From positions 1-50,918 of IMG/VR virus record IMGVR_UViG_3300012931_000029: DNA of 50,918 bases. One strand, written 5' to 3'. The stretch comes from a virus. The notes under the pieces are model-generated. The model was not told where the DNA came from and ran no database searches. It worked only from the letters and a program-made list of their open reading frames with translations. Within the stretch, counting starts at the first letter, position 1, and every line of letters starts with the position of its first letter. Of this stretch, positions 1 to 50,918 are shown piece after piece. The position numbers and the translations under genes are program-made.

Positions 1-96
1 CTCAAGCCCACGCCGTATCGCTGGAAAGCCGAGGGCGCCGTGATCCTGGAGAAAATCCAGCGCGCACGGCTGGCGCAGGCGCAAACTGTTTTGTAA
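1..96 (+). CDS. 3' end of a cut CDS (possibly transposase-like)
   Basis: An open frame from the window edge reads LKPTPYRWKAEGAVILEKIQ and then RARLAQAQTVL before a TAA at 94-96. Only 31 codons are visible. The YRWKA...ILEKI-RAR pattern vaguely resembles C-termini of some insertion-sequence transposases, but this is recall without any catalytic residue to support it. It may be a host or insertion-sequence gene next to the phage, or a phage gene cut by the window. The 80 bases after it hold nothing I recognise. Confidence 0.4.
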   Translation, partial: LKPTPYRWKAEGAVILEKIQRARLAQAQTVL

Positions 97-175
97 TGCC
101 ATTAATGGGACACTACACTAGCAACTATACTAACACGCGATCTCAGTGCCAAGCCCCCGGCGCTTGTATTATGTA

Positions 176-529
176 TTATTCGGAAAGGTGTCTCACCAGC
201 CTTTCGGCGGTGAGCGATTCACCATTTTCGTCCTCGTAGTAGCGGGCGAGGTGGGACACTTCCTCCGCCCAGGCGCCGGCCGCGGAAACAAATCCTCCCT
301 CGCAGTGCTCGAACCAAGAAATCGAAGCGTAGGGTTCGTCGTGCTCGCTATCCAGGTTATCCAGGTCGGCATCTTCCCAAGCCTGCAAAGTCGAGTCACC
401 TCCGGAGCGTGGAAGGAGCGAGCCGAGATTTTCAGCCCAAGCAGCGAGGGCGGAATTTAAAATCTCGTGGGTTTCGTGGCCGTTGCTTGGCTGGCCATTC
501 GATGAGGTATATGAGGTGGTGTATTTCAT
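176..529 (-). CDS. Hypothetical acidic protein
   Basis: 117 residues, strongly acidic, with paired tryptophans (SALAAWAENL, ISWFEHCEGG, GAWAEEVSHLARYYEDENGE). No signal peptide or membrane segment. The C-terminal stretch SLTAERLVRHLSE looks helical. Together with the next minus-strand gene upstream it forms a small leftward unit with no recognised function. The acidic composition would fit a DNA mimic or partner-binding protein, but nothing in the sequence shows that. Coding is supported by sensible composition and by the lack of a better frame on the other strand. Confidence 0.55.
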   Translation of the reverse strand: MKYTTSYTSSNGQPSNGHETHEILNSALAAWAENLGSLLPRSGGDSTLQAWEDADLDNLDSEHDEPYASISWFEHCEGGFVSAAGAWAEEVSHLARYYEDENGESLTAERLVRHLSE

Positions 530-559
530 TTTTTTGTGGGTGGCTCGGAGAGGAATCCG

Positions 560-838
560 CTAGCATGGGCGATAGTCCTGTCGGCAGCGGCCCCACCGGC
601 CGCCGGTAGAAGCGATAATGACGTATTGTCCGGGGGCCGCATAGCCGTCACCGCGTCGGAGTAGCTCGGAGTCGGTCTTGCGCCCGCTGCGGATGATCTC
701 GACCAGGTCGACCGTGGGGTAGCCAAAAAAAATGTCGCGCGCCTGAGAGCGCCAGTAGGTGAGGGAGCGGTCGTCGTGGTTTGCGGCGATCCAGTCGCTC
801 TCGCTCCGTCGGTAGTGGAGGGTGCTCTGTGAGCTCAT
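560..838 (-). CDS. Hypothetical protein
   Basis: The open frame extends back to 934, but the methionine at 838 (MSSQSTLHYRRSESDWIAAN) starts the part with protein-like composition, giving 92 residues. It is rich in aromatic and charged residues (DIFFGYPTVDLVEIIRSGRK) and ends in an Arg/Cys-rich tail. It lies 30 nt upstream of the 117-residue acidic gene in the same direction, so the two may share a transcript. The alternative frame 648-995 is arginine/proline-rich and looks like a shadow. Function unknown. Confidence 0.45.
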   Translation of the reverse strand: MSSQSTLHYRRSESDWIAANHDDRSLTYWRSQARDIFFGYPTVDLVEIIRSGRKTDSELLRRGDGYAAPGQYVIIASTGGRWGRCRQDYRPC

Positions 839-1121
839 GGTGATATGTGCTGCTCGGCAGCGCGGGGAATGGGTCCTCATCCCGGAGGGGCTGGTGATCT
901 CGGGGCCATCGAGGTCGCGATCGACAGCCCCCACTGTTCACATTGCGCATCCGTAGTCGAGCTTTTACTATCGCCACGCGATACCTATTAAACAAGCTTA
1001 TGGCAAAAAATGCGCACCACAGCTATTTCTCGCTCTTCGCGCAAAATCTACATCGCAAGATTTGCGCAGCCGCTCCCGCCGCACTTATCTTTCTGGGGTT
1101 GCAGTGGGGGATGGGGGGAAA

Positions 1122-1280
1122 TCTCAATAACGTAAAGCACAAAAATTGACCCAAGAGCCAAACTTTGTTTGTAATCGCCCATTCAGTCTCAATAAGCCTA
1201 CTTGAGAACTAATCTCAATTAGAACCTAATTCGCGCCTCGCCAACCCTAGGCGCCAGTTTTTACTGTTGACATTGAGACT
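1122..1280. promoter_or_regulatory. Cluster of TTGAGA/TCTCAA operator-like half sites
   Basis: About 460 bases (839-1303) without a convincing gene. Within it TCTCAAT occurs at 1122, 1187 and 1213, and ATTGAGA at 1272. The sites at 1202 and 1213 make a perfect dyad, TTGAGA-ACTAA-TCTCAA. The last site overlaps the TTGACA box that precedes the gene at 1304. Repeated dyads around a promoter are typical of phage repressor operators; which regulator binds here is not shown. Confidence 0.5.
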
Positions 1281-1295
1281 CAGTCGCAACCTCTG
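1267..1295 (+). promoter_or_regulatory. TTGACA promoter of the 1304 gene
   Basis: TTGACA at 1267-1272 lies 37 nt before the start codon at 1304, the same geometry as other promoters in this window. The -10 region is poor (CCTCTG at 17 nt spacing). An ATTGAGA operator half site overlaps the box, so repression is plausible. Confidence 0.4.
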
Positions 1296-1303
1296 TTGCG
1301 GGC

Positions 1304-1768
1304 ATGGAAAATCTCGCGTGCGTGCGCGCGGCAGACATCGCGCAGCGAATCCTCGATGACCCCGGACTCGTCGGCAAGAAGTCCCTCAACGACCTAATCG
1401 CCGCAATCCCGGAGGTGCGCAGGCTGATCCTGTCAACCGCCGTCCGGTGCTTGGATGCGCATAAAGTGGTGTGGGACAAGCAGGCCAACGACGGAAAAGG
1501 AGGGTGGGAGCGCGTGGACGACGGAAACACGCAGATGCGCGCGGCGGTGCTACTGGCCGCATATTCCGACGGATTGCCACCTAAAACTGTGTTTAACATC
1601 GGGTTAGGTGAGCGCGGGAAGTCGGATGGCGGTGCGCTTACGCTCGCTGAGTGCGTTGCCCGGTCGCCGGCGCTTGCGGCATCGCTGCAAGCGCAGATCG
1701 ACGCCGGTAAGGCAATGCAGGTGCAGGCCAAGGCGCCGCGACAGGTCGAGGCGTTGCCGGCAGGGTGA
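1304..1768 (+). CDS. Hypothetical protein, weakly small-terminase-like
   Basis: 154 residues, mostly helical. The central part reads LILSTAVRCLDAHKVVWDKQ, then DGNTQMRAAVLLAAYSDGLP. That second phrase resembles the 'R-RAAE-LLAY-EG-P' region seen in many small terminase or DNA-binding phage proteins. However, the large terminase is 13 kb away, so this is a weak guess. The gene stands alone behind an operator cluster and could instead be a regulator. The start is chosen because it lies 37 nt from the TTGACA box. Confidence 0.5.
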   Translation: MENLACVRAADIAQRILDDPGLVGKKSLNDLIAAIPEVRRLILSTAVRCLDAHKVVWDKQANDGKGGWERVDDGNTQMRAAVLLAAYSDGLPPKTVFNIGLGERGKSDGGALTLAECVARSPALAASLQAQIDAGKAMQVQAKAPRQVEALPAG

Positions 1769-1933
1769 CACGTTCGCTGACGGGATGCGGTTCGCCTCCG
1801 TTCGGTGACGGACGTCATGACAAGAGCGGGCAGGCACCGGCGCCCAGGCACCCCCAGCCTCGCATTTTGCACGACGGCTTCGGGTTGATTTTGATAAATT
1901 TATTCCTCCTCTCCATTCCTTCATTCCTAAGTC

Positions 1934-1969
1934 AACAACCAAAGATTGGTCGTCGATTGTGTGGTTGTT
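1934..1969. repeat. Inverted repeat upstream of the recombinase gene
   Basis: AACAACCA (1934-1941) and TGGTTGTT (1962-1969) form a perfect 8-bp inverted repeat, with an inner CCAA-AGA-TTGG dyad at 1939-1949. It sits in a 352-base stretch (1769-2120) with no gene, 115-185 bp ahead of a serine recombinase. That is where such enzymes often have recombination or autoregulatory sites. No T run follows, so a terminator is less likely. The rest of the gap is T/G-rich with no other feature seen. Confidence 0.3.
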
Positions 1970-2083
1970 TTGTGTGTGGGTAGGCGGAGGGTGCAGCCTG
2001 CCTTATTTGGTTGTGTGACTAAAAATGGTGTGGGTGGGGTTGGAATTTTTGGCAGGAAAAGTTCTTCTGTTCGGTGAAGGTGC

Positions 2084-2111
2084 TTGACATTACGAAACAG
2101 TTCTGTATTGG
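2084..2111 (+). promoter_or_regulatory. Promoter of the serine recombinase
   Basis: TTGACA at 2084-2089, a 16-nt spacer, then TATTGG at 2106-2111. The expected transcription start falls within a few bases of the ATG at 2121, so the message would be leaderless or nearly so. Confidence 0.55.
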
Positions 2112-2120
2112 GGTATGGAC

Positions 2121-2768
2121 ATGAAAACAAAATCAGTTGCTGATGGAAAGACGGGTATTAGGGTGGCGATTTACTGTCGTGTATCGACGGAGATGCAGAC
2201 GGTGGAACCGCAGGAGTTGGAGCTGATGGAGTTTGCCAGGAACAGGGGGTTGGAGGTGGCGTATAAGTTTTCGGATGTGATAAGCGGGGCGAAGACGAGC
2301 AGGGCTGGTCTTGATGAGATGCTTGGGCTGGTGAGGGGAAAGGAGATTGGAGCGGTGCTTGTGGTGAAGATAGATCGGTTGGCTCGTAGCCTGACGCATT
2401 TCGCGCAATTGGTGGACGAGTTTCGGAAGGCCGGGGTGGCGTTGATAGCGACGAGTCAGGGGATAGACACGAGCAACGACAATCCTGCTGGAAGGTTGAC
2501 GATGAACATACTTGGGGTGATAGCGGATTTCGAGCGGTCGATCATCAGTGAGCGGACGAAGGCAGGGCTGGTGGCTGCGAGAGGGAGGGGGAAGGTGTTG
2601 GGGAGGCCGAGTGAGAAGCTGGCTGGGAAGGATGTGGCTGGGATTGTGGCTGTGTGGAGAAAGGAAGGTGGTGGAATGAACGTAAGGCTGTTGGCGGAGA
2701 TGTTGGGCGGGGTGAGTTTGAGCACGGCATGGAGACTGGCGCAGAAAACAGAAAGGAGCCAGTCATGA
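2121..2768 (+). CDS. Serine recombinase (resolvase/invertase family)
   Basis: 215 residues. The N-terminal catalytic domain shows RVAIYCRVSTEMQ with the nucleophile serine, then DVISGAKTSRAGLDEML, VLVVKIDRLARSL, and NPAGRLTMNILGVIADFERS followed by ERTKAGLVAARGRGK. These are the usual blocks of small serine recombinases. The C-terminal 60 residues hold a helix-turn-helix-like segment (NVRLLAEMLGGVSLSTAWRL). At this length it is a resolvase/invertase type, not a large integrase. It could resolve, invert or integrate DNA. The ATG at 2115 is possible, but 2121 fits the promoter spacing. The gene is unusually rich in G and poor in C compared with its neighbours, which suggests separate ancestry. 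Confidence 0.9.
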   Translation: MKTKSVADGKTGIRVAIYCRVSTEMQTVEPQELELMEFARNRGLEVAYKFSDVISGAKTSRAGLDEMLGLVRGKEIGAVLVVKIDRLARSLTHFAQLVDEFRKAGVALIATSQGIDTSNDNPAGRLTMNILGVIADFERSIISERTKAGLVAARGRGKVLGRPSEKLAGKDVAGIVAVWRKEGGGMNVRLLAEMLGGVSLSTAWRLAQKTERSQS

Positions 2769-3013
2769 GCGAGGACAACGAGCGGAAGAGGCAAGAGGCC
2801 GACCTGACGAGGGTGAAGGAGCATGTCGGTCAGTTGATCGAGCATTTCGATTCGGTGCAGATACTCTGCACGCGGAGCGACCCGGAGGCGGGCGGGACGG
2901 TCTGCGTGTCGTGGGGTGCGGGGAACTGGTATGCGCGGTATGGGCAGGCGCGGGCGTTCTGCGTGGAGCGGGAGGAGGGGTTGCGGGAGGATTTCCGGGA
3001 TCAGAACGGATGA
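2765..3013 (+). CDS. Hypothetical protein coupled to the recombinase
   Basis: 82 residues, starting MSEDNERKRQEADLTRVKEH. The ATG overlaps the recombinase stop as ATGA, so translation is probably coupled. The sequence VGQLIEHFDSVQILCTRSDP followed by a Gly/Trp-rich segment (SWGAGNWYARYGQARAF) is a pattern I associate with small phage proteins of unknown function. No catalytic motif is seen. The sequence gives no direct sign of an excisionase or directionality-factor role. Confidence 0.6.
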   Translation: MSEDNERKRQEADLTRVKEHVGQLIEHFDSVQILCTRSDPEAGGTVCVSWGAGNWYARYGQARAFCVEREEGLREDFRDQNG

Positions 3014-3077
3014 GGGATGCGCAACGCGCGTTCCATCTGGCCACTTATTAGACCGTCCGAACCTTTAACTCTGAAGA

Positions 3078-3896
3078 ATGAATGAGCTGGCACTATTCGC
3101 AGGCGCTGGTGGCGGCATACTCAGCGGCAAACTCCTTGGATGGCGCACCGTCTGCGCCGTCGAAATCGAGCCATATGCTCGCAATGTGCTCATCGCTCGG
3201 CAAGACGACGGATGCCTCCAACCCTTCCCAATCTGGGACGACGTGCGCACATTCGACGGAAAGCCTTGGCGTGGAGTGGTGGATATCGTCACTGGCGGAT
3301 TCCCGTGCCAAGACATCAGCTACGCCGGGAGTGGTGCAGGTATCAACGGCGAGAGAAGCGGGCTGTGGTCTGAAATGGCTCGAATCATTCGCGAGGTGGG
3401 ACCGCGCTTCGTGCTCGTGGAAAACTCCCCAATGCTCACTTCTCGCGGGCTTGGACGAGTACTCGCAGACTTGGCCGCGATGGGGTATGATGCGAAATGG
3501 GGAGTGTTGGGAGCTAACCACGCCGGCGCACCTCACCGCCGAGAAAGAATCTGGATTCTGGCCAACGCCGACAGTCTGCGGGAATTACAACCGAGCTGGC
3601 ATCACTCCGAAGGCGGGCGATGGTCTGGCGACAGCGATGAGGAAATGGCCGACGCCAACCTGTCAGGACGCGAAGAACAACGGCGCACCATCGCAGATGA
3701 AGCGGAACACGAAGCCGCTAAATGCGGAGGTTGGTGGGCCGCTGAACCCGACGTGGGTCGAGTGGCTCATGGGGTGGCCGCTCGGGTGGACCGACTGCGC
3801 TGCATCGGCAACGGACAGGTTCCGGCAGTGGTGCGAATCGCATGGAATATCCTTCAACCTAATGAACAACCAACACACGCCGCAGAGGCAGTCTAA
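3078..3896 (+). CDS. C5-cytosine DNA methyltransferase
   Basis: 272 residues with the C5-methyltransferase motifs in order: FAGAGG (7-12, S-adenosylmethionine binding), GGFPCQDIS with the PCQ catalytic loop (76-78), VLVENS (ENV-type, 113-117), RRERIW (154-159), and RLRCIGNGQVPAV near the C-terminus (motif X). It transfers methyl groups to cytosine in a short DNA target. In a phage with no visible partner nuclease the likely role is protection from host restriction. The target-recognition region (about 165-235) is short. The whole gene is overlapped by a second open frame starting 4 nt later, which constrains both proteins. Confidence 0.92.
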   Translation: MNELALFAGAGGGILSGKLLGWRTVCAVEIEPYARNVLIARQDDGCLQPFPIWDDVRTFDGKPWRGVVDIVTGGFPCQDISYAGSGAGINGERSGLWSEMARIIREVGPRFVLVENSPMLTSRGLGRVLADLAAMGYDAKWGVLGANHAGAPHRRERIWILANADSLRELQPSWHHSEGGRWSGDSDEEMADANLSGREEQRRTIADEAEHEAAKCGGWWAAEPDVGRVAHGVAARVDRLRCIGNGQVPAVVRIAWNILQPNEQPTHAAEAV

Positions 3897-3903
3897 CGAG
3901 TGA
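3082..3903 (+). CDS. Overprinted phage protein in the +1 frame of the methyltransferase
   Basis: 273 residues, open over the entire methyltransferase gene in the +1 frame, with its ATG 4 nt after the methyltransferase ATG (ATGAATGAG). Its sequence is not random-looking. It starts MSWHYSQALVAAYSAANSLD and has SFARWDRASCSWKTPQCSLL, TWPRWGMMRNGECWELTTPA, two WPTPT repeats, and LNPTWVEWLMGWPLGWTDC near the end. I recall this architecture (MSWHYS..., S-SWKT-QCSLL, WPRWG-MR-GECWE, NP-WVEWLMGWP-GWT) as a conserved phage family of unknown function that overlaps C5-methyltransferase genes. The function is unknown. All methyltransferase motifs lie in the other frame, so this is not a frameshifted remnant of that enzyme. 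Confidence 0.75.
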   Translation: MSWHYSQALVAAYSAANSLDGAPSAPSKSSHMLAMCSSLGKTTDASNPSQSGTTCAHSTESLGVEWWISSLADSRAKTSATPGVVQVSTAREAGCGLKWLESFARWDRASCSWKTPQCSLLAGLDEYSQTWPRWGMMRNGECWELTTPAHLTAEKESGFWPTPTVCGNYNRAGITPKAGDGLATAMRKWPTPTCQDAKNNGAPSQMKRNTKPLNAEVGGPLNPTWVEWLMGWPLGWTDCAASATDRFRQWCESHGISFNLMNNQHTPQRQSNE

Positions 3904-3925
3904 TGACAAGAATGTTTTCCGATTA

Positions 3926-3960
3926 TTTCGCTTGACGATAGCGGAAAGATTGTCGTATGT
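3926..3960 (+). promoter_or_regulatory. TTTCGCTTGACGATAG promoter element
   Basis: TTTCGCTTGACGATAG at 3926-3941 contains the -35 TTGACG (3932-3937). Seventeen bases later is GTATGT (3955-3960). The predicted start lies close to the ATG at 3972 (40 nt from the -35 box). Confidence 0.55.
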
Positions 3961-3971
3961 GTGATGGCATC

Positions 3972-4256
3972 ATGAATCCGAAGAAAACGAAGTTTACGCC
4001 GACTGCGATGGTGGTGGTGCGGATGTGGTATTTGCAGGAGAGCGAGAGCCAGTTGGCTGTGCAGATGGTGGATGCTGCGACGGTGGATGGTGTGAAGCGG
4101 TTTGTGTGGTTGCCTGTGAGCCAGCTTTACAAGGTGAAGAAACACGAGAAGGAGAACGGTGAGGACTTCGTGAGGTTGGACATGACTGTGCCGGTGTGGT
4201 TGAGCGAGCAGAAGGGGCTGAAGCAATTTGAACTTGACACGCATAGCACAACCTGA
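3972..4256 (+). CDS. Hypothetical phage protein
   Basis: 94 residues. The order is MNPKKTKFTPTAMVVVRMWY, LQESESQLAVQMVD, RFVWLPVSQLYKVKKHEKEN and TVPVWLSEQKGLKQFE. The phrases 'WLP-SQ' and 'VP-WL---KGL' remind me of small conserved phage proteins without known function in replication regions. An ATG at 3957 is in frame, but it falls inside the predicted -10 region, so 3972 is preferred. The 159 bases after the gene contain no supported feature. Confidence 0.65.
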   Translation: MNPKKTKFTPTAMVVVRMWYLQESESQLAVQMVDAATVDGVKRFVWLPVSQLYKVKKHEKENGEDFVRLDMTVPVWLSEQKGLKQFELDTHSTT

Positions 4257-4415
4257 CTTTGACTGAACTGCGCGGATATTCCTCCGATGCACAAGACCAA
4301 CAGCAGTCTAACATTTGGCCGCAAGGCCCGCCACCCATCGGGGACGAAATTGCCTGCGCACAGCGCGGGACGGAATCATTTTCGTGCTGCCGGTGGGTGG
4401 CGATAATTACCAGCC

Positions 4416-5225
4416 ATGAGCGAACTTCCATTGTATCGTATTGCAAGATGGAACGATACATACGAAAACAACCGATCAAGAAAGATCGAGGATTTGCGTT
4501 GGGTGCCAATTCCAAACTCGCACGACGGCGAGAAATACACTGAACTGATTATGAGGGAAGATGGGCCTGAATTGTTTGCGGCTTGGATACTAATCTTGCA
4601 AGTGGCATCTCGGTGCGTTGACAGGGGCACACTGATGCGCTCAAATGGTCACCCTCATGATTCGGCCAGTTTGGCAATGAAGACTAGGGCACCGGAGAAG
4701 ATATTTGCCGTTGCGTTGCCGTATCTGCGAAGCATTGGATGGCTGGTTGCTGAAGTAAGCGAGCAGACGGAACTTACACTAGAGCGTCAGGCAAGTGCGC
4801 CGCAAACGTCACCCGAACGTCAGGCTGGTGACGAAGAAGGGAATAGAAGGGAATGGAAGGAAGAGAATAGAATAGAAGGAACTCATATGGGTTGTTCCGT
4901 TGGTGGTCAGTCTGGTCCGGCCAAGGACGCCACCATGCTGAGGATCGAAGCCCTGTTTCGGCGGAGGGCGAGCACGCCTTGGGATGCTTCGGAGTTGCGG
5001 GCGCTCAAGGCCAACCGGGCGGCAGTGGAGGCGATGGACGAGAAGGATTGGGCCTTATTGGAATGGTGGTTCAAACAGCCGGCGGAAGGTTTGTATCGGC
5101 GCAAGGACATGGGGACGCTTTTGAACAACTGGAATGCCGAGGTGCTGCGGGCTAGGGACTACAAGGCGAAGAATGCTGATCCCGACCACAACCGGCCTTG
5201 GTTGGAAGGAACAGGTTTGGAGTAA
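4416..5225 (+). CDS. Replication-organiser-like protein
   Basis: 269 residues. The N-terminal part (LYRIARWNDTYENNRSRKIE, DLRWVPIPNSHDGEKYTELI, then about 60 residues of helices) resembles the N-terminal DNA-binding region of phage replication proteins that act with a helicase loader. A charged, low-complexity linker follows (about 125-160). The C-terminal part (FRRRASTPWDASELRALKAN ... LLEWWFKQPAEGLYRRKDMG, TLLNNWNAEVLRARDYK) resembles the C-terminal segment of many phage 'replication protein O-like' products. The DnaC-like gene 17 nt downstream supports a role in replication initiation. I cannot point to the origin. Confidence 0.65.
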   Translation: MSELPLYRIARWNDTYENNRSRKIEDLRWVPIPNSHDGEKYTELIMREDGPELFAAWILILQVASRCVDRGTLMRSNGHPHDSASLAMKTRAPEKIFAVALPYLRSIGWLVAEVSEQTELTLERQASAPQTSPERQAGDEEGNRREWKEENRIEGTHMGCSVGGQSGPAKDATMLRIEALFRRRASTPWDASELRALKANRAAVEAMDEKDWALLEWWFKQPAEGLYRRKDMGTLLNNWNAEVLRARDYKAKNADPDHNRPWLEGTGLE

Positions 5226-5242
5226 GTGACTGAGGTTAAATC

Positions 5243-6052
5243 ATGAACGAGCACGACGAAACGACCAGAGTATGCGAGGAACCGATGCCGTTTGGCGAGG
5301 TGATGCGGACGGCGGAGGCGGAGTTGGCGGACTGGCAGGCGCAGTTCGCGTCCAACCCGCAGCGGTATCGCCAGCCGGGCGTGTGCTGCGCGGTGCTGCC
5401 GGATGGGCGCAAGTGCGAGGCGGCAATCCCGCCGCCTTGGGTGATCAAGTGCGGGTCGATCATGTTCCCGGTGGTGCATTGCCCGGAATGCACACGGTCC
5501 TATTTCGAGCGCGAGGCGCGCGGCGACCAGTTGGCGCTGGAGGCGGAGTTGGCCTGGCTAGTCCCGCCAGACTTCGTTGGATGGGACAACAGCAAGGGCA
5601 ACGGCAAGCTGCGATCGGCGGCGCTCAAGACGCTTGAATCCAACCCAGGAAAGGGGATTGTTATCCACGGAGAGACTGGGACGTGCAAGACCAGGGTGAT
5701 GTGGGAAATGGTGAAGTTCTTGGTGGCGCGCGGGGAGAAATTCCTGTGGCGCGACGCGGCGGAACTGGAGGCCGGCGGGATCGACAAGGAGTGCTACTTC
5801 GTGCGGCACCTGTTCATTGACGATCTCGGAAACGAAGGTAAGAAGCCAAGCTTCCAGCCTGCATTACTTGGTCTAATCCGCAAGCGGTGCGACTGGCACC
5901 GACCAATTTACCTGAGCACGCAACTGGACGGCGCAGGGTTCAAGAAGCGGTTCTTTGAGTCGCACGCAGGACAGGCAGTGCTCCGGCGGCTGCGCGACCA
6001 TTCCGTGATGATTTCCTCGCTGCAAAACACCCAATCTCCCGATGACCTATGA
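5243..6052 (+). CDS. DnaC-like AAA+ helicase loader ATPase
   Basis: 269 residues. A cysteine-containing N-terminal part (VCCAVLPDGRKCEAAIPPPW ... HCPECTRSYFEREARG) suggests a zinc-binding region. Walker A is GETGTCKTR (about residue 143), Walker B is HLFIDDLGNE (about 189-198), and RPIYLSTQLDG is the sensor-1 region. This matches DnaC/IstB-type ATPases that load replicative helicase. It follows the replication-organiser-like gene by 17 nt. Its end overlaps the RusA-like gene by 11 nt and couples as ATGA with the other-frame ORF at 6049. Confidence 0.85.
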   Translation: MNEHDETTRVCEEPMPFGEVMRTAEAELADWQAQFASNPQRYRQPGVCCAVLPDGRKCEAAIPPPWVIKCGSIMFPVVHCPECTRSYFEREARGDQLALEAELAWLVPPDFVGWDNSKGNGKLRSAALKTLESNPGKGIVIHGETGTCKTRVMWEMVKFLVARGEKFLWRDAAELEAGGIDKECYFVRHLFIDDLGNEGKKPSFQPALLGLIRKRCDWHRPIYLSTQLDGAGFKKRFFESHAGQAVLRRLRDHSVMISSLQNTQSPDDL

Positions 6053-6383
6053 CGAACTCAAGCAACTCCTACCACGCGCTAGCGAGACATTCCTGCGCGC
6101 CAATTGTGATAAGTCTGAGGGGACTCGGCCACATCGTCAGTTTCAAAAACACGAAGATGATTGCGCGGGGGCGGCTCATTACCAACCCAAAAAAGCAAAA
6201 GGCGATGGAGAGTTACATCCTTGCTATCGAGTGCGAATTACTCTCCGCATTTCGGACAACCGCCGACGCGACGCAGATGGAGCACTCACTAGCATCTTGG
6301 ACGCGCTTATCCATGCCACAGGACGACTCAGTAGACTGGATACAGGAAATAAGCATCCGGGTGGAGCGCGTGAAACACGGTGA
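6042..6383 (+). CDS. RusA-like Holliday junction resolvase (frame A)
   Basis: 113 residues. The N-terminus YDELKQLLPRASETFLRANC matches a leader I recall from phage RusA-like proteins. The core YRVRITLRISDNRRRDADGA, then LTSILDALIHATG, lines up with the RusA core R-D-x-D-N-x-x-K...DAL-HAG, including the paired aspartates. The usual downstream DDSQI-E motif is missing from this frame and is instead readable in the +1 frame (DDSVDWIQEI). So either this product is truncated, or a +1 shift joins the two frames, or both frames are used separately. The start overlaps the DnaC-like gene by 11 nt. Confidence 0.65.
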   Translation: MTYDELKQLLPRASETFLRANCDKSEGTRPHRQFQKHEDDCAGAAHYQPKKAKGDGELHPCYRVRITLRISDNRRRDADGALTSILDALIHATGRLSRLDTGNKHPGGARETR

Positions 6384-6444
6384 TGAGGGGGCGGAAATAA
6401 CCATCGAGAAACTTTCGCTTGACGAAAGTAAGGAAATTTTGTAG
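6049..6444 (+). CDS. Overlapping +1-frame phage protein over the RusA-like gene (frame B)
   Basis: 131 residues. The ATG is fused to the DnaC-like stop (ATGA), a good coupling arrangement. The order is VSFKNTKMIARGRLITNPKK, QKAMESYILAIECELLSAF, SWTRLSMPQDDSVDWIQEIS and VKHGDEGAEITIEKL. I recall this order (SFKN-K...RGRL-T-P--Q--ME, SW--S-LP-DDS---I-E, GEEGA-I-IERL) as a recurring phage family, so it is probably a real product and not a shadow. Its C-terminal half also supplies the DDS...E segment expected of RusA. Which reading is right needs comparative data. Confidence 0.6.
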   Translation: MTNSSNSYHALARHSCAPIVISLRGLGHIVSFKNTKMIARGRLITNPKKQKAMESYILAIECELLSAFRTTADATQMEHSLASWTRLSMPQDDSVDWIQEISIRVERVKHGDEGAEITIEKLSLDESKEIL

Positions 6445-6447
6445 CAG
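6413..6447 (+). promoter_or_regulatory. TTTCGCTTGACGAAAG promoter element
   Basis: Best copy of the dyad: ACTTTCGCTTGACGAAAGT has 7-bp perfect arms around CTTGA. The -35 TTGACG (6419-6424), 17 nt, then TAGCAG (6442-6447). The ATG at 6461 is 42 nt from the -35 box. The element lies inside the end of the frame-B gene. Confidence 0.6.
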
Positions 6448-6460
6448 TGACACTATCCCT

Positions 6461-6775
6461 ATGAAAGCAATCTATGTTTCCACCAGTGAGACGAGCCGAG
6501 ATGCGGCGATTAAACTCGGACCCGACCTGAGCCAGTTGCAGAAGAAGGTCTACAACTTCATCCTGTCGCGCGGTAACTACGGCGCAATGGAAGAGGAGAT
6601 TCAGATGGTGCTCGCACCCAAACCATCGACCCAGCACCCGCGCCGCATCGAGTTGGTGCGACGCGGAGAGGTCAAGTCAGCTTGGATCAGGCGCAAGCCC
6701 CTGATCGGAATGTCGTCGGAAGTCTGGCGGGTGGTGATTTCCAAGCAATTTGAGCAGCAGGAGATGACGCTGTGA
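6461..6775 (+). CDS. Hypothetical protein, winged-helix-like
   Basis: 104 residues starting MKAIYVSTSETSRDAAIKLG. The middle (LSQLQKKVYNFILSRGNYGA, MEEEIQMVLAPKPSTQHPRR, IELVRRGEVK) has the spacing of a winged helix: helix, helix, then a recognition-type helix preceding a 'basic' hairpin (SAWIRRK). This suggests a DNA-binding or regulatory protein of the replication region. The open frame begins upstream at 6419, but the ATG at 6461 fits the promoter. The stop is overlapped by the next gene's GTG. Confidence 0.6.
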   Translation: MKAIYVSTSETSRDAAIKLGPDLSQLQKKVYNFILSRGNYGAMEEEIQMVLAPKPSTQHPRRIELVRRGEVKSAWIRRKPLIGMSSEVWRVVISKQFEQQEMTL

Positions 6776-7011
6776 AAACCTACGCTCCAACACAGGGAAT
6801 GAGCGAGTGCCCGGAAGGCGCATTCGTGGAGAAGTCGGAAGCAGAGAAGCTGATCGCTGAAGCAAGGCCGGTATCCGAAAACGTGAAGGCTGCGAGCGTT
6901 GCCTTTGGTGCTGTGGATCGTAGTCCGGACATAACACCAAACCCTCACCCCTGCCGCGATGGTAGCCGCCTTCAAACCTTCACGCTTCGTGGAGAAAAAT
7001 CTCAGGCGTAG
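6772..7011 (+). CDS. Small hypothetical protein with GTG start
   Basis: 79 residues. The GTG start overlaps the preceding stop, giving translational coupling. The first half (KTYAPTQGMSECPEGAFVEK, SEAEKLIAEARPVSENVK) looks like a soluble helical peptide. The second half is compositionally odd (DRSPDITPNPHPCRDGSRLQ), so the true gene may be shorter or the frame only partly used. No family recognised. Confidence 0.35.
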   Translation: MKTYAPTQGMSECPEGAFVEKSEAEKLIAEARPVSENVKAASVAFGAVDRSPDITPNPHPCRDGSRLQTFTLRGEKSQA

Positions 7012-7054
7012 CGAGAGTAGCGGCAGGGACAACTTTCCCAGAAAATAAACAACC

Positions 7055-7501
7055 ATGAAGACACAACAAGAAATCCGCGATTACATCGCTCTGCATCCAA
7101 ATCATACCAACAAGCAAATCGCTGACAACATGCACCGCCACGGCGTCACCAAGACGCAGGTGCAACTGGCACGCGCACTTGCGCCGTCAAGCGCAACAAT
7201 TAATGCTGAATCACAACCAACGGTCTGCGGGCATGGAGTTAAGCCACTTGCCGGGCTGATGGATCAGTTCGACGACATTTCCAAGGTGCAGAAAGCGATG
7301 CGTGCGTTGCCAAAGGCGGCATACGTCGATGACGATGAGATGAGGCGCAACCTTGGAATCTCAATACAACGATGGCGAGAAGTTCGCTCTCACCCAACGC
7401 TTTCTGGATTCATATTCAAGTTGCCAAACAATCGTTTTGTCTGGCTTCACCAAGAAGCGCAGGCTAAACTTACGGCTGCAATCAACCTATCGCAGTCATG
7501 A
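7055..7501 (+). CDS. Hypothetical DNA-binding-like protein
   Basis: 148 residues. The N-terminus QQEIRDYIALHPNHTNKQIA, DNMHRHGVTKTQVQLARALA reads like a helix-turn-helix. A second segment (DEMRRNLGISIQRWREVRSH, then PTLSGFIFKLPNNRFVWLHQ) looks like a winged-helix fold with a terminal hairpin. It is coupled (ATGA) to the phosphoesterase gene at 7498. I recall that pairing of a small HTH protein with a metallophosphoesterase from other phages, but a joint function is not known to me. Confidence 0.6.
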   Translation: MKTQQEIRDYIALHPNHTNKQIADNMHRHGVTKTQVQLARALAPSSATINAESQPTVCGHGVKPLAGLMDQFDDISKVQKAMRALPKAAYVDDDEMRRNLGISIQRWREVRSHPTLSGFIFKLPNNRFVWLHQEAQAKLTAAINLSQS

Positions 7502-8541
7502 GTAAAAAAATCCAAGACCTGATTTCATCCGTGGCGCCGACTGACGAAGTGCGCCATCTCAAGGCAGAGTTGAAACGCCTACAAGCGGCGCTTGAAAAAC
7601 GGCAGCGTGACGCCGGCCAGATTCATGAGGCAATGGCAGATGTGTTGGCTGAGATACCGTTGGCCACACCGCCCAAGATGTCGTTCGTTCCAAGCAATGG
7701 CGACAAAGTTGTTGCCACGCCATGCACCCATGTTGTGCAGGCGTCTGACTGGCACATTGGCGAGGTTGTGCCGCCAGAACACGTCGAGGAGTTCAATGAG
7801 GCAAACTACTCCATCGCCTGCGAACGGGTTGGCAAGTTTGGGCATCAGATTGCTGCGCAAACAGAACTAATGCGCCACGCCTACACCATCAATGACTGCC
7901 ATGTTCTCGGAACTGCCGACTGGGTGAGCGGGGACATTCATGACGAATTGATCCGCACGAACGAGTTTCCTGCCCCGGTGCAGGCGGTGAAGTCAGGCTT
8001 CCTGCTGGGGGCGTTTCTCTCCGGTCTTTCTCAGCACTTCGCACAGGTCAACGTCGATCTCATTACCGCCGGCAATCACGACCGATTAACCCGCAAGCCT
8101 CAGTCTGCCGATGGTGGGCTGAACTCGTGGGGTTATGTCGCCTGCGAAATCGCAAAGCAACACGTCTCCAACATCCCCAACGTGAAGGTCCGCATCCATT
8201 GCGCTCTTTCTGCCATCGTGGAGATTGCCAACACTCGCTATCTCATCACGCACGGCGATGGCATCAATGGAACGTGGGGAATCCCGTTCTACGGGATCGA
8301 GCGCAAAAAGCAGAAGGAGGCGATGGCCCGCATGAATCTCGACCAGTCGAAGCATTTCGACAAAATCGTGATTGGCCACTTTCACACGGCGCTCAACCAT
8401 GAGCATTGGCTGATTGGCGGCTCACTAACAGGAACCAATGAGTTCGACCACAAGGAAGGGCGTGCGAGTGCCCCGCATCAAACAAGCTGGTTCCTACACC
8501 CAACGCACGGCGAGTTTGCTTGGTCTCGCTGGTGGTTGTAA
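7498..8541 (+). CDS. Metallophosphoesterase (calcineurin-like)
   Basis: 347 residues. A coiled-coil N-terminus (LKAELKRLQAALEKRQRDAG) is followed by the metallophosphoesterase motifs: ASDWHIGE (D84, H86), GTADWVSGDIHDE, TAGNHDRL, THGDGING, and IGHFHTA near residue 283. All metal-ligand blocks are present, so the enzyme should be active on phosphoesters, probably nucleic acid ends or nucleotides. Position after the replication genes suggests DNA processing or host-DNA turnover. The start codon is fused with the stop of the preceding gene. Confidence 0.85.
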   Translation: MSKKIQDLISSVAPTDEVRHLKAELKRLQAALEKRQRDAGQIHEAMADVLAEIPLATPPKMSFVPSNGDKVVATPCTHVVQASDWHIGEVVPPEHVEEFNEANYSIACERVGKFGHQIAAQTELMRHAYTINDCHVLGTADWVSGDIHDELIRTNEFPAPVQAVKSGFLLGAFLSGLSQHFAQVNVDLITAGNHDRLTRKPQSADGGLNSWGYVACEIAKQHVSNIPNVKVRIHCALSAIVEIANTRYLITHGDGINGTWGIPFYGIERKKQKEAMARMNLDQSKHFDKIVIGHFHTALNHEHWLIGGSLTGTNEFDHKEGRASAPHQTSWFLHPTHGEFAWSRWWL

Positions 8542-8546
8542 TCACT

Positions 8547-8774
8547 ATGCAGCGCCATCACAAAATGCTTGGAGCGCACGCCACCGGGATAGCCCCCGGA
8601 GGGTTTCGCTGGAACCGGGCGACGACATTCGACCGGATTCCGCGCTCGACTACGCGGGAAATCCGCGATGCGTGCGACAGGTTCTTGTGGCGCGACAGCA
8701 AGCCCGTTCTTCCCGACAACTCACACGTAACTCTCTGCTCCAGGTTGAAGTCGGCCAAGACCATCACTGGGTAG
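8547..8774 (+). CDS. Small hypothetical protein
   Basis: 75 residues from the ATG at 8547 (a later ATG at 8565 is also possible). It is basic, with GIAPGGFRWNRATTFDRIPR, STTREIRDACDRFLWRDSKP and VLPDNSHVTLCSRLKSAKTI. The last phrase looks like a well-formed protein end. It begins 5 nt after the phosphoesterase stop, without a strong ribosome-binding site. A competing frame (8438-8782) is repetitive and looks like a shadow. Its 3' end overlaps the convergent minus-strand gene by 11 nt. Function unknown. Confidence 0.5.
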   Translation: MQRHHKMLGAHATGIAPGGFRWNRATTFDRIPRSTTREIRDACDRFLWRDSKPVLPDNSHVTLCSRLKSAKTITG

Positions 8775-9072
8775 GACATTGATTGTCCAACCACAGCGGA
8801 AGTTCTTCAATCTTGCACATCGCAACAGCCCGCCAGTATGACATTCCAGACAACAGGACGCGCTGACCCGCAAGGCCGGCGCGTTCTATTTTCGGCTTGT
8901 GGATACCGAGGCCAAGCGCTGTGAAGAATAGGCGGTTCAGGTCGTGGTCGATCAGATGGCCGGCGATGGATTCAGCCTTGCCATTTGATGGCTTGTCCCT
9001 GTGCAAAGCCTGACCGCCGGACTCCGCGCATAAATACGCCTCCCGCAGCATGTCGTTGGCGAACAGGATCAT
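8764..9072 (-). CDS. Hypothetical protein
   Basis: 102 residues. The start MILFANDMLREAYLCAESGG overlaps (ATGA) the stop of the upstream minus-strand gene. It contains GKAESIAGHLIDHDLNRLFF, KIERAGLAGQRVLLSGMSYW and a C-terminal EELPLWLDNQCPTQ. No domain recognised. With the next gene it forms a two-gene leftward unit opposite the flanking rightward genes, driven from the divergent promoter region at 9315-9390. Confidence 0.5.
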   Translation of the reverse strand: MILFANDMLREAYLCAESGGQALHRDKPSNGKAESIAGHLIDHDLNRLFFTALGLGIHKPKIERAGLAGQRVLLSGMSYWRAVAMCKIEELPLWLDNQCPTQ

Positions 9073-9305
9073 CCCATTGTCTTTGGCAAGAAACGGCCCC
9101 TAGCATCGCGGGTAGGGCTAAGGAGTCTAACATTGTTAGCAAGTTCGTGAGCTAGTGATTGAAGTTCTTTCGATTGGTAGCGAAGCGAATCAACGGCCGT
9201 GAGTAACTCGGAAATTCGATTCTCATATTCTGCGAAGAGGCGCTTTTCATCATCAACGTCTACGATTCGTATCCTCCAACGAAACCAGCGGATTAGTTTG
9301 TTCAT
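9069..9305 (-). CDS. Small coiled-coil protein
   Basis: 78 residues. It begins with a basic, aromatic helix that may be membrane-proximal (MNKLIRWFRWRIRIVDVD), followed by a heptad-like coiled coil (EYENRISELLTAVDSLRYQS, KELQSLAHELANNVRLL). The open frame extends back to 9374, but the ATG at 9305 lies 38 nt from the TTGACG box, as at other promoters here. It is coupled to the downstream 102-residue gene. The isolated, reverse-oriented pair next to a regulator could be a lysogeny or exclusion module; this is inference from position only. Confidence 0.5.
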   Translation of the reverse strand: MNKLIRWFRWRIRIVDVDDEKRLFAEYENRISELLTAVDSLRYQSKELQSLAHELANNVRLLSPTRDARGRFLPKTMG

Positions 9306-9314
9306 GGCAACGGC

Positions 9315-9349
9315 AAGTGGACAGTCCAGACAACTATCGTCAAGCGAAA
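9315..9349 (-). promoter_or_regulatory. TTTCGCTTGACGATAG promoter element, minus strand
   Basis: Read on the minus strand, TTTCGCTTGACGATAG spans 9349-9334. The -35 box TTGACG at 9343-9338 is 38 nt from the ATG at 9305. The -10 region is not well conserved. Confidence 0.5.
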
Positions 9350-9358
9350 TCTTTTTTC

Positions 9359-9387
9359 TTGACGCGACAAACACGATGAAGCAATTG
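9359..9387 (+). promoter_or_regulatory. Divergent promoter for the XRE regulator
   Basis: TTGACG at 9359-9364 on the plus strand lies 37 nt from the ATG at 9396. It is divergent from the minus-strand element 10 bp away, so both promoters could be controlled from one site. Confidence 0.4.
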
Positions 9388-9395
9388 ACCGGATT

Positions 9396-9614
9396 ATGCC
9401 AGCAAACGTCACATCAATTCCAGATTTCGGAAAGCGCCTGAAGGCCCGCCGGGAAGCCATTCACAAGACCGCCACGGAAATTGCCGATGCATCCGGCATC
9501 TCGCTTGGCAACTACTGCAATTTGGAGGAGTGCCGGTCGCTTCCATCGCTTCCGGTGTATCGCCAGATTTGCCGTGCGCTTGGAGTTACTTCTGGCCAGC
9601 TTCTCCGCAAATGA
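9396..9614 (+). CDS. XRE-family helix-turn-helix regulator
   Basis: 72 residues, essentially one XRE/Cro-type DNA-binding domain: FGKRLKARREAIHKTATEIA, DASGISLGNYCNLEECRSLP, then SLPVYRQICRALGVTSGQLL. The recognition helix (SLGNYCNLEECR) and the closing 'ALGVTSGQLL' are typical. It has no dimerisation or protease-sensitive domain, so it resembles Cro or a small repressor. It lies at a divergent promoter pair and is coupled to the FkbM gene by ATGA, suggesting it controls its own operon and perhaps the leftward pair. Confidence 0.8.
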   Translation: MPANVTSIPDFGKRLKARREAIHKTATEIADASGISLGNYCNLEECRSLPSLPVYRQICRALGVTSGQLLRK

Positions 9615-10291
9615 ACACCGACAAATTATTCACGCTGCGGCGTCTCTCGTGGGGCGCCCTGTGCATGGAAGGCGACGACAATTTCCCGCATCGCGCGGAA
9701 GCGGCCAAGACATTCGACCTCGACGGCGACAAGGTTTGGGTGGCGGAACGAGTTGGGCTGAAACCCGGAGACGTGGTGGTTGACGTGGGCGCTTTCGTGG
9801 GAGACACTCCGTTCGTATGGGCCAACAAATTCGGCTGCAAAGTTCATGCCTTTGAGCCGTTCTTGGACGCCTTCGTGTGCTGCATCTACAACTGCCGTTA
9901 TTTGCCTGTAACGTGCTACAATGTTCCCGCAGGCAACGGCGAGCGTGTGCGGTTGGAATACAATTGCCCAGGCCCGAACTTTGGGATGCGCAGTGTACGC
10001 GCCGATGACGGTCCTGAATCGGTCGAGTCATTCCGCATCGACAGCTTAAACCTTCCGGCGGTGAAGTTCATGAAAATCGACTGCGAGGGTAGCGAGATTC
10101 CGACGCTGCTTGGCGCAGCCGAGACGATCCGGAGGTGCCGCCCGATTTTGTTCGTCGAGATGTTCCGCGACGGGCAGGCGTGGCGCGGATTCACGCCGGA
10201 GCAGTTGGAGGAAACAATTCGCGTTCTTGGATACAGGCTGGAAATGGTTGGTGAGCTTCCAAGATATGACTGGCTATGCTGGCCGGAGTGA
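9611..10291 (+). CDS. FkbM-family methyltransferase
   Basis: 226 residues from the ATG overlapping the regulator stop. The S-adenosylmethionine-binding motif VVVDVGAFVGDTPFVWANKF is followed by KVHAFEPFLDAF, then KFMKIDCEGSEIPTLLGAAE and PILFVEMFRDG. These are the defining blocks of FkbM-type O-methyltransferases, which often methylate sugars in surface polysaccharides. It is the first gene of a tightly overlapping sugar-modification operon, so the substrate is probably a glycan made by the following genes. Confidence 0.85.
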   Translation: MNTDKLFTLRRLSWGALCMEGDDNFPHRAEAAKTFDLDGDKVWVAERVGLKPGDVVVDVGAFVGDTPFVWANKFGCKVHAFEPFLDAFVCCIYNCRYLPVTCYNVPAGNGERVRLEYNCPGPNFGMRSVRADDGPESVESFRIDSLNLPAVKFMKIDCEGSEIPTLLGAAETIRRCRPILFVEMFRDGQAWRGFTPEQLEETIRVLGYRLEMVGELPRYDWLCWPE

Positions 10292-10299
10292 CACGCATC

Positions 10300-12564
10300 A
10301 TGACATCACAATTCAGGATTCCATCAGAGTTCCACGATTTTTCTATGCGGAACCAGTTGGGCGACTATCTCAACAAGCACGGACTGACCGGGAATTTTGT
10401 GGAGGTTGGCGTGCTATTCGGCGCATATTCGGAGATTATCCTAAAGTCGTGGGATGGGCATCTGCACTGCGTTGATCCGTGGATAAACCAAGATGACGCG
10501 GTTTATTTAGACGGGGCTAACAAGCTAAACATGGAGACAATCTATGCCACCGCGAGGGCAACGATAGGCTCCAATCCCCGTTGCACCCTGCATCGCATGA
10601 TGAGTCTCAATGCCGTTGGCTTGTTTGACGATGGCGAACTAGACGGTGTTTACTTGGATGGCAACCATGCGCTGCCTTCCGTGCGCTCGGACATCCTGTG
10701 CTGGTGGCCAAAGGTGAAGATTGGCGGCATTGTCAGTGGGCACGATTTCTTCACTCGCTACGACAACGACACCAACAGCGATGCGCTAACGGCGGTGATG
10801 GAACTGTCGGAAATTATCGGTGTTAGGCCGCATATCACTTGGGATACGAGCTGGTGGTTCACGAAGACGGCTGATGCCGACATGAAGTTCAGGCAGGCAA
10901 ACATTGAAGGAAGGTTTGAGCAGCCTGTTTTCACAAACAACAACGGGATTCATCCGGTCGTGGTTCTTCCGGTGGCGCGCTTCGACTGGAATCTGGCAGT
11001 GAAGTGGCTGCGCTGGGTTGGAAATCTGGACTGTCCCTTGGTGGTTTATTGCAGCCCTCAGTTGACAGAGGGCGAACTTGACAACCTCGACACGGGCGGG
11101 CGCGTCGTTGTGGCGAACGAGCTGAAGGAGTGTGGATACTTCGGAACTCCAAATGGGGTTATCAAGGGCGCGCTCGAATACTGCGAGAAGAATTACAGTG
11201 GGCGTGCCGTGATTTGGTGCGAGGCGGACACGGTGCCGATGTGTCACGACTGGGTGGAAAAAATCATGGACGAGTATAGCTCCTGCGGGCGTCCGTTCTT
11301 AGGTGACGTAGAGTTGGGTGGGACCAAGCCGCATCTCACTGGCAACGCTGTCTATCATCCCAACTGGCGCAAACTGGCTCCGTCCATCGCAGCATTGGGG
11401 AAGGAGGCCGAGGGGTGGGACAGCCTGTGCGCTCACGATACGATGCCAAGGTCGCGGAGGAGCCTGACGATTCAGCAAATTTGGCGCCCGAAACTTCCGA
11501 TTACTGCGGAGTGGGCCAAGGAGAACATCCACCCAACAACCGCGCTGTTCCACCAGTGCAAGGACGGGTCGCTTATCGACGTGCTGTGCCAGCAACAGGG
11601 TATGGCGATTATTCCGTTGGCCAAGGCGCTGTGCGAATCGACCTACGAGACGCAGCGCACGCAACTTGTTGCAAAACCGACTCCGGTTCCCGTGAAGGCT
11701 CCTGTAGTTGTTACACAGAAGCGCGCCGACAAGCAGGCTATGGAAATCCTGATTGTTACGTTCAAGCGCGACATGGAGTTCTTGCGCTATTGTCTGCTTT
11801 CCATTGCCAAGTATGCCACTGATTTTTCCGTGGTGACGCTCGTTGTCCCGCAGACCGAGCGCGGGCTTTACGACTGGACGCTTCCGCAGGCAAAGGTATG
11901 CTACTTCGATGAGCCTCCTGGAAAGGGGATGCTGGCCCATGAGCGCGAAATCATGCGCGCAGACGAGTGGTGTCCTAACGCGAGATACATCCTGCACCTC
12001 GATGCCGACTGCATGTTTTGGAATCCAACCACTCCGGCAGACTTTCTTCGCGACGGGAAAGCCTTCAACCGCCGCGAGGCATACAGCAACATCGGCAATC
12101 CCAACCGCCACATCTGGAGCCGCTGCGTAGACAAGTTTGTTGGCGTAGAACCGAGATACGACTACATGCTCAGGCATCCCCAAGTCCACATCCGGGAAGT
12201 TTACGCCAAGGCGCGGTCAGAAATAGAGCGGCACACGGCTCGCGTTTGGGACACGCAGATCATGGCCGGGCAGAACACATTTCCACAGACATTTGCCGAG
12301 TTCCCGACGCTTGGCGCAATTGCAGATAAGTTCTTTCATGAGTTCTACCATTGGGAGGACTACGACAAGAAGCAGGATCGCCGAACTTTTGGTATCCCAG
12401 ATAATCAGGACTTTCAATTTGTCTACACACCGAATCGAAATCACGTTGTCGAGTTCTGGAGCCACGGAGGGCTTGGCTATCGGCCCGCTGGAAGCGTAGA
12501 GACCTACCGCGAAATGGCTGAGAAGTTCCTGCGCGGAGAACTGCCACAATTCTATCTCAAATGA
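10300..12564 (+). CDS. Methyltransferase-glycosyltransferase fusion protein
   Basis: 754 residues in three parts. Part 1 (about 1-200) is a class I methyltransferase: GNFVEVGVLFGAYSEIILKS, HLHCVDPW, LDGVYLDGNHALPSVRSDI, GGIVSGHDFF. Part 2 (about 220-460) looks like a GT-A domain: FDWNLAVKWLRWVGNLDCPL, AVIWCEADTVPMCHDWVEKI, TGNAVYHPNWRKLA. Part 3 (about 485 to the end) begins MEILIVTFKRDMEFLRYCLL and has LHLDADCMFWNP with a DxD metal site. A TPVPVKAPVVV linker separates parts 2 and 3. An in-frame ATG at 10276 would overlap the FkbM gene; 10300 has a GGAG upstream. The product could glycosylate and methylate one acceptor. Confidence 0.75.
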   Translation: MTSQFRIPSEFHDFSMRNQLGDYLNKHGLTGNFVEVGVLFGAYSEIILKSWDGHLHCVDPWINQDDAVYLDGANKLNMETIYATARATIGSNPRCTLHRMMSLNAVGLFDDGELDGVYLDGNHALPSVRSDILCWWPKVKIGGIVSGHDFFTRYDNDTNSDALTAVMELSEIIGVRPHITWDTSWWFTKTADADMKFRQANIEGRFEQPVFTNNNGIHPVVVLPVARFDWNLAVKWLRWVGNLDCPLVVYCSPQLTEGELDNLDTGGRVVVANELKECGYFGTPNGVIKGALEYCEKNYSGRAVIWCEADTVPMCHDWVEKIMDEYSSCGRPFLGDVELGGTKPHLTGNAVYHPNWRKLAPSIAALGKEAEGWDSLCAHDTMPRSRRSLTIQQIWRPKLPITAEWAKENIHPTTALFHQCKDGSLIDVLCQQQGMAIIPLAKALCESTYETQRTQLVAKPTPVPVKAPVVVTQKRADKQAMEILIVTFKRDMEFLRYCLLSIAKYATDFSVVTLVVPQTERGLYDWTLPQAKVCYFDEPPGKGMLAHEREIMRADEWCPNARYILHLDADCMFWNPTTPADFLRDGKAFNRREAYSNIGNPNRHIWSRCVDKFVGVEPRYDYMLRHPQVHIREVYAKARSEIERHTARVWDTQIMAGQNTFPQTFAEFPTLGAIADKFFHEFYHWEDYDKKQDRRTFGIPDNQDFQFVYTPNRNHVVEFWSHGGLGYRPAGSVETYREMAEKFLRGELPQFYLK

Positions 12565-13274
12565 TAATCCTTGCCTTACAGTTCCACAACGCCGACAAGC
12601 CGCAGGCAATGCGCCTTGCAAGGCTCATTGCAGACTTGGAGGAGATTCCGCGCGACGATGTGGAGTTTCTGTTTGTTGCCCGCTACGACACGGAACAAGA
12701 TGCGGATACAATGGAATATGTACGCAAGAAGTTTCCAAGGGTGAGTGCGTTCACCTCGACCACGCGCCTGACGGGCTGGCCGCAGGGACCGAATGCGCTG
12801 GTTAAAGACCTTCTGCTTTCGCTGGATCATCGCACGGCAGTTGACGGCGTGCTGCTGATCGAGCCTGATTGCGTCCCTCTCTCCCGCCACTGGCTCAATA
12901 TTCTGTTTGACGAATGGGGGAAGGCAATCCTCGACCGCAAGGTGATGCTTGGGGCGTGGCGCAACTCTGGTGCGCCGGGCGGGCATATCAACGGCAACGC
13001 AATTATCATCTCGGCCCTGCCTAGCTGGCTTAGGTCGTGCGGGTTTGAGTTCGCACAGGTTGACCAGTTGAACGCATGGGATTGCGCAATTTCTCCTTGG
13101 GTGCGCGAGCACTGGGCGACAACCGGGCGCATCAAGAATCGCTTCCAGTCACACAACGCCACGGAGGACGATCTTCTCACTCCTGACGTTGGCGACGAGC
13201 AGCCGGTTCTTGTTCATGGCTACAAGGACGACAGCGCCTACAATCTCGCCAGAAAACTGCTGAAACTAGAATGA
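12561..13274 (+). CDS. Glycosyltransferase-like protein (GT-A fold)
   Basis: 237 residues. It starts MIILALQFHNADKPQAMRLA, with DVEFLFVARYDTEQDADTME, VDGVLLIEPDCVPLSRHWLN containing an ExD-type metal site, and GGHINGNAIIISALPSW, then WDCAISPWVREHW. The order matches the second domain of the preceding fusion protein, so the two probably arose by duplication. The ATG overlaps the preceding stop (ATGA). A sugar-transfer role is inferred from fold-like motifs and from the operon; the donor and acceptor are unknown. Confidence 0.7.
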   Translation: MIILALQFHNADKPQAMRLARLIADLEEIPRDDVEFLFVARYDTEQDADTMEYVRKKFPRVSAFTSTTRLTGWPQGPNALVKDLLLSLDHRTAVDGVLLIEPDCVPLSRHWLNILFDEWGKAILDRKVMLGAWRNSGAPGGHINGNAIIISALPSWLRSCGFEFAQVDQLNAWDCAISPWVREHWATTGRIKNRFQSHNATEDDLLTPDVGDEQPVLVHGYKDDSAYNLARKLLKLE

Positions 13275-13978
13275 ACCACATTATCTTCTCACTGCTTCAC
13301 GCGACTTGGCACCGACCTGAAAAGGCGGTGGCGGCGATGAGGTTGTGGCTTGCGAGAGCGATCAACCCGGAAGCTATCGAATATCTCGTGGCGGTGAACG
13401 ATGACGACGAGGCAACGGCCAAGGCTTTCCTTGACGAGAAGGCAATTGTGGTCAACAGACCCTATCGCGGTTCTGCACCGGCATGGAACGATGCGGCGAG
13501 ATACAGTTCGGGAGACCTGTTGGTTCAGGTGAGCGATGACTTCGATCCGCCATGCAATTGGGACGTATCTTTGCTTGAAGCAATCGAGCGTGGCACACAA
13601 GGAAACTGGCTTGAGAAGCCAATGGTGGTGGCGGTAAGCGACGGCTACCGCACCGACTCACTGCTGTGCATGTTCATCTGCAACCGAGAATACTACGAAC
13701 TAGAAGGCTACTTCCTGCATCCCTCGTTTCGTAGCGTATTTTCGGACGATCACGCCACGTTCAGGGCACTAAAACGAGCTCGGGATGGAGAGGCTATTTT
13801 GGTGAACGCAAGGCATCTGGTGTTCAAGCATGAGCATCACTACCACAACCCGGATATTCCTATGGATGAAACCTACAAGCGTCAGAACTCAGACGAAGCC
13901 TACCGCAGCGGAGTGCTATTGTTCGAGTCGCTGAATCCCGATTGGAAAGAAACCGGGCTGGTGGACTGGCGCAAATGA
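13271..13978 (+). CDS. Glycosyltransferase-like protein
   Basis: 235 residues. The N-terminus IIFSLLHATWHRPEKAVAAM matches the first strand-helix of GT-A enzymes. LVAVNDDDEATAKAF, GSAPAWNDAARYSSGDLLVQ and VSDDFDPPCNWDVSLLEAIE supply the metal-binding acidic cluster. HHYHNPDIPMDETYKRQNS near the end is a conserved-looking His/Asp-rich segment. The start is coupled to the stop of the gene before. Being one of four consecutive glycosyltransferase-like products, it probably builds a short glycan on a virion or cell-surface acceptor. Confidence 0.7.
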   Translation: MNHIIFSLLHATWHRPEKAVAAMRLWLARAINPEAIEYLVAVNDDDEATAKAFLDEKAIVVNRPYRGSAPAWNDAARYSSGDLLVQVSDDFDPPCNWDVSLLEAIERGTQGNWLEKPMVVAVSDGYRTDSLLCMFICNREYYELEGYFLHPSFRSVFSDDHATFRALKRARDGEAILVNARHLVFKHEHHYHNPDIPMDETYKRQNSDEAYRSGVLLFESLNPDWKETGLVDWRK

Positions 13979-14712
13979 AAGAGAAACTTCTGATTGTTGT
14001 CGCGTGTTTTAACAGGCCAACCCACACCAGGCACTGTCTGGAGACGCTGGCCGCAAGCAAGGCACCGCAGGACATACTCTGCTGTTTCGATGATGGCAGC
14101 ACAGAATACCACGCCGGCTTTCTTGGCTCCTTTGCGGAGTTGAACTTCAACACCAACCGCCGCATTGGCATCCACGCGCAGCGGATTCTCCACTTTCAGT
14201 TTGCAGGAGAGATGATGGGAAAGATTCCGGAAATCACTCGCCTCTACCTTACGGACAACGACACGATCCACGACCCGCATTGGCGCGACAATCTCGTTCA
14301 GGTTCAAGACGAGTATGACGGGGCGCTAGTGTGCGGTTACGACACGCTTTCCCATTCTACGCTTCCCGGAAACACATGGCGGGACGATCCAGGCGAGCGA
14401 GTGATCTGGCGCAAGTATGCTCCAGGCGTGAGCTACCTTCTGACCGCCGACCATGTTACAGTGGTGAATGGCAGGCGCAACATGCTGCAAGCCGGATGGG
14501 ACTGGATAGTGCCCGACTTGCTAGGAAATTGCTGCGCAATCACGCGGCAGGGGTGGCTCGACCATATAGGATTTGGCGGGGACCGTCACCCATCTGACGA
14601 TGGGCCGGAAGGTGGGGACCGGGTTGCTAACCCAACTGCGTGGTTGCAACGCAAGCGGGCAGAGGTCATCGCTGAACTCAAACATGACGCCACAAGAACA
14701 AAAGCTGATTGA
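13975..14712 (+). CDS. Glycosyltransferase-like protein (family 2-like)
   Basis: 245 residues starting MKEKLLIVVACFNRPTHTRH, with CLETLAASKAPQDILCCFDD (DD pair) and RLYLTDNDTIHDPHWRDNLV (DxD site), as in GT2-type enzymes. FGGDRHPSDDGPEGGDRVAN near the end is acidic. The ATG overlaps the stop of the preceding gene. The last 29 nt overlap the large terminase gene, so the sugar operon runs directly into the packaging genes and is probably transcribed with them. Confidence 0.75.
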   Translation: MKEKLLIVVACFNRPTHTRHCLETLAASKAPQDILCCFDDGSTEYHAGFLGSFAELNFNTNRRIGIHAQRILHFQFAGEMMGKIPEITRLYLTDNDTIHDPHWRDNLVQVQDEYDGALVCGYDTLSHSTLPGNTWRDDPGERVIWRKYAPGVSYLLTADHVTVVNGRRNMLQAGWDWIVPDLLGNCCAITRQGWLDHIGFGGDRHPSDDGPEGGDRVANPTAWLQRKRAEVIAELKHDATRTKAD

Positions 14713-16519
14713 CGACGCAATTCGCGGCGATGCCGGTGTATGGTTCGAGGTCAACGGGAAGATTTTCGACAAGTGCCGGAATCTCATCAGCCCGACGTGC
14801 AACTATCTCCAGCGGTTGATTCAGTCGGTGGTCAACAAGATGCGGGCTCTGAACCTGCCTATCCGTCTGATTGCGCTCAAGCCCCGCCAAAAAGGATCGA
14901 CCACGTTCTTTGGTGCGCTCGACTATACTTGGTTGCGCAGCCGGCCAACGGCGGCTTGCGTCATCGGTGGCCAGTATTCTCAGACCAGTTCACTTTGGCA
15001 GATGCTCCAGACCTATCACAAGTGGGATCATTTCGACTGGGGCAACACGGGTGAGATAAATGCAAAGGAGGGGCGCTGGTCGCACGGCAGCACGCTGATT
15101 CAGGAAACGGCCAACGATTCGCTGGCAGGCGTCTCGGCTACCTTCCAATTGATTCACTGCACTGAGACCGCGCGCTGGGCAGAGTATGGCGTGAGCAACG
15201 CGGCGGACGTTCTGGTAAACTTGCTGAAGTGCGCCCCGCTTCTGCCTGAGACGGTGGTGATTCTTGAGAGTTCTGCGGAGAAGCAATCTGGCGATTTCTA
15301 TAATAGGTTCGTGGAAGCGGTGGACGCCGAGGCTTTCCTGAATGGCGAGGTAACGGTTCAAGCCGGGCAGTTCGTGCGCCTGTTTGCGCCGTGGTTCGAG
15401 TTCGAGGACAGCACGCTTTCCGAACACCTGACCGATGACCAGAAGCGGGCGGTGGAAGAATCGCTCGACAAACACGAGGAGTTCTACGGGGAGAAGGAGC
15501 TAATTTCAAAGTATGCCACTCCGGGCGCCGATGGGGTTGTGCGATTCGGCGGATCGGTCAAGACGCATGACGTTTGGGAGCAACTGGCGTGGCGCCGATG
15601 GGCCATATCTGAGGAGTGCAAACGCGACAAGTCCATCTTCGACCGGGACTATCCCCACTCGTGGGAGGATGCGTTTCAAAAGAGCGGCGAACTGCGCTTC
15701 AACGCAACCGGGCTGAAGGTTCTGGAAAAACGGCAGTCAGCTCATCCGGCGGAGTTTGGCATCCTTGAGGAGAACAAGAACGGCAAGATGGTGTTCCGCC
15801 CCACTGATGAGAGCGAGGCCCAGATTGTAATATTCGAGCGCCCGATTGCCACAAAACGCTACCTTGAAGCAATCGACCCGATGACCGGCATCATGCAGAC
15901 AGGTGGCAAAGACCCAGACTATCATAGCACGTTCATCCTGCGCGCAGGTTATTACGATAATTCCGGTCGGTGGCGTAGGCCGGCAACGGCGGCGCGCGTT
16001 ATACAATGCCGCTGGGATATTGACGTTCTGGAGGAGCAGTCTTGGCGACTGGCCCGCTTCTACGGCGGCAAGGGCGGTTGCAAGATTGTCGTTGAAATCA
16101 ACAAGGACCGTGGACTGATCGAACTATTCAAGCAACGCTCGGCTGATCTCTACCAGCGCGAGATATTCAACCAGCGCGAACAGAAGGTGACGAGCGCGCT
16201 CGGTTGGGATACCACGCCAAAGACCCGCGAACGATTGATCGAGAACTTGGCCAGAGCCGTGCGCGAGTGGGACAAGGACGGTGATGGAATCGACATTTTC
16301 TGCCCGATTGCGGTTGGGCAGTTGAATCACTTCGTTCGCAAACACGATGGCAGGAGCGAGGCAAGCGCTGGATGGCATGATGACGACGTGCTTGCGTTGG
16401 CCATCGGCTACTTGCTGATCGACCACGCTACGACACTGGCAGTGGAGGCCGGGCAGAACATCATTCCACCTGACTTGCGAGAGATGGCTGAAGCGGGATA
16501 CCCAAGCCAATTCTCGTAA
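14684..16519 (+). CDS. terL: Large terminase subunit
   Basis: 611 residues. The packaging motor and nuclease that threads phage DNA into the capsid. Walker A-like ALKPRQKGSTTFFGALDYTW (about residues 66-85) is the K-x-R-Q-x-G-x-S/T form usual in terminases. A Walker B-like segment is QLIHCTETARWAE. The nuclease domain shows LEAIDPM, then IVVEINKDRGLIEL and WHDDDVLALAIG as acidic metal sites. The start MTPQEQKLIDDAIRGDAG is preferred over an upstream ATG at 14573, which would overlap the glycosyltransferase by 140 nt. No small subunit is next to it. Confidence 0.9.
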   Translation: MTPQEQKLIDDAIRGDAGVWFEVNGKIFDKCRNLISPTCNYLQRLIQSVVNKMRALNLPIRLIALKPRQKGSTTFFGALDYTWLRSRPTAACVIGGQYSQTSSLWQMLQTYHKWDHFDWGNTGEINAKEGRWSHGSTLIQETANDSLAGVSATFQLIHCTETARWAEYGVSNAADVLVNLLKCAPLLPETVVILESSAEKQSGDFYNRFVEAVDAEAFLNGEVTVQAGQFVRLFAPWFEFEDSTLSEHLTDDQKRAVEESLDKHEEFYGEKELISKYATPGADGVVRFGGSVKTHDVWEQLAWRRWAISEECKRDKSIFDRDYPHSWEDAFQKSGELRFNATGLKVLEKRQSAHPAEFGILEENKNGKMVFRPTDESEAQIVIFERPIATKRYLEAIDPMTGIMQTGGKDPDYHSTFILRAGYYDNSGRWRRPATAARVIQCRWDIDVLEEQSWRLARFYGGKGGCKIVVEINKDRGLIELFKQRSADLYQREIFNQREQKVTSALGWDTTPKTRERLIENLARAVREWDKDGDGIDIFCPIAVGQLNHFVRKHDGRSEASAGWHDDDVLALAIGYLLIDHATTLAVEAGQNIIPPDLREMAEAGYPSQFS

Positions 16520-16545
16520 CCAGCTATTTACAAATCAAATTCATA

Positions 16546-16574
16546 TTGACATGGTGGGCTTTGCGCTTCTTAGC
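16546..16574 (+). promoter_or_regulatory. Late promoter after terL
   Basis: TTGACA at 16546-16551 and CTTAGC 17 nt later (16569-16574). The ATG at 16586 is 40 nt from the -35 box. Confidence 0.5.
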
Positions 16575-16585
16575 GCGATGTAAAC

Positions 16586-17818
16586 ATGGCTGGCTTAACA
16601 AAAACTACTCTCTTAGCGCCAGACTCGGAAGTTCGCAGCATCATGCTCAAGCGGCAAAACGGGCAGGCGCTCACGCGGAAGGAGCAACAGCGACTTGCCG
16701 CACGGATGTCGGCGGAGGATGAAACGCGGCGTGCAGGCGGTGTTGTAACCCTGCCACTAGCGAGGGAAAGCGACCCAAACGCTGCCTATGAGGCTGGCGC
16801 ACGAAGCGTTTCCTCGACAACGCCTGACGCACGAGATGCAGCGGAGCCTTCTGGAGTCCGAACGCTTTCCGCTACCAACCGGGCTGAATCCGGTGGCGTT
16901 GGACTGACTCGCATTCCGCCACGCTTTGGTGGCCAAGGACACGGCGGGATAGACGTGAACAGCTACACGGGAAGCATGTTTGCGGACCCTGATGGGCCTA
17001 TGGGAGCCCGTCCCATTGCAGGATATCAGCGTCCCGAGACTGCGGATGAAGCCGCCGACAACCTGCTGAAGCACCGGGCTGGATTGCCATCGCGTCCTGT
17101 CTACGACTCGTCCGATGCCAAGTGGCGAACGCCGAAGCAGAGCGTTGTCACCCCGCAACCCGTGGCCCAACCGACCGGAGAACGCGAGTCGGCTGCAATG
17201 GAATGGACGCGAGGGTTGGCCAGTCGTGGCAACCAAAGCGCGCAACTTGCGCTCTACGGGTTTCCAAGAACGTCTTCGCCCACGCCTCCAGTGACCACAC
17301 CGGCCCGCGAGATGAACAATCCAATGTCGGCGCCAACGCCTGTTCCGAACCGCTCGATGACAACCGACCTTTCGGCGTCTGGTCCGTGGGTAAGTCCGCA
17401 ACAGTTCTTTGGCGGAACTGGCCCCAACCGTCGTGGATTCCAGACGCAGGACTCAGCAAACATCTACGATGCATATGTGCGCAAGTTGTTTGGCGATGGT
17501 AATGCCGCGCCTGCCGTTTCCGGCACGCCGCTGACACGCGCTCCTGTCGTTGCCCCGCCGCAGCCAGTGGCACCGCATGCGCCAGCTCCAAAGCCAGCCG
17601 TGGCGCAGATGCCAGTCCAGAACCCCACCCCGCGCAACTGGGCCGCAGAGCCGAGCACGCACGAGGTATTGGCAGGAGCCGTCAATCCGAATCCGTCATG
17701 GGGAGCGATGAAGGAATTTGGCCGGAGACTCTACGACAAGATCACACCAGCGACCGACGCCGTGGGAACCCCGTTGCGTAGGCTAGGCCGACAGCCAGCA
17801 TACACGGGAACCCAATGA
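16586..17818 (+). CDS. Proline-rich hypothetical virion protein
   Basis: 410 residues. The N-terminal 60 residues are helical and charged (IMLKRQNGQALTRKEQQRLA). The remainder is low-complexity, rich in Pro, Ala, Thr and Gly, with repeated PAPVPNR- and PVAPPQPVAPHAPAPKP-like stretches. There is no signal peptide. Low-complexity linkers followed by a short conserved end (GAMKEFGRRLYDKITPATDA) are common in proteins ejected with phage DNA or in adaptor proteins. It sits directly before the giant internal-virion gene (1 nt apart), so a structural or ejection role is the best guess. Confidence 0.65.
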   Translation: MAGLTKTTLLAPDSEVRSIMLKRQNGQALTRKEQQRLAARMSAEDETRRAGGVVTLPLARESDPNAAYEAGARSVSSTTPDARDAAEPSGVRTLSATNRAESGGVGLTRIPPRFGGQGHGGIDVNSYTGSMFADPDGPMGARPIAGYQRPETADEAADNLLKHRAGLPSRPVYDSSDAKWRTPKQSVVTPQPVAQPTGERESAAMEWTRGLASRGNQSAQLALYGFPRTSSPTPPVTTPAREMNNPMSAPTPVPNRSMTTDLSASGPWVSPQQFFGGTGPNRRGFQTQDSANIYDAYVRKLFGDGNAAPAVSGTPLTRAPVVAPPQPVAPHAPAPKPAVAQMPVQNPTPRNWAAEPSTHEVLAGAVNPNPSWGAMKEFGRRLYDKITPATDAVGTPLRRLGRQPAYTGTQ

Positions 17819-17819
17819 C

Positions 17820-20800
17820 ATGGCGGAAATCGACAACGGTATTCAGGAACCGGATGAAACTCAGGATGATGTTGTTCAATCAGCTCCGGCGCTTGGAGTA
17901 AGCACGAGAGGAAGGGCGACGCCGCGCGGAACAGACCTTAGCGTTTCCAACAGCCTGTTATTGGCAACTCCGCAAGGAGAACGGGCATCGCAACAGGCGT
18001 ATCAACAGGGCAGGCGCGATGCGCTTGATCGGCAGAACTCGGCGCTTGAAGCTAAGTTTCGTGGCAGTCGGGCTCGATTCTACAAAGACCCCGAATCGGG
18101 GCTATACACCCAAGAAGTAGAGACCGAGACGGGGAAGCCGCTTTTCCACGAAACGACATGGGAACCTGGAGCGATTCATCCCAAGACTAAGGCACCGGCC
18201 TATGTAAAGCGCAACCAGTATGGAGAACAGGAGTTTAAGCACGCGCCAATTGTCCGCGGAAGCGACCCGACAGACGACCAGCTCTACTATCATTTTAAGG
18301 AGACTGACGAGCAGATTCCAGCCGGAAAGCTGACAGACTTGATGAATCACCCCGAGCCGCAGGTTGCCAGAATGGCACATGTTGCAAACATGCAGCGGAC
18401 AAAGGCGATTTGGGATGAAGCATTGCAACCCCACAAGGAGTCGTTGCAGAAGGCGGAGGCAGACTTGCGCGATGCCCGCGACACGGCGGCAGCGTATGGG
18501 AGTGAAATCGCCGCCTTGCAAAAGCAGCAGGAAACCGCCGCTGATCCGACCATTGCGGCGGGACTTCAGGCCAGCATCGACCAACTAGCAAATGATCAGC
18601 AGTCACTTATCCAACGCACCGGAAAGACCGGAGACCTTAGCTTGGCCCATCGCCGAGCGCAGACAGCCTTTGGGATTTTCAGTGCGAAGGCGCGTGCGGC
18701 TGAATATGAGGCCAGGCGCGGCGCTCGTATTGCGGTGTTGAAAGAGAACGGATTGCCGACAGAAGGCGATCCGCAGTTGGCAGAAATCGACGCTGCACAG
18801 GCGGCAGTTAATCAGGCATTTAACGATCACGTTGGGGAACACCTCGAAAGCGTGGCCGGCAAGCTGGCGCAGCAAGACCAGCAGACGGCGGCGCTGACTG
18901 CCGGAGAGCCAAAGGCTTTGTTGCAACGCGGCCTCAAGAACGTGGGTGGGATTTCGGTCGAGGATGTTATCCGCCGATATGGCAACTTCCAAGGCGAGCC
19001 TCCTGCGGCAGCAGTGCTGAAAGTTCACCAGCGGCTAGGCGAACTCGAACAAATGCTGGCCGATCCTGAGTGGGCTACGCCAAAAACGGCGAAGGCATTG
19101 CAGGACGAGCAGACCTACCTTGGCCAGCTTTACGACCAGCGCGTTGCTAGGATGTCCCCAGCTGCAAAGGAAAGACTGCAAGCGACGATTGACGCGCAGA
19201 CGACATCAACGATGGGAGCGGTTGGGCGCGCGGCTGGCATGGGGCTGGCCCCGGCGGCAGGCGCATGGGGTGGCGCAGAGTCAGGAGCGGCGCTTGGGTC
19301 TGTTGTAGGACCTGTAGGAACGGTTGTTGGAGGCGGTCTCGGCGCATTGATCGGTGGAATACTGGCAAACAAGGCGCAGAGCAGGGCGTTGGAAAAGCTG
19401 GCTCCGGAAGCGCACAAGCAACTCGTGGAGTTGCAGGTAATTGATTCTGAGCAGCACCCGTTTGCCTCTACTTCCGGCGGACTGCTGGCGAGCGTTCCAA
19501 TCTTCGAGATTCAAGGCCCGTTGGCTGCGGCCAAGGGACTTGCGTCACTATTCAAACTGGCCAAGGGCGAGACTGTAAATGCCGCCGAGATGCTGGCGGC
19601 GAAGGCTACTGCAATCCAGTCCGGCCTTGGCGCCGGACTTGGCTTGGTTGGTCCGATGATCGAAGGACAGGCTCCGACCGTCAAGGACGTGACACAAAGC
19701 GTTGCACAGGTAATGATGTTTGGGGCGCCCAGATTTGGCGGCAAGGGTGGCGCGGCACAGCCGGGCAAGCCTGGAGCGCAGCCGGCTACAGAAACCCCGC
19801 CTACGTCAGCCGGTGGAACGCCAGCGCCGATTTTACCGGAACCCCCGCCGCCAGTGAAGTCGGCCAAGGAAGCAGCTTGGGAGATGGCCATGCGGGAAGG
19901 CGAGGAGCCTGTTAAGCGCGAGACGATCAAATCAAGCGGTGGCGACGAAGCGCCGTTTGCCGAGCACGTTGCCCGTGCCGACCAAGTTGTGAGGAAGTCG
20001 CCCATAGGCGGCGAACTTATTAGTCAGCAACTTGATACCGAAGCGAATGCCAACCGGCTTGGCGCGAAGCCAGCGCAGATTCCGGCCCAAGCACAGCATG
20101 GTAGTTCAGCGGAAGAACGCTTGCCTCATACGCAAGAGGTCGCCGGTTCAAATCCGGTCCATGCAACCATTCCCGCACCGCAAGCGACGGTTGGCCCCGG
20201 TGGAGAAATCAAGGCTCCCGTGGCGCCCGCCGAGCAGCCACTTCGCCCCAGTGGCGAACAAGCGCCCGCACCAAGGGCCGAACCGGCATTGCCGATTCAA
20301 CCAAGTGCTCCGACTGCCCCGGCGGCAGCGGAGCCAATTTCGACTACCTTGCCGGAGCCTGTCGGGGGTAGCAGAGTTGGACAAGGGGTGAATGAGACGG
20401 CAAAACAACAGGCTCCGGCATCTGTCGATCTAGGGCCGATGGAGATGCCTTTTCAGGAGAAGAGCTCGACCCACCCGGATTTAAGAATCCGGGAAGACCT
20501 TCCTGAAGCAAAACCCATAATTGATAAGATAGATGAGATTGTTAAACGCGGAACAGACCGACAGGCGGCAATGTCGGATGGTCAGGTTAAACAACTTACC
20601 CATCCATTTGACACGCTGACATCTGCCGAAAAGGAGGAGTTGCATAATCTAAAAATGCAATTGCGCCCCAAGAGCGCGCAAGAGGCCAGGGCGGATATTT
20701 TGAAGAAACGCGCTGATCGAAAAGCGCAGACAGAAAGCCGACAACCCGAAAGGCTGCCGCTTGAGCCCGCGCCCGAACGCTCCCCGATGGAGCGCGCAAC

Positions 20801-23800
20801 TCAGGAAGCAATCGAGCGGACAAAGAACCTAGACTTTGCAGAACGAAGAAATCAAGCCGAGGCATTGAATGTTATTCGGAAGATAGCCGCAAAGCACGGA
20901 GTAAGCGCAGCGGAATTAAACCGCGCGGTAGTTTACAGACCAGAAAAACCAGCGCCTGAAGTTTCTTCCAAAACAGAAACAACTCCCGCGCCTGTTGTCG
21001 CTGAAGAAAACAAGCCAATTTCAATTCAACCCACGGAGGCACCAAATGCCCTACAAAAGCCTAGCGCAAGCAGCCTACTTCAACGTCCACAAGAAGGAAC
21101 TGGAAAAGCAGGGGGTGAACGTCAACGAGTGGAACAAGGCGAGCAAGGGAAAGCCGCTCCCGAAGCACGTCCCGCAGAGCCAGCCAAGCCCGCCCAAGAA
21201 AATCCGCCGCCTGTTCAGCAAGAAGTAACCAACGAATTGCCGACACCGGCCCAAATGAAACCCGCTGAACTGCGGGCGGAATTAGCCGCATCTGGAATTA
21301 AAACAGTTTCGGGCGGTGTTCCGATAGAAGAAGCAAGATCGAACCAACTTAAGGCGGCAGTCGGTAAACTGCGCCAAGGCAAAGAGGTTTCTTCGTTAGC
21401 AGAGGCCAAAACAGGTTCGATAAAAATTGAAGACGCGCAGGCTGCGGTTGCCGAGTGGAAGGCGAAGAACACGAAGGCGCCGGAAATAGAAGTGGTCAAC
21501 GACCCGGAGTGGACGGAGAACGGGCGCGGGGTGCGCGGGCAGTATCGGGATGGCAAGCTGGTCATCAATTCCGCCTATGCCGACAGCGCCGCGACGATCC
21601 ATGAGATTGCCAACCATGAGTGGGCGCACGACACGCTGGCTAGCAAGCAGGGCAAACTGGCGTTGGCCGCGTTTGCCACGCGGGAATTGCCGGTGGCGGA
21701 CCTTGACGCACTCAAGGCAAAATATCCGCAACAGGCGGGTGAGAGCGTGGTCGATCACCGGATGCGTTTGGTGGAGGAATGGGCGGCGAAGAACGCCGAG
21801 AAGAATCCAAGCGTGTGGCGGAAGATCGTGGATGCGGTGCGGGGCTGGCTGGCCGACCGTGGCTTGGTCACGCTGACGCACGATGAGGCCGCGCGGGCGA
21901 TGCTGCGGACACTGCGGGGTGGTATGGATGAATCCGCTTTCAATGACTACGCCGATGCTCGCTCAAGTCTAGGCGGGTATGCTGACGACTTCTCGAAATC
22001 TAATCGCGCAATTGATGCAGAGGCAAACGGCAGATTTCCCGCCTCAGAAATTGCCCGTAAATTAGGATTGCCGACAAAATTCATCACCGACCATGCGCCG
22101 AATACAGGCGAATGGCATCATACCAGCAAATTTTACAATACGACCGATTACTACGATCTTCAACAAGTGAAGGATTGGCTACACGGGGAAGGCGATTATG
22201 CGGAGGGTGGTGAACGCGCAGAAGCCCGAACAGGCAATGATGTATTGGCTGAATGGAAAAACAAGCAGAAGGAAATTTCTGTCAAGCCTAGTGACATTGC
22301 GAAAGGCGTTTCTGTTAAGTATCTAGAATGGAGTGGTTCACGAAACCATCCTGTCGCAACAGAACGCATAGAGCACAATGTTACGGTAGAGCGTAAGCCG
22401 GGACAAAAGTTTCTTACTATTACCCGACCTGACGGAACAAGTTTTAAGAAGGCACCGACGACCCGTGGATTTGAAATTGCTGAGTCAAAGGAAGGGAAAT
22501 TTGCGCCCGCTGATTACGACTGGCATCTTAATAAGATTCTTGGTGTAGAGCCGAAGGATATTCCACGTTCGAGCCTGGCTGATACCGAGAAAGAACTGCG
22601 GGCTGGTCAGGCGAAGCTCGCTTCCGCATGGAGCAAGATGCGCAGTGATGCCGACCTGAAGCGCACGCTTGCCGCCGACCGGGATGCCGTGGACACCAAG
22701 GCCAACCAGTATTCGCGGGAAGTGCGCAACACGGTGTTCGACCAGTTGAAGCGTTCCATCCCAGATACCAAGGAACTCGCCACCGCGCAGGATGCGCTCG
22801 CCTTCCATATCGAGGCGGGTGGTAGCGCCAAGAAGCTGCAAGAATTTAGGGCGAAGATTGAGGCGTCAACGAAGGCGGCCCCTAAGTGGAAGGCTCGCGC
22901 ACTTGCGGCCATAAACTACGCTTCCGCCAACGGGGCCAAGTTGAGCGACACCGCCGCCACCTATCGCAAGTTCACGGATGAACAGGTTGCCCGCGAACAG
23001 GAGGCCGGTCTGCCGACGCTCAAACGGGACAATTATGTGCCGCGTTACCAAGACATCGAAGAAGGCTCATGGTTTGACACAGGCGCCCACACCTCGCCAA
23101 CGGGCGCATCGAACCGCAAGAACCGCAAATACGAGACGCTGGCCGATTCCATTGCGGACGGTGTTGATCCGAAAACGCTGAATGCTGTCGATGTGTTGGA
23201 CACACGCATCCGGTCCGGCGAGACGGGCATCAATGTGCGGACGTGGCAGAAGTCGCTGAAGGATTACAAGACGCCTTCCGGCGAAGCTCTCGCCCAGACG
23301 CCAACGCGCGTGTCGCGCGCAGATGGCTCATTCTACTACGAACCCGGCAAGGGCTACGTCTTGGAGAATGTCGGCAACACGCCGATTGCTGTCAAAAAGG
23401 AGTTTGCTGGCATGGTAGGGGCGCTGACCGACCCAAGCTGGTTCTCGCAGAGCGCCGCCCGCCAGACTGCGCAACGACTGAACGCCAGTGCCAAGAGCAT
23501 CACGCTGGCGGTCGATACCTTCCATCTTGGCCGGCTGGCTTTCCGCTCCGCGATGATCCGCGCCGCCAGCCTGAAGGATGCGAAGTTTGGTCCCGCCTTC
23601 CGCGAGGGATTGCTGATTGCCGAGCACAGCCCAGCCGAGATTGAGCGCATGGGCAAGTCCGGCGAGATTCCGGCTGAAACCGTTCCCGCCATCTTGGAGT
23701 CGAAGCTGATTCTCCAGAAGGGCATTGACGTTGGCTACCATTCCGGGCGAGTGGCCGATGCGATGCACCAAGAGATGATCCAGAAGGTGCCGCTGCTTGG

Positions 23801-25025
23801 CGACGTGAACAAGTTCATCTTCCAGAAGTTCCAACGCGGGGCGATGAACGATGCGTTTGTCATCGAATACAAGCGGCAGCGGGCGGACTACCCGCAGATG
23901 ACGGACGAGCAGGTTGCCCGCAAGGTCTCGCGGGAACTGATGACGCGCTTCGGAAACCTTGGCCGGCAGGGCTGGTTCACGTCGAAGACGGCTCAGGACA
24001 TGGCCCGCATGATCTTCCTCGCCCCGGAGTGGAATCAGGGTCTCATCCGGTCGGAGATTGGCGCTGTGACGGACATTGCCAAGACTGCTGCAAACAAGCT
24101 GATTGGCCGACAGGCGGCAATGGGGCTTCTTGGCCGAGAAATGGTGACAACCGCAATTGCACTGTTCGCCGGCTCGCAAATCATCAATCAGGCGACGCGC
24201 GGCAAGTTCACTTGGGAGAACCCGGAGGAGAGTTTTGGCGCCAAGATTTCGGCGTGGATTCCCGACAAGCTTGGCGGCAGCAACGGATTCTTCTTCAACC
24301 CGCTTGGCCTCACGGCAGAGACAGCGCATCTGATGATGAACGCCTACGAGCGCACGGGCAACACCTACGAGCCGATTGTGAGCTACGTCCGGTCTCGCGC
24401 CTCTGCTACTACGCGCCCGGCATGGACGCTGGCCACGGGCAAGGACGCCTTGGGTCGCACGATCAAGGAAGGCGAGCGTTGGCAGGAGACGGCTAAGGAT
24501 ACAATTCCCGCGCCGATCAGCGGTGGCGCGATTATTCGCGGTGCAAGTGGTGTTGTGCAAGGTGGAATGAGCGAGAAGTTCCCCGGTGAATACCAGAAGC
24601 AGGCGATGCAGACTTTCGGCATGAGGACCGAGCTGGCCCCATCTCCAGAGAAGCGGATTCGCATTCTTGCCTCTGAGTTCAACGAGGCGCGCGGCAAGGT
24701 GCAACAGGGCGAGTTTGGCGTGAGCGAATACGCGGAACTGACCGACGCCTTGCGCCGGCAGAACAAGGGCGACATAGAGGACGCCATCGCTACCCTGTCG
24801 GAGAAGCATGACAGCAAGGCCATCGAGGACTACTATCGCCGCTGGCAGCATACCAATTTCACCGGCTCCGCTGTGTCGGAAGCGCAATTCCTTCGCACCC
24901 TCAACGCTGAACAGCGCAAGCAATACCAGGCTGCGCGCCAAGAGCGCACGCGCATCGCAGTCCGCGCCTTGCAGGCGATTCGGAGCTTGCCTGTCGGAAC
25001 ACGAAAGCCAATTGCGGCCAAGTAA
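17820..25025 (+). CDS. Giant internal-virion / polyvalent protein with HExxH motif
   Basis: 2401 residues between terL and portal. Order: a coiled-coil N-terminal region (about 180-330); a glycine-zipper hydrophobic segment (about 461-520; AALGSVVGPVGTVVGGGLGA, LIGGILANKA) that could enter a membrane; Pro/Ala-rich linkers; a zincin-like site NHEWAHD with HExxH at 1266-1270; an HHTSKFYNTTDYYD-type domain (about 1420-1470); and a long helical C-terminus with RFGNLGRQGWFTSKTAQDMA, IFLAPEWNQGLIRSEIGAVT and a hydrophobic stretch MVTTAIALFAGSQII. This fits large multi-domain proteins packed in virions and injected with DNA. Two linkers contain foreign-looking inserts: a tRNA (20095-20169) and an overprinted gene (21046-21228). 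Confidence 0.8.
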   Translation: MAEIDNGIQEPDETQDDVVQSAPALGVSTRGRATPRGTDLSVSNSLLLATPQGERASQQAYQQGRRDALDRQNSALEAKFRGSRARFYKDPESGLYTQEVETETGKPLFHETTWEPGAIHPKTKAPAYVKRNQYGEQEFKHAPIVRGSDPTDDQLYYHFKETDEQIPAGKLTDLMNHPEPQVARMAHVANMQRTKAIWDEALQPHKESLQKAEADLRDARDTAAAYGSEIAALQKQQETAADPTIAAGLQASIDQLANDQQSLIQRTGKTGDLSLAHRRAQTAFGIFSAKARAAEYEARRGARIAVLKENGLPTEGDPQLAEIDAAQAAVNQAFNDHVGEHLESVAGKLAQQDQQTAALTAGEPKALLQRGLKNVGGISVEDVIRRYGNFQGEPPAAAVLKVHQRLGELEQMLADPEWATPKTAKALQDEQTYLGQLYDQRVARMSPAAKERLQATIDAQTTSTMGAVGRAAGMGLAPAAGAWGGAESGAALGSVVGPVGTVVGGGLGALIGGILANKAQSRALEKLAPEAHKQLVELQVIDSEQHPFASTSGGLLASVPIFEIQGPLAAAKGLASLFKLAKGETVNAAEMLAAKATAIQSGLGAGLGLVGPMIEGQAPTVKDVTQSVAQVMMFGAPRFGGKGGAAQPGKPGAQPATETPPTSAGGTPAPILPEPPPPVKSAKEAAWEMAMREGEEPVKRETIKSSGGDEAPFAEHVARADQVVRKSPIGGELISQQLDTEANANRLGAKPAQIPAQAQHGSSAEERLPHTQEVAGSNPVHATIPAPQATVGPGGEIKAPVAPAEQPLRPSGEQAPAPRAEPALPIQPSAPTAPAAAEPISTTLPEPVGGSRVGQGVNETAKQQAPASVDLGPMEMPFQEKSSTHPDLRIREDLPEAKPIIDKIDEIVKRGTDRQAAMSDGQVKQLTHPFDTLTSAEKEELHNLKMQLRPKSAQEARADILKKRADRKAQTESRQPERLPLEPAPERSPMERATQEAIERTKNLDFAERRNQAEALNVIRKIAAKHGVSAAELNRAVVYRPEKPAPEVSSKTETTPAPVVAEENKPISIQPTEAPNALQKPSASSLLQRPQEGTGKAGGERQRVEQGEQGKAAPEARPAEPAKPAQENPPPVQQEVTNELPTPAQMKPAELRAELAASGIKTVSGGVPIEEARSNQLKAAVGKLRQGKEVSSLAEAKTGSIKIEDAQAAVAEWKAKNTKAPEIEVVNDPEWTENGRGVRGQYRDGKLVINSAYADSAATIHEIANHEWAHDTLASKQGKLALAAFATRELPVADLDALKAKYPQQAGESVVDHRMRLVEEWAAKNAEKNPSVWRKIVDAVRGWLADRGLVTLTHDEAARAMLRTLRGGMDESAFNDYADARSSLGGYADDFSKSNRAIDAEANGRFPASEIARKLGLPTKFITDHAPNTGEWHHTSKFYNTTDYYDLQQVKDWLHGEGDYAEGGERAEARTGNDVLAEWKNKQKEISVKPSDIAKGVSVKYLEWSGSRNHPVATERIEHNVTVERKPGQKFLTITRPDGTSFKKAPTTRGFEIAESKEGKFAPADYDWHLNKILGVEPKDIPRSSLADTEKELRAGQAKLASAWSKMRSDADLKRTLAADRDAVDTKANQYSREVRNTVFDQLKRSIPDTKELATAQDALAFHIEAGGSAKKLQEFRAKIEASTKAAPKWKARALAAINYASANGAKLSDTAATYRKFTDEQVAREQEAGLPTLKRDNYVPRYQDIEEGSWFDTGAHTSPTGASNRKNRKYETLADSIADGVDPKTLNAVDVLDTRIRSGETGINVRTWQKSLKDYKTPSGEALAQTPTRVSRADGSFYYEPGKGYVLENVGNTPIAVKKEFAGMVGALTDPSWFSQSAARQTAQRLNASAKSITLAVDTFHLGRLAFRSAMIRAASLKDAKFGPAFREGLLIAEHSPAEIERMGKSGEIPAETVPAILESKLILQKGIDVGYHSGRVADAMHQEMIQKVPLLGDVNKFIFQKFQRGAMNDAFVIEYKRQRADYPQMTDEQVARKVSRELMTRFGNLGRQGWFTSKTAQDMARMIFLAPEWNQGLIRSEIGAVTDIAKTAANKLIGRQAAMGLLGREMVTTAIALFAGSQIINQATRGKFTWENPEESFGAKISAWIPDKLGGSNGFFFNPLGLTAETAHLMMNAYERTGNTYEPIVSYVRSRASATTRPAWTLATGKDALGRTIKEGERWQETAKDTIPAPISGGAIIRGASGVVQGGMSEKFPGEYQKQAMQTFGMRTELAPSPEKRIRILASEFNEARGKVQQGEFGVSEYAELTDALRRQNKGDIEDAIATLSEKHDSKAIEDYYRRWQHTNFTGSAVSEAQFLRTLNAEQRKQYQAARQERTRIAVRALQAIRSLPVGTRKPIAAK
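20095..20169 (+). tRNA. tRNA with CAT anticodon (Met/Ile2-like), inside the giant ORF
   Basis: A complete cloverleaf can be drawn. Acceptor AGCATGG pairs with CCATGCA (6 of 7 pairs; A-A mismatch at 1-72). TA at positions 8-9. D stem GTTC/GAAC with loop AGCGGAA. Anticodon stem CTTGC/GCAAG with loop CTCATAC, anticodon CAT at 20127-20129. Variable AGGTC. T stem GCCGG/CCGGT (one G-T pair) with loop TTCAAAT. Discriminator A166, then encoded CCA (20167-20169). The anticodon stem lacks the three G-C pairs of initiators, so it is elongator Met or Ile2 (CAT). It is read in frame by the surrounding ORF (about residues 759-784). Confidence 0.85.
21046..21228 (+). CDS. Small protein overprinted in the +1 frame of the giant ORF
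   Basis: 60 residues: MPYKSLAQAAYFNVHKKELE, KQGVNVNEWNKASKGKPLPK, then a basic tail ending IRRLFSKK. A perfect Shine-Dalgarno GGAGG at 21035-21039 sits 6 nt before the ATG. The pattern MPYKS-AQAAYF---KKELEK-GV-V-EW--ASKG--LPK is one I recall from small conserved phage proteins. In the frame of the giant ORF the same DNA encodes only a Gln/Pro/Glu-rich linker (about residues 1076-1137), as expected if this gene was captured by the larger ORF. Function unknown. Confidence 0.7.
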   Translation: MPYKSLAQAAYFNVHKKELEKQGVNVNEWNKASKGKPLPKHVPQSQPSPPKKIRRLFSKK

Positions 25026-25040
25026 CACGTAATCATTACC

Positions 25041-27347
25041 ATGAGCGACCAAGTTCAAAGTTTTGTTTCCGCCGCTACCGCCGCCGCAGATTCTGCCGGA
25101 GCCACGACCACAGCGGAAGATCAAGCCAAGGTTCCGTTTGTCTCCGCGCTCGTGCTGTCGTGTGAACAGGAAAAGAAGATGGTCGATCACGCCTTCAGTC
25201 GAATGCAGGAGCTGACCAACCAGACCTCGCGCGACTTGGTTATGAACCCAACTTGGTGGGCGAACAGCAACGTGCCGGCGCCTGCCGTCTCCGCCTTTGC
25301 CGCCGCCGCACAGGGCTTGCTGCCAGCCGATACGTTCATGGGCAAGCGCACGCGCTACGACGCCATGTTCATGAACGACGTGAGCTGGCGCCCGTTCACA
25401 ATGGGGACGACAAACATTTTCCAGCAGTCGAATCTTGTGGTCCCGCTGACACGCCGCATCGTGCGCCAGATGATTGCCCGCGCCAAAAACCACTTCTTCG
25501 GGAGCGATCCTTGGCTTTCCGTAGCCCCTGCGCCACGCCCGGTGGAGGCTGGTGACGACGCCTTTGCCGACCGGGTGGAGGACTTCGTTCTCTACAAGCT
25601 GACTGAGAGTTGTTCGCGCGACGACAAGGAGAACGCCATCGAGCGCGCTTTGGTGCTGGGTGAGTGCGCCGTGAAAACATCCTACGTTGTTCGAGACCAG
25701 ATATTTGACGTAGACGCGCGTGTTCTGGTTAACATCGAAGGGCAACCCGAGAAGGCGGCAGACGGCAACTTTATCACCGACCAAGACGAGTGGGAAGAGA
25801 AGCAGGTTGAGATGGAACAGGAGCCTCAGCCGCAACAGGCTGAACTGGAGATGCCCGGAGTTCCTCCACAGGCTCCCGTTGTTCCACCAGTGTCAGTTGG
25901 GCGTGTGCTCAAGCGCGACGGTGTTACGCCAGAGCCTTCCGCCCCGGTCTGGCAAAAGATGAAGATCAACCGCCGGCAGGTGTTTTTCGAGGGAGCCAAG
26001 AGCGAAGTCATCTACTACAAGGATTTCCTCTGCCCGCTGACGGCGAAAGACGTGCAGACCGCCGACTGCATCATCCACCTCTACGACAAGCCGGTGATGG
26101 CTTTCATCGACCTGTTGGTGAAGCGCGGCATGGTTCCGGGCGACACGGACTCGCGCCTCAACACGGTGTCGAAGATCGCCGCGCTGGTGAAGGCTATTGC
26201 CTCGAATGATGCGCAGCCAAAAGCCGCCGCCGACCAACAACTTCGCCCGAACGAGAATTTCCAGAACGGCACTCCACCGCATGAGGGGCAACCCGTGGCG
26301 GAGTTCGCAGAGTTCTACATGTGGTATGACGCCAACGGCGACGGCGTGGCGGAGAACATCATGCTGATTGCCGACCGCAAGACGCGGCTTCCTATCTTCT
26401 ATGACCATGTGGCCAACGTGACCACGGATGGCTTGCGACCGATTGAGATTGTGCGCGTCAACAAGGTGGATGGGCGGTGGTATGGCGTGGGCATCATGGA
26501 ACTGTTCGAGTCCTACCAGACAATTACTGACTTGCTCGTGAACCGATGGAACTTCTCTCAGAGCCGGGCTGGTCGCGTGGACTTTTGGGACCCCACTGGC
26601 ACGCTGGAAGGCGACCGCGATCCGAACCTGAAACTTAACTGGGGATCGAGCTACACGAAGAAGCCGGGTCGCAAGATGGACGACATCTTGGAGGTGAAGT
26701 ATCTGACCGACATCAAATTCGAGCAGATACAGACGATGATGCAGTTCTTCATGCAGTTGGCGATGAACGAGAGCGGGGTGACGAACGCCAACGACAACTA
26801 CGTTGCCGGAATGGAACAGGCGAAACTCGCCACCGGACTGATGCAAATCCAGCAGTCGGGCGACGAGATGTTCAAGCCCATCGTGGCCGAACTGCGCAGT
26901 CCGCTGGAGCGAATCATCAAGCGCGAGATTGAAGTGCTGCTTGCCAACATGAACCCGGAGGAGGTTTACGAGGTGCTGGAGGGCAAGACGATGGGGCTGG
27001 AGAAGATCACAGCCGCCGAGGTGCGCGACTTGCGCTACCATGTCCGGTTCTTGCTCACGACGACGAAGAATCAGCAGACCTTGCAGACGGCGGCAGCGGC
27101 CTCGCAACTGGTGGAACGCTTTTACACGCTCATCCCGCAGATTCAACAGCAGGTGGTATCGTTCTACCGCAAGCAACTGCGGGCGCTCGACCCGGAGTGC
27201 GACGTGGACACGATCATCCAGCCGGGCATCACGATGCCTCCTGCCGGCGGCGGAATGGGCGGGCCGAATCCGGGCGGTGACAACGGCAATCCGTCCTCGC
27301 TTGGCGTGACGCCTAACGCCCCACCCCCGCCGCAGATTCAGGCGTGA
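25041..27347 (+). CDS. Portal protein (short-tailed phage type)
   Basis: 768 residues. Features typical of large podovirus-like portals: an N-terminal helical domain, SWRPFTMGTTNIFQQSNLVV, LTRRIVRQMIARAKNHFFGS, and an acidic insertion rich in Glu/Gln/Pro (about 250-295). EFAEFYMWYDANGDGVAENI, then RPIEIVRVNKVDGRWYGVGI, MELFESYQTITDLLVNRWNF and a C-terminal barrel-like helical stretch with an Asn/Gly/Pro-rich end complete it. It forms the ring through which DNA enters and leaves the capsid. It follows the giant internal protein by 15 nt. An intrinsic terminator lies 50 nt downstream. Confidence 0.82.
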   Translation: MSDQVQSFVSAATAAADSAGATTTAEDQAKVPFVSALVLSCEQEKKMVDHAFSRMQELTNQTSRDLVMNPTWWANSNVPAPAVSAFAAAAQGLLPADTFMGKRTRYDAMFMNDVSWRPFTMGTTNIFQQSNLVVPLTRRIVRQMIARAKNHFFGSDPWLSVAPAPRPVEAGDDAFADRVEDFVLYKLTESCSRDDKENAIERALVLGECAVKTSYVVRDQIFDVDARVLVNIEGQPEKAADGNFITDQDEWEEKQVEMEQEPQPQQAELEMPGVPPQAPVVPPVSVGRVLKRDGVTPEPSAPVWQKMKINRRQVFFEGAKSEVIYYKDFLCPLTAKDVQTADCIIHLYDKPVMAFIDLLVKRGMVPGDTDSRLNTVSKIAALVKAIASNDAQPKAAADQQLRPNENFQNGTPPHEGQPVAEFAEFYMWYDANGDGVAENIMLIADRKTRLPIFYDHVANVTTDGLRPIEIVRVNKVDGRWYGVGIMELFESYQTITDLLVNRWNFSQSRAGRVDFWDPTGTLEGDRDPNLKLNWGSSYTKKPGRKMDDILEVKYLTDIKFEQIQTMMQFFMQLAMNESGVTNANDNYVAGMEQAKLATGLMQIQQSGDEMFKPIVAELRSPLERIIKREIEVLLANMNPEEVYEVLEGKTMGLEKITAAEVRDLRYHVRFLLTTTKNQQTLQTAAAASQLVERFYTLIPQIQQQVVSFYRKQLRALDPECDVDTIIQPGITMPPAGGGMGGPNPGGDNGNPSSLGVTPNAPPPPQIQA

Positions 27348-27358
27348 GCAACTATCGC

Positions 27359-27386
27359 TTGACAATAGCTAGAGTTTTTGTATCAC
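27359..27386 (+). promoter_or_regulatory. Promoter of a possible short RNA
   Basis: TATCGCTTGACAATAG with -35 TTGACA (27359-27364), a 16-nt spacer and TATCAC (27381-27386). Unlike its relatives it is not followed by a start codon but by two hairpins. Confidence 0.5.
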
Positions 27387-27397
27387 ACAAATTGCTT

Positions 27398-27428
27398 AAA
27401 GGGACGCCATTGTCCGGCGGCCCCTTTT
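27398..27428 (+). terminator. Intrinsic terminator after portal
   Basis: AAAGGG-a-CGCC, loop ATTGTCC, GGCG-g-CCCCTTTT: a stem of about 10 bp with one internal mismatch, followed by a short T run. Confidence 0.6.
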
Positions 27429-27444
27429 CAGCCTCGGTGCAAAT

Positions 27445-27477
27445 CCCCGTCAGGCATGCATCGGGGCTTTTTATTTT
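27445..27477 (+). terminator. Intrinsic terminator
   Basis: CCCCG (27445-27449) pairs with CGGGG (27462-27466), followed by CTTTTTATTTT. It isolates the region downstream from portal transcription. Confidence 0.65.
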
Positions 27478-27478
27478 C

Positions 27479-27507
27479 TTGACAGTAAATTTGTCGGTAT
27501 ACTTTGT
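27479..27507 (+). promoter_or_regulatory. Promoter of the intergenic RNA-like region
   Basis: TTGACA at 27479-27484, with TATACT (27498-27503, 13-nt spacer) or TACTTT (27500-27505, 15-nt spacer). It starts immediately after a terminator. An ATG lies 38 nt from the -35 box (27517). Confidence 0.45.
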
Positions 27508-27514
27508 GGAGTCG

Positions 27515-27842
27515 CCATGACGGGCCGCGCCACCGGAAACGCGGATAACAACCGGGACCAACGACACCGCCCGCGCATGGAACGGAGTGCAACGAGAGCA
27601 ATCGGTAGCCGGGAGCGTTGAACGCCTAAACTCCACACCCGGCACAAATCAGCGGCGAACGCGAGTTCGCGTGAGTTGGTCGTCATCATACCGTGTGCCT
27701 GTGCGCCAGCCGAGCGGGACGATCCAATGTGGCTACGCAGCTTCCCAGTCCAAAGCGCCAGTGGCTTAGACGACTCATCCCTTCGGTGGGGTGAGTTATG
27801 GGCGCGCTGAAACCCGAACCAAAACGCCAACGGCTTTGTGAT
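27515..27842 (+). ncRNA. Candidate structured non-coding RNA between portal and the GT9 gene
   Basis: This stretch of about 330 nt lies between a terminator-promoter pair and the promoter of the next gene. Stems visible by eye: CCGCG 27525-27529 with CGCGG 27540-27544; GCGAAC 27655-27660 with GTTCGC 27665-27670 closing a GCGA tetraloop; ACTCATCCC/GGGGTGAGT at 27773-27796 with a TTCGGT loop; and AAGC/GCTT inside GTC/GAC around 27748-27772. GGAGT (27584) with ACTCC (27630) and CCGGG (27609) with CCCGG (27638) interleave like a pseudoknot. The alternative is a 34-codon leaderless ORF, 27517-27621 (MTGRATGNADNNRDQRHRPR...). No known RNA class was recognised. Confidence 0.4.
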
Positions 27843-27843
27843 A

Positions 27844-27878
27844 TTTCGCTTGACGAAAGCCCAAAGCGGTAGGAAGAG
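27844..27878 (+). promoter_or_regulatory. TTTCGCTTGACGAAAG promoter element
   Basis: TTTCGCTTGACGAAAG at 27844-27859, -35 TTGACG at 27850-27855. The GTG start at 27885 is 35 nt from the -35 box. The -10 region (GAAGAG) is weak and overlaps an AGGA that may serve as ribosome site. Confidence 0.5.
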
Positions 27879-27884
27879 CAAACC

Positions 27885-28979
27885 GTGCATATCATCACAT
27901 TAAACGAAAAGCTCCAACACAAGCCCACGATTGATCTTCCCCCCGGCGACTATCTGGCCGAAGATTTGAACGCCGCCCAACTCTTGCTCTTGGCCGATGG
28001 AGGCAAGATCAACTCGGTTCACCCCGAGGAGATTGCCGTGCGCCATCCGTTTGACCCGAAAGAGGATTGGAACGGCAAGCGGGTGCTGGTGATGCGGACG
28101 GGTGGATTTGGCGACCTGATTCTGATGACTCCCGTGCTGCGCGAAATCAAGCGGCGCTGGCCGGATGTGACGCTGGACTTGGCGTGCTTCCCGAACTACC
28201 GCCCGGTGCTGGAGAACCTTCCCTACGTCAACCTTGCCCCGACCTATCCGGTGCCGTGGCTGGAGGCGTTGCAATACGACGCATGGGTGCTGATGGAAAA
28301 CGTCATTGAGAAAAACCCGGATGCGAAGAAGATGCACATGACGGACCTGTTCGCCTCCCGGTTTGGGTTTGCGGCAAAGGACATCGCCGACAAGAAGCCG
28401 GAGTATCGGGTGACGGAGCGCGAGCGCATTTGGGCAGAGGAGGCGTATCCGCGCATCAAGGGTGTGCATCGGCTGGCCGTGCAGTTCAATGCGCAGGTGC
28501 TCAATCGCACCTATCCTGGGCAGAGGATGCAGGTTGTAATCGAGCACTTCCACAAGCTCGGCTGGGAAATCATGGTGATGGGCCGCGAGGGCGAGTTGCA
28601 GATGCAGGAGGGTGATCTCCTGCACAACTTAACCGCGCACAAGCACACGATCCGGCAGAGTGCCGCCGTGATCGCCACGAGCGATTGTCTGCTTGGCCCC
28701 GACTCGGCCTTGCTGCATCTTGCAGGCGCGCTGGACGTGCCGGCAGTGGGCATCTACGGGCCGTTCCCAGCGGAATTGCGCGTGGCCTATTCGCCGTCCA
28801 TTCAGGTGATCGAGGGTAGCGGGCATTGCGCCCCGTGCTTCCACCATGTTCGCAACGGCAAGCAGTTTCCGTCGCACGGGCCTTGCGCAAGCAAGGGCTT
28901 CTGCACGGTGCTCGACAGCATCCCCGTCAAGAAGGTGATCGACCGTGTAACGCTGACGGCCAAGCGGCTGGTCGATTGA
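27885..28979 (+). CDS. GT9-family glycosyltransferase (heptosyltransferase-like)
   Basis: 364 residues with a GTG start (MHIITLNEKLQHKPTIDLPP). The GT9 blocks are clear: VLVMRTGGFGDLILMTPVLR, EIKRRWPDVTLDL in the N-terminal Rossmann domain, and CLLGPDSALLHLAGALDVPA, VGIYGPFPAELR in the C-terminal sugar-nucleotide domain. Cysteines in SGHCAPCFHHVRNG and GPCASKGFC may bind metal or form disulfides. In bacteria such enzymes add heptose to lipopolysaccharide. In a phage late region a role in changing the host surface or decorating the virion is likely. It belongs by theme with the 9.6-14.7 kb operon. Confidence 0.82.
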   Translation: MHIITLNEKLQHKPTIDLPPGDYLAEDLNAAQLLLLADGGKINSVHPEEIAVRHPFDPKEDWNGKRVLVMRTGGFGDLILMTPVLREIKRRWPDVTLDLACFPNYRPVLENLPYVNLAPTYPVPWLEALQYDAWVLMENVIEKNPDAKKMHMTDLFASRFGFAAKDIADKKPEYRVTERERIWAEEAYPRIKGVHRLAVQFNAQVLNRTYPGQRMQVVIEHFHKLGWEIMVMGREGELQMQEGDLLHNLTAHKHTIRQSAAVIATSDCLLGPDSALLHLAGALDVPAVGIYGPFPAELRVAYSPSIQVIEGSGHCAPCFHHVRNGKQFPSHGPCASKGFCTVLDSIPVKKVIDRVTLTAKRLVD

Positions 28980-29073
28980 AGCAATACCACGAATCATCCA
29001 ATGTGAGCGACTAGTTATCATCTCTTAAAAATCATGAAAAATAAACTATACGTAGAATTCTTGGAGGCTAAAC

Positions 29074-29361
29074 ATGACTGATTGGACGAAAATCCCTGTG
29101 ATTGGACAAAATGAGGAGGTTTCTCGCGAACTTGCCAACCGCGACTTGGCGGACATCAAGGAACTGCGTGCAACTGCCGCCTTTGAGCGGTATTGGATGC
29201 GCCGCATCAAGCAAAAGAAGGAAGCCTATGACAAGGCATTCCACGAGGATCAAATGTCGCACGAGGAGCGCGAGGTTCACCGCCGCTTGGTGGCTGAATA
29301 TGCCGGTCTGATTTCAATGATTGCTCGCGACGAGTTTACCGCAAAACGCATGGTTGATTAG
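29074..29361 (+). CDS. Hypothetical helical protein
   Basis: 95 residues, nearly all helical and charged: REL-NRDLADIKELRATAAF, ERYWMRRIKQKKEAYDKAFH, EDQMSHEEREVHRRLVAEYA. A strong Shine-Dalgarno site (TTGGAGG) lies 7 nt upstream. Small proteins of this composition between portal and capsid genes are common in short-tailed phages, where some bind the head or DNA. No family is named here with confidence. A 15-codon ORF at 29034 just upstream may be chance. Confidence 0.6.
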   Translation: MTDWTKIPVIGQNEEVSRELANRDLADIKELRATAAFERYWMRRIKQKKEAYDKAFHEDQMSHEEREVHRRLVAEYAGLISMIARDEFTAKRMVD

Positions 29362-29425
29362 TTCACTCCTTCTGACACGGCGACTTTTTTATGATCATGT
29401 AGTCCAAGTATTTAACAGAGACGAG

Positions 29426-29974
29426 TTATTCGTAACTGAAGTTGTCGACGCCGACCGTGAATTCTTTCACTCCAGTGAACGGCCAGGACGCATTTTTGTA
29501 AATAGTCACTGTCACTATTTTCCCAAAAACGGTGCCATCGAATGTAGAATACACTGAATAGCCGTCACCTGATAGTCCGCTGCATAGACTATAATCATAT
29601 CCTTTTATTTGGTGTAAAGCATGTACTACTATGTAATATCCGTCGGAATCAACGTAGACATTGTCGGTGAGAAACATTTTCATCTCCGAAAAAATATAAG
29701 TGCTCCACGAATAGTTTGATTGGAACTCTGGTGCGGTGCATACCCTATCTCTCGGCTGCATCGTCGTCGTGCTACTGACGCTCTTCCCTCCGTTTGCGGT
29801 GAACGTCACAGTCTCCGCATTCCAATACAACGCCATCGCCTGGTATTCGGTGAATGGTCCGACAATGACTCCGCTATCAAAAGAGTCGCCACTCCATTCT
29901 GACTTTGGGTATGCGCCGCACCCGCCGGTGTGCCAGAACCTAGCCAACGACGCAAAATGTGAAGCAGTGCTCAC
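29426..29974 (-). CDS. Putative fibre/receptor-binding protein
   Basis: 182 residues, rich in Ser, Thr, Tyr, Gly and aromatic residues and beta-strand-like (NAETVTFTANGGKSVSSTTT, YVDSDGYYIVVHALHQIKGY, FDGTVFGKIVTVTIYKNASW). There is no signal peptide. It is the last gene of a three-gene minus-strand cassette led by the 868-residue repeat protein. It starts 2 nt after the stop of the gene before, so the cassette is one operon. Its base composition is lower in G+C than neighbours. A tail-tip or decoration role is inferred. Confidence 0.55.
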   Translation of the reverse strand: MSTASHFASLARFWHTGGCGAYPKSEWSGDSFDSGVIVGPFTEYQAMALYWNAETVTFTANGGKSVSSTTTMQPRDRVCTAPEFQSNYSWSTYIFSEMKMFLTDNVYVDSDGYYIVVHALHQIKGYDYSLCSGLSGDGYSVYSTFDGTVFGKIVTVTIYKNASWPFTGVKEFTVGVDNFSYE

Positions 29975-29976
29975 GA

Positions 29977-30228
29977 TTATTCCGGGTCTGTCGGACCGCT
30001 AACGATCGGTATTACGAACGTCTTCGGCTCACCGTCCACGCAGGCCATAAACGTGTAGTTGGTGTAGCTCGTCTCACTCTCGCCTCCGCCTCCTGCCGAC
30101 CTAAGCTTGCTCTGGAGCCCATCGACTCTCTCGATAGGAACGATCGCCGGAGTCTCAGACGTGAAGCTAGGCGGGCGGAACGGAACCACGGCAGCTCGGG
30201 AAATTATGTTGTTGTTTGAGTTTTCCAT
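29977..30228 (-). CDS. Hypothetical protein in the fibre cassette
   Basis: 83 residues: ISRAAVVPFRPPSFTSETPA, IVPIERVDGLQSKLRSAGGG, then TNYTFMACVDGEPKTFVIPI. It is short and beta-rich, with a glycine-rich hinge. It lies 7 nt downstream of the repeat protein and 2 nt upstream of the 182-residue gene. It probably works with these as an assembly or structural partner; no motif identifies it. Confidence 0.5.
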   Translation of the reverse strand: MENSNNNIISRAAVVPFRPPSFTSETPAIVPIERVDGLQSKLRSAGGGGESETSYTNYTFMACVDGEPKTFVIPIVSGPTDPE

Positions 30229-30235
30229 GATAGAA

Positions 30236-32842
30236 TCAAACTGGCAACGCAGTCTGCGTCGGTATCGTCGCCTCCACTACCGTAAGCCGGTAGTACTGGG
30301 TTCCGTCGTAGCCGACGAACGCTGGCGACAGGTCGACGCTCAACGTGTAGGTGTTTCCGTCCGGCGCCGACGGACCTCCAACAACCTGCAACGAATACGG
30401 TGTGCCGGATCCTATTCCGTAGACGCGGTCTCCCATGCACGCCTCGTTGTAGCCGCTTGTCGTTCCGTTGAACGTAATCGCCGTCTCCGAGACTGACCTA
30501 TAACCAGGCAATGACTCGATGATCCCCTTTGGATAGGAGCTCCAGGACCAATACTTCGCAAATATAGTCGCCCACGTTGTCGGAGCCCAAAGAGTATATG
30601 TTAGCGTAGGTATCGCGCTGCTCGATTGATAGCTGACTTTCACCACGGCTGATATTGGAGTCGTGACCGCCGGCGACTTATACACGTCGTAATTGTTTTT
30701 ACCGTTTACGTCGATGGTCACAGCCTTTGCTCTGCCGGGGTAGGTGAAGGGGTGCTTGATTTCGTAGGTCAGCGCCGTTCCGACGGTCGGATTTCCACCG
30801 GCGCTCGTCTGGATACACGACACGCTCCATTGCCGTACCCCTTCGATGCACTCTTCGTCCATCAGCTTCAGGATTCCAGCCGGCAGCATGTAGCTTGAGT
30901 CGTAAGACACCCCAAGACTCACCCACGTCTCGATCCGCAGTCCTCCATCCAAGTGCTGCACAGCCTTGCGCACCACTCCGCAGCCTTCTGCCCACGCGTA
31001 ATCGTAAACCACATACCCGGAGTCAGCGCGAGCGGCGCTCTCGATGAGTGTCACTGTCCCGCCTATAGTGTTGCTCGGCGCGCTCGGCGCGCTCCCAAGC
31101 GCCACAATGCGGTAGCGCACCATCTTTCCATAGTTTTCGGTGCGCACGGTGCTGATTACGGTGCCGGTGCCATTCGCGTAGGTGACCGTCCACACGCGGT
31201 GCCCATCTTGTTCGGCGATGTCCTCGCCGATCTTCACGCTGCCAGAGAGGCTCGTCGGATCGCTCGTCACGCTCGGGCTAGTGAGATACCGGATGACCGT
31301 CCGCGTCACACCAGTCGTCCCCTGGTCGCTAGATTGCAGGTAGTCCACAGTGCGGCCGATCTCGCCGCTGCCTTGGGCGAAAGTGGATGTGTAGACAGTG
31401 TGGCCGGAGTCGGCTCGAATGTCGGCGTTCACCAGTGTGTATCCGCTTGGCGTCGCCGGAGCGCTGCCGAGGGCCACCAGCGTGCGCAGCAGCAGGGCGC
31501 CGTTGTTACGCGTGTCGTCGCGCTGACTCACGGTGCCGGTGCCCTTCGCCCAAATAGTCGTCCAGATGCGATACCCGTCTTGGTCTGAGTATTCCTGACC
31601 GATGTTTACGTATCCGGAGAGCGTGGCCGGAAGCCGCGTCGCCTGCGTTCCTGCGGTTAGCTGGCGAATTGTAACGCGGGTTACTCCAGTTGTGCCTTCG
31701 TTGCTCGACTGCTGATAGGATGTCTCCAGGCTGATTTCACCAACGCCTTCTGCCCATGTCCAATCATAGACGGAATACCCTGATTCGTAGCGGAGGTTTT
31801 TATCTACGAGTGTTACGGTTCCGCCGATGCTGGCCGATGGAGCAAAGCTCGGCTCGGATTGACTGCCTAGAAAAACCCGGTGGTAAAGATACAGCTTTCC
31901 ACCGTTTTTGATTGAAACGTCACTTACAACCAACCCATATCCAAGTGCCCATCTTGCCGTCCAGATGCGATAGCCATCTTGGTCTGATTTTTCAAGAGAA
32001 ACGCAAACCGCTCCTTCCAGTGGGGCGCTTGTCGGATTTGCGCTAACCGACGATGCAGTTAGATGCCGGATTGTCCAGACCGTTGCACCTGGTCCGTCAA
32101 TAGATGGAACTGCACCGTCTACAGAATACGGACCGCCCTGCGTCGTGGTGGAGTCCCGGCTAATCTCGCCACTGCCATTGGCGAACGTGTAGTCGTAGAC
32201 TGGAAGACCGCTGATGTATTGAACGTCCTGCCGGATGAGCGTGTATCCAGATGGAGTTGCCGGAACGGTATAGACAGACTTGATGCTTCGGATGAGCAAC
32301 TTTCCACCGTTTTTTGTCTCGTCCGTCTGTGAGATCTGGCCGGCTGAAATGTAGGTGCGCTTGATCGTGCGCAGCGTTCCGTCATCCGTGCGCTCGTCAG
32401 ACTTCAGGATACAGAGCGTTGTACCAGCTGTGATGGAATCGACTCCGATGTGGCCATACGTTGCCGGCGCAGTGGCGAATTGAAGGAATGTGTTGCTGGC
32501 AGTAACCAGATTGTCCTGACCAATGGAGATGTCGGTGTTGCCAACCTGTTGCTCGGCTGTCGCGCTGATCTGTTCGTAGACCCGCTCTAGGCGCGGTGGC
32601 TGGAGATTCGGCGACTCGAACGGAAGCCCGTTCTGTCCCCGTGGGATGTCCTGCTTCACAAGCCGGCAGTCGGTGAACTCAACGTCAGCCGTTCCCCATG
32701 CCAGCCATACATAGGCAAGAAGCGATGTTGCGTCAACCTGCGAGGCATTCACCCCAACAATATCGAACTCGCGGGTAATCCGAAGTCGTGCATCCGGGAG
32801 CCGAAAGACCGCGGGTGACCTATTTCTTGAGTCCAGCTTCAT
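30236..32842 (-). CDS. Repeat-built fibre or decoration protein
   Basis: 868 residues from the ATG at 32842 (MKLDSRNRSPAVFRLPDARL). An upstream ATG at 32962 would run into the scaffold gene. From about residue 160 to 700 it is built from alternating beta-rich modules: a DGYRIWT--WA-G-G type and an SGY-VYDYT-A-G-GEI-R type, each about 60 residues and separated by PATPSGYTL-like linkers. Repeats also include NEGTTGVTRVTIRQLTAG and DQGTTGVTRTVIRYLTSP. There is no signal peptide. The modular beta architecture suits a long appendage. It is in the opposite orientation to all surrounding late genes. Confidence 0.65.
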   Translation of the reverse strand: MKLDSRNRSPAVFRLPDARLRITREFDIVGVNASQVDATSLLAYVWLAWGTADVEFTDCRLVKQDIPRGQNGLPFESPNLQPPRLERVYEQISATAEQQVGNTDISIGQDNLVTASNTFLQFATAPATYGHIGVDSITAGTTLCILKSDERTDDGTLRTIKRTYISAGQISQTDETKNGGKLLIRSIKSVYTVPATPSGYTLIRQDVQYISGLPVYDYTFANGSGEISRDSTTTQGGPYSVDGAVPSIDGPGATVWTIRHLTASSVSANPTSAPLEGAVCVSLEKSDQDGYRIWTARWALGYGLVVSDVSIKNGGKLYLYHRVFLGSQSEPSFAPSASIGGTVTLVDKNLRYESGYSVYDWTWAEGVGEISLETSYQQSSNEGTTGVTRVTIRQLTAGTQATRLPATLSGYVNIGQEYSDQDGYRIWTTIWAKGTGTVSQRDDTRNNGALLLRTLVALGSAPATPSGYTLVNADIRADSGHTVYTSTFAQGSGEIGRTVDYLQSSDQGTTGVTRTVIRYLTSPSVTSDPTSLSGSVKIGEDIAEQDGHRVWTVTYANGTGTVISTVRTENYGKMVRYRIVALGSAPSAPSNTIGGTVTLIESAARADSGYVVYDYAWAEGCGVVRKAVQHLDGGLRIETWVSLGVSYDSSYMLPAGILKLMDEECIEGVRQWSVSCIQTSAGGNPTVGTALTYEIKHPFTYPGRAKAVTIDVNGKNNYDVYKSPAVTTPISAVVKVSYQSSSAIPTLTYTLWAPTTWATIFAKYWSWSSYPKGIIESLPGYRSVSETAITFNGTTSGYNEACMGDRVYGIGSGTPYSLQVVGGPSAPDGNTYTLSVDLSPAFVGYDGTQYYRLTVVEATIPTQTALPV

Positions 32843-32873
32843 GTAATCTTGGGTTGTGAACCGCAGAATACGC

Positions 32874-32902
32874 TTGACTTGAAAAAGTCGAGAAGATTGT
32901 GA
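32874..32902 (+). promoter_or_regulatory. Promoter of the scaffold gene, in a divergent intergenic region
   Basis: CGCTTGACTTGAAA with -35 TTGACT (32874-32879) and TTGTGA 17 nt later. The ATG at 32910 is 36 nt from the box. Only 67 bp separate this gene from the divergent fibre cassette. Confidence 0.45.
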
Positions 32903-32909
32903 CGCGACT

Positions 32910-34124
32910 ATGGCTAATGATACCAGCGGGCAACCCGGTTCTGCGCCAGCAGAAACAACCACAGTAACACCTCCCGTCGATACGGCTCAACCCGCCCCGA
33001 CTGTTCTTTCCAAAACGACAGACGATTTTTCGCAGCGGCTGGCCCGTGCAGGCAACCCGCTCGAAGTCCAGCGGTTGTTGGACGAAGTAAGAAAGCCTGC
33101 ACCGCCGTCCGAAAAGCCTGCCGTGAGTGATTCCGGCAAGCCCAAAGAGGCACAGTCCGGCGATGGCAATACGCCCGCCGAAGCCGATGGTAAAAAGCAG
33201 GAGGGGGAAACCCAACCGGCTGATGCCACCGAAAAACCTGCGGAGGAAACCGCCAAGCCCGAGGAAGAAGAAAGCGACCCAGGCGAAGGCGATAACGACC
33301 TCCCGGTTACGCCACTGACGGCGAAACGAGCGCATTTGCGCTTGCCGCCCGAAAGCGACCAAGTGGGAAGGCTGGCGCTCGGCTACCTGAGAAGGAACCG
33401 AGACTGGTCACTGGAACAGGCAATTGAGGCGGCCCAAAAGCAGTTGGGGGTTGAAAAGCCCGCATCAGCCGATGAGCCCGCGTCCAAGTCGGAACCCGGG
33501 ACCGCAGCCAAGCCCACGTCAGGATTCCCGGAAACGGTTGAAGCGACCGACGCCGAGATTGAGAGACTGGAGGACGAGAAGGCGAAAGCCACTACGGACC
33601 TCCGTTTCGAGGACTCAGCCAAACTCGAACGCCAGTTGCGCAAGCTCGACCGCCATCGCCTCGATTTGGTCCGACAGTTCGAGAAGGTTGCAATCGAACA
33701 GCAAGCGGCAAGAGAGGCTCGTTACAATGTCGAGTTTGACAAGTCGGCATCCCGTGCCGGCGAACTCTACGATTTTGCAGCGGACCCTGCCAGCGAAGGC
33801 GGCAAACGGATGCTCGAAATCGAAGAGACTCTTCGCCAGACCGGCGACCCTCTTTTCAACTCGCCAAACAAACCGCTCGTGATCGCGCAAATGGTGGCGC
33901 GCGAGCTTCGGATCGCCCCGAAGACTAAGGCTGCGGTTAAGCCCGCAGCAAAGACGGCACCGGCAGCGCCTACTGCCAAACCAAAGTCTGTCATCGCAGA
34001 AGGCGGGGCAACGACAACGCCCGCCACCAAGGATTCGCAAGGCAAGTTCGCAGAATCCGTCAACTCCGTGCATACGCTCGGAGACTTGAAAAAGCTGGCC
34101 GCAGGACTAGGCATCCCAATTTAA
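32910..34124 (+). CDS. Capsid scaffold-like protein
   Basis: 404 residues directly before the major capsid gene. It is a highly charged, Glu/Lys/Pro/Ala-rich N-terminal half (EEETAKPEEEESDPGEGDND). A helical region with a coiled coil follows (ATDAEIERLEDEKAKATTDL, DSAKLERQLRKLDRHRLDLV), then an Ala/Pro/Lys-rich tail and a short conserved-looking end (VHTLGDLKKLAAGLGIPI). Composition, coiled coil and position all match scaffolding proteins that guide procapsid assembly. Confidence 0.75.
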   Translation: MANDTSGQPGSAPAETTTVTPPVDTAQPAPTVLSKTTDDFSQRLARAGNPLEVQRLLDEVRKPAPPSEKPAVSDSGKPKEAQSGDGNTPAEADGKKQEGETQPADATEKPAEETAKPEEEESDPGEGDNDLPVTPLTAKRAHLRLPPESDQVGRLALGYLRRNRDWSLEQAIEAAQKQLGVEKPASADEPASKSEPGTAAKPTSGFPETVEATDAEIERLEDEKAKATTDLRFEDSAKLERQLRKLDRHRLDLVRQFEKVAIEQQAAREARYNVEFDKSASRAGELYDFAADPASEGGKRMLEIEETLRQTGDPLFNSPNKPLVIAQMVARELRIAPKTKAAVKPAAKTAPAAPTAKPKSVIAEGGATTTPATKDSQGKFAESVNSVHTLGDLKKLAAGLGIPI

Positions 34125-34191
34125 CGCCAGCGCAAAGAGGACTTCCCGCCAGCCCTGAGCGATTTGGGGTAAAACGTTAATTACAAATATC

Positions 34192-35679
34192 ATGTCTTGG
34201 TCAATTGATACTCCCAATACCGGCACTGCCTTGGCGGCGCTGGACAGCAACTCAGTCCGCATTCTCTGGCAGAAAACCGTTGATGTGTTCGAGCAGTCGG
34301 AAGACTTCTTCCAGCAGTTCGAGGGCACGTCCCGCGACATGCCCATTCGCGTCATCAACGACACGTCGAAGGGCGCCGGCCTCAAGCTACGCATCACGAC
34401 ACGCGCCGGCTACTACGGTCGCGGCAAGTCCGGTGACTCGCTGTTCGAGGCGTCCACCGACTTCGAGCCGGACATCATCTCGTCCTACGAGGTTGATGTT
34501 GACTACCTCCGCAATGCAACCTCCATCACCCAGCGGACCGACGAGTTCATGGGTATGCAGGGTGAACTAGCCTCTGGCCAGGCGGTTGAACTCGGCAAGT
34601 GGATGGGCCGCGAGAAGACTGCTCGCCTGATGATGACGTTCGCGCTCAAGGGCGGCGCCCCCAACTACCTCATCGCCGGCAGTCGCTCCTCCGCTGCCTC
34701 GCTCCTCTCCGCCGATACGCTGGCGTGGGACGAAATCACCAAGATGGGCCAGTTGCTCAAGCCGCTTGGCGGTCGCCCCTGTCAGGTTGCCACCGTGCGC
34801 GGCAATCCGGTTCTCAAATACTGCGTTGTCGGCACGACTCCCGGCCTCTTCGGCCTGAAGACGGACTCCGACTACAAGCAGGTTCTCCGCGAGGCCGCGC
34901 CTCGTGAAGCGTGGGACGAGAATCCCCTCTTCCAAGGCGGTTACGCCGAGGTGGATGGTCACTCGATCCGCGAATACAACCCCATCGACCACGACGGTTA
35001 TGGTCCTGTCGGCAGCGCGTTCAACGCCCGTGCGTTCACGGGTGCGGCCATCACCGCCGGCACCACGACCTTCACCCTGCGCGGTGGTGGGTCGGCTGCG
35101 GCTGCGGCCTACACGAATATCGACTTCTTCCGGTTCTTCCCGAACTTCGCGTTCGAGTTCCTGCCTGCGGACATCTACTCGCCGGGCAGCGACCAGCAAT
35201 ACCTGCTCATCGTCAATCCGAGCAATGCGACGACTGATCCGGGCAAGATCGGCATGTATGGCTTCATCGTCAACAGCGGCAACACGCTGACGATCAACAA
35301 GCGTCTCGCCCCGTCCGCCTCTGGCGACGGTGTGGCGGTGACGACCTTGGGCGACGTGACGTGGAGTTCCGGCGTCTGGTCCGGCTATCACACCAATGTC
35401 CACCCCATCGGGGCGACCGTTGTGCTGTGCAACGCCAAGGGCGTTCCGATTGGCAACACGCTGATGATGGGTGCCGAGGCTGTCGTTCGCGGTTACGGCT
35501 CGATGCGTAACAAGCGCAGCCAGTGGCTCGTTGACGGCGAGTTCGAGACTCGGAAATACATCACGACCGTATTTGGTCAGGCGCTCCGCAAGAACGTCCG
35601 TGCGGTCTATCCCGGATACACGCTGCTCACGCACGCGATCCCGTATCCCGAGCTTGGTCTGCCTGCGGTCACGTCCTAA
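34192..35679 (+). CDS. Major capsid protein
   Basis: 495 residues, following the scaffold gene and closed by a terminator. Beta-rich sequence with features of HK97-like or P22-like shells: NSVRILWQKTVDVFEQSEDF, KGAGLKLRITTRAGYYGRGK, RNATSITQRTDEFMGMQGEL, and a C-terminal NKRSQWLVDGEFETRKYITT. A Gly/Ala-rich surface segment (FTLRGGGSAAAAAYTNIDFF) lies in the middle. Codon use is strongly biased to C/G-ending codons, as in a highly expressed gene. No SD is obvious; ATTACAAATATC precedes the ATG. Confidence 0.82.
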   Translation: MSWSIDTPNTGTALAALDSNSVRILWQKTVDVFEQSEDFFQQFEGTSRDMPIRVINDTSKGAGLKLRITTRAGYYGRGKSGDSLFEASTDFEPDIISSYEVDVDYLRNATSITQRTDEFMGMQGELASGQAVELGKWMGREKTARLMMTFALKGGAPNYLIAGSRSSAASLLSADTLAWDEITKMGQLLKPLGGRPCQVATVRGNPVLKYCVVGTTPGLFGLKTDSDYKQVLREAAPREAWDENPLFQGGYAEVDGHSIREYNPIDHDGYGPVGSAFNARAFTGAAITAGTTTFTLRGGGSAAAAAYTNIDFFRFFPNFAFEFLPADIYSPGSDQQYLLIVNPSNATTDPGKIGMYGFIVNSGNTLTINKRLAPSASGDGVAVTTLGDVTWSSGVWSGYHTNVHPIGATVVLCNAKGVPIGNTLMMGAEAVVRGYGSMRNKRSQWLVDGEFETRKYITTVFGQALRKNVRAVYPGYTLLTHAIPYPELGLPAVTS

Positions 35680-35694
35680 GCGAAAGTCAATTCG

Positions 35695-35730
35695 GGGGTG
35701 CCTTGCAGGTGGCCCGGCACCCCTTCTTTC
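35695..35730 (+). terminator. Intrinsic terminator after the capsid gene
   Basis: GGGGTGCC (35695-35702) pairs perfectly with GGCACCCC (35716-35723), followed by TTCTTTC. It probably raises capsid over downstream adaptor expression. Confidence 0.65.
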
Positions 35731-35743
35731 GCTTACTCAGTTT

Positions 35744-36064
35744 ATGCGGTTCATATTCACAGTCCCAGGTCGCCCAATCGTGTTTGGTGCAAAGCGCGGA
35801 GAGTTCATCTGGACAGAGGAATTTCGCGCTTTCATCTACCAAGGCAGGACGATCCCACCCGAGGAATTTAACGTCGTGTTCAAACACGTCTTCCGCTTCT
35901 CGCGCGACGAGAACCCGGAAATACGACTGATCGAAGACACTGCGCCAACACCGGAGCAGAAAGTGAAGGACGCCATTGACGTTCTCATGGAACTCGATCC
36001 CCAAATTTTACGCTCGCCCAAAGGTCCGCGACCCAAGGGGCGCGACCCTATGCCAGCCTGCTAA
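35744..36064 (+). CDS. Hypothetical protein after the capsid gene
   Basis: 106 residues from MRFIFTVPGRPIVFGAKRGE. Contains IWTEEFRAFIYQGRTIPPEE, NVVFKHVFRFSRDENPEIRL and a basic end (SPKGPRPKGRDPMPAC). The open frame goes back into the capsid gene, but the ATG at 35744, after the terminator, is the credible start. Position suggests a head-associated or completion protein; there is no decisive motif. Confidence 0.55.
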   Translation: MRFIFTVPGRPIVFGAKRGEFIWTEEFRAFIYQGRTIPPEEFNVVFKHVFRFSRDENPEIRLIEDTAPTPEQKVKDAIDVLMELDPQILRSPKGPRPKGRDPMPAC

Positions 36065-36067
36065 TCC

Positions 36068-36793
36068 GTGCTGACAATTCTCCAAGCCCGCAACGACCTG
36101 TTGAGCAAACTCAGCGTCGAGGATGCCGCACTTGCAACCAGCCTGATGCTTCAGGATGTGGTGATTGCCATCAACGGCGCCATGCAAACAATACAAACCG
36201 CCGGGCAGGATTATTTCACGCGCGAGATTGTGACTGGCACATTTGCCGCCGGCTCGACCGTGATCGCGCTGGACGCCAGCGTGCAATCCGTTATCGGCCC
36301 GGTTCGCATCACGTCTGGCCCGAACAGTGGGCAGTCAATGCGCGCCCTGCAAAGCCGTGGAGAGGTTGACCAATACGCCAGAATCTACGGTGACGAAACT
36401 GGCTTCGCTACGCCAGCCGGAGAGCCGGTATCCTACTGGATAGAAAACCTACGCAATGGATCGTCCGGTGACATCAACAAGATCAATATCTGGCCAATTC
36501 CTGTTCCAACGGCCAGTCGAAATTTCCAGATTGAGGTGGTCAACGACGCCCCAAACTACGTTGTGGCTGACCTGTCATCCGGAACAACTTACCTGCCTGT
36601 GGCACAGAATTATGCGGAGTCCATCCTGCTGCCTATCGCGCGCCTGAACATCACGCGGAGCAGCCAGTTTAGTCGGCCTGACTTGCTGGCTCAAATCACG
36701 GCAGACGCACAGACCGCCATCGCCCGACTTGGCTTGTCTGGTGGCTTCCCAGTGGAAACAACGGCGGCGGTGCCACGCAAGACCAAGGGATAA
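36068..36793 (+). CDS. Head-tail adaptor-like protein
   Basis: 241 residues, GTG start 3 nt after the previous stop. The N-terminal helices ILQARNDLLSKLSVEDAALA, TSLMLQDVVIAINGAMQTIQ are followed by a beta domain, and the C-terminal part ends in helices (PVAQNYAESILLPIARLNIT). Helix-beta-helix architecture and position after capsid match the gatekeeper or adaptor proteins of short-tailed phages. Identity is inferred mainly from gene order. Confidence 0.6.
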   Translation: MLTILQARNDLLSKLSVEDAALATSLMLQDVVIAINGAMQTIQTAGQDYFTREIVTGTFAAGSTVIALDASVQSVIGPVRITSGPNSGQSMRALQSRGEVDQYARIYGDETGFATPAGEPVSYWIENLRNGSSGDINKINIWPIPVPTASRNFQIEVVNDAPNYVVADLSSGTTYLPVAQNYAESILLPIARLNITRSSQFSRPDLLAQITADAQTAIARLGLSGGFPVETTAAVPRKTKG

Positions 36794-36799
36794 TCCACA

Positions 36800-37675
36800 A
36801 TGAAACTCGTGGAACTCATTCATCGTACCGCACGCCGCGCCCGAACTGGGGACTTTACAAAGCTCGATGCGGCGGAGTTTGGAGACGTGATGCAGGCAGT
36901 GAACACGGCGCTGCAAAAAACCTACAACTACCTGCCAATCTACTTCAAGCAGATGACGGTAGGGTTCAAACTGCCGGCGCCAGTGTCCGTTTCTTGCCAA
37001 GTCACGAATGATTCAGTGACGCTTGGAAACTCGCCGTTTACTGCGGCCCAACTTGGATGCACGGTGATTCTCGACGGAGATTCCGCTTGGAATCAGGTGG
37101 CAGGACTCAACTCTCTTCTTAATCCATACAACGGAACGACAGGAACAGTCACTGGGACGCTTTACGGTGACGTGTTCTCGTCGTCCCGCTACCCGCTGGA
37201 CCGCATTGTTGGCAACCCGCGCTTTTCAGACCAGAGCCAGCTTCCAATCATGCGACGGGAAGTTTGGAACATCACGGCGCCATACTACTCGCAAACCCCG
37301 TCAACTGGGCTTCCGCGCAACTGGTGGCCGGACCCGTTTGGAAATTCTCAGGGGCGTGCTCCGACTGTATTCCTGCGCTTTTTCCCGCTGCCAGACCAAG
37401 CCTACATCATGGACGTGTCACTGGCCTACTGGCCAATGCGCTTGACGCTCGATGACTACCAAGCCAACGCGGACATCCCGGTGCCTGAGCAGTTCTTGGA
37501 GACGGCGCTGCTTCCGCTTGCCATCCGTGCGCTGATGAGCACGCCGGCATATGAGAAGAAGGGCGACGAAGACGATCTTCGACAACAGGCGGTTGAGGCG
37601 GAGATTTTCCTACGCCAACAGCCAGGTCAAATCGGCGCTCCGTCAAATCAAGTCCTTACTCCAATTGGTTTCTAA
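36800..37675 (+). CDS. Tail-tube/adaptor-like structural protein
   Basis: 291 residues, 6 nt after the previous gene. The N-terminus KLVELIHRTARRARTGDFTK, AEFGDVMQAVNTALQKTYNY is helical, like the adaptor before it. The middle is beta-rich (TVILDGDSAWNQVAGLNSLL, RYPLDRIVGNPRFSDQSQLP). The end IPVPEQFLETALLPLAIRAL with a Glu/Gln-rich tail resembles the C-terminal helix of the 36068 product, so the two may be related subunits stacked under the portal. Confidence 0.6.
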   Translation: MKLVELIHRTARRARTGDFTKLDAAEFGDVMQAVNTALQKTYNYLPIYFKQMTVGFKLPAPVSVSCQVTNDSVTLGNSPFTAAQLGCTVILDGDSAWNQVAGLNSLLNPYNGTTGTVTGTLYGDVFSSSRYPLDRIVGNPRFSDQSQLPIMRREVWNITAPYYSQTPSTGLPRNWWPDPFGNSQGRAPTVFLRFFPLPDQAYIMDVSLAYWPMRLTLDDYQANADIPVPEQFLETALLPLAIRALMSTPAYEKKGDEDDLRQQAVEAEIFLRQQPGQIGAPSNQVLTPIGF

Positions 37676-37699
37676 ACAAGCACTTTAACAACAACTACC

Positions 37700-37999
37700 A
37701 TGATTGCTAAAACACAATCCCACGGCGGCGACAGCATTCTTACCTTGGTGGCTGGCACTTCGTTCGTGCCATTTTCTGACCATGACTGCAACGAGGTGAC
37801 TATCCTCAACGAAACGGGAGTGAGCATTGACTTGCTACCATACTGTGCCGACCCGGTGACTGGATTCGTCACGCTTTCATCGCCATCTGGCATCACGCTG
37901 CCTACATGCTCGAACTCAATGGAGTTCTCCGTTCGCCGCAACGATCAAACAGGACTCGAAACCCGTGTCCGTTTCCTCTTCAGGAAGTGGGCGCACTAA
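37700..37999 (+). CDS. Small beta-rich structural protein
   Basis: 99 residues: HGGDSILTLVAGTSFVPFSD, NEVTILNETGVSIDLLPYCA, GFVTLSSPSGITLPTCSNSM, EFSVRRNDQTGLETRVRFLF. It looks like a compact beta sandwich, as in head decoration or tail-joining proteins. It lies between adaptor genes and the fibre gene. No family is assigned. Confidence 0.55.
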   Translation: MIAKTQSHGGDSILTLVAGTSFVPFSDHDCNEVTILNETGVSIDLLPYCADPVTGFVTLSSPSGITLPTCSNSMEFSVRRNDQTGLETRVRFLFRKWAH

Positions 38000-38012
38000 T
38001 CAACCAACCGCC

Positions 38013-38333
38013 ATGCCATCCAACTTTTCACGCACAGGACAGACCATCTATGCTCCGGGCCAGTCCGGAAATCCTCCAGCGTCAGTTGTCCAGAAGGGCA
38101 GCGCGGCGCTCGTTGTCGGCCAACAAAGCTACGCAATCGCTTTCCCGGTTCAATTTGAAACAGTGCCGACATCGTTTGCGGCACAGGTGCAGATGCCAAA
38201 CTCAAACGGCGAAGTTTTCTTTGCCTCTGCGGACCTGTCAACCCTGACGGTTTCCGGGGTTACGGTTTGGCTCGACGGAATACCAACCGCCGCAAGCACG
38301 GGCGGCTATATCAACTGGCGCGCAGAAAAGTAA
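38013..38333 (+). CDS. Small virion-associated hypothetical protein
   Basis: 106 residues starting MPSNFSRTGQTIYAPGQSGN. The C-terminal part, VVGQQSYAIAFPVQFETVPT, QVQMPNSNGEVFFASADLST, TVSGVTVWLDGIPTAASTGG, YINWRAEK, looks like the H-type or stabilising domain often seen in fibre-associated proteins. An upstream start at 37965 would overlap the previous gene. It precedes the fibre gene by 11 nt. A fibre base or adaptor role is inferred. Confidence 0.5.
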   Translation: MPSNFSRTGQTIYAPGQSGNPPASVVQKGSAALVVGQQSYAIAFPVQFETVPTSFAAQVQMPNSNGEVFFASADLSTLTVSGVTVWLDGIPTAASTGGYINWRAEK

Positions 38334-38344
38334 TAACTTTCCAC

Positions 38345-41194
38345 ATGAAAAAACTATTCATAATCTTCACAGCGCTGTCGGCGATGGCCTATGGAGCTCC
38401 AAGCACGCCGATCAATAATGCCAAGCTCAGTGGCACAAATGACGTGTTGAGTGGTGGCACGCTCATCATCGACAGCGGCGCGACGCTTGGAGTTGGCACA
38501 GGGGCAAGCACTCCAGCCACGCAGTTCGAGACGACTTCTGCGCTGACCAGTTCTCCGCGTGGCATCATGTCAAGCCAGTTCAACGACGGGACGGATGGGG
38601 CGCGCTTCCATCTACGCAAGGGGCGAGGCACGCGAGCTGCGCCGACTGTTGTTGTTACTGGTGACAATCTTGGCCGTCTTGTTGGCAGCGGATATGACGG
38701 AAGTAACTACTTGGAGATGGCGTCGATCTACTTTGCGACTGAGGGGACGATTGCAAGCATGAGAATCCCGACCAATATCTCGTTTTGGACGGCGACGAAT
38801 GCTGCGCCGAGTGTATTGACGCAAGCGTTGCTATTGGACAGCTCGCAGAATGCCACGCTTACCGGAGCCATGCTGCTGGCTGGTGCGACTGGCGGGATGC
38901 CGTCGCAGGGCATCATCAACGCCAAGGGATTTAAGATCAATGGCGTGGACGTTGGCACCTCAAGTTCATCCTATTGGAACTCGGACGCTCCTGGCATATC
39001 ATACTCGGCTGGGCCGGTGGGACTGAACACGACGCCGACTGGAGGAAGTGCGGGGATGCTGATGTTTCCAGGATTAGGTTACGTGACTGGTTCCGCTGGT
39101 GCGCTGACGCTGGCGACAACTAGCAATGGTAATATCAACTTGTCACCTAATGGGACTGGAAAAGTTACTGGCGCTTCTATTTGGAACTGCACCAACACAA
39201 CCGTTGCTGGCACCGGCACCGGGGCGCTGGTAGTTACAGGTGGTGGTTATTTTGGAGGAGGTGTTAGTGTGGCGTCAGGTGTCGCAGCAGCCACGCGCAC
39301 TAACCTCGGAGTCGCGCGCAGTGCGGCCACGGCCAACGTCACAGCCGCCGGCGACACCGTGCTCGCGCTCGGCACCGGCGAAATGTCCACCGTCTACACC
39401 GTGACAGTCACGGCAGCCTCGCTCGCGACATACACCGCGACTCTGTCACTTAGCTCCACCAACGCCGTCACAGGCTCGGAGCTCTGTGGCACGGTAGCGA
39501 TGCCGGCCTCGATGTACCCGACCGTCGAGCTGCGCTCACTGAGCAGCACAGGAACGCTCCTCGGCACCATCACGCCGGATACCGCCGCGCGCACATGGAG
39601 TTTTCGCGCGAGATACGACGGGTCGGCCTGGGCTATCACGAGCCTCGGCCAGCAACGCTTCGCGAGCGTCGGCGAACTCGCCGCGTCGCGCAACGCCCTC
39701 GCGCCTCGCGGCGGCATAACGTTTGACGGTACAAGTACCGCGAAGGTTGTGAGTACACTCACAAACCAGAATCTTGGCACCGATCCGTTTTCGGTTGTGA
39801 TTACGTTCTCGAAAAGGGCACTCACATCTGGCCACCACTGGCTGTGGTTCTTGTCGAGCGACTTGACGGTCCCGGCTAATGTCGGATACGCTATCCGACT
39901 ACATTACGATGTCGGCAATTCGCGCTTTTTGGCACGCATAACCGGAGCGACTTCCTCCGATTACCAAACCGAATCTTGGCCTTACGCGCTGACTGACAAC
40001 AAGACTTACGTACTCACATTTATTCGCAACTCCTCTGGCTCTCCAACGCTCTATGTGGACGGTCATCTGGTGACGAGTGTTGGCACCGCCGGGTCCTCTG
40101 GCACGGTTCCGTCGTGGCAAGACACTATTACGAGCACATATTTCATACTCGGTTATGCGAATAGCGGTAACGTGCTAATCGGTGACCTGAAGAGCGCGTC
40201 GCTCTACAATCTCGCACTCTCGGCGGCGGATGTCTTGGAAATCCACGAACTCGGCGGCGCGGTGCCGGAACGATACAAATACGGCTCGCAAAATGATGTA
40301 GTCTCGTCTGGAAGCGCTTTGAAGTATGGTGCGGCAGATTCTAACAACGGGACACTGGCGACCGTGGCCGGCGGCAGCGGTGGCATCACATTCTCGGCGC
40401 TTTCAGGTGCACGCACTGGCGGTGCTGGTGCTTATTACGAGCATTTGGTGGCCAACGGAACTAATTCGTTTCAATATCTAGTTGGTGATGGTGTGTCGGC
40501 TACCTCCTTCTTACGCAGAACCGCTCAGGCTTTCCGCTACTCGCTGTGGGCGAGGACTGTCGTAGGGACACCTGCGCTCGGTTTTGGGAACACTTCCACA
40601 GGGACCAGCAACGAGATTGCGATCACTAGCAGCTGGCAGCTCTACACCGGAACGGCATATGCGGTCACGAGTGCATATCCCGGAACTACCGTCATCAAAT
40701 TCAACGGCACTAGCGTCGTTGGTGACGAGATCGATCTCGACGATATGCAGATATGGCCGCTCGGCGCCGTAGTCCATCTCGCTCTCGACGACGGCTACGG
40801 CTATCAGCTCCGAGACCAGAGCACCAATGGACTCCACGCGACGATGACGACCACCGGCGTGTCGCACATACTGCCGAGCAGCGAGGTGCATCACATCCGG
40901 GGCACGACGTCGACCTCCGGCAATCAGCAGATGTACGGGCAAGCGCTCATCCCGTCCGCCGCGCAGATTCTCCGCGCTCGGGCCAAGTCCTCCACCGGCA
41001 CGCCGACGATCTCGCTAGGGACCGCATCCGGTGGCACTCAGATCGTCGGCAACGCGACGCTCTCGACGGCCTGGCAAGCGCTCACGCTCACGAGCAACAG
41101 CCTAATCACGACCGCAGACACCTCGGTCTGGGTCGCTAGCAACACGACAGCGACGATCTCCGTCGACATCACAGCCGAACCACTCTCTCCATGA
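38345..41194 (+). CDS. Fibre-like protein with signal peptide and LamG-like domain
   Basis: 949 residues. The first 17 are a typical Sec signal peptide (MKKLFIIFTALSAMAYG, cleavage likely before APS). The next 300 residues are fibre-like Ser/Thr/Gly-rich repeats (SGGTLIIDSGATLGVGTGAS). A separate Ala/Thr-rich segment follows (about 320-430), then a LamG/concanavalin-like carbohydrate-binding domain (about 455-640; HWLWFLSSDLTVPANVGYAI, TLYVDGHLVTSVG, LIGDLKSASLYNLALSAADV) and more beta domains. A fibre is the best guess from the content. A signal peptide is unexpected for a virion protein and may mean an exported or surface-displayed product. Confidence 0.65.
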   Translation: MKKLFIIFTALSAMAYGAPSTPINNAKLSGTNDVLSGGTLIIDSGATLGVGTGASTPATQFETTSALTSSPRGIMSSQFNDGTDGARFHLRKGRGTRAAPTVVVTGDNLGRLVGSGYDGSNYLEMASIYFATEGTIASMRIPTNISFWTATNAAPSVLTQALLLDSSQNATLTGAMLLAGATGGMPSQGIINAKGFKINGVDVGTSSSSYWNSDAPGISYSAGPVGLNTTPTGGSAGMLMFPGLGYVTGSAGALTLATTSNGNINLSPNGTGKVTGASIWNCTNTTVAGTGTGALVVTGGGYFGGGVSVASGVAAATRTNLGVARSAATANVTAAGDTVLALGTGEMSTVYTVTVTAASLATYTATLSLSSTNAVTGSELCGTVAMPASMYPTVELRSLSSTGTLLGTITPDTAARTWSFRARYDGSAWAITSLGQQRFASVGELAASRNALAPRGGITFDGTSTAKVVSTLTNQNLGTDPFSVVITFSKRALTSGHHWLWFLSSDLTVPANVGYAIRLHYDVGNSRFLARITGATSSDYQTESWPYALTDNKTYVLTFIRNSSGSPTLYVDGHLVTSVGTAGSSGTVPSWQDTITSTYFILGYANSGNVLIGDLKSASLYNLALSAADVLEIHELGGAVPERYKYGSQNDVVSSGSALKYGAADSNNGTLATVAGGSGGITFSALSGARTGGAGAYYEHLVANGTNSFQYLVGDGVSATSFLRRTAQAFRYSLWARTVVGTPALGFGNTSTGTSNEIAITSSWQLYTGTAYAVTSAYPGTTVIKFNGTSVVGDEIDLDDMQIWPLGAVVHLALDDGYGYQLRDQSTNGLHATMTTTGVSHILPSSEVHHIRGTTSTSGNQQMYGQALIPSAAQILRARAKSSTGTPTISLGTASGGTQIVGNATLSTAWQALTLTSNSLITTADTSVWVASNTTATISVDITAEPLSP

Positions 41195-41505
41195 AAACAC
41201 TCCTACTCCTTCTCATCCTAGCGTCGATGCTCTCGGTCGCCGCTCTCGCCGCTACCGAGACGCGCAAGATCGTTGCCCTAGCAACTCCCATCGACTGCGC
41301 GCACTACGTCGCCGCCGGCGGCACCGCAGCCAGCGTGGAAATCCTCTCCATCGACTACGAATCCGGGCAGGTGCGTTTCCGCCTGCTCGATAGCTCCGGC
41401 ACCTACATCGCGAGTGGTGCTGTCTTCGGGCTTTCTCTTACTTTGCCCGCGGCCGAGTCCGACGTGCCCATCGCCGTCCGAGCCGAAATCGCCAGCAATG
41501 GATGA
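41191..41505 (+). CDS. Secreted small protein
   Basis: 104 residues. The signal peptide MKTLLLLLILASMLSVAALA is followed by a small beta domain (VEILSIDYESGQVRFRLLDS, YIASGAVFGLSLTLPAAESD). The ATG overlaps the preceding stop (ATGA). It may accompany the exported fibre-like protein or act at the envelope during lysis or exclusion. Base composition is C-rich like the following genes. Confidence 0.6.
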   Translation: MKTLLLLLILASMLSVAALAATETRKIVALATPIDCAHYVAAGGTAASVEILSIDYESGQVRFRLLDSSGTYIASGAVFGLSLTLPAAESDVPIAVRAEIASNG

Positions 41506-41517
41506 CCCGCTGCTCAT

Positions 41518-41793
41518 ATGAAAAAAACTCCTCTCTCCATCTGGCTCTGCGCCGTCGCCTCCGAGTTTGTCGAGGGCGTTGCTGACGCATTCCTTGTCGT
41601 CAGTGGCGGAGTCTCACTCTCGCAGACGATGCCCGAAGCCCTGCCGACGCTCACTCACACGCAACTGCTCTCCAGCATCCTCCTCGGCGGCGCATGGTAC
41701 GCCGCTTCATTCATAAAGAAAACACCGCCGCCATTCGGCCAGTCGCTTCCGCCATCGGTCGATACGCCCGCGACCACAACATCTCCGCTATGA
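41518..41793 (+). CDS. Small membrane protein, holin candidate
   Basis: 91 residues with two hydrophobic segments, about 8-29 (IWLCAVASEFVEGVADAFLV) and about 51-65 (LSSILLGGAWYAASF), and a Pro/Thr-rich hydrophilic tail. Small size, two membrane passes and a position at the start of a lysis-like cluster suggest a holin, but holins share no reliable motif. Confidence 0.5.
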   Translation: MKKTPLSIWLCAVASEFVEGVADAFLVVSGGVSLSQTMPEALPTLTHTQLLSSILLGGAWYAASFIKKTPPPFGQSLPPSVDTPATTTSPL

Positions 41794-41825
41794 GTTTCAC
41801 CGTTTCGCATTCCTATTTCCATCTC

Positions 41826-42317
41826 ATGAAAAAAATCCTCCTACTCTGCGCTCTTTGTGCCCTCTGTGCTTCGTTTTTTTCCGGATGCACCACCACATCG
41901 ACCTCCAACACCACCGCTACCGTCTCGTCGACGCTCACCGCCCATATCGACAGCATCGCATCCGCGACCAAATTGGTCTTCAAGTATGCTACGTCGGAGG
42001 TGCTGGCCAACAACCCCTCGTACTCCTCCGAAGTCGCCGCCGTGAATGCCGGCATCGCCGCCATCTTCTGCGGCGGAAACCTCACGACCGCGACAGTCTC
42101 GACGCAGCTCGCCGCTCTCGCACCGTCGCTCACCGCGGCGCAGCTCGCCGAGTATTCCAGCGCGGTCGTCGACGCCTGGTCTCTGCTCACCCAGGCGCTC
42201 GGCACGACGACCCTTATCAGCACAGACGAGGACGTCGCGAAGCTCCTCAAGGCCATCACCGACGGCATCGCCGCCGGCGTCACGTTGCACAACTCCAGCA
42301 CCTCGACCGCGTCATGA
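41826..42317 (+). CDS. Lipoprotein
   Basis: 163 residues from MKKILLLCALCALCASFFSG, with a lipobox FSGC. The mature part is Ser/Thr/Ala-rich and helical (AHIDSIASATKLVFKYATSE, LTAAQLAEYSSAVVDAWSLL). Upstream in-frame ATGs would place the signal internally, so 41826 is chosen. It could be an outer-membrane spanin-like component or a superinfection-exclusion lipoprotein. It is coupled to the gene at 42314. Confidence 0.6.
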   Translation: MKKILLLCALCALCASFFSGCTTTSTSNTTATVSSTLTAHIDSIASATKLVFKYATSEVLANNPSYSSEVAAVNAGIAAIFCGGNLTTATVSTQLAALAPSLTAAQLAEYSSAVVDAWSLLTQALGTTTLISTDEDVAKLLKAITDGIAAGVTLHNSSTSTAS

Positions 42318-42502
42318 TCAAGGCCATCGCCACCTTTCTCGCCGAGCTCTTCGGCTGGGGCCGCGAGTCCGCCGCCCGCAGCAATACCGCCGAAATGCTG
42401 ACCGCGAAGCGCGCCCAGGAGGACGCCGACATCAAGGCCCGCGCCGCGCAACTCACCGCCAAGGGCGACCTCGATGCCGAGAGAAAAGCGCTCGCCGAAT
42501 GA
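42314..42502 (+). CDS. Very small helical protein
   Basis: 62 residues: MIKAIATFLAELFGWGRESA, then a charged helix (NTAEMLTAKRAQEDADIKAR). The N-terminus is amphipathic. It overlaps the lipoprotein stop (ATGA) and its own stop is overlapped by the ATG of the next gene. It reads well as part of the coupled series but carries no identifying motif. Confidence 0.5.
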   Translation: MIKAIATFLAELFGWGRESAARSNTAEMLTAKRAQEDADIKARAAQLTAKGDLDAERKALAE

Positions 42503-42954
42503 ACACCTCATTTCAGCCTCCCTCGTCTGTCGATTCCGCCGCCGAGTATCTGCGGCGCAAGCAGGGCGCCACCGCCATTCGTCACGAGCGCTGTTTGCTC
42601 GCCGCAATGCTCGGCTGCCTCGCCGCGCTGTTCCTCGTCGCGGCCATCGGCTGCTCGTCGCTCACCGTCGTGCCTTCCCCCGCGCCGACACCCGCCGCAG
42701 CCAGCTACGACGGCGCCGAGCAGAATAGCGGGCTCGTGTCGCTCACGGCCACCGGCGCGATCCTCACACCCCGCGCGCGAGAGCGATACAATGCCCTCAT
42801 GTCGGAGTACGGTGCTCTTTTCACGCCGCCTGTCACCGCGGTCGATTACGGAGTCACTCCGCGCGTCGACGGCAACTACGACATCACCCGAGAAGGGCTG
42901 GCAAAATTTCTCGCCTGCTCCGACTGGCACCGCATGGGCCGCCTCAAGCCCTGA
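42499..42954 (+). CDS. Membrane or lipoprotein-like protein, spanin candidate
   Basis: 151 residues. A basic N-terminus (YLRRKQGATAIRHERCLLAA) is followed by one hydrophobic segment, MLGCLAALFLVAAIGCSS, with a possible lipobox AIGC, then a Pro/Ala-rich periplasmic stretch and a soluble end (TPRARERYNALMSEYGALFT ... YDITREGLAKFLACSDW). Single-pass topology in a lysis-like cluster suggests a spanin-type or anchored partner; this is inference. Confidence 0.5.
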   Translation: MNTSFQPPSSVDSAAEYLRRKQGATAIRHERCLLAAMLGCLAALFLVAAIGCSSLTVVPSPAPTPAAASYDGAEQNSGLVSLTATGAILTPRARERYNALMSEYGALFTPPVTAVDYGVTPRVDGNYDITREGLAKFLACSDWHRMGRLKP

Positions 42955-42961
42955 ACGAGAC

Positions 42962-43282
42962 ATGGGAACCGAATCAAAAGTCAACATGGCTGCGGCAGTT
43001 GTCGCCGTCATTATCAGCGTCCTCGCCAACGCTGTGCTCATCGGGGTGGCTTACGGCAGGATTGACGAACGGTTCAAGCCAATTGAGGCGCACGTTCAGT
43101 TGGACACAACCGACCGATTGATGGCGATGTTCGTCTCCCGCAACGAGTGGGTTCAGCGCAATACCTCGCGCGACTTGGAGCTGTCCGAAATCAAGGACTC
43201 CTTAAAGCAGTTGAACGCAAAGATGGACTTGATTCTGATGAACCAGTCGAAGAAGACTGCGCAAGTATCTCCATCACATTGA
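42962..43282 (+). CDS. Small membrane-anchored protein
   Basis: 106 residues. One transmembrane segment near the N-terminus (MAAAVVAVIISVLANAVLIG) and a helical coiled-coil-like remainder (RDLELSEIKDSLKQLNAKMD). This topology matches inner-membrane spanins or pinholin-like proteins. Its last 92 nt overlap, tail to tail, the end of the transglycosylase-like gene on the other strand. It closes the rightward late region. Confidence 0.6.
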   Translation: MGTESKVNMAAAVVAVIISVLANAVLIGVAYGRIDERFKPIEAHVQLDTTDRLMAMFVSRNEWVQRNTSRDLELSEIKDSLKQLNAKMDLILMNQSKKTAQVSPSH

Positions 43283-43613
43283 CTACTCGATTTGCGTAGT
43301 CGTATGCACGAACCGGAGCTTTACCAGCCAGAACAGCCGTTGGCCCTGCATTCCATCCCAAGGATGCGTTGAAAGGATTCCAGTCGATACCGTGTTGCGC
43401 GTATAATCGTCGCAGGTATTCTACATTAGCCGCTTGGTCGATTCCGTTGTCTCGGACGGTGGAAGGTGCCAATTGATATGGACCAACCTCGCCAAAGCGC
43501 CCGGTCTTACCATTGGATCCCTCCACGATCATGATTGCCCGCAGAAACAGTGCTTCGTCAAAGCCGGCCAGCGCTGTGGTTGCCAGCAACAGGAATGCGA
43601 GAACTCGCTTCAT
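43191..43613 (-). CDS. Secreted lytic transglycosylase-like enzyme
   Basis: 140 residues. The signal peptide MKRVLAFLLLATTALA is followed by FDEALFLRAIMIVEGSNGKT, then GRFGEVGPYQLAPSTVR, matching the catalytic glutamate and the G-x-Y-Q block of the lysozyme/transglycosylase fold. ASLGWNAGPTAVL is the usual conserved 'YNAGP'-like segment. It should cut peptidoglycan in the periplasm, either as an endolysin or as an entry enzyme. The Ser-rich C-terminal tail lies over the convergent gene. The start overlaps (ATGA) the exonuclease stop. Confidence 0.75.
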   Translation of the reverse strand: MKRVLAFLLLATTALAGFDEALFLRAIMIVEGSNGKTGRFGEVGPYQLAPSTVRDNGIDQAANVEYLRRLYAQHGIDWNPFNASLGWNAGPTAVLAGKAPVRAYDYANRVVNVMEILAQSSSTGSSESSPSLRSTALRSP

Positions 43614-44458
43614 GCCTGTATCTGGAGTCTTTCCTGCACGGAAAGCAACTTCGTTTCCGCTGCCTTGACATACCAGTATGGAAGGGAAACGCTATCAATT
43701 ATCTCCGGGCGCATCCATTCTCCTGTCTCGAAGCAGTGGCGCATGTCGCGCAACGCAACCATGACTTCGGCGCGTGCCACCTCCAAAGCCTGAGCGTCGA
43801 AGCGAAACGGTTGAACCTCGTGTGGTGGCTCCTTCTCCACTGCAACGAACACCATGTCGTCGCGTGGTGTTTCGGGCGCATAGTCGAGACAGGCGGCAAC
43901 AACTTCCTGATAGAACACTGCCTGAGTGTGGTAGGAATAGTTGATGGCGTTCCGCTTGAAGTCTGCGATGCTTGGAACGGTCTTCCAGTCAACGATGACG
44001 CCCGGCTTGTAGCGGTCGAGTCTAGCCTGCACCGCCCATTTGCCGAAAGACTTGCGCCAAGTCACTTCCGCCTCCGTCCCGTTGATCAGTTCTTGAACTA
44101 GCTTGTGCGCCTTTACGCGGGAACCCATTGTCTCGACGGCCTTGAACTCTTCCTGTCCCAAGACGATCTTGCCGGATTTCTCCTGTTCCGCTTTCCACGC
44201 CTTCGCCTCGTTTGTGCGCCACGAGTCGAACTTGGTGTTGACTGAAATCGCGTTGTAAAAAGGCAGTCCGCCCTCCATGAACAGGTGGAAGGCGGATCCG
44301 ATGTCGAAATGCGCGGCGGATTCTTTGGAAACCGTTTTGGTGATGTAACGCTCATAGAATCCAAGGCGTGATTCGATGAAAGCCTTCAGCTTGGAATGGC
44401 TGATGGCTGGGTTGGCGTGATAGTCGGCGTTGGGTTCACCAAGAATCTTTGGCGTCAT
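43610..44458 (-). CDS. PD-(D/E)XK exonuclease (RecE/VIII-like)
   Basis: 282 residues starting MTPKILGEPNADYHANPAIS. The blocks AHFDIGSAFHLFMEG, QARLDRYKPGVIVDWKTVPS (D...DWK catalytic core) and YHTQAVFYQEVVAACLDYAP (the trailing Q...Y helix) match the PD-(D/E)XK exonucleases of phage recombination systems. It would resect double-stranded ends for the annealing protein encoded 3 kb upstream in the same operon. The start couples to the stop of the preceding gene. Confidence 0.82.
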   Translation of the reverse strand: MTPKILGEPNADYHANPAISHSKLKAFIESRLGFYERYITKTVSKESAAHFDIGSAFHLFMEGGLPFYNAISVNTKFDSWRTNEAKAWKAEQEKSGKIVLGQEEFKAVETMGSRVKAHKLVQELINGTEAEVTWRKSFGKWAVQARLDRYKPGVIVDWKTVPSIADFKRNAINYSYHTQAVFYQEVVAACLDYAPETPRDDMVFVAVEKEPPHEVQPFRFDAQALEVARAEVMVALRDMRHCFETGEWMRPEIIDSVSLPYWYVKAAETKLLSVQERLQIQA

Positions 44459-44739
44459 TGTTTCAATTTCCTTCTTCCCGCCGTCAGGATGGCGGTTCCG
44501 TTGTTGGTTATTTCGTATTGGTTTGTCCGGCCGAAGAGTCGAGACAGTTCCCTCTCGGCTTTTTCTAGCGTGGTTCTGAGGGCTGCGGTTTCCGTGTATA
44601 CTTCGCGGGCGACCATCGCTTCGATTTGCGAAGGCATGTCGGAGTAGGCGGCAGAAGGAGTCGGATCGGACGGCGAACAAGGCGTCACTGACAATGCCTC
44701 GTCAGGGTCCGGCGTGCTGCTATGTTGGGTGTTCGGCAT
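44455..44739 (-). CDS. Chimeric small protein built from two neighbouring genes
   Basis: 94 residues. The first 35 (MPNTQHSSTPDPDEALSVTP...AAYSDM) copy the internal segment of the 46265-46783 product. The next 33 (PSQIEAMVAREVYTETAALR, TTLEKAERELSRL) copy part of the 45816-46277 product. The last 25 (GRTNQYEITNNGTAILTAGR) look like a winged-helix hairpin. The corresponding DNA copies are repeats of 122 and 110 bp. It may be a working recombinant or a decaying duplicate. Confidence 0.5.
   Translation of the reverse strand: MPNTQHSSTPDPDEALSVTPCSPSDPTPSAAYSDMPSQIEAMVAREVYTETAALRTTLEKAERELSRLFGRTNQYEITNNGTAILTAGRRKLKQ
44532..44641. repeat. Direct repeat A, copy 1
   Basis: 110 bp identical, by eye, to 46121-46230. 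It encodes PSQIEAMVAREVYTETAALR and the following helix in both genes. Confidence 0.85.
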
Positions 44740-44755
44740 GTCAGACCTTGGTGTT
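44634..44755. repeat. Direct repeat B, copy 1
   Basis: 122 bp that match 46399-46520 with about 5 differences. It overlaps repeat A by 8 bp (GCATGTCG), the likely recombination joint. Confidence 0.82.
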
Positions 44756-44801
44756 CGCCCAAGAGCCGTCCGGCTTGCGACGGCCCTTGGACGATGCGCG
44801 G

Positions 44802-45125
44802 TCAGGCTGCGGCCTTTCCCTCGACGGCACGGGCTTGGCGGTCGGCCGTCCGCTTGTTGAGCCACATCAGCGACTCTTCCAACTTCGTGATGACGATGGC
44901 GTTTTCCCGACACGGGAATTTCCCGTTCAGGTATTGCAGCCGGTCGATCAACACCCGCAGCACTTCCTCGTTAGTCGTGCCGTCGTTTACCGTGCGCAGC
45001 TCCTTCGAGCCCTCCGCGACCGGCACCTTTTCGATAAATTGCAGCGTCTGCACCGGAAGACCGGGCAAGCCATAGTTCTCGAAGTGGTCCAGCTCGTATT
45101 TGTGTCCTGTCGTGATGACTTTCAT
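44802..45125 (-). CDS. Acb2/Tad1-like small protein (candidate cyclic-nucleotide sponge)
   Basis: 107 residues: MKVITTGHKYELDHFENYGL, LPVQTLQFIEKVPVAEGSKE, TVNDGTTNEEVLRVLIDRLQ, NGKFPCRENAIVITKLEESL and MWLNKRTADR. The order is one I recall as widespread in phages and similar to proteins now grouped with Acb2/Tad1, which bind the cyclic nucleotides used by CBASS or Thoeris defence. The C-terminal helical pair ('EN-I-I-KLEE-LMWL-KRT-DR') is the basis of that view. The assignment is from memory of the pattern; if wrong, the protein is a conserved phage protein of unknown role. Confidence 0.5.
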   Translation of the reverse strand: MKVITTGHKYELDHFENYGLPGLPVQTLQFIEKVPVAEGSKELRTVNDGTTNEEVLRVLIDRLQYLNGKFPCRENAIVITKLEESLMWLNKRTADRQARAVEGKAAA

Positions 45126-45183
45126 TTTGTATTTGGTTTTGGTTACTAACGGAAATAGGGCGAACAAGACGAGACAGCCAACG

Positions 45184-45480
45184 TCACGGCTGCGCCGTGC
45201 CGCGGCTGCTCTTGGTGTTCGGCGAAGACATCGCGCAGGTATCTTCTTCAGGCCGGCTCGCGTGGCTTGAGTCCTCTCCGAAGAAAGGATCGGCAATCAC
45301 TCGCGAGCATGACCCGAAGCACGAGAGCCGATGAAATCGACGCCAGTTTTTGCAGTTTACACAGTTCGCCGAACCATTGCCCACAGCGCAATTCGCACCA
45401 GCCGTCCCGCCGTCGAGGCGTTCAGGTTGGCCATCGGGTTTGAAGTGCTGACGCATGTTCTCAGTTGGATCGGTGCTCAT
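45184..45480 (-). CDS. Small cysteine-rich hypothetical protein
   Basis: 98 residues. The centre ANCVNCKNWRRFHRLSCFGS with further Cys (CSR) suggests a zinc-binding knuckle. The ends are Ser/Pro/Gly-rich and look disordered. It is part of the leftward operon. Coding potential is moderate and no function is evident. Confidence 0.45.
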   Translation of the reverse strand: MSTDPTENMRQHFKPDGQPERLDGGTAGANCAVGNGSANCVNCKNWRRFHRLSCFGSCSRVIADPFFGEDSSHASRPEEDTCAMSSPNTKSSRGTAQP

Positions 45481-45495
45481 GGCTGATGCGGGTTG

Positions 45496-45819
45496 TTAGG
45501 CATCAAGCCGAGTGATGTCCAAGCGGTAAAGGAATCCGGGGCCGTCGCTACGTGCAGAGCCGATGCTCTGCATCTCACTTATCTGCTTCGAGTAACGCAC
45601 GACCATCGGATACTTTAGCCCGCTTGCTTCGGCGTAGCCTAGTTCCATTCGGAACACGTTTCCGCGCTTAGCCTGCCAGCAGTCGAGAGTCTTGCGAGGA
45701 AGTTTGCACGCCCTCACCCACCACGAGAGCAGCTTGTAATGCACCAGAAGACGGAGCCTAACAAGGCGTTGCAGGAGAACACGGCTACGAGCCGCGAATT
45801 GAGTCAGTTGATTTTTCAT
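45496..45819 (-). CDS. Small basic hypothetical protein
   Basis: 107 residues. A basic, Leu/Arg-rich N-terminus (FAARSRVLLQRLVRLRLLVH) is followed by a domain VFRMELGYAEASGLKYPMVV, RYSKQISEMQSIGSARSDGP that could bind nucleic acid. Its ATG overlaps the preceding stop (ATGA). Function unknown. Confidence 0.45.
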   Translation of the reverse strand: MKNQLTQFAARSRVLLQRLVRLRLLVHYKLLSWWVRACKLPRKTLDCWQAKRGNVFRMELGYAEASGLKYPMVVRYSKQISEMQSIGSARSDGPGFLYRLDITRLDA

Positions 45820-46277
45820 TGGGTTGATTGGTTATTGAGCTTCGTTCCCGCCGTGTCCCTGAACTTGGTGTTGGGCGAAAGAACTCCGTCCAGTTGGTCG
45901 ATTTCACGCTCAAGAAGCCAGTAGGTTCCCGGCGGAAGTCTGCGCTTGCAGGCGGAGCGAAGTTCGCGCGCTGCGTCGGCGAGCCGGTCATAGTCCGACG
46001 CTTTCACTCGCCAGGCTCCAAGAGTCGCTTCGAGGCTTTCGTTCACGTTCGCCGAAAGAGCCGCCGCGCATTCTTGCATCACCTCCGGTGACGGCAGAGG
46101 TCCGGTGATCGGCAGTAGGACGAAGAGTCGAGACAGTTCCCTCTCGGCTTTTTCTAGCGTGGTTCTGAGGGCTGCGGTTTCCGTGTATACTTCGCGGGCG
46201 ACCATCGCTTCGATTTGCGAAGGCATGTCGACGTGTTCCATCACGCGGTCGATGATTATCTCTCCTAGAGTTTGCAT
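45816..46277 (-). CDS. Hypothetical helical protein
   Basis: 153 residues. Helices with a DNA-binding or coiled-coil look: PSQIEAMVAREVYTETAALR, TTLEKAERELSRLFVLLPIT, ECAAALSANVNESLEATLGA, REIDQLDGVLSPNT. The start overlaps the previous gene by 13 nt. Part of it is the source of, or shares ancestry with, the chimeric gene at 44455-44739. Function unknown. Confidence 0.5.
   Translation of the reverse strand: MQTLGEIIIDRVMEHVDMPSQIEAMVAREVYTETAALRTTLEKAERELSRLFVLLPITGPLPSPEVMQECAAALSANVNESLEATLGAWRVKASDYDRLADAARELRSACKRRLPPGTYWLLEREIDQLDGVLSPNTKFRDTAGTKLNNQSTQ
46121..46230. repeat. Direct repeat A, copy 2
   Basis: 110 bp identical, by eye, to 44532-44641. Confidence 0.85.
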
Positions 46278-46783
46278 GGTTTGTGGCGGGCTCTGGCTTG
46301 ATAGAGGCAGTGGTAAATTTCGCGTTCTTGTGTGTAGAAGCGCACGCCGTCGGAATCCCCGACCGACTCGCAGTAGGCGCGGAGCTTTTCAGCGCGGCGC
46401 ATGTCGGAGTAGGCGGCAGAAGGAGTCGGATCGGACGGCGAACGAGGCGTCACTGACAATGCCTCGTTAGGGTCCGGTGTGCTGCTATGTTTGGTGCTCG
46501 GCATGTCAGACCTTGGTGTTGGGACTCGGCTTCGCTGCTCGGCGATCCAGCGTGCGCCCGCTGCTTTTGCTTCGTCACGAAACCACCATTGCTCATTCGA
46601 GTCTGCGTCCAGCACCGTGACACAGTTCCCCTCGGGGTCGAAGCAGGCGGCGTAATACGAGGGCACGTTTGAGCCTCGGTGCTTTCTAATCCTGACGTAG
46701 TGGCCCGAGTTCCCAACCAGCCGCCCACAGCGCAACTGATTCCTCCGTTGCGTCGTATTCGTGAATGTCGTTTGCTGGCTCAT
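46265..46783 (-). CDS. Hypothetical protein
   Basis: 172 residues. The N-terminal half (GHYVRIRKHRGSNVPSYYAA, CFDPEGNCVTVLDADSNEQW, EAKAAGARWIAEQ) looks like a small beta domain. The Ser/Pro-rich middle (TPDPNEALSVTPRSPSDPTP) is a disordered linker, and the end is basic and helical (REIYHCLYQARARHKP). The linker is repeated in the 44455 gene. A start at the internal methionine (46508) is possible if the two halves are separate. Confidence 0.5.
   Translation of the reverse strand: MSQQTTFTNTTQRRNQLRCGRLVGNSGHYVRIRKHRGSNVPSYYAACFDPEGNCVTVLDADSNEQWWFRDEAKAAGARWIAEQRSRVPTPRSDMPSTKHSSTPDPNEALSVTPRSPSDPTPSAAYSDMRRAEKLRAYCESVGDSDGVRFYTQEREIYHCLYQARARHKPCKL
46399..46520. repeat. Direct repeat B, copy 2
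   Basis: 122 bp matching 44634-44755 with about 5 differences. Confidence 0.82.
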
Positions 46784-46845
46784 GTCGAGTGTCGGCCGGG
46801 CGTCAGCCGTTGCTCATCGCCACAGGTGGATTCGGAGTAGTGTTG

Positions 46846-47913
46846 TCATGTTTTCGCAGTGTCGATAAGGTGCTTATGCAGCAGGTTGAGTGTGGAGTAT
46901 GACAACCCTGCCAGATTGGTTGTCTTGGCCGGAATCGGCCAGCCTTGGTCATGGACGATCTTGAACAGGCGCGTCTCAGAGATACCCCCGGTCAGCGCCA
47001 AGTCCTCGATGGCGACGATTACGCCATTGAAGTCCGCCTCGGTGTAGGACTCGGCTTCTTCGGGGGAGGAAGATTCCTTCGCCGGCTCCTTGTTTGCTGT
47101 TGGTTTCTTGTCGCCAAGAACACTGGCAAGCGTTTCCCCAGTGGAAACTGAAGATGGAAATGCTTCGTCAATCGTAACCTCGTTGTCGCGTAGCGCCGTG
47201 CGCAATCCGGTCAAGGTTTCGAGTTGCTCAGCCCCAATGTCGGCCTCGCCCTTGATGCCAAGCGCAGCATAAACCCGCTTGTAGTCGATACCCAGTTTGT
47301 TGATCCATGCCACAACCTTTTCCCTCCGCTTTGTCAACGCTTCTGAGTCGCCCATGAGCAGCTTGCGCACTTCGGACTCAACTGGCTTTGCCAACGCGCG
47401 GGGAACAACTTGGAAGGTGGCATCCCGGCGGGCCTTTGCCAGTGCAGCCTTGGCGATAACAACGCGCATCCTTTCGTCGTATGGGGTTCCGTCCTTCTTG
47501 ACGGTGGCCTCAATCACTTCGCTAGACGACGCAAAGTTGGATTCAAGGTCTATGGCCTGCCCGCGCGCCCTGACGAAGCGAGGGGTTTGCTCGATAATGC
47601 TGGCCTGCACGCGAAGGTTGCCGTAGCTTGCCCCAACGATTTCGGCCAGCCGGATAGACATGCCTTCGGCAAATTGCTGCACGCCGTTCTTCATGCCAAC
47701 CGGACGCCGATAAAGGCATGACTCGGCGGTTTCTTCGTCAAGGCATGCCATGTCGATTGCCCGCTTCTTGAATGTTTGGAGCGACCGTGGAAACCGCTTG
47801 GCGGTTGCGATTTGCGAATTGATGCTGGCTGTTTCGAGTGCTTCTGATGCGGAGGGTTGCAGCACTTCGAGTTCGACGGGCTGCGCTTCTTGTTTATTGT
47901 CGGATTGGTTCAT
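46846..47913 (-). CDS. Single-strand annealing / recombination protein-like
   Basis: 355 residues. The conserved core (about 50-180) is KKRAIDMACLDEETAESCLY, RRPVGMKNGVQQFAEGMSIR, LAEIVGASYGNLRVQASIIE, QTPRFVRARGQAIDLESNFA and RVVIAKAALAKARRDATFQV. I recall this core from phage genes next to exonucleases, where it is taken as a RecT/annealing-type protein. Acidic, Glu/Ser-rich linkers follow (about 270-295), then a small C-terminal domain. Together with the exonuclease of the same operon it probably forms a homologous recombination module. Confidence 0.6.
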   Translation of the reverse strand: MNQSDNKQEAQPVELEVLQPSASEALETASINSQIATAKRFPRSLQTFKKRAIDMACLDEETAESCLYRRPVGMKNGVQQFAEGMSIRLAEIVGASYGNLRVQASIIEQTPRFVRARGQAIDLESNFASSSEVIEATVKKDGTPYDERMRVVIAKAALAKARRDATFQVVPRALAKPVESEVRKLLMGDSEALTKRREKVVAWINKLGIDYKRVYAALGIKGEADIGAEQLETLTGLRTALRDNEVTIDEAFPSSVSTGETLASVLGDKKPTANKEPAKESSSPEEAESYTEADFNGVIVAIEDLALTGGISETRLFKIVHDQGWPIPAKTTNLAGLSYSTLNLLHKHLIDTAKT

Positions 47914-47956
47914 GTAATAATGGATTGTTTAGATTGGAACAGGATCAGGTGCCGCG

Positions 47957-48232
47957 CTAAAGCCAGAGGCATCGAGCGGCATACCACTTCTGGTCGCGTG
48001 GCGACAGGGATTCGCCGGCTTCAAGGATCGTCTCGCAGGCATCCATTCGGATGTCGTCGCGCTCTTGGCGCTTCTCCGCCAGCTTGGCCATGCGCCGGTC
48101 TTGGGAGGCGGAGCGGCGTATCTTGTTCTTTTCTGTGACGAAGAATTGCTCCTGATAATAGGAGACCTTCGACAGCTTGGGTGATTTCTGACTCTTCTGC
48201 TTGTTTGCTTCTTCCTTTGGAGTTGGCTTCAT
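47957..48232 (-). CDS. Small basic hypothetical protein
   Basis: 91 residues: MKPTPKEEANKQKSQKSPKL, then SYYQEQFFVTEKNKIRRSAS and LAEKRQERDDIRMDACETIL. Lys/Arg/Glu-rich and helical. Its start is coupled to the stop of the gene before (ATGA). A nucleic-acid or protein adaptor is possible; nothing identifies it. Confidence 0.5.
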   Translation of the reverse strand: MKPTPKEEANKQKSQKSPKLSKVSYYQEQFFVTEKNKIRRSASQDRRMAKLAEKRQERDDIRMDACETILEAGESLSPRDQKWYAARCLWL

Positions 48233-48585
48233 AACGGTGGTTCTTTTGTTATACCTGACGAAATAGGCGCGTTTTCTTGCAGTGGACGGCCTCTGGCCAG
48301 TAGCTCGCGCATTTTCGTGTGTGCAGCACGAAATGCTCCGCGTGGGAACATGCGGTGCGTAAATGTCCATCCGAGTGCTCCCCATCGATTTGCGTTTGGA
48401 AGCTGCTCGGCTGCTGGCATGGTCTTGCCAAAACACTCACGTTCCTTCGCAAAAGTGATGACAACGACCTCGTAGCCCTGCGATGCCTTGCCGTCGATCT
48501 GCTCGTAAAGTGCAACATTGCCGTCACGCTCAAGCAGATTGAACGTAAACCCATGCAGTTTGTAGGTTTGTGGTATCGGTATCAC
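48229..48585 (-). CDS. Hypothetical protein
   Basis: 118 residues: PQTYKLHGFTFNLLERDGNV, ALYEQIDGKASQGYEVVVIT, FAKERECFGKTMPAAEQLPN, RWGALGWTFTHRMFPRGAFR. The beta-rich start followed by a helix resembles small conserved phage proteins whose role is unknown. Its ends couple with both neighbours in the operon. Confidence 0.55.
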   Translation of the reverse strand: MIPIPQTYKLHGFTFNLLERDGNVALYEQIDGKASQGYEVVVITFAKERECFGKTMPAAEQLPNANRWGALGWTFTHRMFPRGAFRAAHTKMRELLARGRPLQENAPISSGITKEPPL

Positions 48586-49634
48586 TTGGAAATATCGTCG
48601 CCAGTCCGGCGCGCATAGGAAGCGGCTTCCGAGATGTAGCCCTTGAGTTCCAGCGCGGCGAACTTGCCCCTGCGGCTGGTCATGGTCGGGATTGGAAGGG
48701 TGCGAAGCAGTTCGGCAAAGGCCAGCAACTTTGCGCCATCCGGGGCGGCTTCTGCGCGTTCACGGGATTCCTGTTCTTTGGCCAGCCTGTCGGCTTCAGC
48801 TTTCTTGGCAGCAATGGCTTCGGACTCCGCCTTGGCGCGGGCTTCCTGCTCGGCGCGCAGTTTGAGTTCGCTCTCACGCCGGGCAATATCCGTCTTGCGC
48901 TCAAGTTCTTCCCGTTCTGCTTTGGCATTGGCCTCGATGGCTTCGCGCTCCTTGCGTGCGGCGACTTCGCGGGCTTCCGCCTCGTGCTTGAGCCGGTCGT
49001 TTTCTTCCCTGATGCGAGCATTTTCCTTCAGTTTCTCGTGTTCAGCGCGAATCCGGTCCTCCTCCGCCTTGCGGAGTTCTTCCTGCTTCGCGTTGAAAGC
49101 CGTGCGTGTGTTGTCAAGCAGTTGTGCCCATACCTCGTCGGGCATGTCTGCCAGAGCCATGAACGAAGTATCAAGTCCGTATGGTGCCAGCGCATTTTCG
49201 CGTTCGATCTTAAGTGACGCCTTGCGGGCGGCTTCCTTCCGCTCCACAAAGTCCTCCTGCTCCTGCAACCGCTTTTCCTCGGACTCTGTGACATGAAGAA
49301 GTATGTTGTGGAAACCGTCAATTGCCTTGGATCGCCGCAGCGAATCCTCTTTGAGCGCCTTTCGCATCTTGTCGCTATCGTTGCGGATTGTGCGCAGCGC
49401 CAGCCGATAAGTGCGAGCCAGCTTCAATTCAAGTTTCTGGCTGGCATCTGTCACAATGATGGCGCGTGACTTTTCGATGATGCCCTTGGCTTCGGTGAAG
49501 TAGGGTGCGAACGATTGCTGCAACGGGGCCAACGCTTCTTGCGCCAGCCCAGTAGACTGGACGAGTGCCGTCACTTCTGGCTGCACATCGTCAATAATGA
49601 CGGGAATGACCGTCTGAATTGGTTCATTGCTCAT
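48582..49634 (-). CDS. Long coiled-coil protein of the recombination operon
   Basis: 350 residues from MSNEPIQTVIPVIIDDVQPE. Helical, with a long heptad-rich stretch (about 90-290) of Glu, Lys, Arg and Ala (KEREAIEANAKAEREELERK). The ends are globular (SRAIIVTDASQKLELKLART; SRRGKFAALELKGYISEAAS). Such proteins often accompany RecT-type genes in phage operons. Their role is unclear, and the resemblance to a DUF1351-type product is only a guess. The ATG at 49658 would start within the -10 box, so 49634 is chosen. Confidence 0.65.
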   Translation of the reverse strand: MSNEPIQTVIPVIIDDVQPEVTALVQSTGLAQEALAPLQQSFAPYFTEAKGIIEKSRAIIVTDASQKLELKLARTYRLALRTIRNDSDKMRKALKEDSLRRSKAIDGFHNILLHVTESEEKRLQEQEDFVERKEAARKASLKIERENALAPYGLDTSFMALADMPDEVWAQLLDNTRTAFNAKQEELRKAEEDRIRAEHEKLKENARIREENDRLKHEAEAREVAARKEREAIEANAKAEREELERKTDIARRESELKLRAEQEARAKAESEAIAAKKAEADRLAKEQESRERAEAAPDGAKLLAFAELLRTLPIPTMTSRRGKFAALELKGYISEAASYARRTGDDISK

Positions 49635-49655
49635 TGGAAAAGGTTGTTCTGCGCG

Positions 49656-49690
49656 CATTTTTCACTCTGCGCGGCTTTCGTCAAGCGAAA
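49656..49690 (-). promoter_or_regulatory. TTTCGCTTGACGAAAG promoter element, minus strand
   Basis: TTTCGCTTGACGAAAG reads from 49690 to 49675 on the minus strand, with TTGACG at 49684-49679 and AAAATG (weak -10) at 49661-49656. It drives the leftward operon from 49634 on. The spacing to the start (50 nt) is a little longer than at sister promoters. Confidence 0.5.
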
Positions 49691-49741
49691 TTAGTTCCTG
49701 GTCTGGTCGAGCCGCATCTTCAGGTTTTCATGGTTGGCATA

Positions 49742-50035
49742 TCAGAAACGCTTTTCACGGCTGCAATACTGGCAGAGGCAGTCCGTCCGACTGGGGTGAT
49801 AGGTGCGGACAACATGCCCGCATGAAAGTTTTACCTGTGCCCGATGCTTGGGCGTGGCTGGCGCAACGATGGCCACAATCAGGCGGAAGATGTTCGCCTC
49901 CGCGCGTGGCCTGCCGTTTCCCGTTGGATTTCCACGCTCCAGCCGTGGCGCCGGGATGAACTGAATGTCACCGGAAACAAATAACTCCTGCCGTTCCTTG
50001 GGCGTGAGTGCCAGCTTGGCCAGTTCCGCTGTCAT
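49742..50035 (-). CDS. Small zinc-knuckle-like protein
   Basis: 97 residues starting MTAELAKLALTPKERQELFV. The C-terminal LSCGHVVRTYHPSRTDCLCQ, then YCSREKRF has cysteine/histidine spacing (C-x2-H ... C-x-C-x2-C) suited to binding one zinc ion. The ATG overlaps the previous stop (ATGA). It could bind DNA or host proteins; no family is known to me. Confidence 0.55.
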   Translation of the reverse strand: MTAELAKLALTPKERQELFVSGDIQFIPAPRLERGNPTGNGRPRAEANIFRLIVAIVAPATPKHRAQVKLSCGHVVRTYHPSRTDCLCQYCSREKRF

Positions 50036-50280
50036 CGGTTCGCCTCTGGTCGCGGACAATTGCGGATCATGCGCGCAAGCTCGTGTTCCGGGGGATGAAA
50101 TTCCGTCCGGCCATCCATAGTGAACACCTGAATGCCGGTGCAGTCCCATTCGCCCTTGAACTCGTTGGCTTCCTGCGGACCCTCCCACGACCAGACGCAG
50201 ATGACCAGCACCCGCGCCTCGTCGGCGGTTTCGTCCAGTTTCAGCAAGTCAAACGTGCGGATTGTGCGTGTTGTGCTCAT
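50032..50280 (-). CDS. Hypothetical protein
   Basis: 82 residues from MSTTRTIRTFDLLKLDETAD, with EARVLVICVWSWEGPQEANE and FTMDGRTEFHPPEHELARMI. Acidic, with a compact mixed fold. The long upstream extension of the open frame is basic and not protein-like, so the internal ATG is taken. Confidence 0.5.
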   Translation of the reverse strand: MSTTRTIRTFDLLKLDETADEARVLVICVWSWEGPQEANEFKGEWDCTGIQVFTMDGRTEFHPPEHELARMIRNCPRPEANR

Positions 50281-50321
50281 AGGAAATTGGTGCGCGTCTG
50301 GGCTTAGTTGTCGGAGTGGTC

Positions 50322-50486
50322 TTAGCCCACGCATACAGCGGACGCGCTCGCTGCATGAAGGTTCCGTTTGCTGCGACGAGTCCAAGCCCGGACTCGCAAT
50401 GACGGGACAGACACCCGGCGGTATATCAGCGCACGGGGAAACCCGGAGCAAATTTTGCCTCTTGAAAATTGTTGCCGCTTTTTCAT
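50322..50486 (-). CDS. Possible very small basic protein
   Basis: 54 codons from an ATG with AAGGA 8 nt upstream and a TTGACG about 48 nt upstream on the minus strand. It reads MKKRQQFSRGKICSGFPRAL, then an Arg/Ser-rich tail. Composition is basic but not clearly protein-like, so it may be chance. The rest of the 348-base gap (50281-50628) shows no other feature. Confidence 0.25.
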   Translation of the reverse strand: MKKRQQFSRGKICSGFPRALIYRRVSVPSLRVRAWTRRSKRNLHAASASAVCVG

Positions 50487-50628
50487 CTCAACTTCCTTGC
50501 CGCATTCTCAATCGGAAATCATCCACGCCGTCAAGCCTTTTGTTTCGGCAGGCGAAAGTTTATGGCGCCTGCTGTTTACCGTCAGATTTTTCCTCCGGAC
50601 CATCCCTCGTTAAGATAATAGTAGGTTA

Positions 50629-50910
50629 TCACCTCGGCCCCTCCATGACCGTCTCGCCGGCAAGGTTGACAATGTTGCCATTCATGTCCGTGTAAACCGG
50701 AGGCAGTTTCGCCTTCATCTTGCGCAGTTGCCTGATCGAATAGTCCTCCCGAATCAGCCTTGGCGGCACGCACGCATCGTCAAACATTGTCACTTTCCTG
50801 AGCCCATGAACTTGCGTCAGTCCCAGATAAACCGTGTTGTTTACTATCGAAACATCTCCAACGTGGAAACGCGCTTTCGGCTTCCAGTTGCGCTCAGACC
50901 GTCCGGCCAT
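50629..50910 (-). CDS. Hypothetical protein
   Basis: 93 residues: KARFHVGDVSIVNNTVYLGL, TQVHGLRKVTMFDDACVPPR, LIREDYSIRQLRKMKAKLPP and VYTDMNGNIVNLAGETVMEG. Beta strands at both ends flank a basic central helix. The first ATG begins at 50910, next to the window edge, so the true start could lie outside. It is upstream of, and in line with, the leftward operon. Function unknown. Confidence 0.5.
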   Translation of the reverse strand: MAGRSERNWKPKARFHVGDVSIVNNTVYLGLTQVHGLRKVTMFDDACVPPRLIREDYSIRQLRKMKAKLPPVYTDMNGNIVNLAGETVMEGPR

Positions 50911-50918
50911 GCACCATC

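Follow-up and report, generated by a model that had tools for sequence, protein, structure and literature searches.

A virus contig from IMG/VR contains one stretch of DNA that is open over nearly its whole length in two overlapping frames, one of which encodes a C5-cytosine DNA methyltransferase. The locus raises the question of whether the second frame encodes a protein and, if it does, what that protein has to do with the enzyme. The window, by which we mean the whole stretch of 50,918 nucleotides that was analysed, also contains terminase-, portal- and major-head-like genes. The two open reading frames, here called alpha and beta, have starts offset by 4 nt and ends offset by 7 nt; these offsets, the lengths and coordinates of the two frames, and the beta motifs quoted in the original prediction are all present in the sequence. 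The features of the locus are as follows.

3078..3896, plus strand: alpha, the predicted catalytic subunit of a C5-cytosine methyltransferase, 272 amino acids, with motifs I-VIII and X.
3082..3903, plus strand: beta, the +1-frame protein, 273 amino acids, proposed as the small-domain subunit (target recognition domain, TRD, plus motif IX).
3078..3084, plus strand: double start ATGAATG (ATGAATGAG), with the alpha ATG at 3078 and the beta ATG at 3082.
3078..3566, plus strand: alpha residues 1-163, the catalytic large domain with motifs I-VIII (alignment A2; pLDDT mostly 80-96).
3588..3773, plus strand: alpha residues 171-232, a variable linker where a recognition domain would be expected; the model leaves most of it disordered.
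3789..3833, plus strand: alpha residues 238-252, motif X (DRLRCIGNGQVPAVV; alignment A2).
3412..3732, plus strand: beta residues 111-217, TRD-like, with CSWKTPQCSLL, WPRWGMMRNGECWE and two WPTPT repeats (alignments A1 and A3; PHROG 1008).
3739..3792, plus strand: beta residues 220-237, the motif IX-like segment PLNPTWVEWLMGWPLGWT, near-invariant in A1 and A3.

Just 5' of the locus lies a serine recombinase/DNA invertase-like gene (PHROG 125, positions 2115-2768). Two further methyltransferase-like genes (PHROG 8156 and PHROG 2675) are found at 9530-12564, so that with alpha the phage has at least three such genes, and an open reading frame of 2401 amino acids occupies 17820-25025.

The product of the locus is likely to be a C5-cytosine DNA methyltransferase made of two different subunits, a heterodimer encoded by almost one and the same piece of DNA. 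We infer that the chains would form a complex in which alpha supplies SAM binding and the catalytic Cys in its large domain (motifs I-VIII), closed by motif X. Beta would dock on alpha and set the sequence specificity, its TRD-like region and motif IX completing the small domain. Together the two would methylate cytosine at a specific site and could thereby protect the phage DNA.

The alpha chain has the catalytic half of such an enzyme. Residues 4-169 match PF00145 (E 2.8e-33), the M.HhaI profile also matches, and the catalytic-fold motifs I, IV (PCQ), VI (ENS), VIII and X of PF00145 are present. Confidence in the AF2 model of alpha is good for most of residues 1-168, and the helix that follows motif X (residues 249-259) has high pLDDT as well; the model superposes on M.HhaI with a Z of 22.1 and an rmsd of 3.0, with 202 of 327 residues aligned over a span of 12-327. 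Residues 171-217 and 223-232 have pLDDT values below 50, and in alignment A2 the stretch between motifs VIII and X is unalignable up to approximately residue 216. The model suggests that alpha has no folded recognition domain and carries a variable linker in its place. The original prediction held that all methyltransferase motifs are in one frame, which turned out not to be the case: alpha has I-VIII and X, and it is the +1 frame that has an IX-like segment. No motif IX was found by pattern in the alpha frame of the alpha-type chains checked, and alpha does not show the combination of motif IX and TRD in one chain that characterizes single-chain PF00145 enzymes. Several single-chain C5-methyltransferases from the same host genomes have IX in frame (LTPRECARLMGF and similar), and those single-chain enzymes gave no match to the beta profile; in contrast, the alpha-type chains are without an in-frame IX and are accompanied by beta at +1.

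The two-frame arrangement is widespread. A tblastn search with beta matched 128 phage records, all below 60% identity, with 15 of them covering at least 80% of the length of beta; a first scan for relatives had given 62, and a scan of IMG/VR gave at least 554 stretches, bearing out the expectation of a recurrent phage family. A scan of bacterial genomes yielded 203 stretches, with titles that include Proteobacteria, Verrucomicrobia, Acidobacteria, Spirochaetes and others. Of 231 loci, mostly chosen through beta, 206 match the profiles over the full length of both frames, with beta at +1. Among loci selected through alpha a full beta is present in 78 of 80 (41 of 43 among those new to the set), the exceptions being L269, with an internal stop in beta, and L253, where the beta match begins only at residue 14. 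Long dual coding is thus conserved over wide divergence, as had been predicted, and the refuting observation named at the outset, a stop within the +1 frame of a relative, was encountered once (L269) in the 80 alpha-selected loci. Of 198 loci, 192 have the two starts exactly 4 nt apart, and in 185 of those 192 beta begins with ATG. A beta-like frame at +1 was also found in 11/11 of the distant phage or plasmid methyltransferases first checked, which include examples from Bacteroides, Lacticaseibacillus, Microbacterium, Rhodoplanes and Porphyromonas. The papers searched in full text contained no description of this overlapping alpha/beta phage family.

Several individual loci depart from the usual layout. 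L006, L106, L160 and L179 have a single in-frame alpha stop in the linker between motifs VIII and X, with X downstream in the same frame. A single stop breaks alpha and leaves beta intact in L159/L335 and in L180, the stop of L159 falling directly after the catalytic-motif GGFPC; these are probably decaying prophage copies. PGAP calls the prophage copy in E. coli strain PCP07014 (L349, 1162-1963) a pseudogene, and its alpha and beta frames are interrupted near the same place. On a Rhodoplanes plasmid (L319, 1183-2901) the beta frame continues with no stop into the next site-specific DNA-methyltransferase gene.

Beta residues 65-212 match PHROG 1008, which is labelled DNA methyltransferase (E 1.8e-29); searches of Pfam and NCBIfam gave no match, and a sequence search of the PDB gave chance-level matches only. 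Modelled alone with AF2, beta has a pLDDT of 59 and a pTM of 0.28, a low-confidence result, and none of the few PDB chains that Foldseek returned for this model reached a Z of 2. The assignment of beta as the small domain is therefore a proposal from sequence. Beta PLNPTWVEWLMGWPLGW sits at the position expected for motif IX, and the IX-like segment aligned on LTPRECARLMGF of the single-chain enzymes in register with their IX (hhalign, E 0.18), an alignment that by itself is not significant.

Motif IX is missing from alpha, an IX-like segment is present in beta, and motif X is found on either chain. Where alpha ends after motif VIII, as in L051, L136 and L208, motif X lies in the beta frame behind IX, and the same shift is seen in Arthrobacter phage Andrew (L066) and mycobacteriophage Eagle (L352); an IX-like segment followed by motif X in one frame occurs in L051, L208, L352, L353 and L360. 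Gp54 of Mycobacterium phage Babsiella and gp5 of Gordonia phage Leonard each carry motifs I-VIII, the PTP repeats, an IX-like segment and X in a single frame, so that in these two relatives the PTP-IX part of beta is placed in frame after I-VIII and before X. The shift of motif X, the one-frame chains of Babsiella and Leonard, and the +1 frame in all eleven distant methyltransferases tie beta to the enzyme. The original prediction had assigned beta to a family of unknown function, perhaps an anti-defence partner; the sequence pattern points instead to beta as a second subunit of this methyltransferase, and the functional link that had been foreseen between the two products would lie in the TRD-like region and motif IX of beta. 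Beta could still be an independent protein, an anti-defence partner for example, that overprints the methyltransferase gene by chance. In favor of this, beta has its own conserved start and a weakly constrained N-terminal half, and phage methyltransferases often have an anti-restriction role. We nevertheless judge this unlikely, because alpha is left without motif IX or a folded TRD while the IX-like segment lies in beta, and because motif X switches chains and two actinophages have part of beta in the I-VIII frame. The whole enzyme may still shield phage DNA from restriction.

We examined selection on the beta frame by permuting the synonymous codons of alpha, which keeps both the protein and its codon composition. 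In the window the whole beta overlap was open in 0 of 500 such shuffles, with 4.5 stops expected, and a +1 run reaching 270 codons or more arose in 1 of 1000 (mean run 124 codons). For 175 non-redundant genes the shuffles gave a mean of 4.45 beta-frame stops and left the frame open with a probability of 1%. Over 169 genes the expected stops in five beta regions were 106, 171, 221, 87 and 176 (approximately 760 in total) and none was observed, a zero that is partly a matter of choice because these genes were picked for a full-length beta; for the same reason the alpha-selected loci serve as the unbiased check. In the +2 frame of the 169 genes, used as a control, 2519 stops were observed vs 2133 expected, so there was no depletion.

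Selection was also examined at the synonymous sites of alpha. The Asn codon at alpha position 2 is AAT in 156/156 genes (log10 P -71), compared to an AAC:AAT ratio of 920:485 elsewhere in alpha; AAC would destroy the ATG of beta, so AAT keeps the beta start. The first aligned codon of alpha is CTN or TTA, not ATG, GTG or TTG, in 22 of 192 loci, and these usually have an alpha start further upstream and retain the beta start. Four-fold synonymous divergence is approximately 0.5 across much of alpha and 0.00-0.09 at most four-fold sites of alpha residues 224-237, which are second codon positions of beta residues 223-236 (PTWVEWLMGWPLGW). Isolated four-fold sites near zero lie under beta D107, W113, P132, G135 and P192, and the site at P163 is low. 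Codon-position divergence in the N-terminal half of beta is alpha-like (alpha wobble 0.41-0.47) and turns beta-like in the IX segment (0.30 at beta position 3, 0.14 at position 2), and the first 110 residues of beta are therefore kept open yet weakly constrained as protein. Both frames are conserved and selected. Beta is a real protein under selection, and the missing stops and the frozen wobble positions in alpha uphold the earlier view that the second frame is not debris.

With the two starts adjacent, a single mRNA would yield both chains. Of the 148 loci in which the first alpha codon is a start codon, 110 have a Shine-Dalgarno-like match (4 bases or more) upstream, at a median of 4 nt before the alpha start and 8 nt before the beta start, a spacing that would allow initiation at either. 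Upstream of the window's own alpha no Shine-Dalgarno-like match was found, so that there we can only infer initiation. A programmed +1 ribosomal frameshift could alternatively fuse alpha I-VIII to the TRD-IX part of beta, in which case beta alone would not be the product. Frameshifting is common in phages and the motif order of the fusion would be canonical, but we regard it as quite improbable. Conserved beta residues 107-163, including the frozen sites at 107-135, share their DNA with the VI-VIII region of alpha, so a single pass cannot hold both; moreover, the silent constraint in alpha codon 2 preserves a beta ATG, and beta 1-110 is short of approximately 277 expected stops over the 169 genes. 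A read-through chimera made by way of a four-letter code word was dropped, beta 107-163 overlapping the same alpha region.

That beta is the relic of a split gene, persisting but dispensable, would fit the rare stops in beta (L269) and in alpha (L006, L106, L160, L179, L159 and L180), and is very improbable given the strong selection on the IX segment and the full beta kept in all but two of the alpha-selected loci. It is barely credible that the +1 frame is open merely from the composition and GC content of alpha, with beta similarity mirroring alpha conservation: C5-methyltransferases do tend to long +1 runs, as the shuffle mean for the window illustrates, and inspection of the sequences suggests that the WGxxxNG conservation of beta is partly dictated by the conserved GYDAxW of alpha, but no window shuffle stayed open, the approximately 760 expected stops are missing, and synonymous sites of alpha, including codon 2, are frozen under beta motifs.

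Against the two-subunit reading we count the low-confidence beta model, the non-significant IX alignment and the weak constraint on beta 1-110, together with the report that an engineered split of this kind (X on the large domain, TRD and IX apart) was inactive for M.MpeI and M.SssI (PMC5944983). On balance we favor the view that the locus belongs to an old and very widespread class of phage C5-methyltransferases in which the specificity half lies in the +1 frame of the catalytic half. In this class motif X and the PTP-IX segment would switch chains by frame-changing indels, one gene body would encode two co-evolving subunits, and beta would be systematically unannotated.

Long +1 frames also occur in two single-chain C5-methyltransferases with their own motif IX, from Streptococcus phages Javan92 (L356, 1427-1921) and IPP14 (L357, 1508-1987). 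Their +1 runs are 165 and 160 codons, respectively (P 0.007 and <0.001 vs synonymous shuffles), and hold a stretch like the LxDILExEV..FLS segment that follows motif VIII in canonical enzymes. Because these enzymes combine their own IX with long +1 runs, we considered that the +1 frame may act beyond supplying IX, or that a reduced beta may survive there.

Annotation of these loci is incomplete. Among the first 17 annotated intact phage or plasmid loci, both chains are annotated in 1, alpha only in 14 and beta only in 2. In Mycobacterium phage Jinglebell (L071, 1453-2158) alpha has a frame change and the locus is annotated as opposite-strand hypothetical proteins. If the two-subunit reading is true, many 'orphan' phage and prophage C5-methyltransferases annotated as single proteins are missing their recognition half, and cloned alpha genes would therefore seem inactive, and attempts to predict specificity from the alpha chain by itself would fail. 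The family would also be a source of natural split methyltransferases, which work on targeted methylation has sought to make by engineering, and would allow the movement of protein modules between reading frames to be studied. To our knowledge, long same-strand overlaps with both proteins conserved have rarely been established in dsDNA phages, and with several hundred relatives the tests here are statistically powerful enough to show selection on both frames.

The small chain of M.EcoHK31I is read from an overlapping alternative frame, as is the second chain here. This enzyme (YGGCCR) has motifs I-VIII and X on a large polypeptide and IX on a second, smaller one (PMC3404938), which is how the motifs are distributed over alpha and beta. 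It differs in that the frames here overlap almost end to end and belong to a phage or prophage gene, and in that the TRD of M.EcoHK31I is predicted on the large chain (PMC3404938), whereas here TRD-like conservation is in beta and the alpha linker is unconserved and disordered in the model. M.AquI (CYCGRG) is also made of two polypeptides, the small subunit having half of the variable region plus IX and X (PMC3404938). It is similar in placing catalytic and small-domain motifs on separate polypeptides; the window does not show the AquI-type combination of IX and X on the second chain, X being on alpha, and the relatives L051, L136, L208, L066 and L352 do show it, their frames overlapping. Some mycobacteriophages, Arthrobacter phage Andrew and Paenibacillus phage Tadhana have annotated pairs of overlapping 'DNA methylase' genes (both chains are annotated in L066, L352, L353 and L355), which likewise consist of an alpha and a second methylase at +1, but the overlap is partial or nested and the records carry no two-subunit reading. 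M.HhaI and M.HaeIII resemble alpha in that its model fits the large domain and motif X (Z 22.1), and are unlike it in being single chains with their own small domain. Two reports concern different things, the ShiLan methylase paper an out-of-frame homing endonuclease (PMC11855218) and the other a phage C5-methyltransferase reported without a second frame (PMC3025963). Most likely, then, the locus encodes a two-subunit C5-methyltransferase of the EcoHK31I kind with near-complete dual coding, widespread and mostly under-annotated.

Follow-up and report, generated by a model that had tools for sequence, protein, structure and literature searches.

Two genes of a virus that overlap almost end to end are probably translated into separate chains, which would come together as a single split Holliday-junction resolvase of the RusA family. 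They are found on the plus strand at 6042-6444 of virus record IMGVR_UViG_3300012931_000029 (50.9 kb; the window, meaning the whole stretch of DNA that was analyzed, spans 50,918 nucleotides). The two open reading frames (ORFs) are here called A and B, and B is one base ahead of A. A reading made from the letters of the DNA without database searches (the sequence-only reading) had pointed to two coherent overlapping frames at this place. These are real, and both are open and conserved in related loci. On balance we also favor the view that the catalytic core lies in a second frame, within the gene that encodes the remainder of the fold, that the two products form one active site, and that this is the only detected RusA across diverse phages. 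The features of the locus are as follows.

5243..6052, plus strand: gene for a DnaC-like helicase loader, so named from its match to the PHROG family of that function (E 7e-8).
6042..6383, plus strand: ORF A, 113 aa, ATG to TGA; RusA catalytic core (D77, D79), strand 2 and helix 2, followed by an unconserved tail.
6049..6444, plus strand: ORF B, 131 aa, ATG to TAG; RusA strand 1, SFKN loop, helix 1, DD site (D92/D93) and C-terminal strands.
6042..6104, plus strand: N-terminal extension of A (MTYDELKQLLPRASETFLRAN), a two-helix piece by prediction.
6100..6240, plus strand: RusA N-terminal part (strand 1, SFKN loop, helix 1) in frame B; A is open and unselected.
6189..6195, plus strand: heptamer A_AAA_AAG in frame B, which the family does not conserve.
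6225..6317, plus strand: RusA core (strand 2, RDxDG loop, helix 2) in frame A; B is open and mostly nearly unselected.
6225..6246, plus strand: short stretch with both frames selected (A, F/Y-R-V-T-I; B, F-x-S-Q-L-x-S).
6313..6441, plus strand: RusA C-terminal part (PxDDS loop, last strands) in frame B.

The RusA motif RISDNRRRDADGALTSILDALIHA is present in A, and the sequence of B includes SFKNTKMIARGRLITN and MPQDDSVDWIQEI. The ATG of B overlaps the TGA of the upstream DnaC-like gene in an ATGA at 6049-6052, as the sequence-only reading had noted. The sequence-only reading had also placed the beginning of RusA and its paired aspartates in A and the DD motif in B. The aspartates do belong to A and the DD and C-terminal part to B; the N-terminal part, however, lies in B as well.

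The homology to RusA runs in the order B-A-B. By itself, A matches RusA families only over residues 62-92 (phrog_34, E 7e-4; phrog_1532), and B has no significant family match. The N-terminal part of B, the core of A and the C-terminal part of B were joined, as a search probe only, and compared with the RusA PHROG (phrog_34). This join matched in 17 of 20 members (best 6e-8), compared with 8 of 25 for A alone (best 1e-4) and 0 of 25 for B alone. Adding the C-terminal part together with the N-terminal part raised the RusA match from 20.4 to 26.9 bits. E. coli RusA was the only match of the joined profile in the PDB, and against 12 RusA sequences the profile aligned from the PSxN loop to the C-terminus with 96% probability. 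Scanned against Pfam, the joined parts did not hit RusA. Column shuffles reached the RusA profile score in 1 of 100 cases for the N-terminal part and in 18 of 100 for the C-terminal part, so the case for the latter rests more on the DD motif, its position and selection than on the profile score. The catalytic aspartates of E. coli RusA are D70, D72 and D91. All three have counterparts here that are nearly invariant in the family and are split between the frames: D77 and D79 in A, and D92/D93 in B.

The layout is shared by 43 loci from metagenomes, of which 42 are on viral contigs and one is in a Verrucomicrobiota MAG. Among 387 genomes sampled across the phylum, the only match was in this already known MAG. 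Frame A of the 43 loci always carries the RusA catalytic core FRVTI..SDxRxRDxDG..ILDC, and frame B carries the N-terminal GHvpSFKNxK..helix..SQL and the C-terminal PxDDS..GEEGA.I.IE. Thirty loci with less than 75% nucleotide identity to each other make up the non-redundant set. The first relatives came from a family sequence that served for searching only. This probe found seven viral loci with similarity in frame B, and in all seven frame A was also open, with SDxRxRDxDG (or a close variant) and then (I/L)LDC. A DNA pattern that joined the frame-A core to the frame-B PxDD, with stops not considered, matched 22 stretches, every one of them a family member. A variant pattern, one match in a genome collection (the MAG) and a search with the joined alignment enlarged the set to 43.

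In all 39 loci of the joined-alignment search, the core is one base behind the frame of the SFKN motif. A PxDDS-type motif was recognized in 37 of them, always in the SFKN frame, and the remaining two have FDDS in frame B. No single-frame relative appeared among these 39 loci, in a search that could have shown one. The frame-B protein of the record, used alone as a probe, retrieved no viral-contig relatives, and searches of a phage record collection with A or B found no true family members. A match in that collection (H1/L058) was rejected as an unrelated single-frame protein, and the matches of the A probe were rejected as weak and ordinary RusA. A RusA made as a single polypeptide in one frame is thus seen at none of the loci, the core being in A and the flanks in B throughout. 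Dual coding was one of the two options left by the sequence-only reading, and it is the one that the homologues uphold: they keep both full frames, and a fused single frame occurs in none of the loci examined.

Both frames have closely spaced starts in nearly every locus, with the start of A before that of B. The N-terminal extension of A has a recurring motif, ELxxxxPxAS, in the record (6042-6104), L007, L024 and L029, and a two-helix structure is predicted for it with high confidence. Other members have alternative short motifs at the A N-terminus (WTxxEL, EQLAxILAxxGY). A closes at varied positions past the core and its tail is unconserved in most lineages. A basic tail, xLRKxAxSxxRxR, follows the core in frame A of L018 (the MAG), L027, L029, L035 and L039. 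It may be under selection there, judging by its presence in lineages that differ in frame B at the same place.

The openness of the two frames was examined in the 30 non-redundant loci by shuffling synonymous codons with the amino acids of the selected frame fixed. Frame B is open through the core in all 30 loci, with 12.8 expected, and frame A is open through the N-terminal part in 29 of 30, with 10.7 expected. The third frame, the control, behaved as expected (11 vs 11.6, and 2 vs 2.5). Some loci were confirmed by similarity search, which possibly biases these counts slightly toward open frames; the loci found by pattern are free of this bias. Both frames are conserved in relatives and are open more often than the shuffles predict, so the overlap exceeds chance. 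Only L083 departs from this: its frame A is interrupted by two stops upstream of the core, at -108 and -84 (nucleotide positions here and below are counted from the frame-A codon of the Ser conserved in SDxR, 6252 in the record). An ATG at -51 in this locus could begin a short A chain. Codon -51 of frame A is ATG, GTG or TTG in many loci and is a candidate internal start for the core. These start-like codons may be a by-product of a conserved Trp-Met in frame B. Starting A internally at -51 is thus possible, though not throughout the family, as the record itself has GGC there.

Selection acts on B, then on A and then again on B, and it switches at the boundaries of the fold. In two groups of close relatives, B is selected from about -150 to -30 (pN/pS 0.15 and 0.41, vs 1.29 and 1.24 for A). 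From 0 to +60 the selected frame is A (0.23 and 0.11, vs 0.61 and 1.88 for B), and from +64 it is B again (0.25 and 0.50, vs 1.14 and 1.43 for A). The N-terminal extension of A in the L003 group has a pN/pS of 0.62 in A vs 1.01 in B. Dual constraint is found only over about 20 nt, at the first switch (-26 to -8), where the B residues at -26, -20, -17, -14 and -8 are conserved above A-synonymous shuffles. The S, Q, L and S of B at -20, -17, -14 and -8 are kept in 14, 17, 18 and 14 of 19 loci, and 0 of 500 synonymous shuffles of A reach these values. From -5 to +31 there is little conservation of B beyond what A accounts for.

The AlphaFold model of B alone is poorly defined in the middle, and a search with it placed RusA at ranks 1 and 2 in the PDB, with Foldseek E-values above 1. 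The B model gives Z scores of 4.4-4.5 with RusA over 81-84 residues (82 residues for the first-ranked RusA, Z 4.5), and the next fold has a Z of 2.4. In the model of A alone, two helices are predicted with confidence at the N-terminus (pLDDT 91-92 over the first 20 residues); a spacer that is loose and then helix 2 follow them. The B model suggests that B carries a RusA-like fold despite having no RusA sequence signal.

We propose that two translation starts a few bases apart would yield chain A (from 6042) and chain B (from 6049). Frame B stays open across the core although most of its residues there are unconstrained, which argues that B is read through the core. Frame A is open upstream of the core with mostly free residues, which likewise argues that A is read from upstream. 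Chain B would provide strand 1, the SFKN loop, helix 1, the third acidic site (D92/D93) and the C-terminal strands, and its segment opposite the core would be an open, largely unselected linker. Chain A would provide strand 2, the catalytic loop with D77 and D79, and helix 2, all of them behind a spacer. Binding of A to B would then complete one RusA fold, with an active site formed by D77/D79 of A and D92/D93 of B. RusA cuts four-way junctions as a dimer, and the complex is for this reason presumed to be 2:2. It would cut branched DNA during phage replication and recombination. Such a role would fit the known function of RusA, the lack of any further detected RusA-like match in 20 of these records, and the neighboring genes, among them those for DnaC-like loaders, a Sak4-like protein, a primase/helicase and exonucleases.

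The two products could instead be independent proteins, with A a minimal RusA-like nuclease and B a related partner without a catalytic role, such as a DNA-binding or regulatory protein, so that a shared active site would be unnecessary. Each ORF is kept open with its own start, and most of a predicted RusA-like fold is carried by B, as this explanation would have it. The parts, however, complement each other exactly: B has the DD site and A the DxD site. On its own, A would also lack helix 1 and the final strands, and the tail behind its core is not conserved in most lineages. We regard independent functions as unlikely.

A mosaic single chain would need two programmed frameshifts: translation would begin in B, move by -1 into A before the core and return by +1 to B after it. 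The RusA order of parts would be explained, as would the finding that each stretch is selected mostly in one frame, and A_AAA_AAG is present in frame B near the first switch in the record and in 10 other loci. A slippery site is nevertheless not a feature of the family. An X_XXY_YYZ heptamer upstream of the core is absent from 23 of the 43 loci and none is conserved, and a shared +1 site at the second switch is not evident among the loci compared. Moreover, the end of helix 1 (in B) and the start of strand 2 (in A) have conserved codons that share bases, so that one -1 shift cannot place both in one chain. The openness of B through the core and of A upstream of it would also be left unexplained. 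We think such a chain improbable, somewhat more so than two independent proteins, and it is the shared bases, the missing heptamers, the open but unselected frames and the two nearby starts that lead us to propose two chains.

The simpler form of this idea, a single +1 shift in A near 6320 that would give one complete RusA, is very improbable. Joining the A core to the C-terminal part of B does improve the RusA match. Its product would nonetheless be incomplete, as it is frame B, upstream, that encodes strand 1 and helix 1 and is under selection there, so that a -1 shift would be needed besides the +1, and the loci compared have no evident shift site in common. A sequencing error or a decaying pseudogene is refuted by identical frame offsets in 43 loci on different contigs and by purifying selection.

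A split resolvase of two chains may have arisen from a one-frame RusA when the linker ahead of strand 2 underwent a frame change. This first change would have been rescued by an upstream start that already read the new frame. The second frame change, in the loop before DD, would have come later, and after each step the two fragments could have complemented each other. An origin of the second junction by recent deletion between short direct repeats was considered and rejected, as the relatives share the frame offset. In most overlapping genes that are known, an old protein is paired with an unrelated new one. Here one ancient fold appears to be divided between two frames, piecewise and in order. 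The locus would thus be a case of how a gene survives two frame shifts by turning into two proteins, and a test bed for the evolution of split enzymes. If the proposal is true, the overlap keeps the two halves inseparable. Annotation with one gene per stretch would miss or misname such enzymes.

The RusA of E. coli and lambdoid phages (PDB 1q8r, 2h8c, 2h8e; phrog_34) is similar by profile and by fold in the order of its parts, namely strand 1 and the PSxN loop, helix 1, strand 2, the RDxD loop, helix 2, the DD loop and the C-terminal strands. It differs in being one chain from one frame, whereas at this locus another frame, and probably another chain, holds the middle third. The locus has DxDG instead of the DxDN of RusA. 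Lys76, which adjoins the DxDN motif in E. coli RusA, has no conserved equivalent here, the position being S, A, N, E or T in 42 loci. We found no description of RusA in this split-frame arrangement in the openly licensed literature. The Rz and Rz1 proteins of phage lambda act together, and their reading frames overlap on one stretch of DNA; unlike A and B, they are not complementary parts of one enzyme fold.

The closest precedent for the arrangement is M.EcoHK31I, the small gene of which is nested in another reading frame. Its small polypeptide has motif IX only, and the large one has the motifs before and after it (PMC3404938). M.EcoHK31I and M.AquI are two-polypeptide DNA cytosine methyltransferases in which the motifs of one enzyme are divided between two polypeptides. 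The record has a second long overlap on the plus strand, at 3078-3903. There 3078-3896 encodes a cytosine-5 DNA methyltransferase (PF00145, E 3e-33), and the frame at 3082-3903, open for all 273 aa, matches phrog_1008, named DNA methyltransferase (E 2e-29). The pair may encode a methyltransferase split in the manner of M.EcoHK31I. At the RusA locus, both ORFs are conserved and each carries different essential motifs of one enzyme. The enzyme and the fold are, however, different from those of the methyltransferases: the pair described here is a small nuclease pair, and its arrangement is conserved in a phage family.

Follow-up and report, generated by a model that had tools for sequence, protein, structure and literature searches.

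A tRNA gene with anticodon CAT and initiator-like acceptor features lies in frame within a giant late gene of a probable Verrucomicrobiota phage

Introduction

How does a tRNA gene end up embedded, in frame, in a gene that encodes a giant protein, and does it still yield a tRNA? The question is raised by a viral sequence of 50,918 nucleotides (IMG/VR record IMGVR_UViG_3300012931_000029), hereafter the window, in which the same message may have to act as both protein template and tRNA precursor. The window is the whole record, and the case for the nested tRNA rests on this one metagenomic contig. A first-pass annotation, made from the sequence alone, had placed a tRNA gene with a CAT anticodon and an encoded CCA inside a virion-protein ORF of 2401 residues. 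It offered two explanations, a captured tRNA marking a past integration site or a real tRNA made by processing the late message. We sought independent evidence on the tRNA, on the ORF around it and on the corresponding region of related phages.

Results

ARAGORN called a tRNA-Met (CAT) at 20095-20169 on the plus strand, the sole tRNA in the whole window (Table 1). The Rfam model RF00005 matched 20095-20166 with a score of 63.4 bits, where the cut-off is 29 (E = 1.6e-11, whole window, both strands), so the gene passes a covariance-model test for a canonical tRNA; no other Rfam family scored above its own cut-off in the window. Both programs agree with the first-pass annotation on the gene, its anticodon and its CCA, and both accept the nested fold, on which that annotation had made its proposal depend. 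The claim that all four arms can be drawn needs one amendment: 20 of the 21 cloverleaf pairs form (one as G.U), and the terminal 1:72 position is an unpaired A.A. In energy computations on the unmodified RNA, the cloverleaf is 4.1 kcal/mol less stable than the minimum-energy fold, in which the acceptor and T arms are retained but the D and anticodon arms are displaced. A host tRNA-Val can adopt this alternative too, with a gap of 1.1 kcal, and the gap exceeds 3 kcal/mol in 12% of 72 host tRNAs.

Table 1. Positions in the window of the nested tRNA, its parts and the late genes around it
Feature	Position	Strand	Basis or remark
Terminase-like ORF, upstream of the giant ORF	14573..16519	+	Weak PHROGs terminase match; position conserved in relatives
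Giant ORF (P0001), 2401 aa, encloses the tRNA	17820..25025	+	Homologues between terminase and portal in relatives
Pro/Ala-rich hypervariable linker with the tRNA	19800..20520	+	Translation; alignments to all relatives break up
tRNA gene, anticodon CAT, 75 nt including encoded CCA	20095..20169	+	ARAGORN; Rfam RF00005
A1, unpaired with A72	20095 (A1), 20165 (A72)	+	Pair tables
Anticodon CAT, loop C32-U33-(CAU)-A37-C38	20127..20129	+	Host tRNA-Val: U32-U33-(CAC)-A37-C38
Discriminator A73; CCA	20166; 20167-20169	+	
Portal protein, SU10-type	25041..27347	+	Pfam PF23899, E = 5e-16
Major capsid protein; query for relatives and host phylum	34192..35679	+	PHROG 334 (head family), E = 7.7e-14

The giant ORF passes through the tRNA on the same strand without a stop (local peptide ...AQHGSSAEERLPHTQEVAGSNPVHATIP...), which bears out the proposal that the 75 bases are read in frame; because 75 nt are 25 codons, such an insert leaves the frame intact. 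In most 75-nt steps over several hundred bases to either side of the tRNA, the ORF frame has a better codon score than both alternative frames, although this signal weakens towards 20520. By the same score, the tRNA stretch falls at the 3.7 percentile of the giant ORF. From these scores, the flanks are protein-coding and the tRNA segment resembles an insert. An open frame through a tRNA is unsurprising, since about half of host tRNAs are free of stops in a suitable frame (51 of 113 in one of the three frames and 57 of 113 in another).

The encoded peptide does not force the tRNA fold. When the 29-residue stretch was recoded synonymously, the tRNA call survived in 7 of 2000 recodings, and as few as eight random synonymous changes abolished it in 70% of cases and left it in 30%. 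As pure protein the tRNA would vanish fast, so its presence implies that it is either recent or selected.

The designation of the ORF as a virion protein fared less evenly. Its position agrees, as every relative that has the region places the ORF with terminase on one side and portal on the other; its function is read from weak PHROGs matches, confined to a Gly-rich segment. An ejected or internal virion protein is the probable product. No convincing repeats flank the tRNA as marks of insertion. Directly upstream of it no promoter stands out, the nearest plus-strand candidate being at 19689-19717 with a 9/12 match, which makes the late transcript the likeliest source of the tRNA.

Searches with the capsid protein and the portal protein matched 24 and 12 viral contigs, respectively. 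An alignment search with the capsid also found three bacterial records (a Chthoniobacterales MAG, Luteolibacter pohnpeiensis and a Verrucomicrobiales MAG); as all three are from Verrucomicrobiota, the phage probably has its host within that phylum. Protein searches of named phages returned no relative of the giant ORF or of the capsid protein.

Several further features of the genome were observed. A Shine-Dalgarno sequence is not clear at six of seven start sites examined (mechanically predicted starts 16586, 17820, 25041, 32910, 34192 and 36800). An ORF with a methyltransferase domain and glycosyltransferase genes occupy window 9530-13978 and 27885-28979, between the early genes and the terminase and directly after the portal; the relative G003 has a glycosyltransferase-like gene at the equivalent place behind its portal. 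An ORF of 908 aa occupies the minus strand at 30236-32962, amid plus-strand late genes.

Queries taken from the two ends of the giant ORF identified relatives, which share the order terminase, giant ORF, portal. The giant ORF is complete in six of them (G006, 2808 aa; G026, 2283; G027, 2229; G028, 2230; G031, 1904; L201, 2536), and none of the six contains a tRNA within it; nor does any tRNA occur in the parts covered of the partial giant ORFs of G003, G009 and G030. Conservation is confined to the two termini, and the linker that bears the tRNA aligns poorly with every relative. The nearest relative, G002 (capsid 83% and giant C-terminus 69% identical), is a contig that begins within the giant ORF, and its linker is not covered. 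No relative keeps the residues encoded by the tRNA as conserved protein, the pattern that had been named as evidence against a tRNA.

Lone tRNAs were found elsewhere in the same late module. In G031 a tRNA-Thr(TGT) precedes the open frame of the giant ORF by about 210 nt, and in G030 a tRNA-Cys(GCA) does so by about 180 nt. CAT tRNAs lie directly after the terminase in G035-37 (detected by Rfam, missed by ARAGORN) and between the portal and a glycosyltransferase gene in G003. A phage-like contig of Luteolibacter pohnpeiensis (L177; G040 contig C172, NZ_JAENIJ010000025.1), which is probably a phage or prophage of this cultured Verrucomicrobiota host, carries a phage capsid gene and four tRNAs (Pro, Glu, Gln and Met(CAT)) upstream of a 4319-residue frame that is incomplete in the stretch examined. 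As judged from these arrangements, tRNAs have been gained and lost around the giant gene, and that of the window sits inside it. Giant ORFs free of tRNA, together with tRNAs elsewhere in the module, support the capture or relocation of a tRNA that the first-pass annotation had envisaged.

Aligning five phage CAT tRNAs with one host tRNA-Val, we found that 15 of the 21 pairs had changed on both sides. In the same six tRNAs, 94.4% of aligned cells pair, compared with 73.3% in shuffles, and none of 500 shuffles reached any of the measures. This covariation shows selection at the tRNA level in the lineage, not necessarily inside the giant ORF.

Within 388 Verrucomicrobiota genomes, the closest tRNA body is that of tRNA-Val(CAC), 92% identical over nt 8-55 in the best case. 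It shares 49 of 57 body positions with the window tRNA, and the best of the CAT tRNAs compared shares 43. The best host matches extend over nt 8-55 or 8-64, and in the acceptor stem the resemblance is lost. From host tRNA-Val to the window tRNA, the anticodon loop changes at two positions, C36 to U36 and U32 to C32. Descent from a tRNA-Val is likely, and the window tRNA is a hybrid of an initiator-like acceptor end and a tRNA-Val(CAC)-like body. Schulman and Pelka reportedly found in 1988 that a Val-to-Met change of anticodon switches tRNA identity in the laboratory. An exact search for the tRNA core pattern matched one viral contig, that of phage L003, which has no relative of the giant ORF, and gave 0 matches in bacterial genome contigs; a looser core pattern revealed no further source tRNA. 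Separately, we noted near the start of another contig (L092; G330 contig C184) a palindromic tRNA-like sequence, in which two inverted T-arm halves flank an anticodon arm and which is called as a tRNA on both strands.

An unpaired 1:72, G2:C71 and C3:G70 are formylation determinants of initiator tRNA (PMC7949028; PMC8576571). The window tRNA has all three: 1:72 is A.A, G2:C71 and C3:G70 are intact in the pair tables, and with six other pairs formed the stem falls one short of the seven that are usual for elongators. The same signature occurs in every CAT tRNA found among related phages, with C.U at 1:72 in G003, C.A in G037 and C.A in the Luteolibacter contig, as well as in L003 (C.A) and Mesorhizobium phage vB_MseS-P1 (A.A). 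Further named phages include several whose 1:72 is a weak U1:A72 or is non-standard in some other way, and some with G1:C72; the feature is thus common but not universal. With regard to a tRNA-Ile2 reading, in which TilS would modify C34 to lysidine, an Ile2-like host tRNA(CAU) (L138) has a paired G1:C72, and AUA accounts for 44 of 441 Ile codons in the 18 ORFs taken as genes.

Elsewhere the initiator features are absent. The D stem has U11:A24 in place of A11:U24. At 29-31:39-41, where initiation in E. coli depends crucially on three consecutive G:C pairs (PMC7949028), the window tRNA has U29:A41, G30:C40 and C31:G39; the initiator tRNAs of the two Verrucomicrobiota genomes checked have A:U, G:C and G:C there. 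Lacking A11:U24 and the three G:C pairs, the window tRNA is not filed as an initiator tRNA, and its likeness to one is confined to the acceptor stem.

Discussion

Taken together, the gene appears to be a late-module tRNA that is mobile, is maintained in structure and has settled in a linker able to tolerate it. With some reservation, we consider it probable that this is a real tRNA, processed from the late message, charged with Met and capable of being formylated; processing, charging, formylation and any benefit are inferred. By this account, a type of tRNA that roams the late module of Verrucomicrobiota phages came to rest in frame, on the coding strand, in the Pro-rich linker, where the giant ORF would tolerate it as 25 additional linker codons. 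In late-transcript molecules free of ribosomes the tRNA would take on its fold, and RNase P and the 3' nucleases of the host would excise it, destroying that copy of the giant message, while copies under translation would give the full-length giant protein. Protein and tRNA would come from different RNA molecules, since ribosomes should hinder folding and cleavage. The CAU anticodon would direct charging with Met, the unpaired 1:72 with G2:C71 and C3:G70 would permit formylation, and the product would supplement the pool of initiator (or Met) tRNA in the infected cell. That the tRNA is cut from the late message, with the link to the level of the giant protein that the first-pass annotation had raised, is plausible. 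A more elaborate version, which we regard as improbable, makes the excision a feedback: scarce initiation would unmask a formylatable initiator-like tRNA in the giant protein's own message, at the price of one giant message per tRNA. If true, poor initiation would yield more initiator-like tRNA, as translating ribosomes normally mask it.

The main rival is a tRNA that was captured recently and is no longer made as such, a passive in-frame insert of 75 nt that now serves as linker protein and has yet to decay. The linker is hypervariable and tolerant, relatives lack the tRNA at this place, and the share of stop-free host tRNAs makes an in-frame capture not improbable. Against this reading, no identical or near-identical source tRNA was found, the best match in the 388 genomes being the partial one described above. 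The tRNA has diverged and has still kept 20 of its 21 pairs, with compensatory changes, possibly made before entry into the ORF. We hold a passive insert to be possible, and a good deal less than probable.

An assembly chimera or misjoined contig would fit a single metagenomic contig for which no close relative spans the site, but frame and codon signal run unbroken over both flanks of the tRNA, and both flanks match one uninterrupted ORF in G006 (2808 aa), leaving this explanation very unlikely. An attachment site (attP), or what is left of an integration into a host tRNA gene, is very unlikely: tRNA genes often serve as attachment sites, and phages with tRNA-dependent lysogeny encode whole tRNAs that replace the host tRNA disrupted by integration (PMC10865867), but no tyrosine integrase was found in the phage (the only recombinase seen is a distant 217-aa protein of the resolvase/invertase type), a whole tRNA with CCA is present and not a 3' half, similarity to host tRNAs stops at the acceptor stem, the opposite of an att core, and integration would cut the giant late gene. 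The combination of an integrase with 3'-end identity to a host tRNA was thus not found, and the past integration site of the first-pass annotation is not supported.

Returning to the mobile, processed tRNA that we favour, its closest known counterparts include phage tRNAs that replace host tRNAs or resist their depletion (PMC10264068). Like these, it is phage-carried, has an encoded CCA and has an anticodon arm unlike that of host CAT tRNAs; unlike these, it is enclosed over its entire length by a long protein gene and read in that gene's frame. The tRNAs of its relatives, and those of most named phages met here, are intergenic or in tRNA clusters. We know of no tRNA nuclease for this host. 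tRNA-dependent lysogeny (PMC10865867) offers a second parallel, a phage tRNA with a possible physiological role, but depends on an integrase together with an attP located at a tRNA gene, which were not found in this phage. Our literature search, which covered open-access papers, turned up no earlier account of an in-frame tRNA within a long phage gene. Mesorhizobium phage vB_MseS-P1, which is unrelated, likewise has a CAT tRNA with A1.A72 and an encoded CCA inside an annotated CDS (PP232116.1, 6210-6284; L047:1501-1575). That CDS, gp13 ('transcriptional repressor'), may be spurious, as it is short (166 aa) and has no family match or homologue. One RNA molecule cannot yield both a tRNA and a protein that share its bases and direction, so the locus in the window is a natural test of how RNase P competes with translating ribosomes.

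Compared with host tRNA-Val(CAC), the window tRNA has U36 for C36 in its anticodon and differs at most pairs of the acceptor stem. Compared with bacterial tRNA-fMet, it is alike in its CAU anticodon, unpaired 1:72, G2:C71, C3:G70 and A73, but has neither A11:U24 nor three G:C pairs whose G is on the 5' side. The acceptor signature suggests that, of the phage tRNAs that are labelled Met(CAT), some may be initiator-like and not plain elongators, a point relevant to the unsettled matter of why phages encode tRNAs.

Follow-up and report, generated by a model that had tools for sequence, protein, structure and literature searches.

A widespread small phage gene encoded out of frame within the linker of a giant ORF

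We analyzed a stretch of viral DNA of 50,918 nucleotides (IMG/VR record IMGVR_UViG_3300012931_000029, hereafter the window), in which a 60-residue ORF lying out of frame in the inter-domain linker of a giant ORF is very probably a functional small gene, with both frames of the shared stretch coding. The original prediction had pointed to a GGAGG, an ATG 6 nt behind it, and a 60-residue ORF in the +1 frame inside the giant, and all of these coordinates were reproduced (Table 1): the small ORF runs from an ATG at 21046-21048 through 60 sense codons to a TAA at 21226-21228, and its frame is +1 relative to the giant, (21046-17820) mod 3 being 1. We propose that the giant mRNA would be translated from the giant's own start, whereas ribosomes would start the small protein separately, at the internal ATG 21046 served by GGAGG. 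The small gene would be the older of the two frames and the giant's linker the derived one; read in the giant frame, the small gene is stop-free and biased toward a polar, disorder-prone composition. The linker may be able to host the small gene because the shifted frame reads rich in Gly, Glu, Gln, and Pro: across the small gene, the giant frame gives a recurrent linker sequence (NAVQEPSTGGVLQ..QEG.GE.GGERGRVEP), an example of the linker peptide being PSASSLLQRPQEGTGK.

Table 1. Features of the giant ORF, its linker, and the adjoining genes in the window
Feature	Position	Strand	Evidence or remarks
Nested small gene, 60 aa, MPYKSLAQAAYFNVHKKELEKQGVNVNEWNKASKGKPLPKHVPQSQPSPPKKIRRLFSKK	21046..21228	+	+1 frame of giant ORF; homologs; dual-coding signature
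Shine-Dalgarno-like GGAGG	21035..21039	+	6 nt (CACCAA) ahead of ATG; enriched compared to background out-of-frame ATGs
tRNA-Met (CAT), encoded CCA	20095..20169	+	ARAGORN; Rfam tRNA, 63.4 bits; fold z -3.2
Giant ORF, 2401 aa, no internal stop, putative polyvalent-type multidomain protein	17820..25025	+	Between terminase-like and portal genes
Low-complexity linker of giant, residues ~720-1180	19977..21359	+	Houses tRNA and small gene; missing from L037
C-terminal part of giant	21363..25010	+	Conserved in L037, 69-74% aa identity, two blocks
Terminase-like protein	14573..16519	+	Weak PHROG match, E 5.4e-4, no single stretch passing; no Pfam match
Portal protein, Pfam SU10_portal	25041..27347	+	E 5e-16

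A small-protein family in free and nested copies

The length of the small ORF is by itself weak evidence, because it ranks only 5th of 37 among the ATG-started alternative-frame ORFs of the GC-rich window giant; what raises it above chance is its homologs, whose existence a search with the 60-residue product, suggested in the original prediction, has confirmed. This single query retrieved 35 relatives in viral contigs (37-86% identity), and a family alignment of 22 members picked out at least 344 relatives when applied to the first 600 pattern matches in viral contigs, with 80 retained. The same alignment found a further 16 members in bacterial or archaeal MAG contigs. Judged by these alignments, the small protein represents an undescribed phage family with the motif MPYKSxAQxxYF...GVNVxEWNxASKGKKLP and hundreds of relatives in uncultured phages; its invariant or nearly invariant residues are M-P-Y, S5, A7, Q8, F12, G23, V24, E28, W29, K34, G35, L38, and P39. 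The family had no match among the Pfam, PHROGs, and NCBIfam models and nothing notable among PDB sequences. Searches by tblastn gave no match in INPHARED phages (with the small protein and two consensus sequences) or in PLSDB plasmids (with one consensus sequence), and a literature search for the motif strings, covering open-access papers, found none. The AlphaFold model has three helices with a loose tail (pLDDT 81, pTM 0.51), for which fold searches against PDB and BFVD returned no notable structural match. The present work adds an unannotated protein family that is common in uncultured phages.

To place the window's copy among its relatives, 123 copies of the small gene were fetched. In 24 of them, the window included, a host ORF of 600 to 4400 codons encloses the gene, with the identical relative frame in all; the main frame of the remaining 99 never stays open beyond 340 codons and in most closes before 125. 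The idea that this is elsewhere an ordinary separate gene is thus borne out by the 99 copies outside giant ORFs, spread over many other phages. The third frame is never long at the small gene (maximum, 255). Going by this ORF structure, at least 23 uncultured phages and bacterial contigs bearing prophages show the same nesting besides the window, and standard gene calling misses the small gene wherever it is nested. All 19 nested records searched hold exactly one copy. The host ORFs are diverse: that of L004 has a histidine phosphatase domain, that of L118 has RNA-ligase and RelA-like domains, and the giant of L093 combines LPD1, SLT, RNA-ligase/Acb1-like, and RadC domains. The L056 giant (L056:1283-14413, 4376 aa), which carries LPD1, ddrB-ParB, and sigma-70 regions 2 and 4, is possibly a virion-delivered sigma factor. 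Two of the 24 nested copies (L005 and L087) lie 44-49 codons into the host ORF, close to its N terminus.

The contigs from MAGs (L112-L127) are labeled Acidobacteria, FCPU426, Bacteroidetes, and archaea, with the small gene nested in L118 and L120; these contigs may represent prophages or phage DNA binned in error. Elsewhere, the small domain forms the in-frame N terminus of longer proteins (L058:8001-10361, 786 aa; L047:8001-8696, 231 aa; and L076:2213-3886, 557 aa), the last of which has, besides the small domain, Gly-rich stretches and a weak match to a zinc peptidase.

Origin of the nested arrangement

The direction of the overprinting looks reversed, in that the small gene appears to be older and independent and the giant's linker to be the derived frame. 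We take the small gene as the ancestral frame because of its wide distribution, following the criterion of a review of overprinting in which the frame of restricted distribution is regarded as de novo (PMC8227390). De novo overprinting, in which the nested gene would be the younger one, was considered and rejected, given the prevalence of copies outside giant ORFs noted above.

Free, empty-site, and nested states can be compared directly, in phage groups other than the window's. In an AT-rich group, L001-L003, L052, L072, L097, and L098 encode the C-terminal half of the giants as a gene of its own, directly followed by a free small gene; in L050, L054, and L061 the N and C parts are fused into one giant that lacks the small gene, which lies free past the neighboring c4 gene. 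In L005 and L087, the mini-domain of the free C genes is followed by an in-frame small-gene segment, after which the C gene resumes; relative to these two, the C genes of L001, L002, L052, L072, L097, and L098 are empty sites. In L079, the small gene sits inside an N-type gene, the homologs of which in L097, L098, and L077 have no insert. The small-gene unit therefore occupies different linkers, its host being a C gene in L005 and L087 but an N-type gene in L079. Taken together, these comparisons fit, as far as alignments can tell, the gain of an in-frame segment within linkers, and the three states provide a natural series for how one DNA stretch serves two frames. On a tree built from 43 columns of the small protein, the nested state is scattered (19 changes compared to 21.6 when shuffled), and a single nested clade is not rejected (p-AU 0.11, quick tree), so that nesting may have arisen once or several times. 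We give about even odds to the small gene being a portable unit that codes in both frames, gained repeatedly in the linkers of ejected giants without breaking them because its shifted frame reads as a tolerable disordered linker. If so, reversed overprinting would recur in phages, the derived frame of a larger gene giving room to an old gene.

Another route to the same arrangement, and one that concerns its origin and not its dual coding, is that a free gene was engulfed when the gene upstream of it lost its stop. We consider this read-through rather unlikely. The small gene does lie free beside the same large genes in relatives, and fused giants do exist, but in L005 and L087 the segment sits inside a gene of which the start and the downstream part are both conserved, and the AT-rich free copy follows the C gene or the c4 gene instead of lying between the N and C genes. 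Of the earlier view that a gene was swallowed by read-through, the formerly separate gene can thus be kept, whereas the clearest pairs (L005 and L087 against the empty-site genes) show an in-frame segment. The expectation of a stand-alone copy between the two halves of the giant held in a similarly partial manner: the halves are separate in some relatives, but the free copy is usually found before or after the large gene.

Start signals and constraint in the two frames

The proposal of an independent start for the small gene draws on the sequence around its ATG. Among nested small genes of GC >= 0.38, a Shine-Dalgarno-like site is found in 9 of 13, compared to 94 of 736 (12.8%) other +1-frame ATGs of the same giants (Fisher p = 6e-6); the site is missing from all 11 AT-rich nested copies and likewise from 23 of 24 AT-rich free copies. 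With the start site also kept, the gene's own translation signals persist, as had been suspected. Moreover, in 18 of the 24 nested copies the small frame is closed by a stop no more than 13 codons 5′ of the ATG, and there is therefore scant room for a frameshift into the small frame. This bears on the possibility that a programmed frameshift leads from the giant's N-terminal half into the small frame, which would create an alternative C terminus and no separate protein. The small frame is indeed the +1 frame of the giant, but a shift site would be confined to a very short stretch by the upstream stop, nested and free copies share the position of the M-P-Y start, and the Shine-Dalgarno-like site is enriched in the GC-richer nested copies, so that we regard a frameshift as very unlikely.

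The pattern of variation indicates that both frames of the nested stretch are under selection. Small-protein identity is 0.707 for nested and 0.722 for free copies, and because these values are equal in practice, the nested small gene is not decaying; this, together with the recurrence of the arrangement in 24 loci, argues against the notion of the nested gene as a leftover. Nucleotide entropies at small codon positions 1, 2, and 3 are 0.60, 0.42, and 0.84 bits in nested copies and 0.63, 0.45, and 1.39 bits in free copies. Since the least variable position (2) falls on the giant frame's wobble position, the small frame appears to be the dominant constraint, and since the freedom at the third position is lost in nested copies (0.84 compared to 1.39 bits), the second frame seems to be selected too. 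Amino acid entropy is 0.77 bits in the small frame and 1.35 bits in the giant frame; it is thus the small protein, and not the linker protein in its place, that is better conserved. At matched amino acid identity, synonymous divergence is about 0.36 for nested and about 0.61 for free copies. With the small gene wholly within a longer same-strand ORF, in another frame, at 24 loci and with both frames constrained, the arrangement has the properties of a nested out-of-frame gene.

Constraint from the giant frame is also visible at the codon junctions of the small gene. A T that would make a giant-frame stop occurs at 0 of 238 such junctions in nested copies and at 312 of 854 in free copies (p about 1e-40), a comparison in which the zero count is partly built in, because the nested set was chosen by its open main frame, and in which, as in the other selection tests, related sequences count as independent. 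At "safe" junctions, where no giant-frame stop arises, T occurs at 8 of 293 in nested and 300 of 1003 in free copies; the need to avoid stops does not by itself account for an avoidance of this size. Three signs, that is, open-frame length, synonymous constraint, and composition, are independent of how the nested set was chosen. In composition, the giant-frame linker differs from stop-free recodings of the small gene, with more Glu (0.156 compared to 0.081) and Gly (0.177 compared to 0.089), an enrichment shared by Pro, and with less Lys plus Arg (0.124 compared to 0.239), whereas Cys and Phe are at 0 (compared to 0.064) and Trp is missing. The original prediction held that the main frame encodes only low-complexity linker here; low in complexity it is, but a frame without stops, Cys, Phe, and Trp and depleted of Lys and Arg is not merely passive. 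The other frame of the small gene would account for the recurrent "linker" sequence in giant phage proteins.

As to open-frame length, recoding the same small proteins with the giants' codon usage gave a probability of 0.014 that the giant frame is open in the window; for the majority of nested genomes this value was below 0.01, and it reached 0.44 in the most GC-rich, yet the giants are open in 24 of 24 cases, and the main frame is open through the core in just 1 of 79 unique free copies. These values make it highly improbable that the giant is not one protein, with N and C halves that are separate genes, seemingly fused, and a main frame open by accident. Related giants are split into two genes in L001-L003 and others, but T is depleted even where no stop would arise, and some fusions of N and C parts do not contain the small gene (L050, L054, and L061). 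Finally, that the small ORF is a chance product or dead remnant in a real linker, the giant frame alone being functional, has a negligible probability: ORFs of such length do occur in the GC-rich window giant, but the nested protein is conserved equally to free genes, its variation sits at small position 3 and is least at the main-frame wobble position, and amino acid entropy is lower in the small frame.

Genomic neighborhood, possible role, and related systems

The gene order in the window is weak terminase-like gene, 410-aa gene, giant with small gene, SU10-type portal, and capsid protein; a glycosyltransferase family 9 gene (27885-28979, +) sits between the portal and capsid genes. TerL and/or portal genes lie within 4 kb of at least 53 of the 99 free copies, and the order in L009 and L031 is TerL, small gene, portal. 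Given that the window runs from terminase-like gene through the giant with the small gene to portal, the small gene stays in the same interval. The N-part gene of L001 resembles the N4 virion RNA polymerase. Tentatively, and with somewhat less than even confidence, we suggest that the product of the small gene, small, basic, and modeled with three helices, belongs to the head/packaging module or to the virion and would be made along with the ejected giant but at its own stoichiometry.

A single relative of the window giant, L037, was found in searches of viral contigs with C-part pieces and profiles, the similarity running from residue ~1183 on. In L037, an upstream module unrelated to that of the window (L037:3-990) stands in place of the linker and small gene, and neither the small gene nor the linker tRNA is present in this 17.6-kb record. 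Because the C-part searches returned only L037, the viral contigs supplied no near relative of the window in which the small gene stands free between TerL and portal. The N and C parts of the giant had no match in INPHARED, and megablast with the window DNA gave none either.

Out-of-frame nested genes are known in phages, an example being gene E within gene D of phiX174 (PMC8227390). As in E/D, a complete gene lies here in another frame of a longer same-strand gene, and both frames are constrained. In the usual model, however, the nested gene is de novo and narrowly distributed, whereas here the nested gene is widespread and the host linker appears to be derived; further, the host genes are diverse and the same nesting recurs. 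The hosts also resemble the polyvalent proteins of phages and conjugative elements surveyed by Iyer et al. 2017 (PMC5512222), in that domains of this kind occur in the host giants of L093, L056, and L004, whereas the window giant has no match to a named LPD domain. By the marks of polyvalent proteins, the window giant has 2401 aa, a Gly zipper below the cutoff, no LPD match, and a zincin-like motif seen by eye (HEIANHEWAHD near 21600, in the C-terminal part, without a Pfam match). A term search of the survey found no mention of overlapping or nested genes. The same survey describes cassettes near polyvalent and polymorphic-toxin loci that recombine into the main gene (PMC5512222), and the small units gained inside a modular giant gene are alike in this respect. 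As described there, cassettes add in-frame domains, whereas the small gene codes in the other frame, for a separate protein.

The linker of the window giant is overprinted a second time, by a tRNA-Met gene (Table 1). A tRNA scan of the relatives' giants found none, and of the loci scanned only the window therefore has a tRNA overprint; in the giant frame, the tRNA gene reads AQHGSSAEERLPHTQEVAGSNPVHAT.
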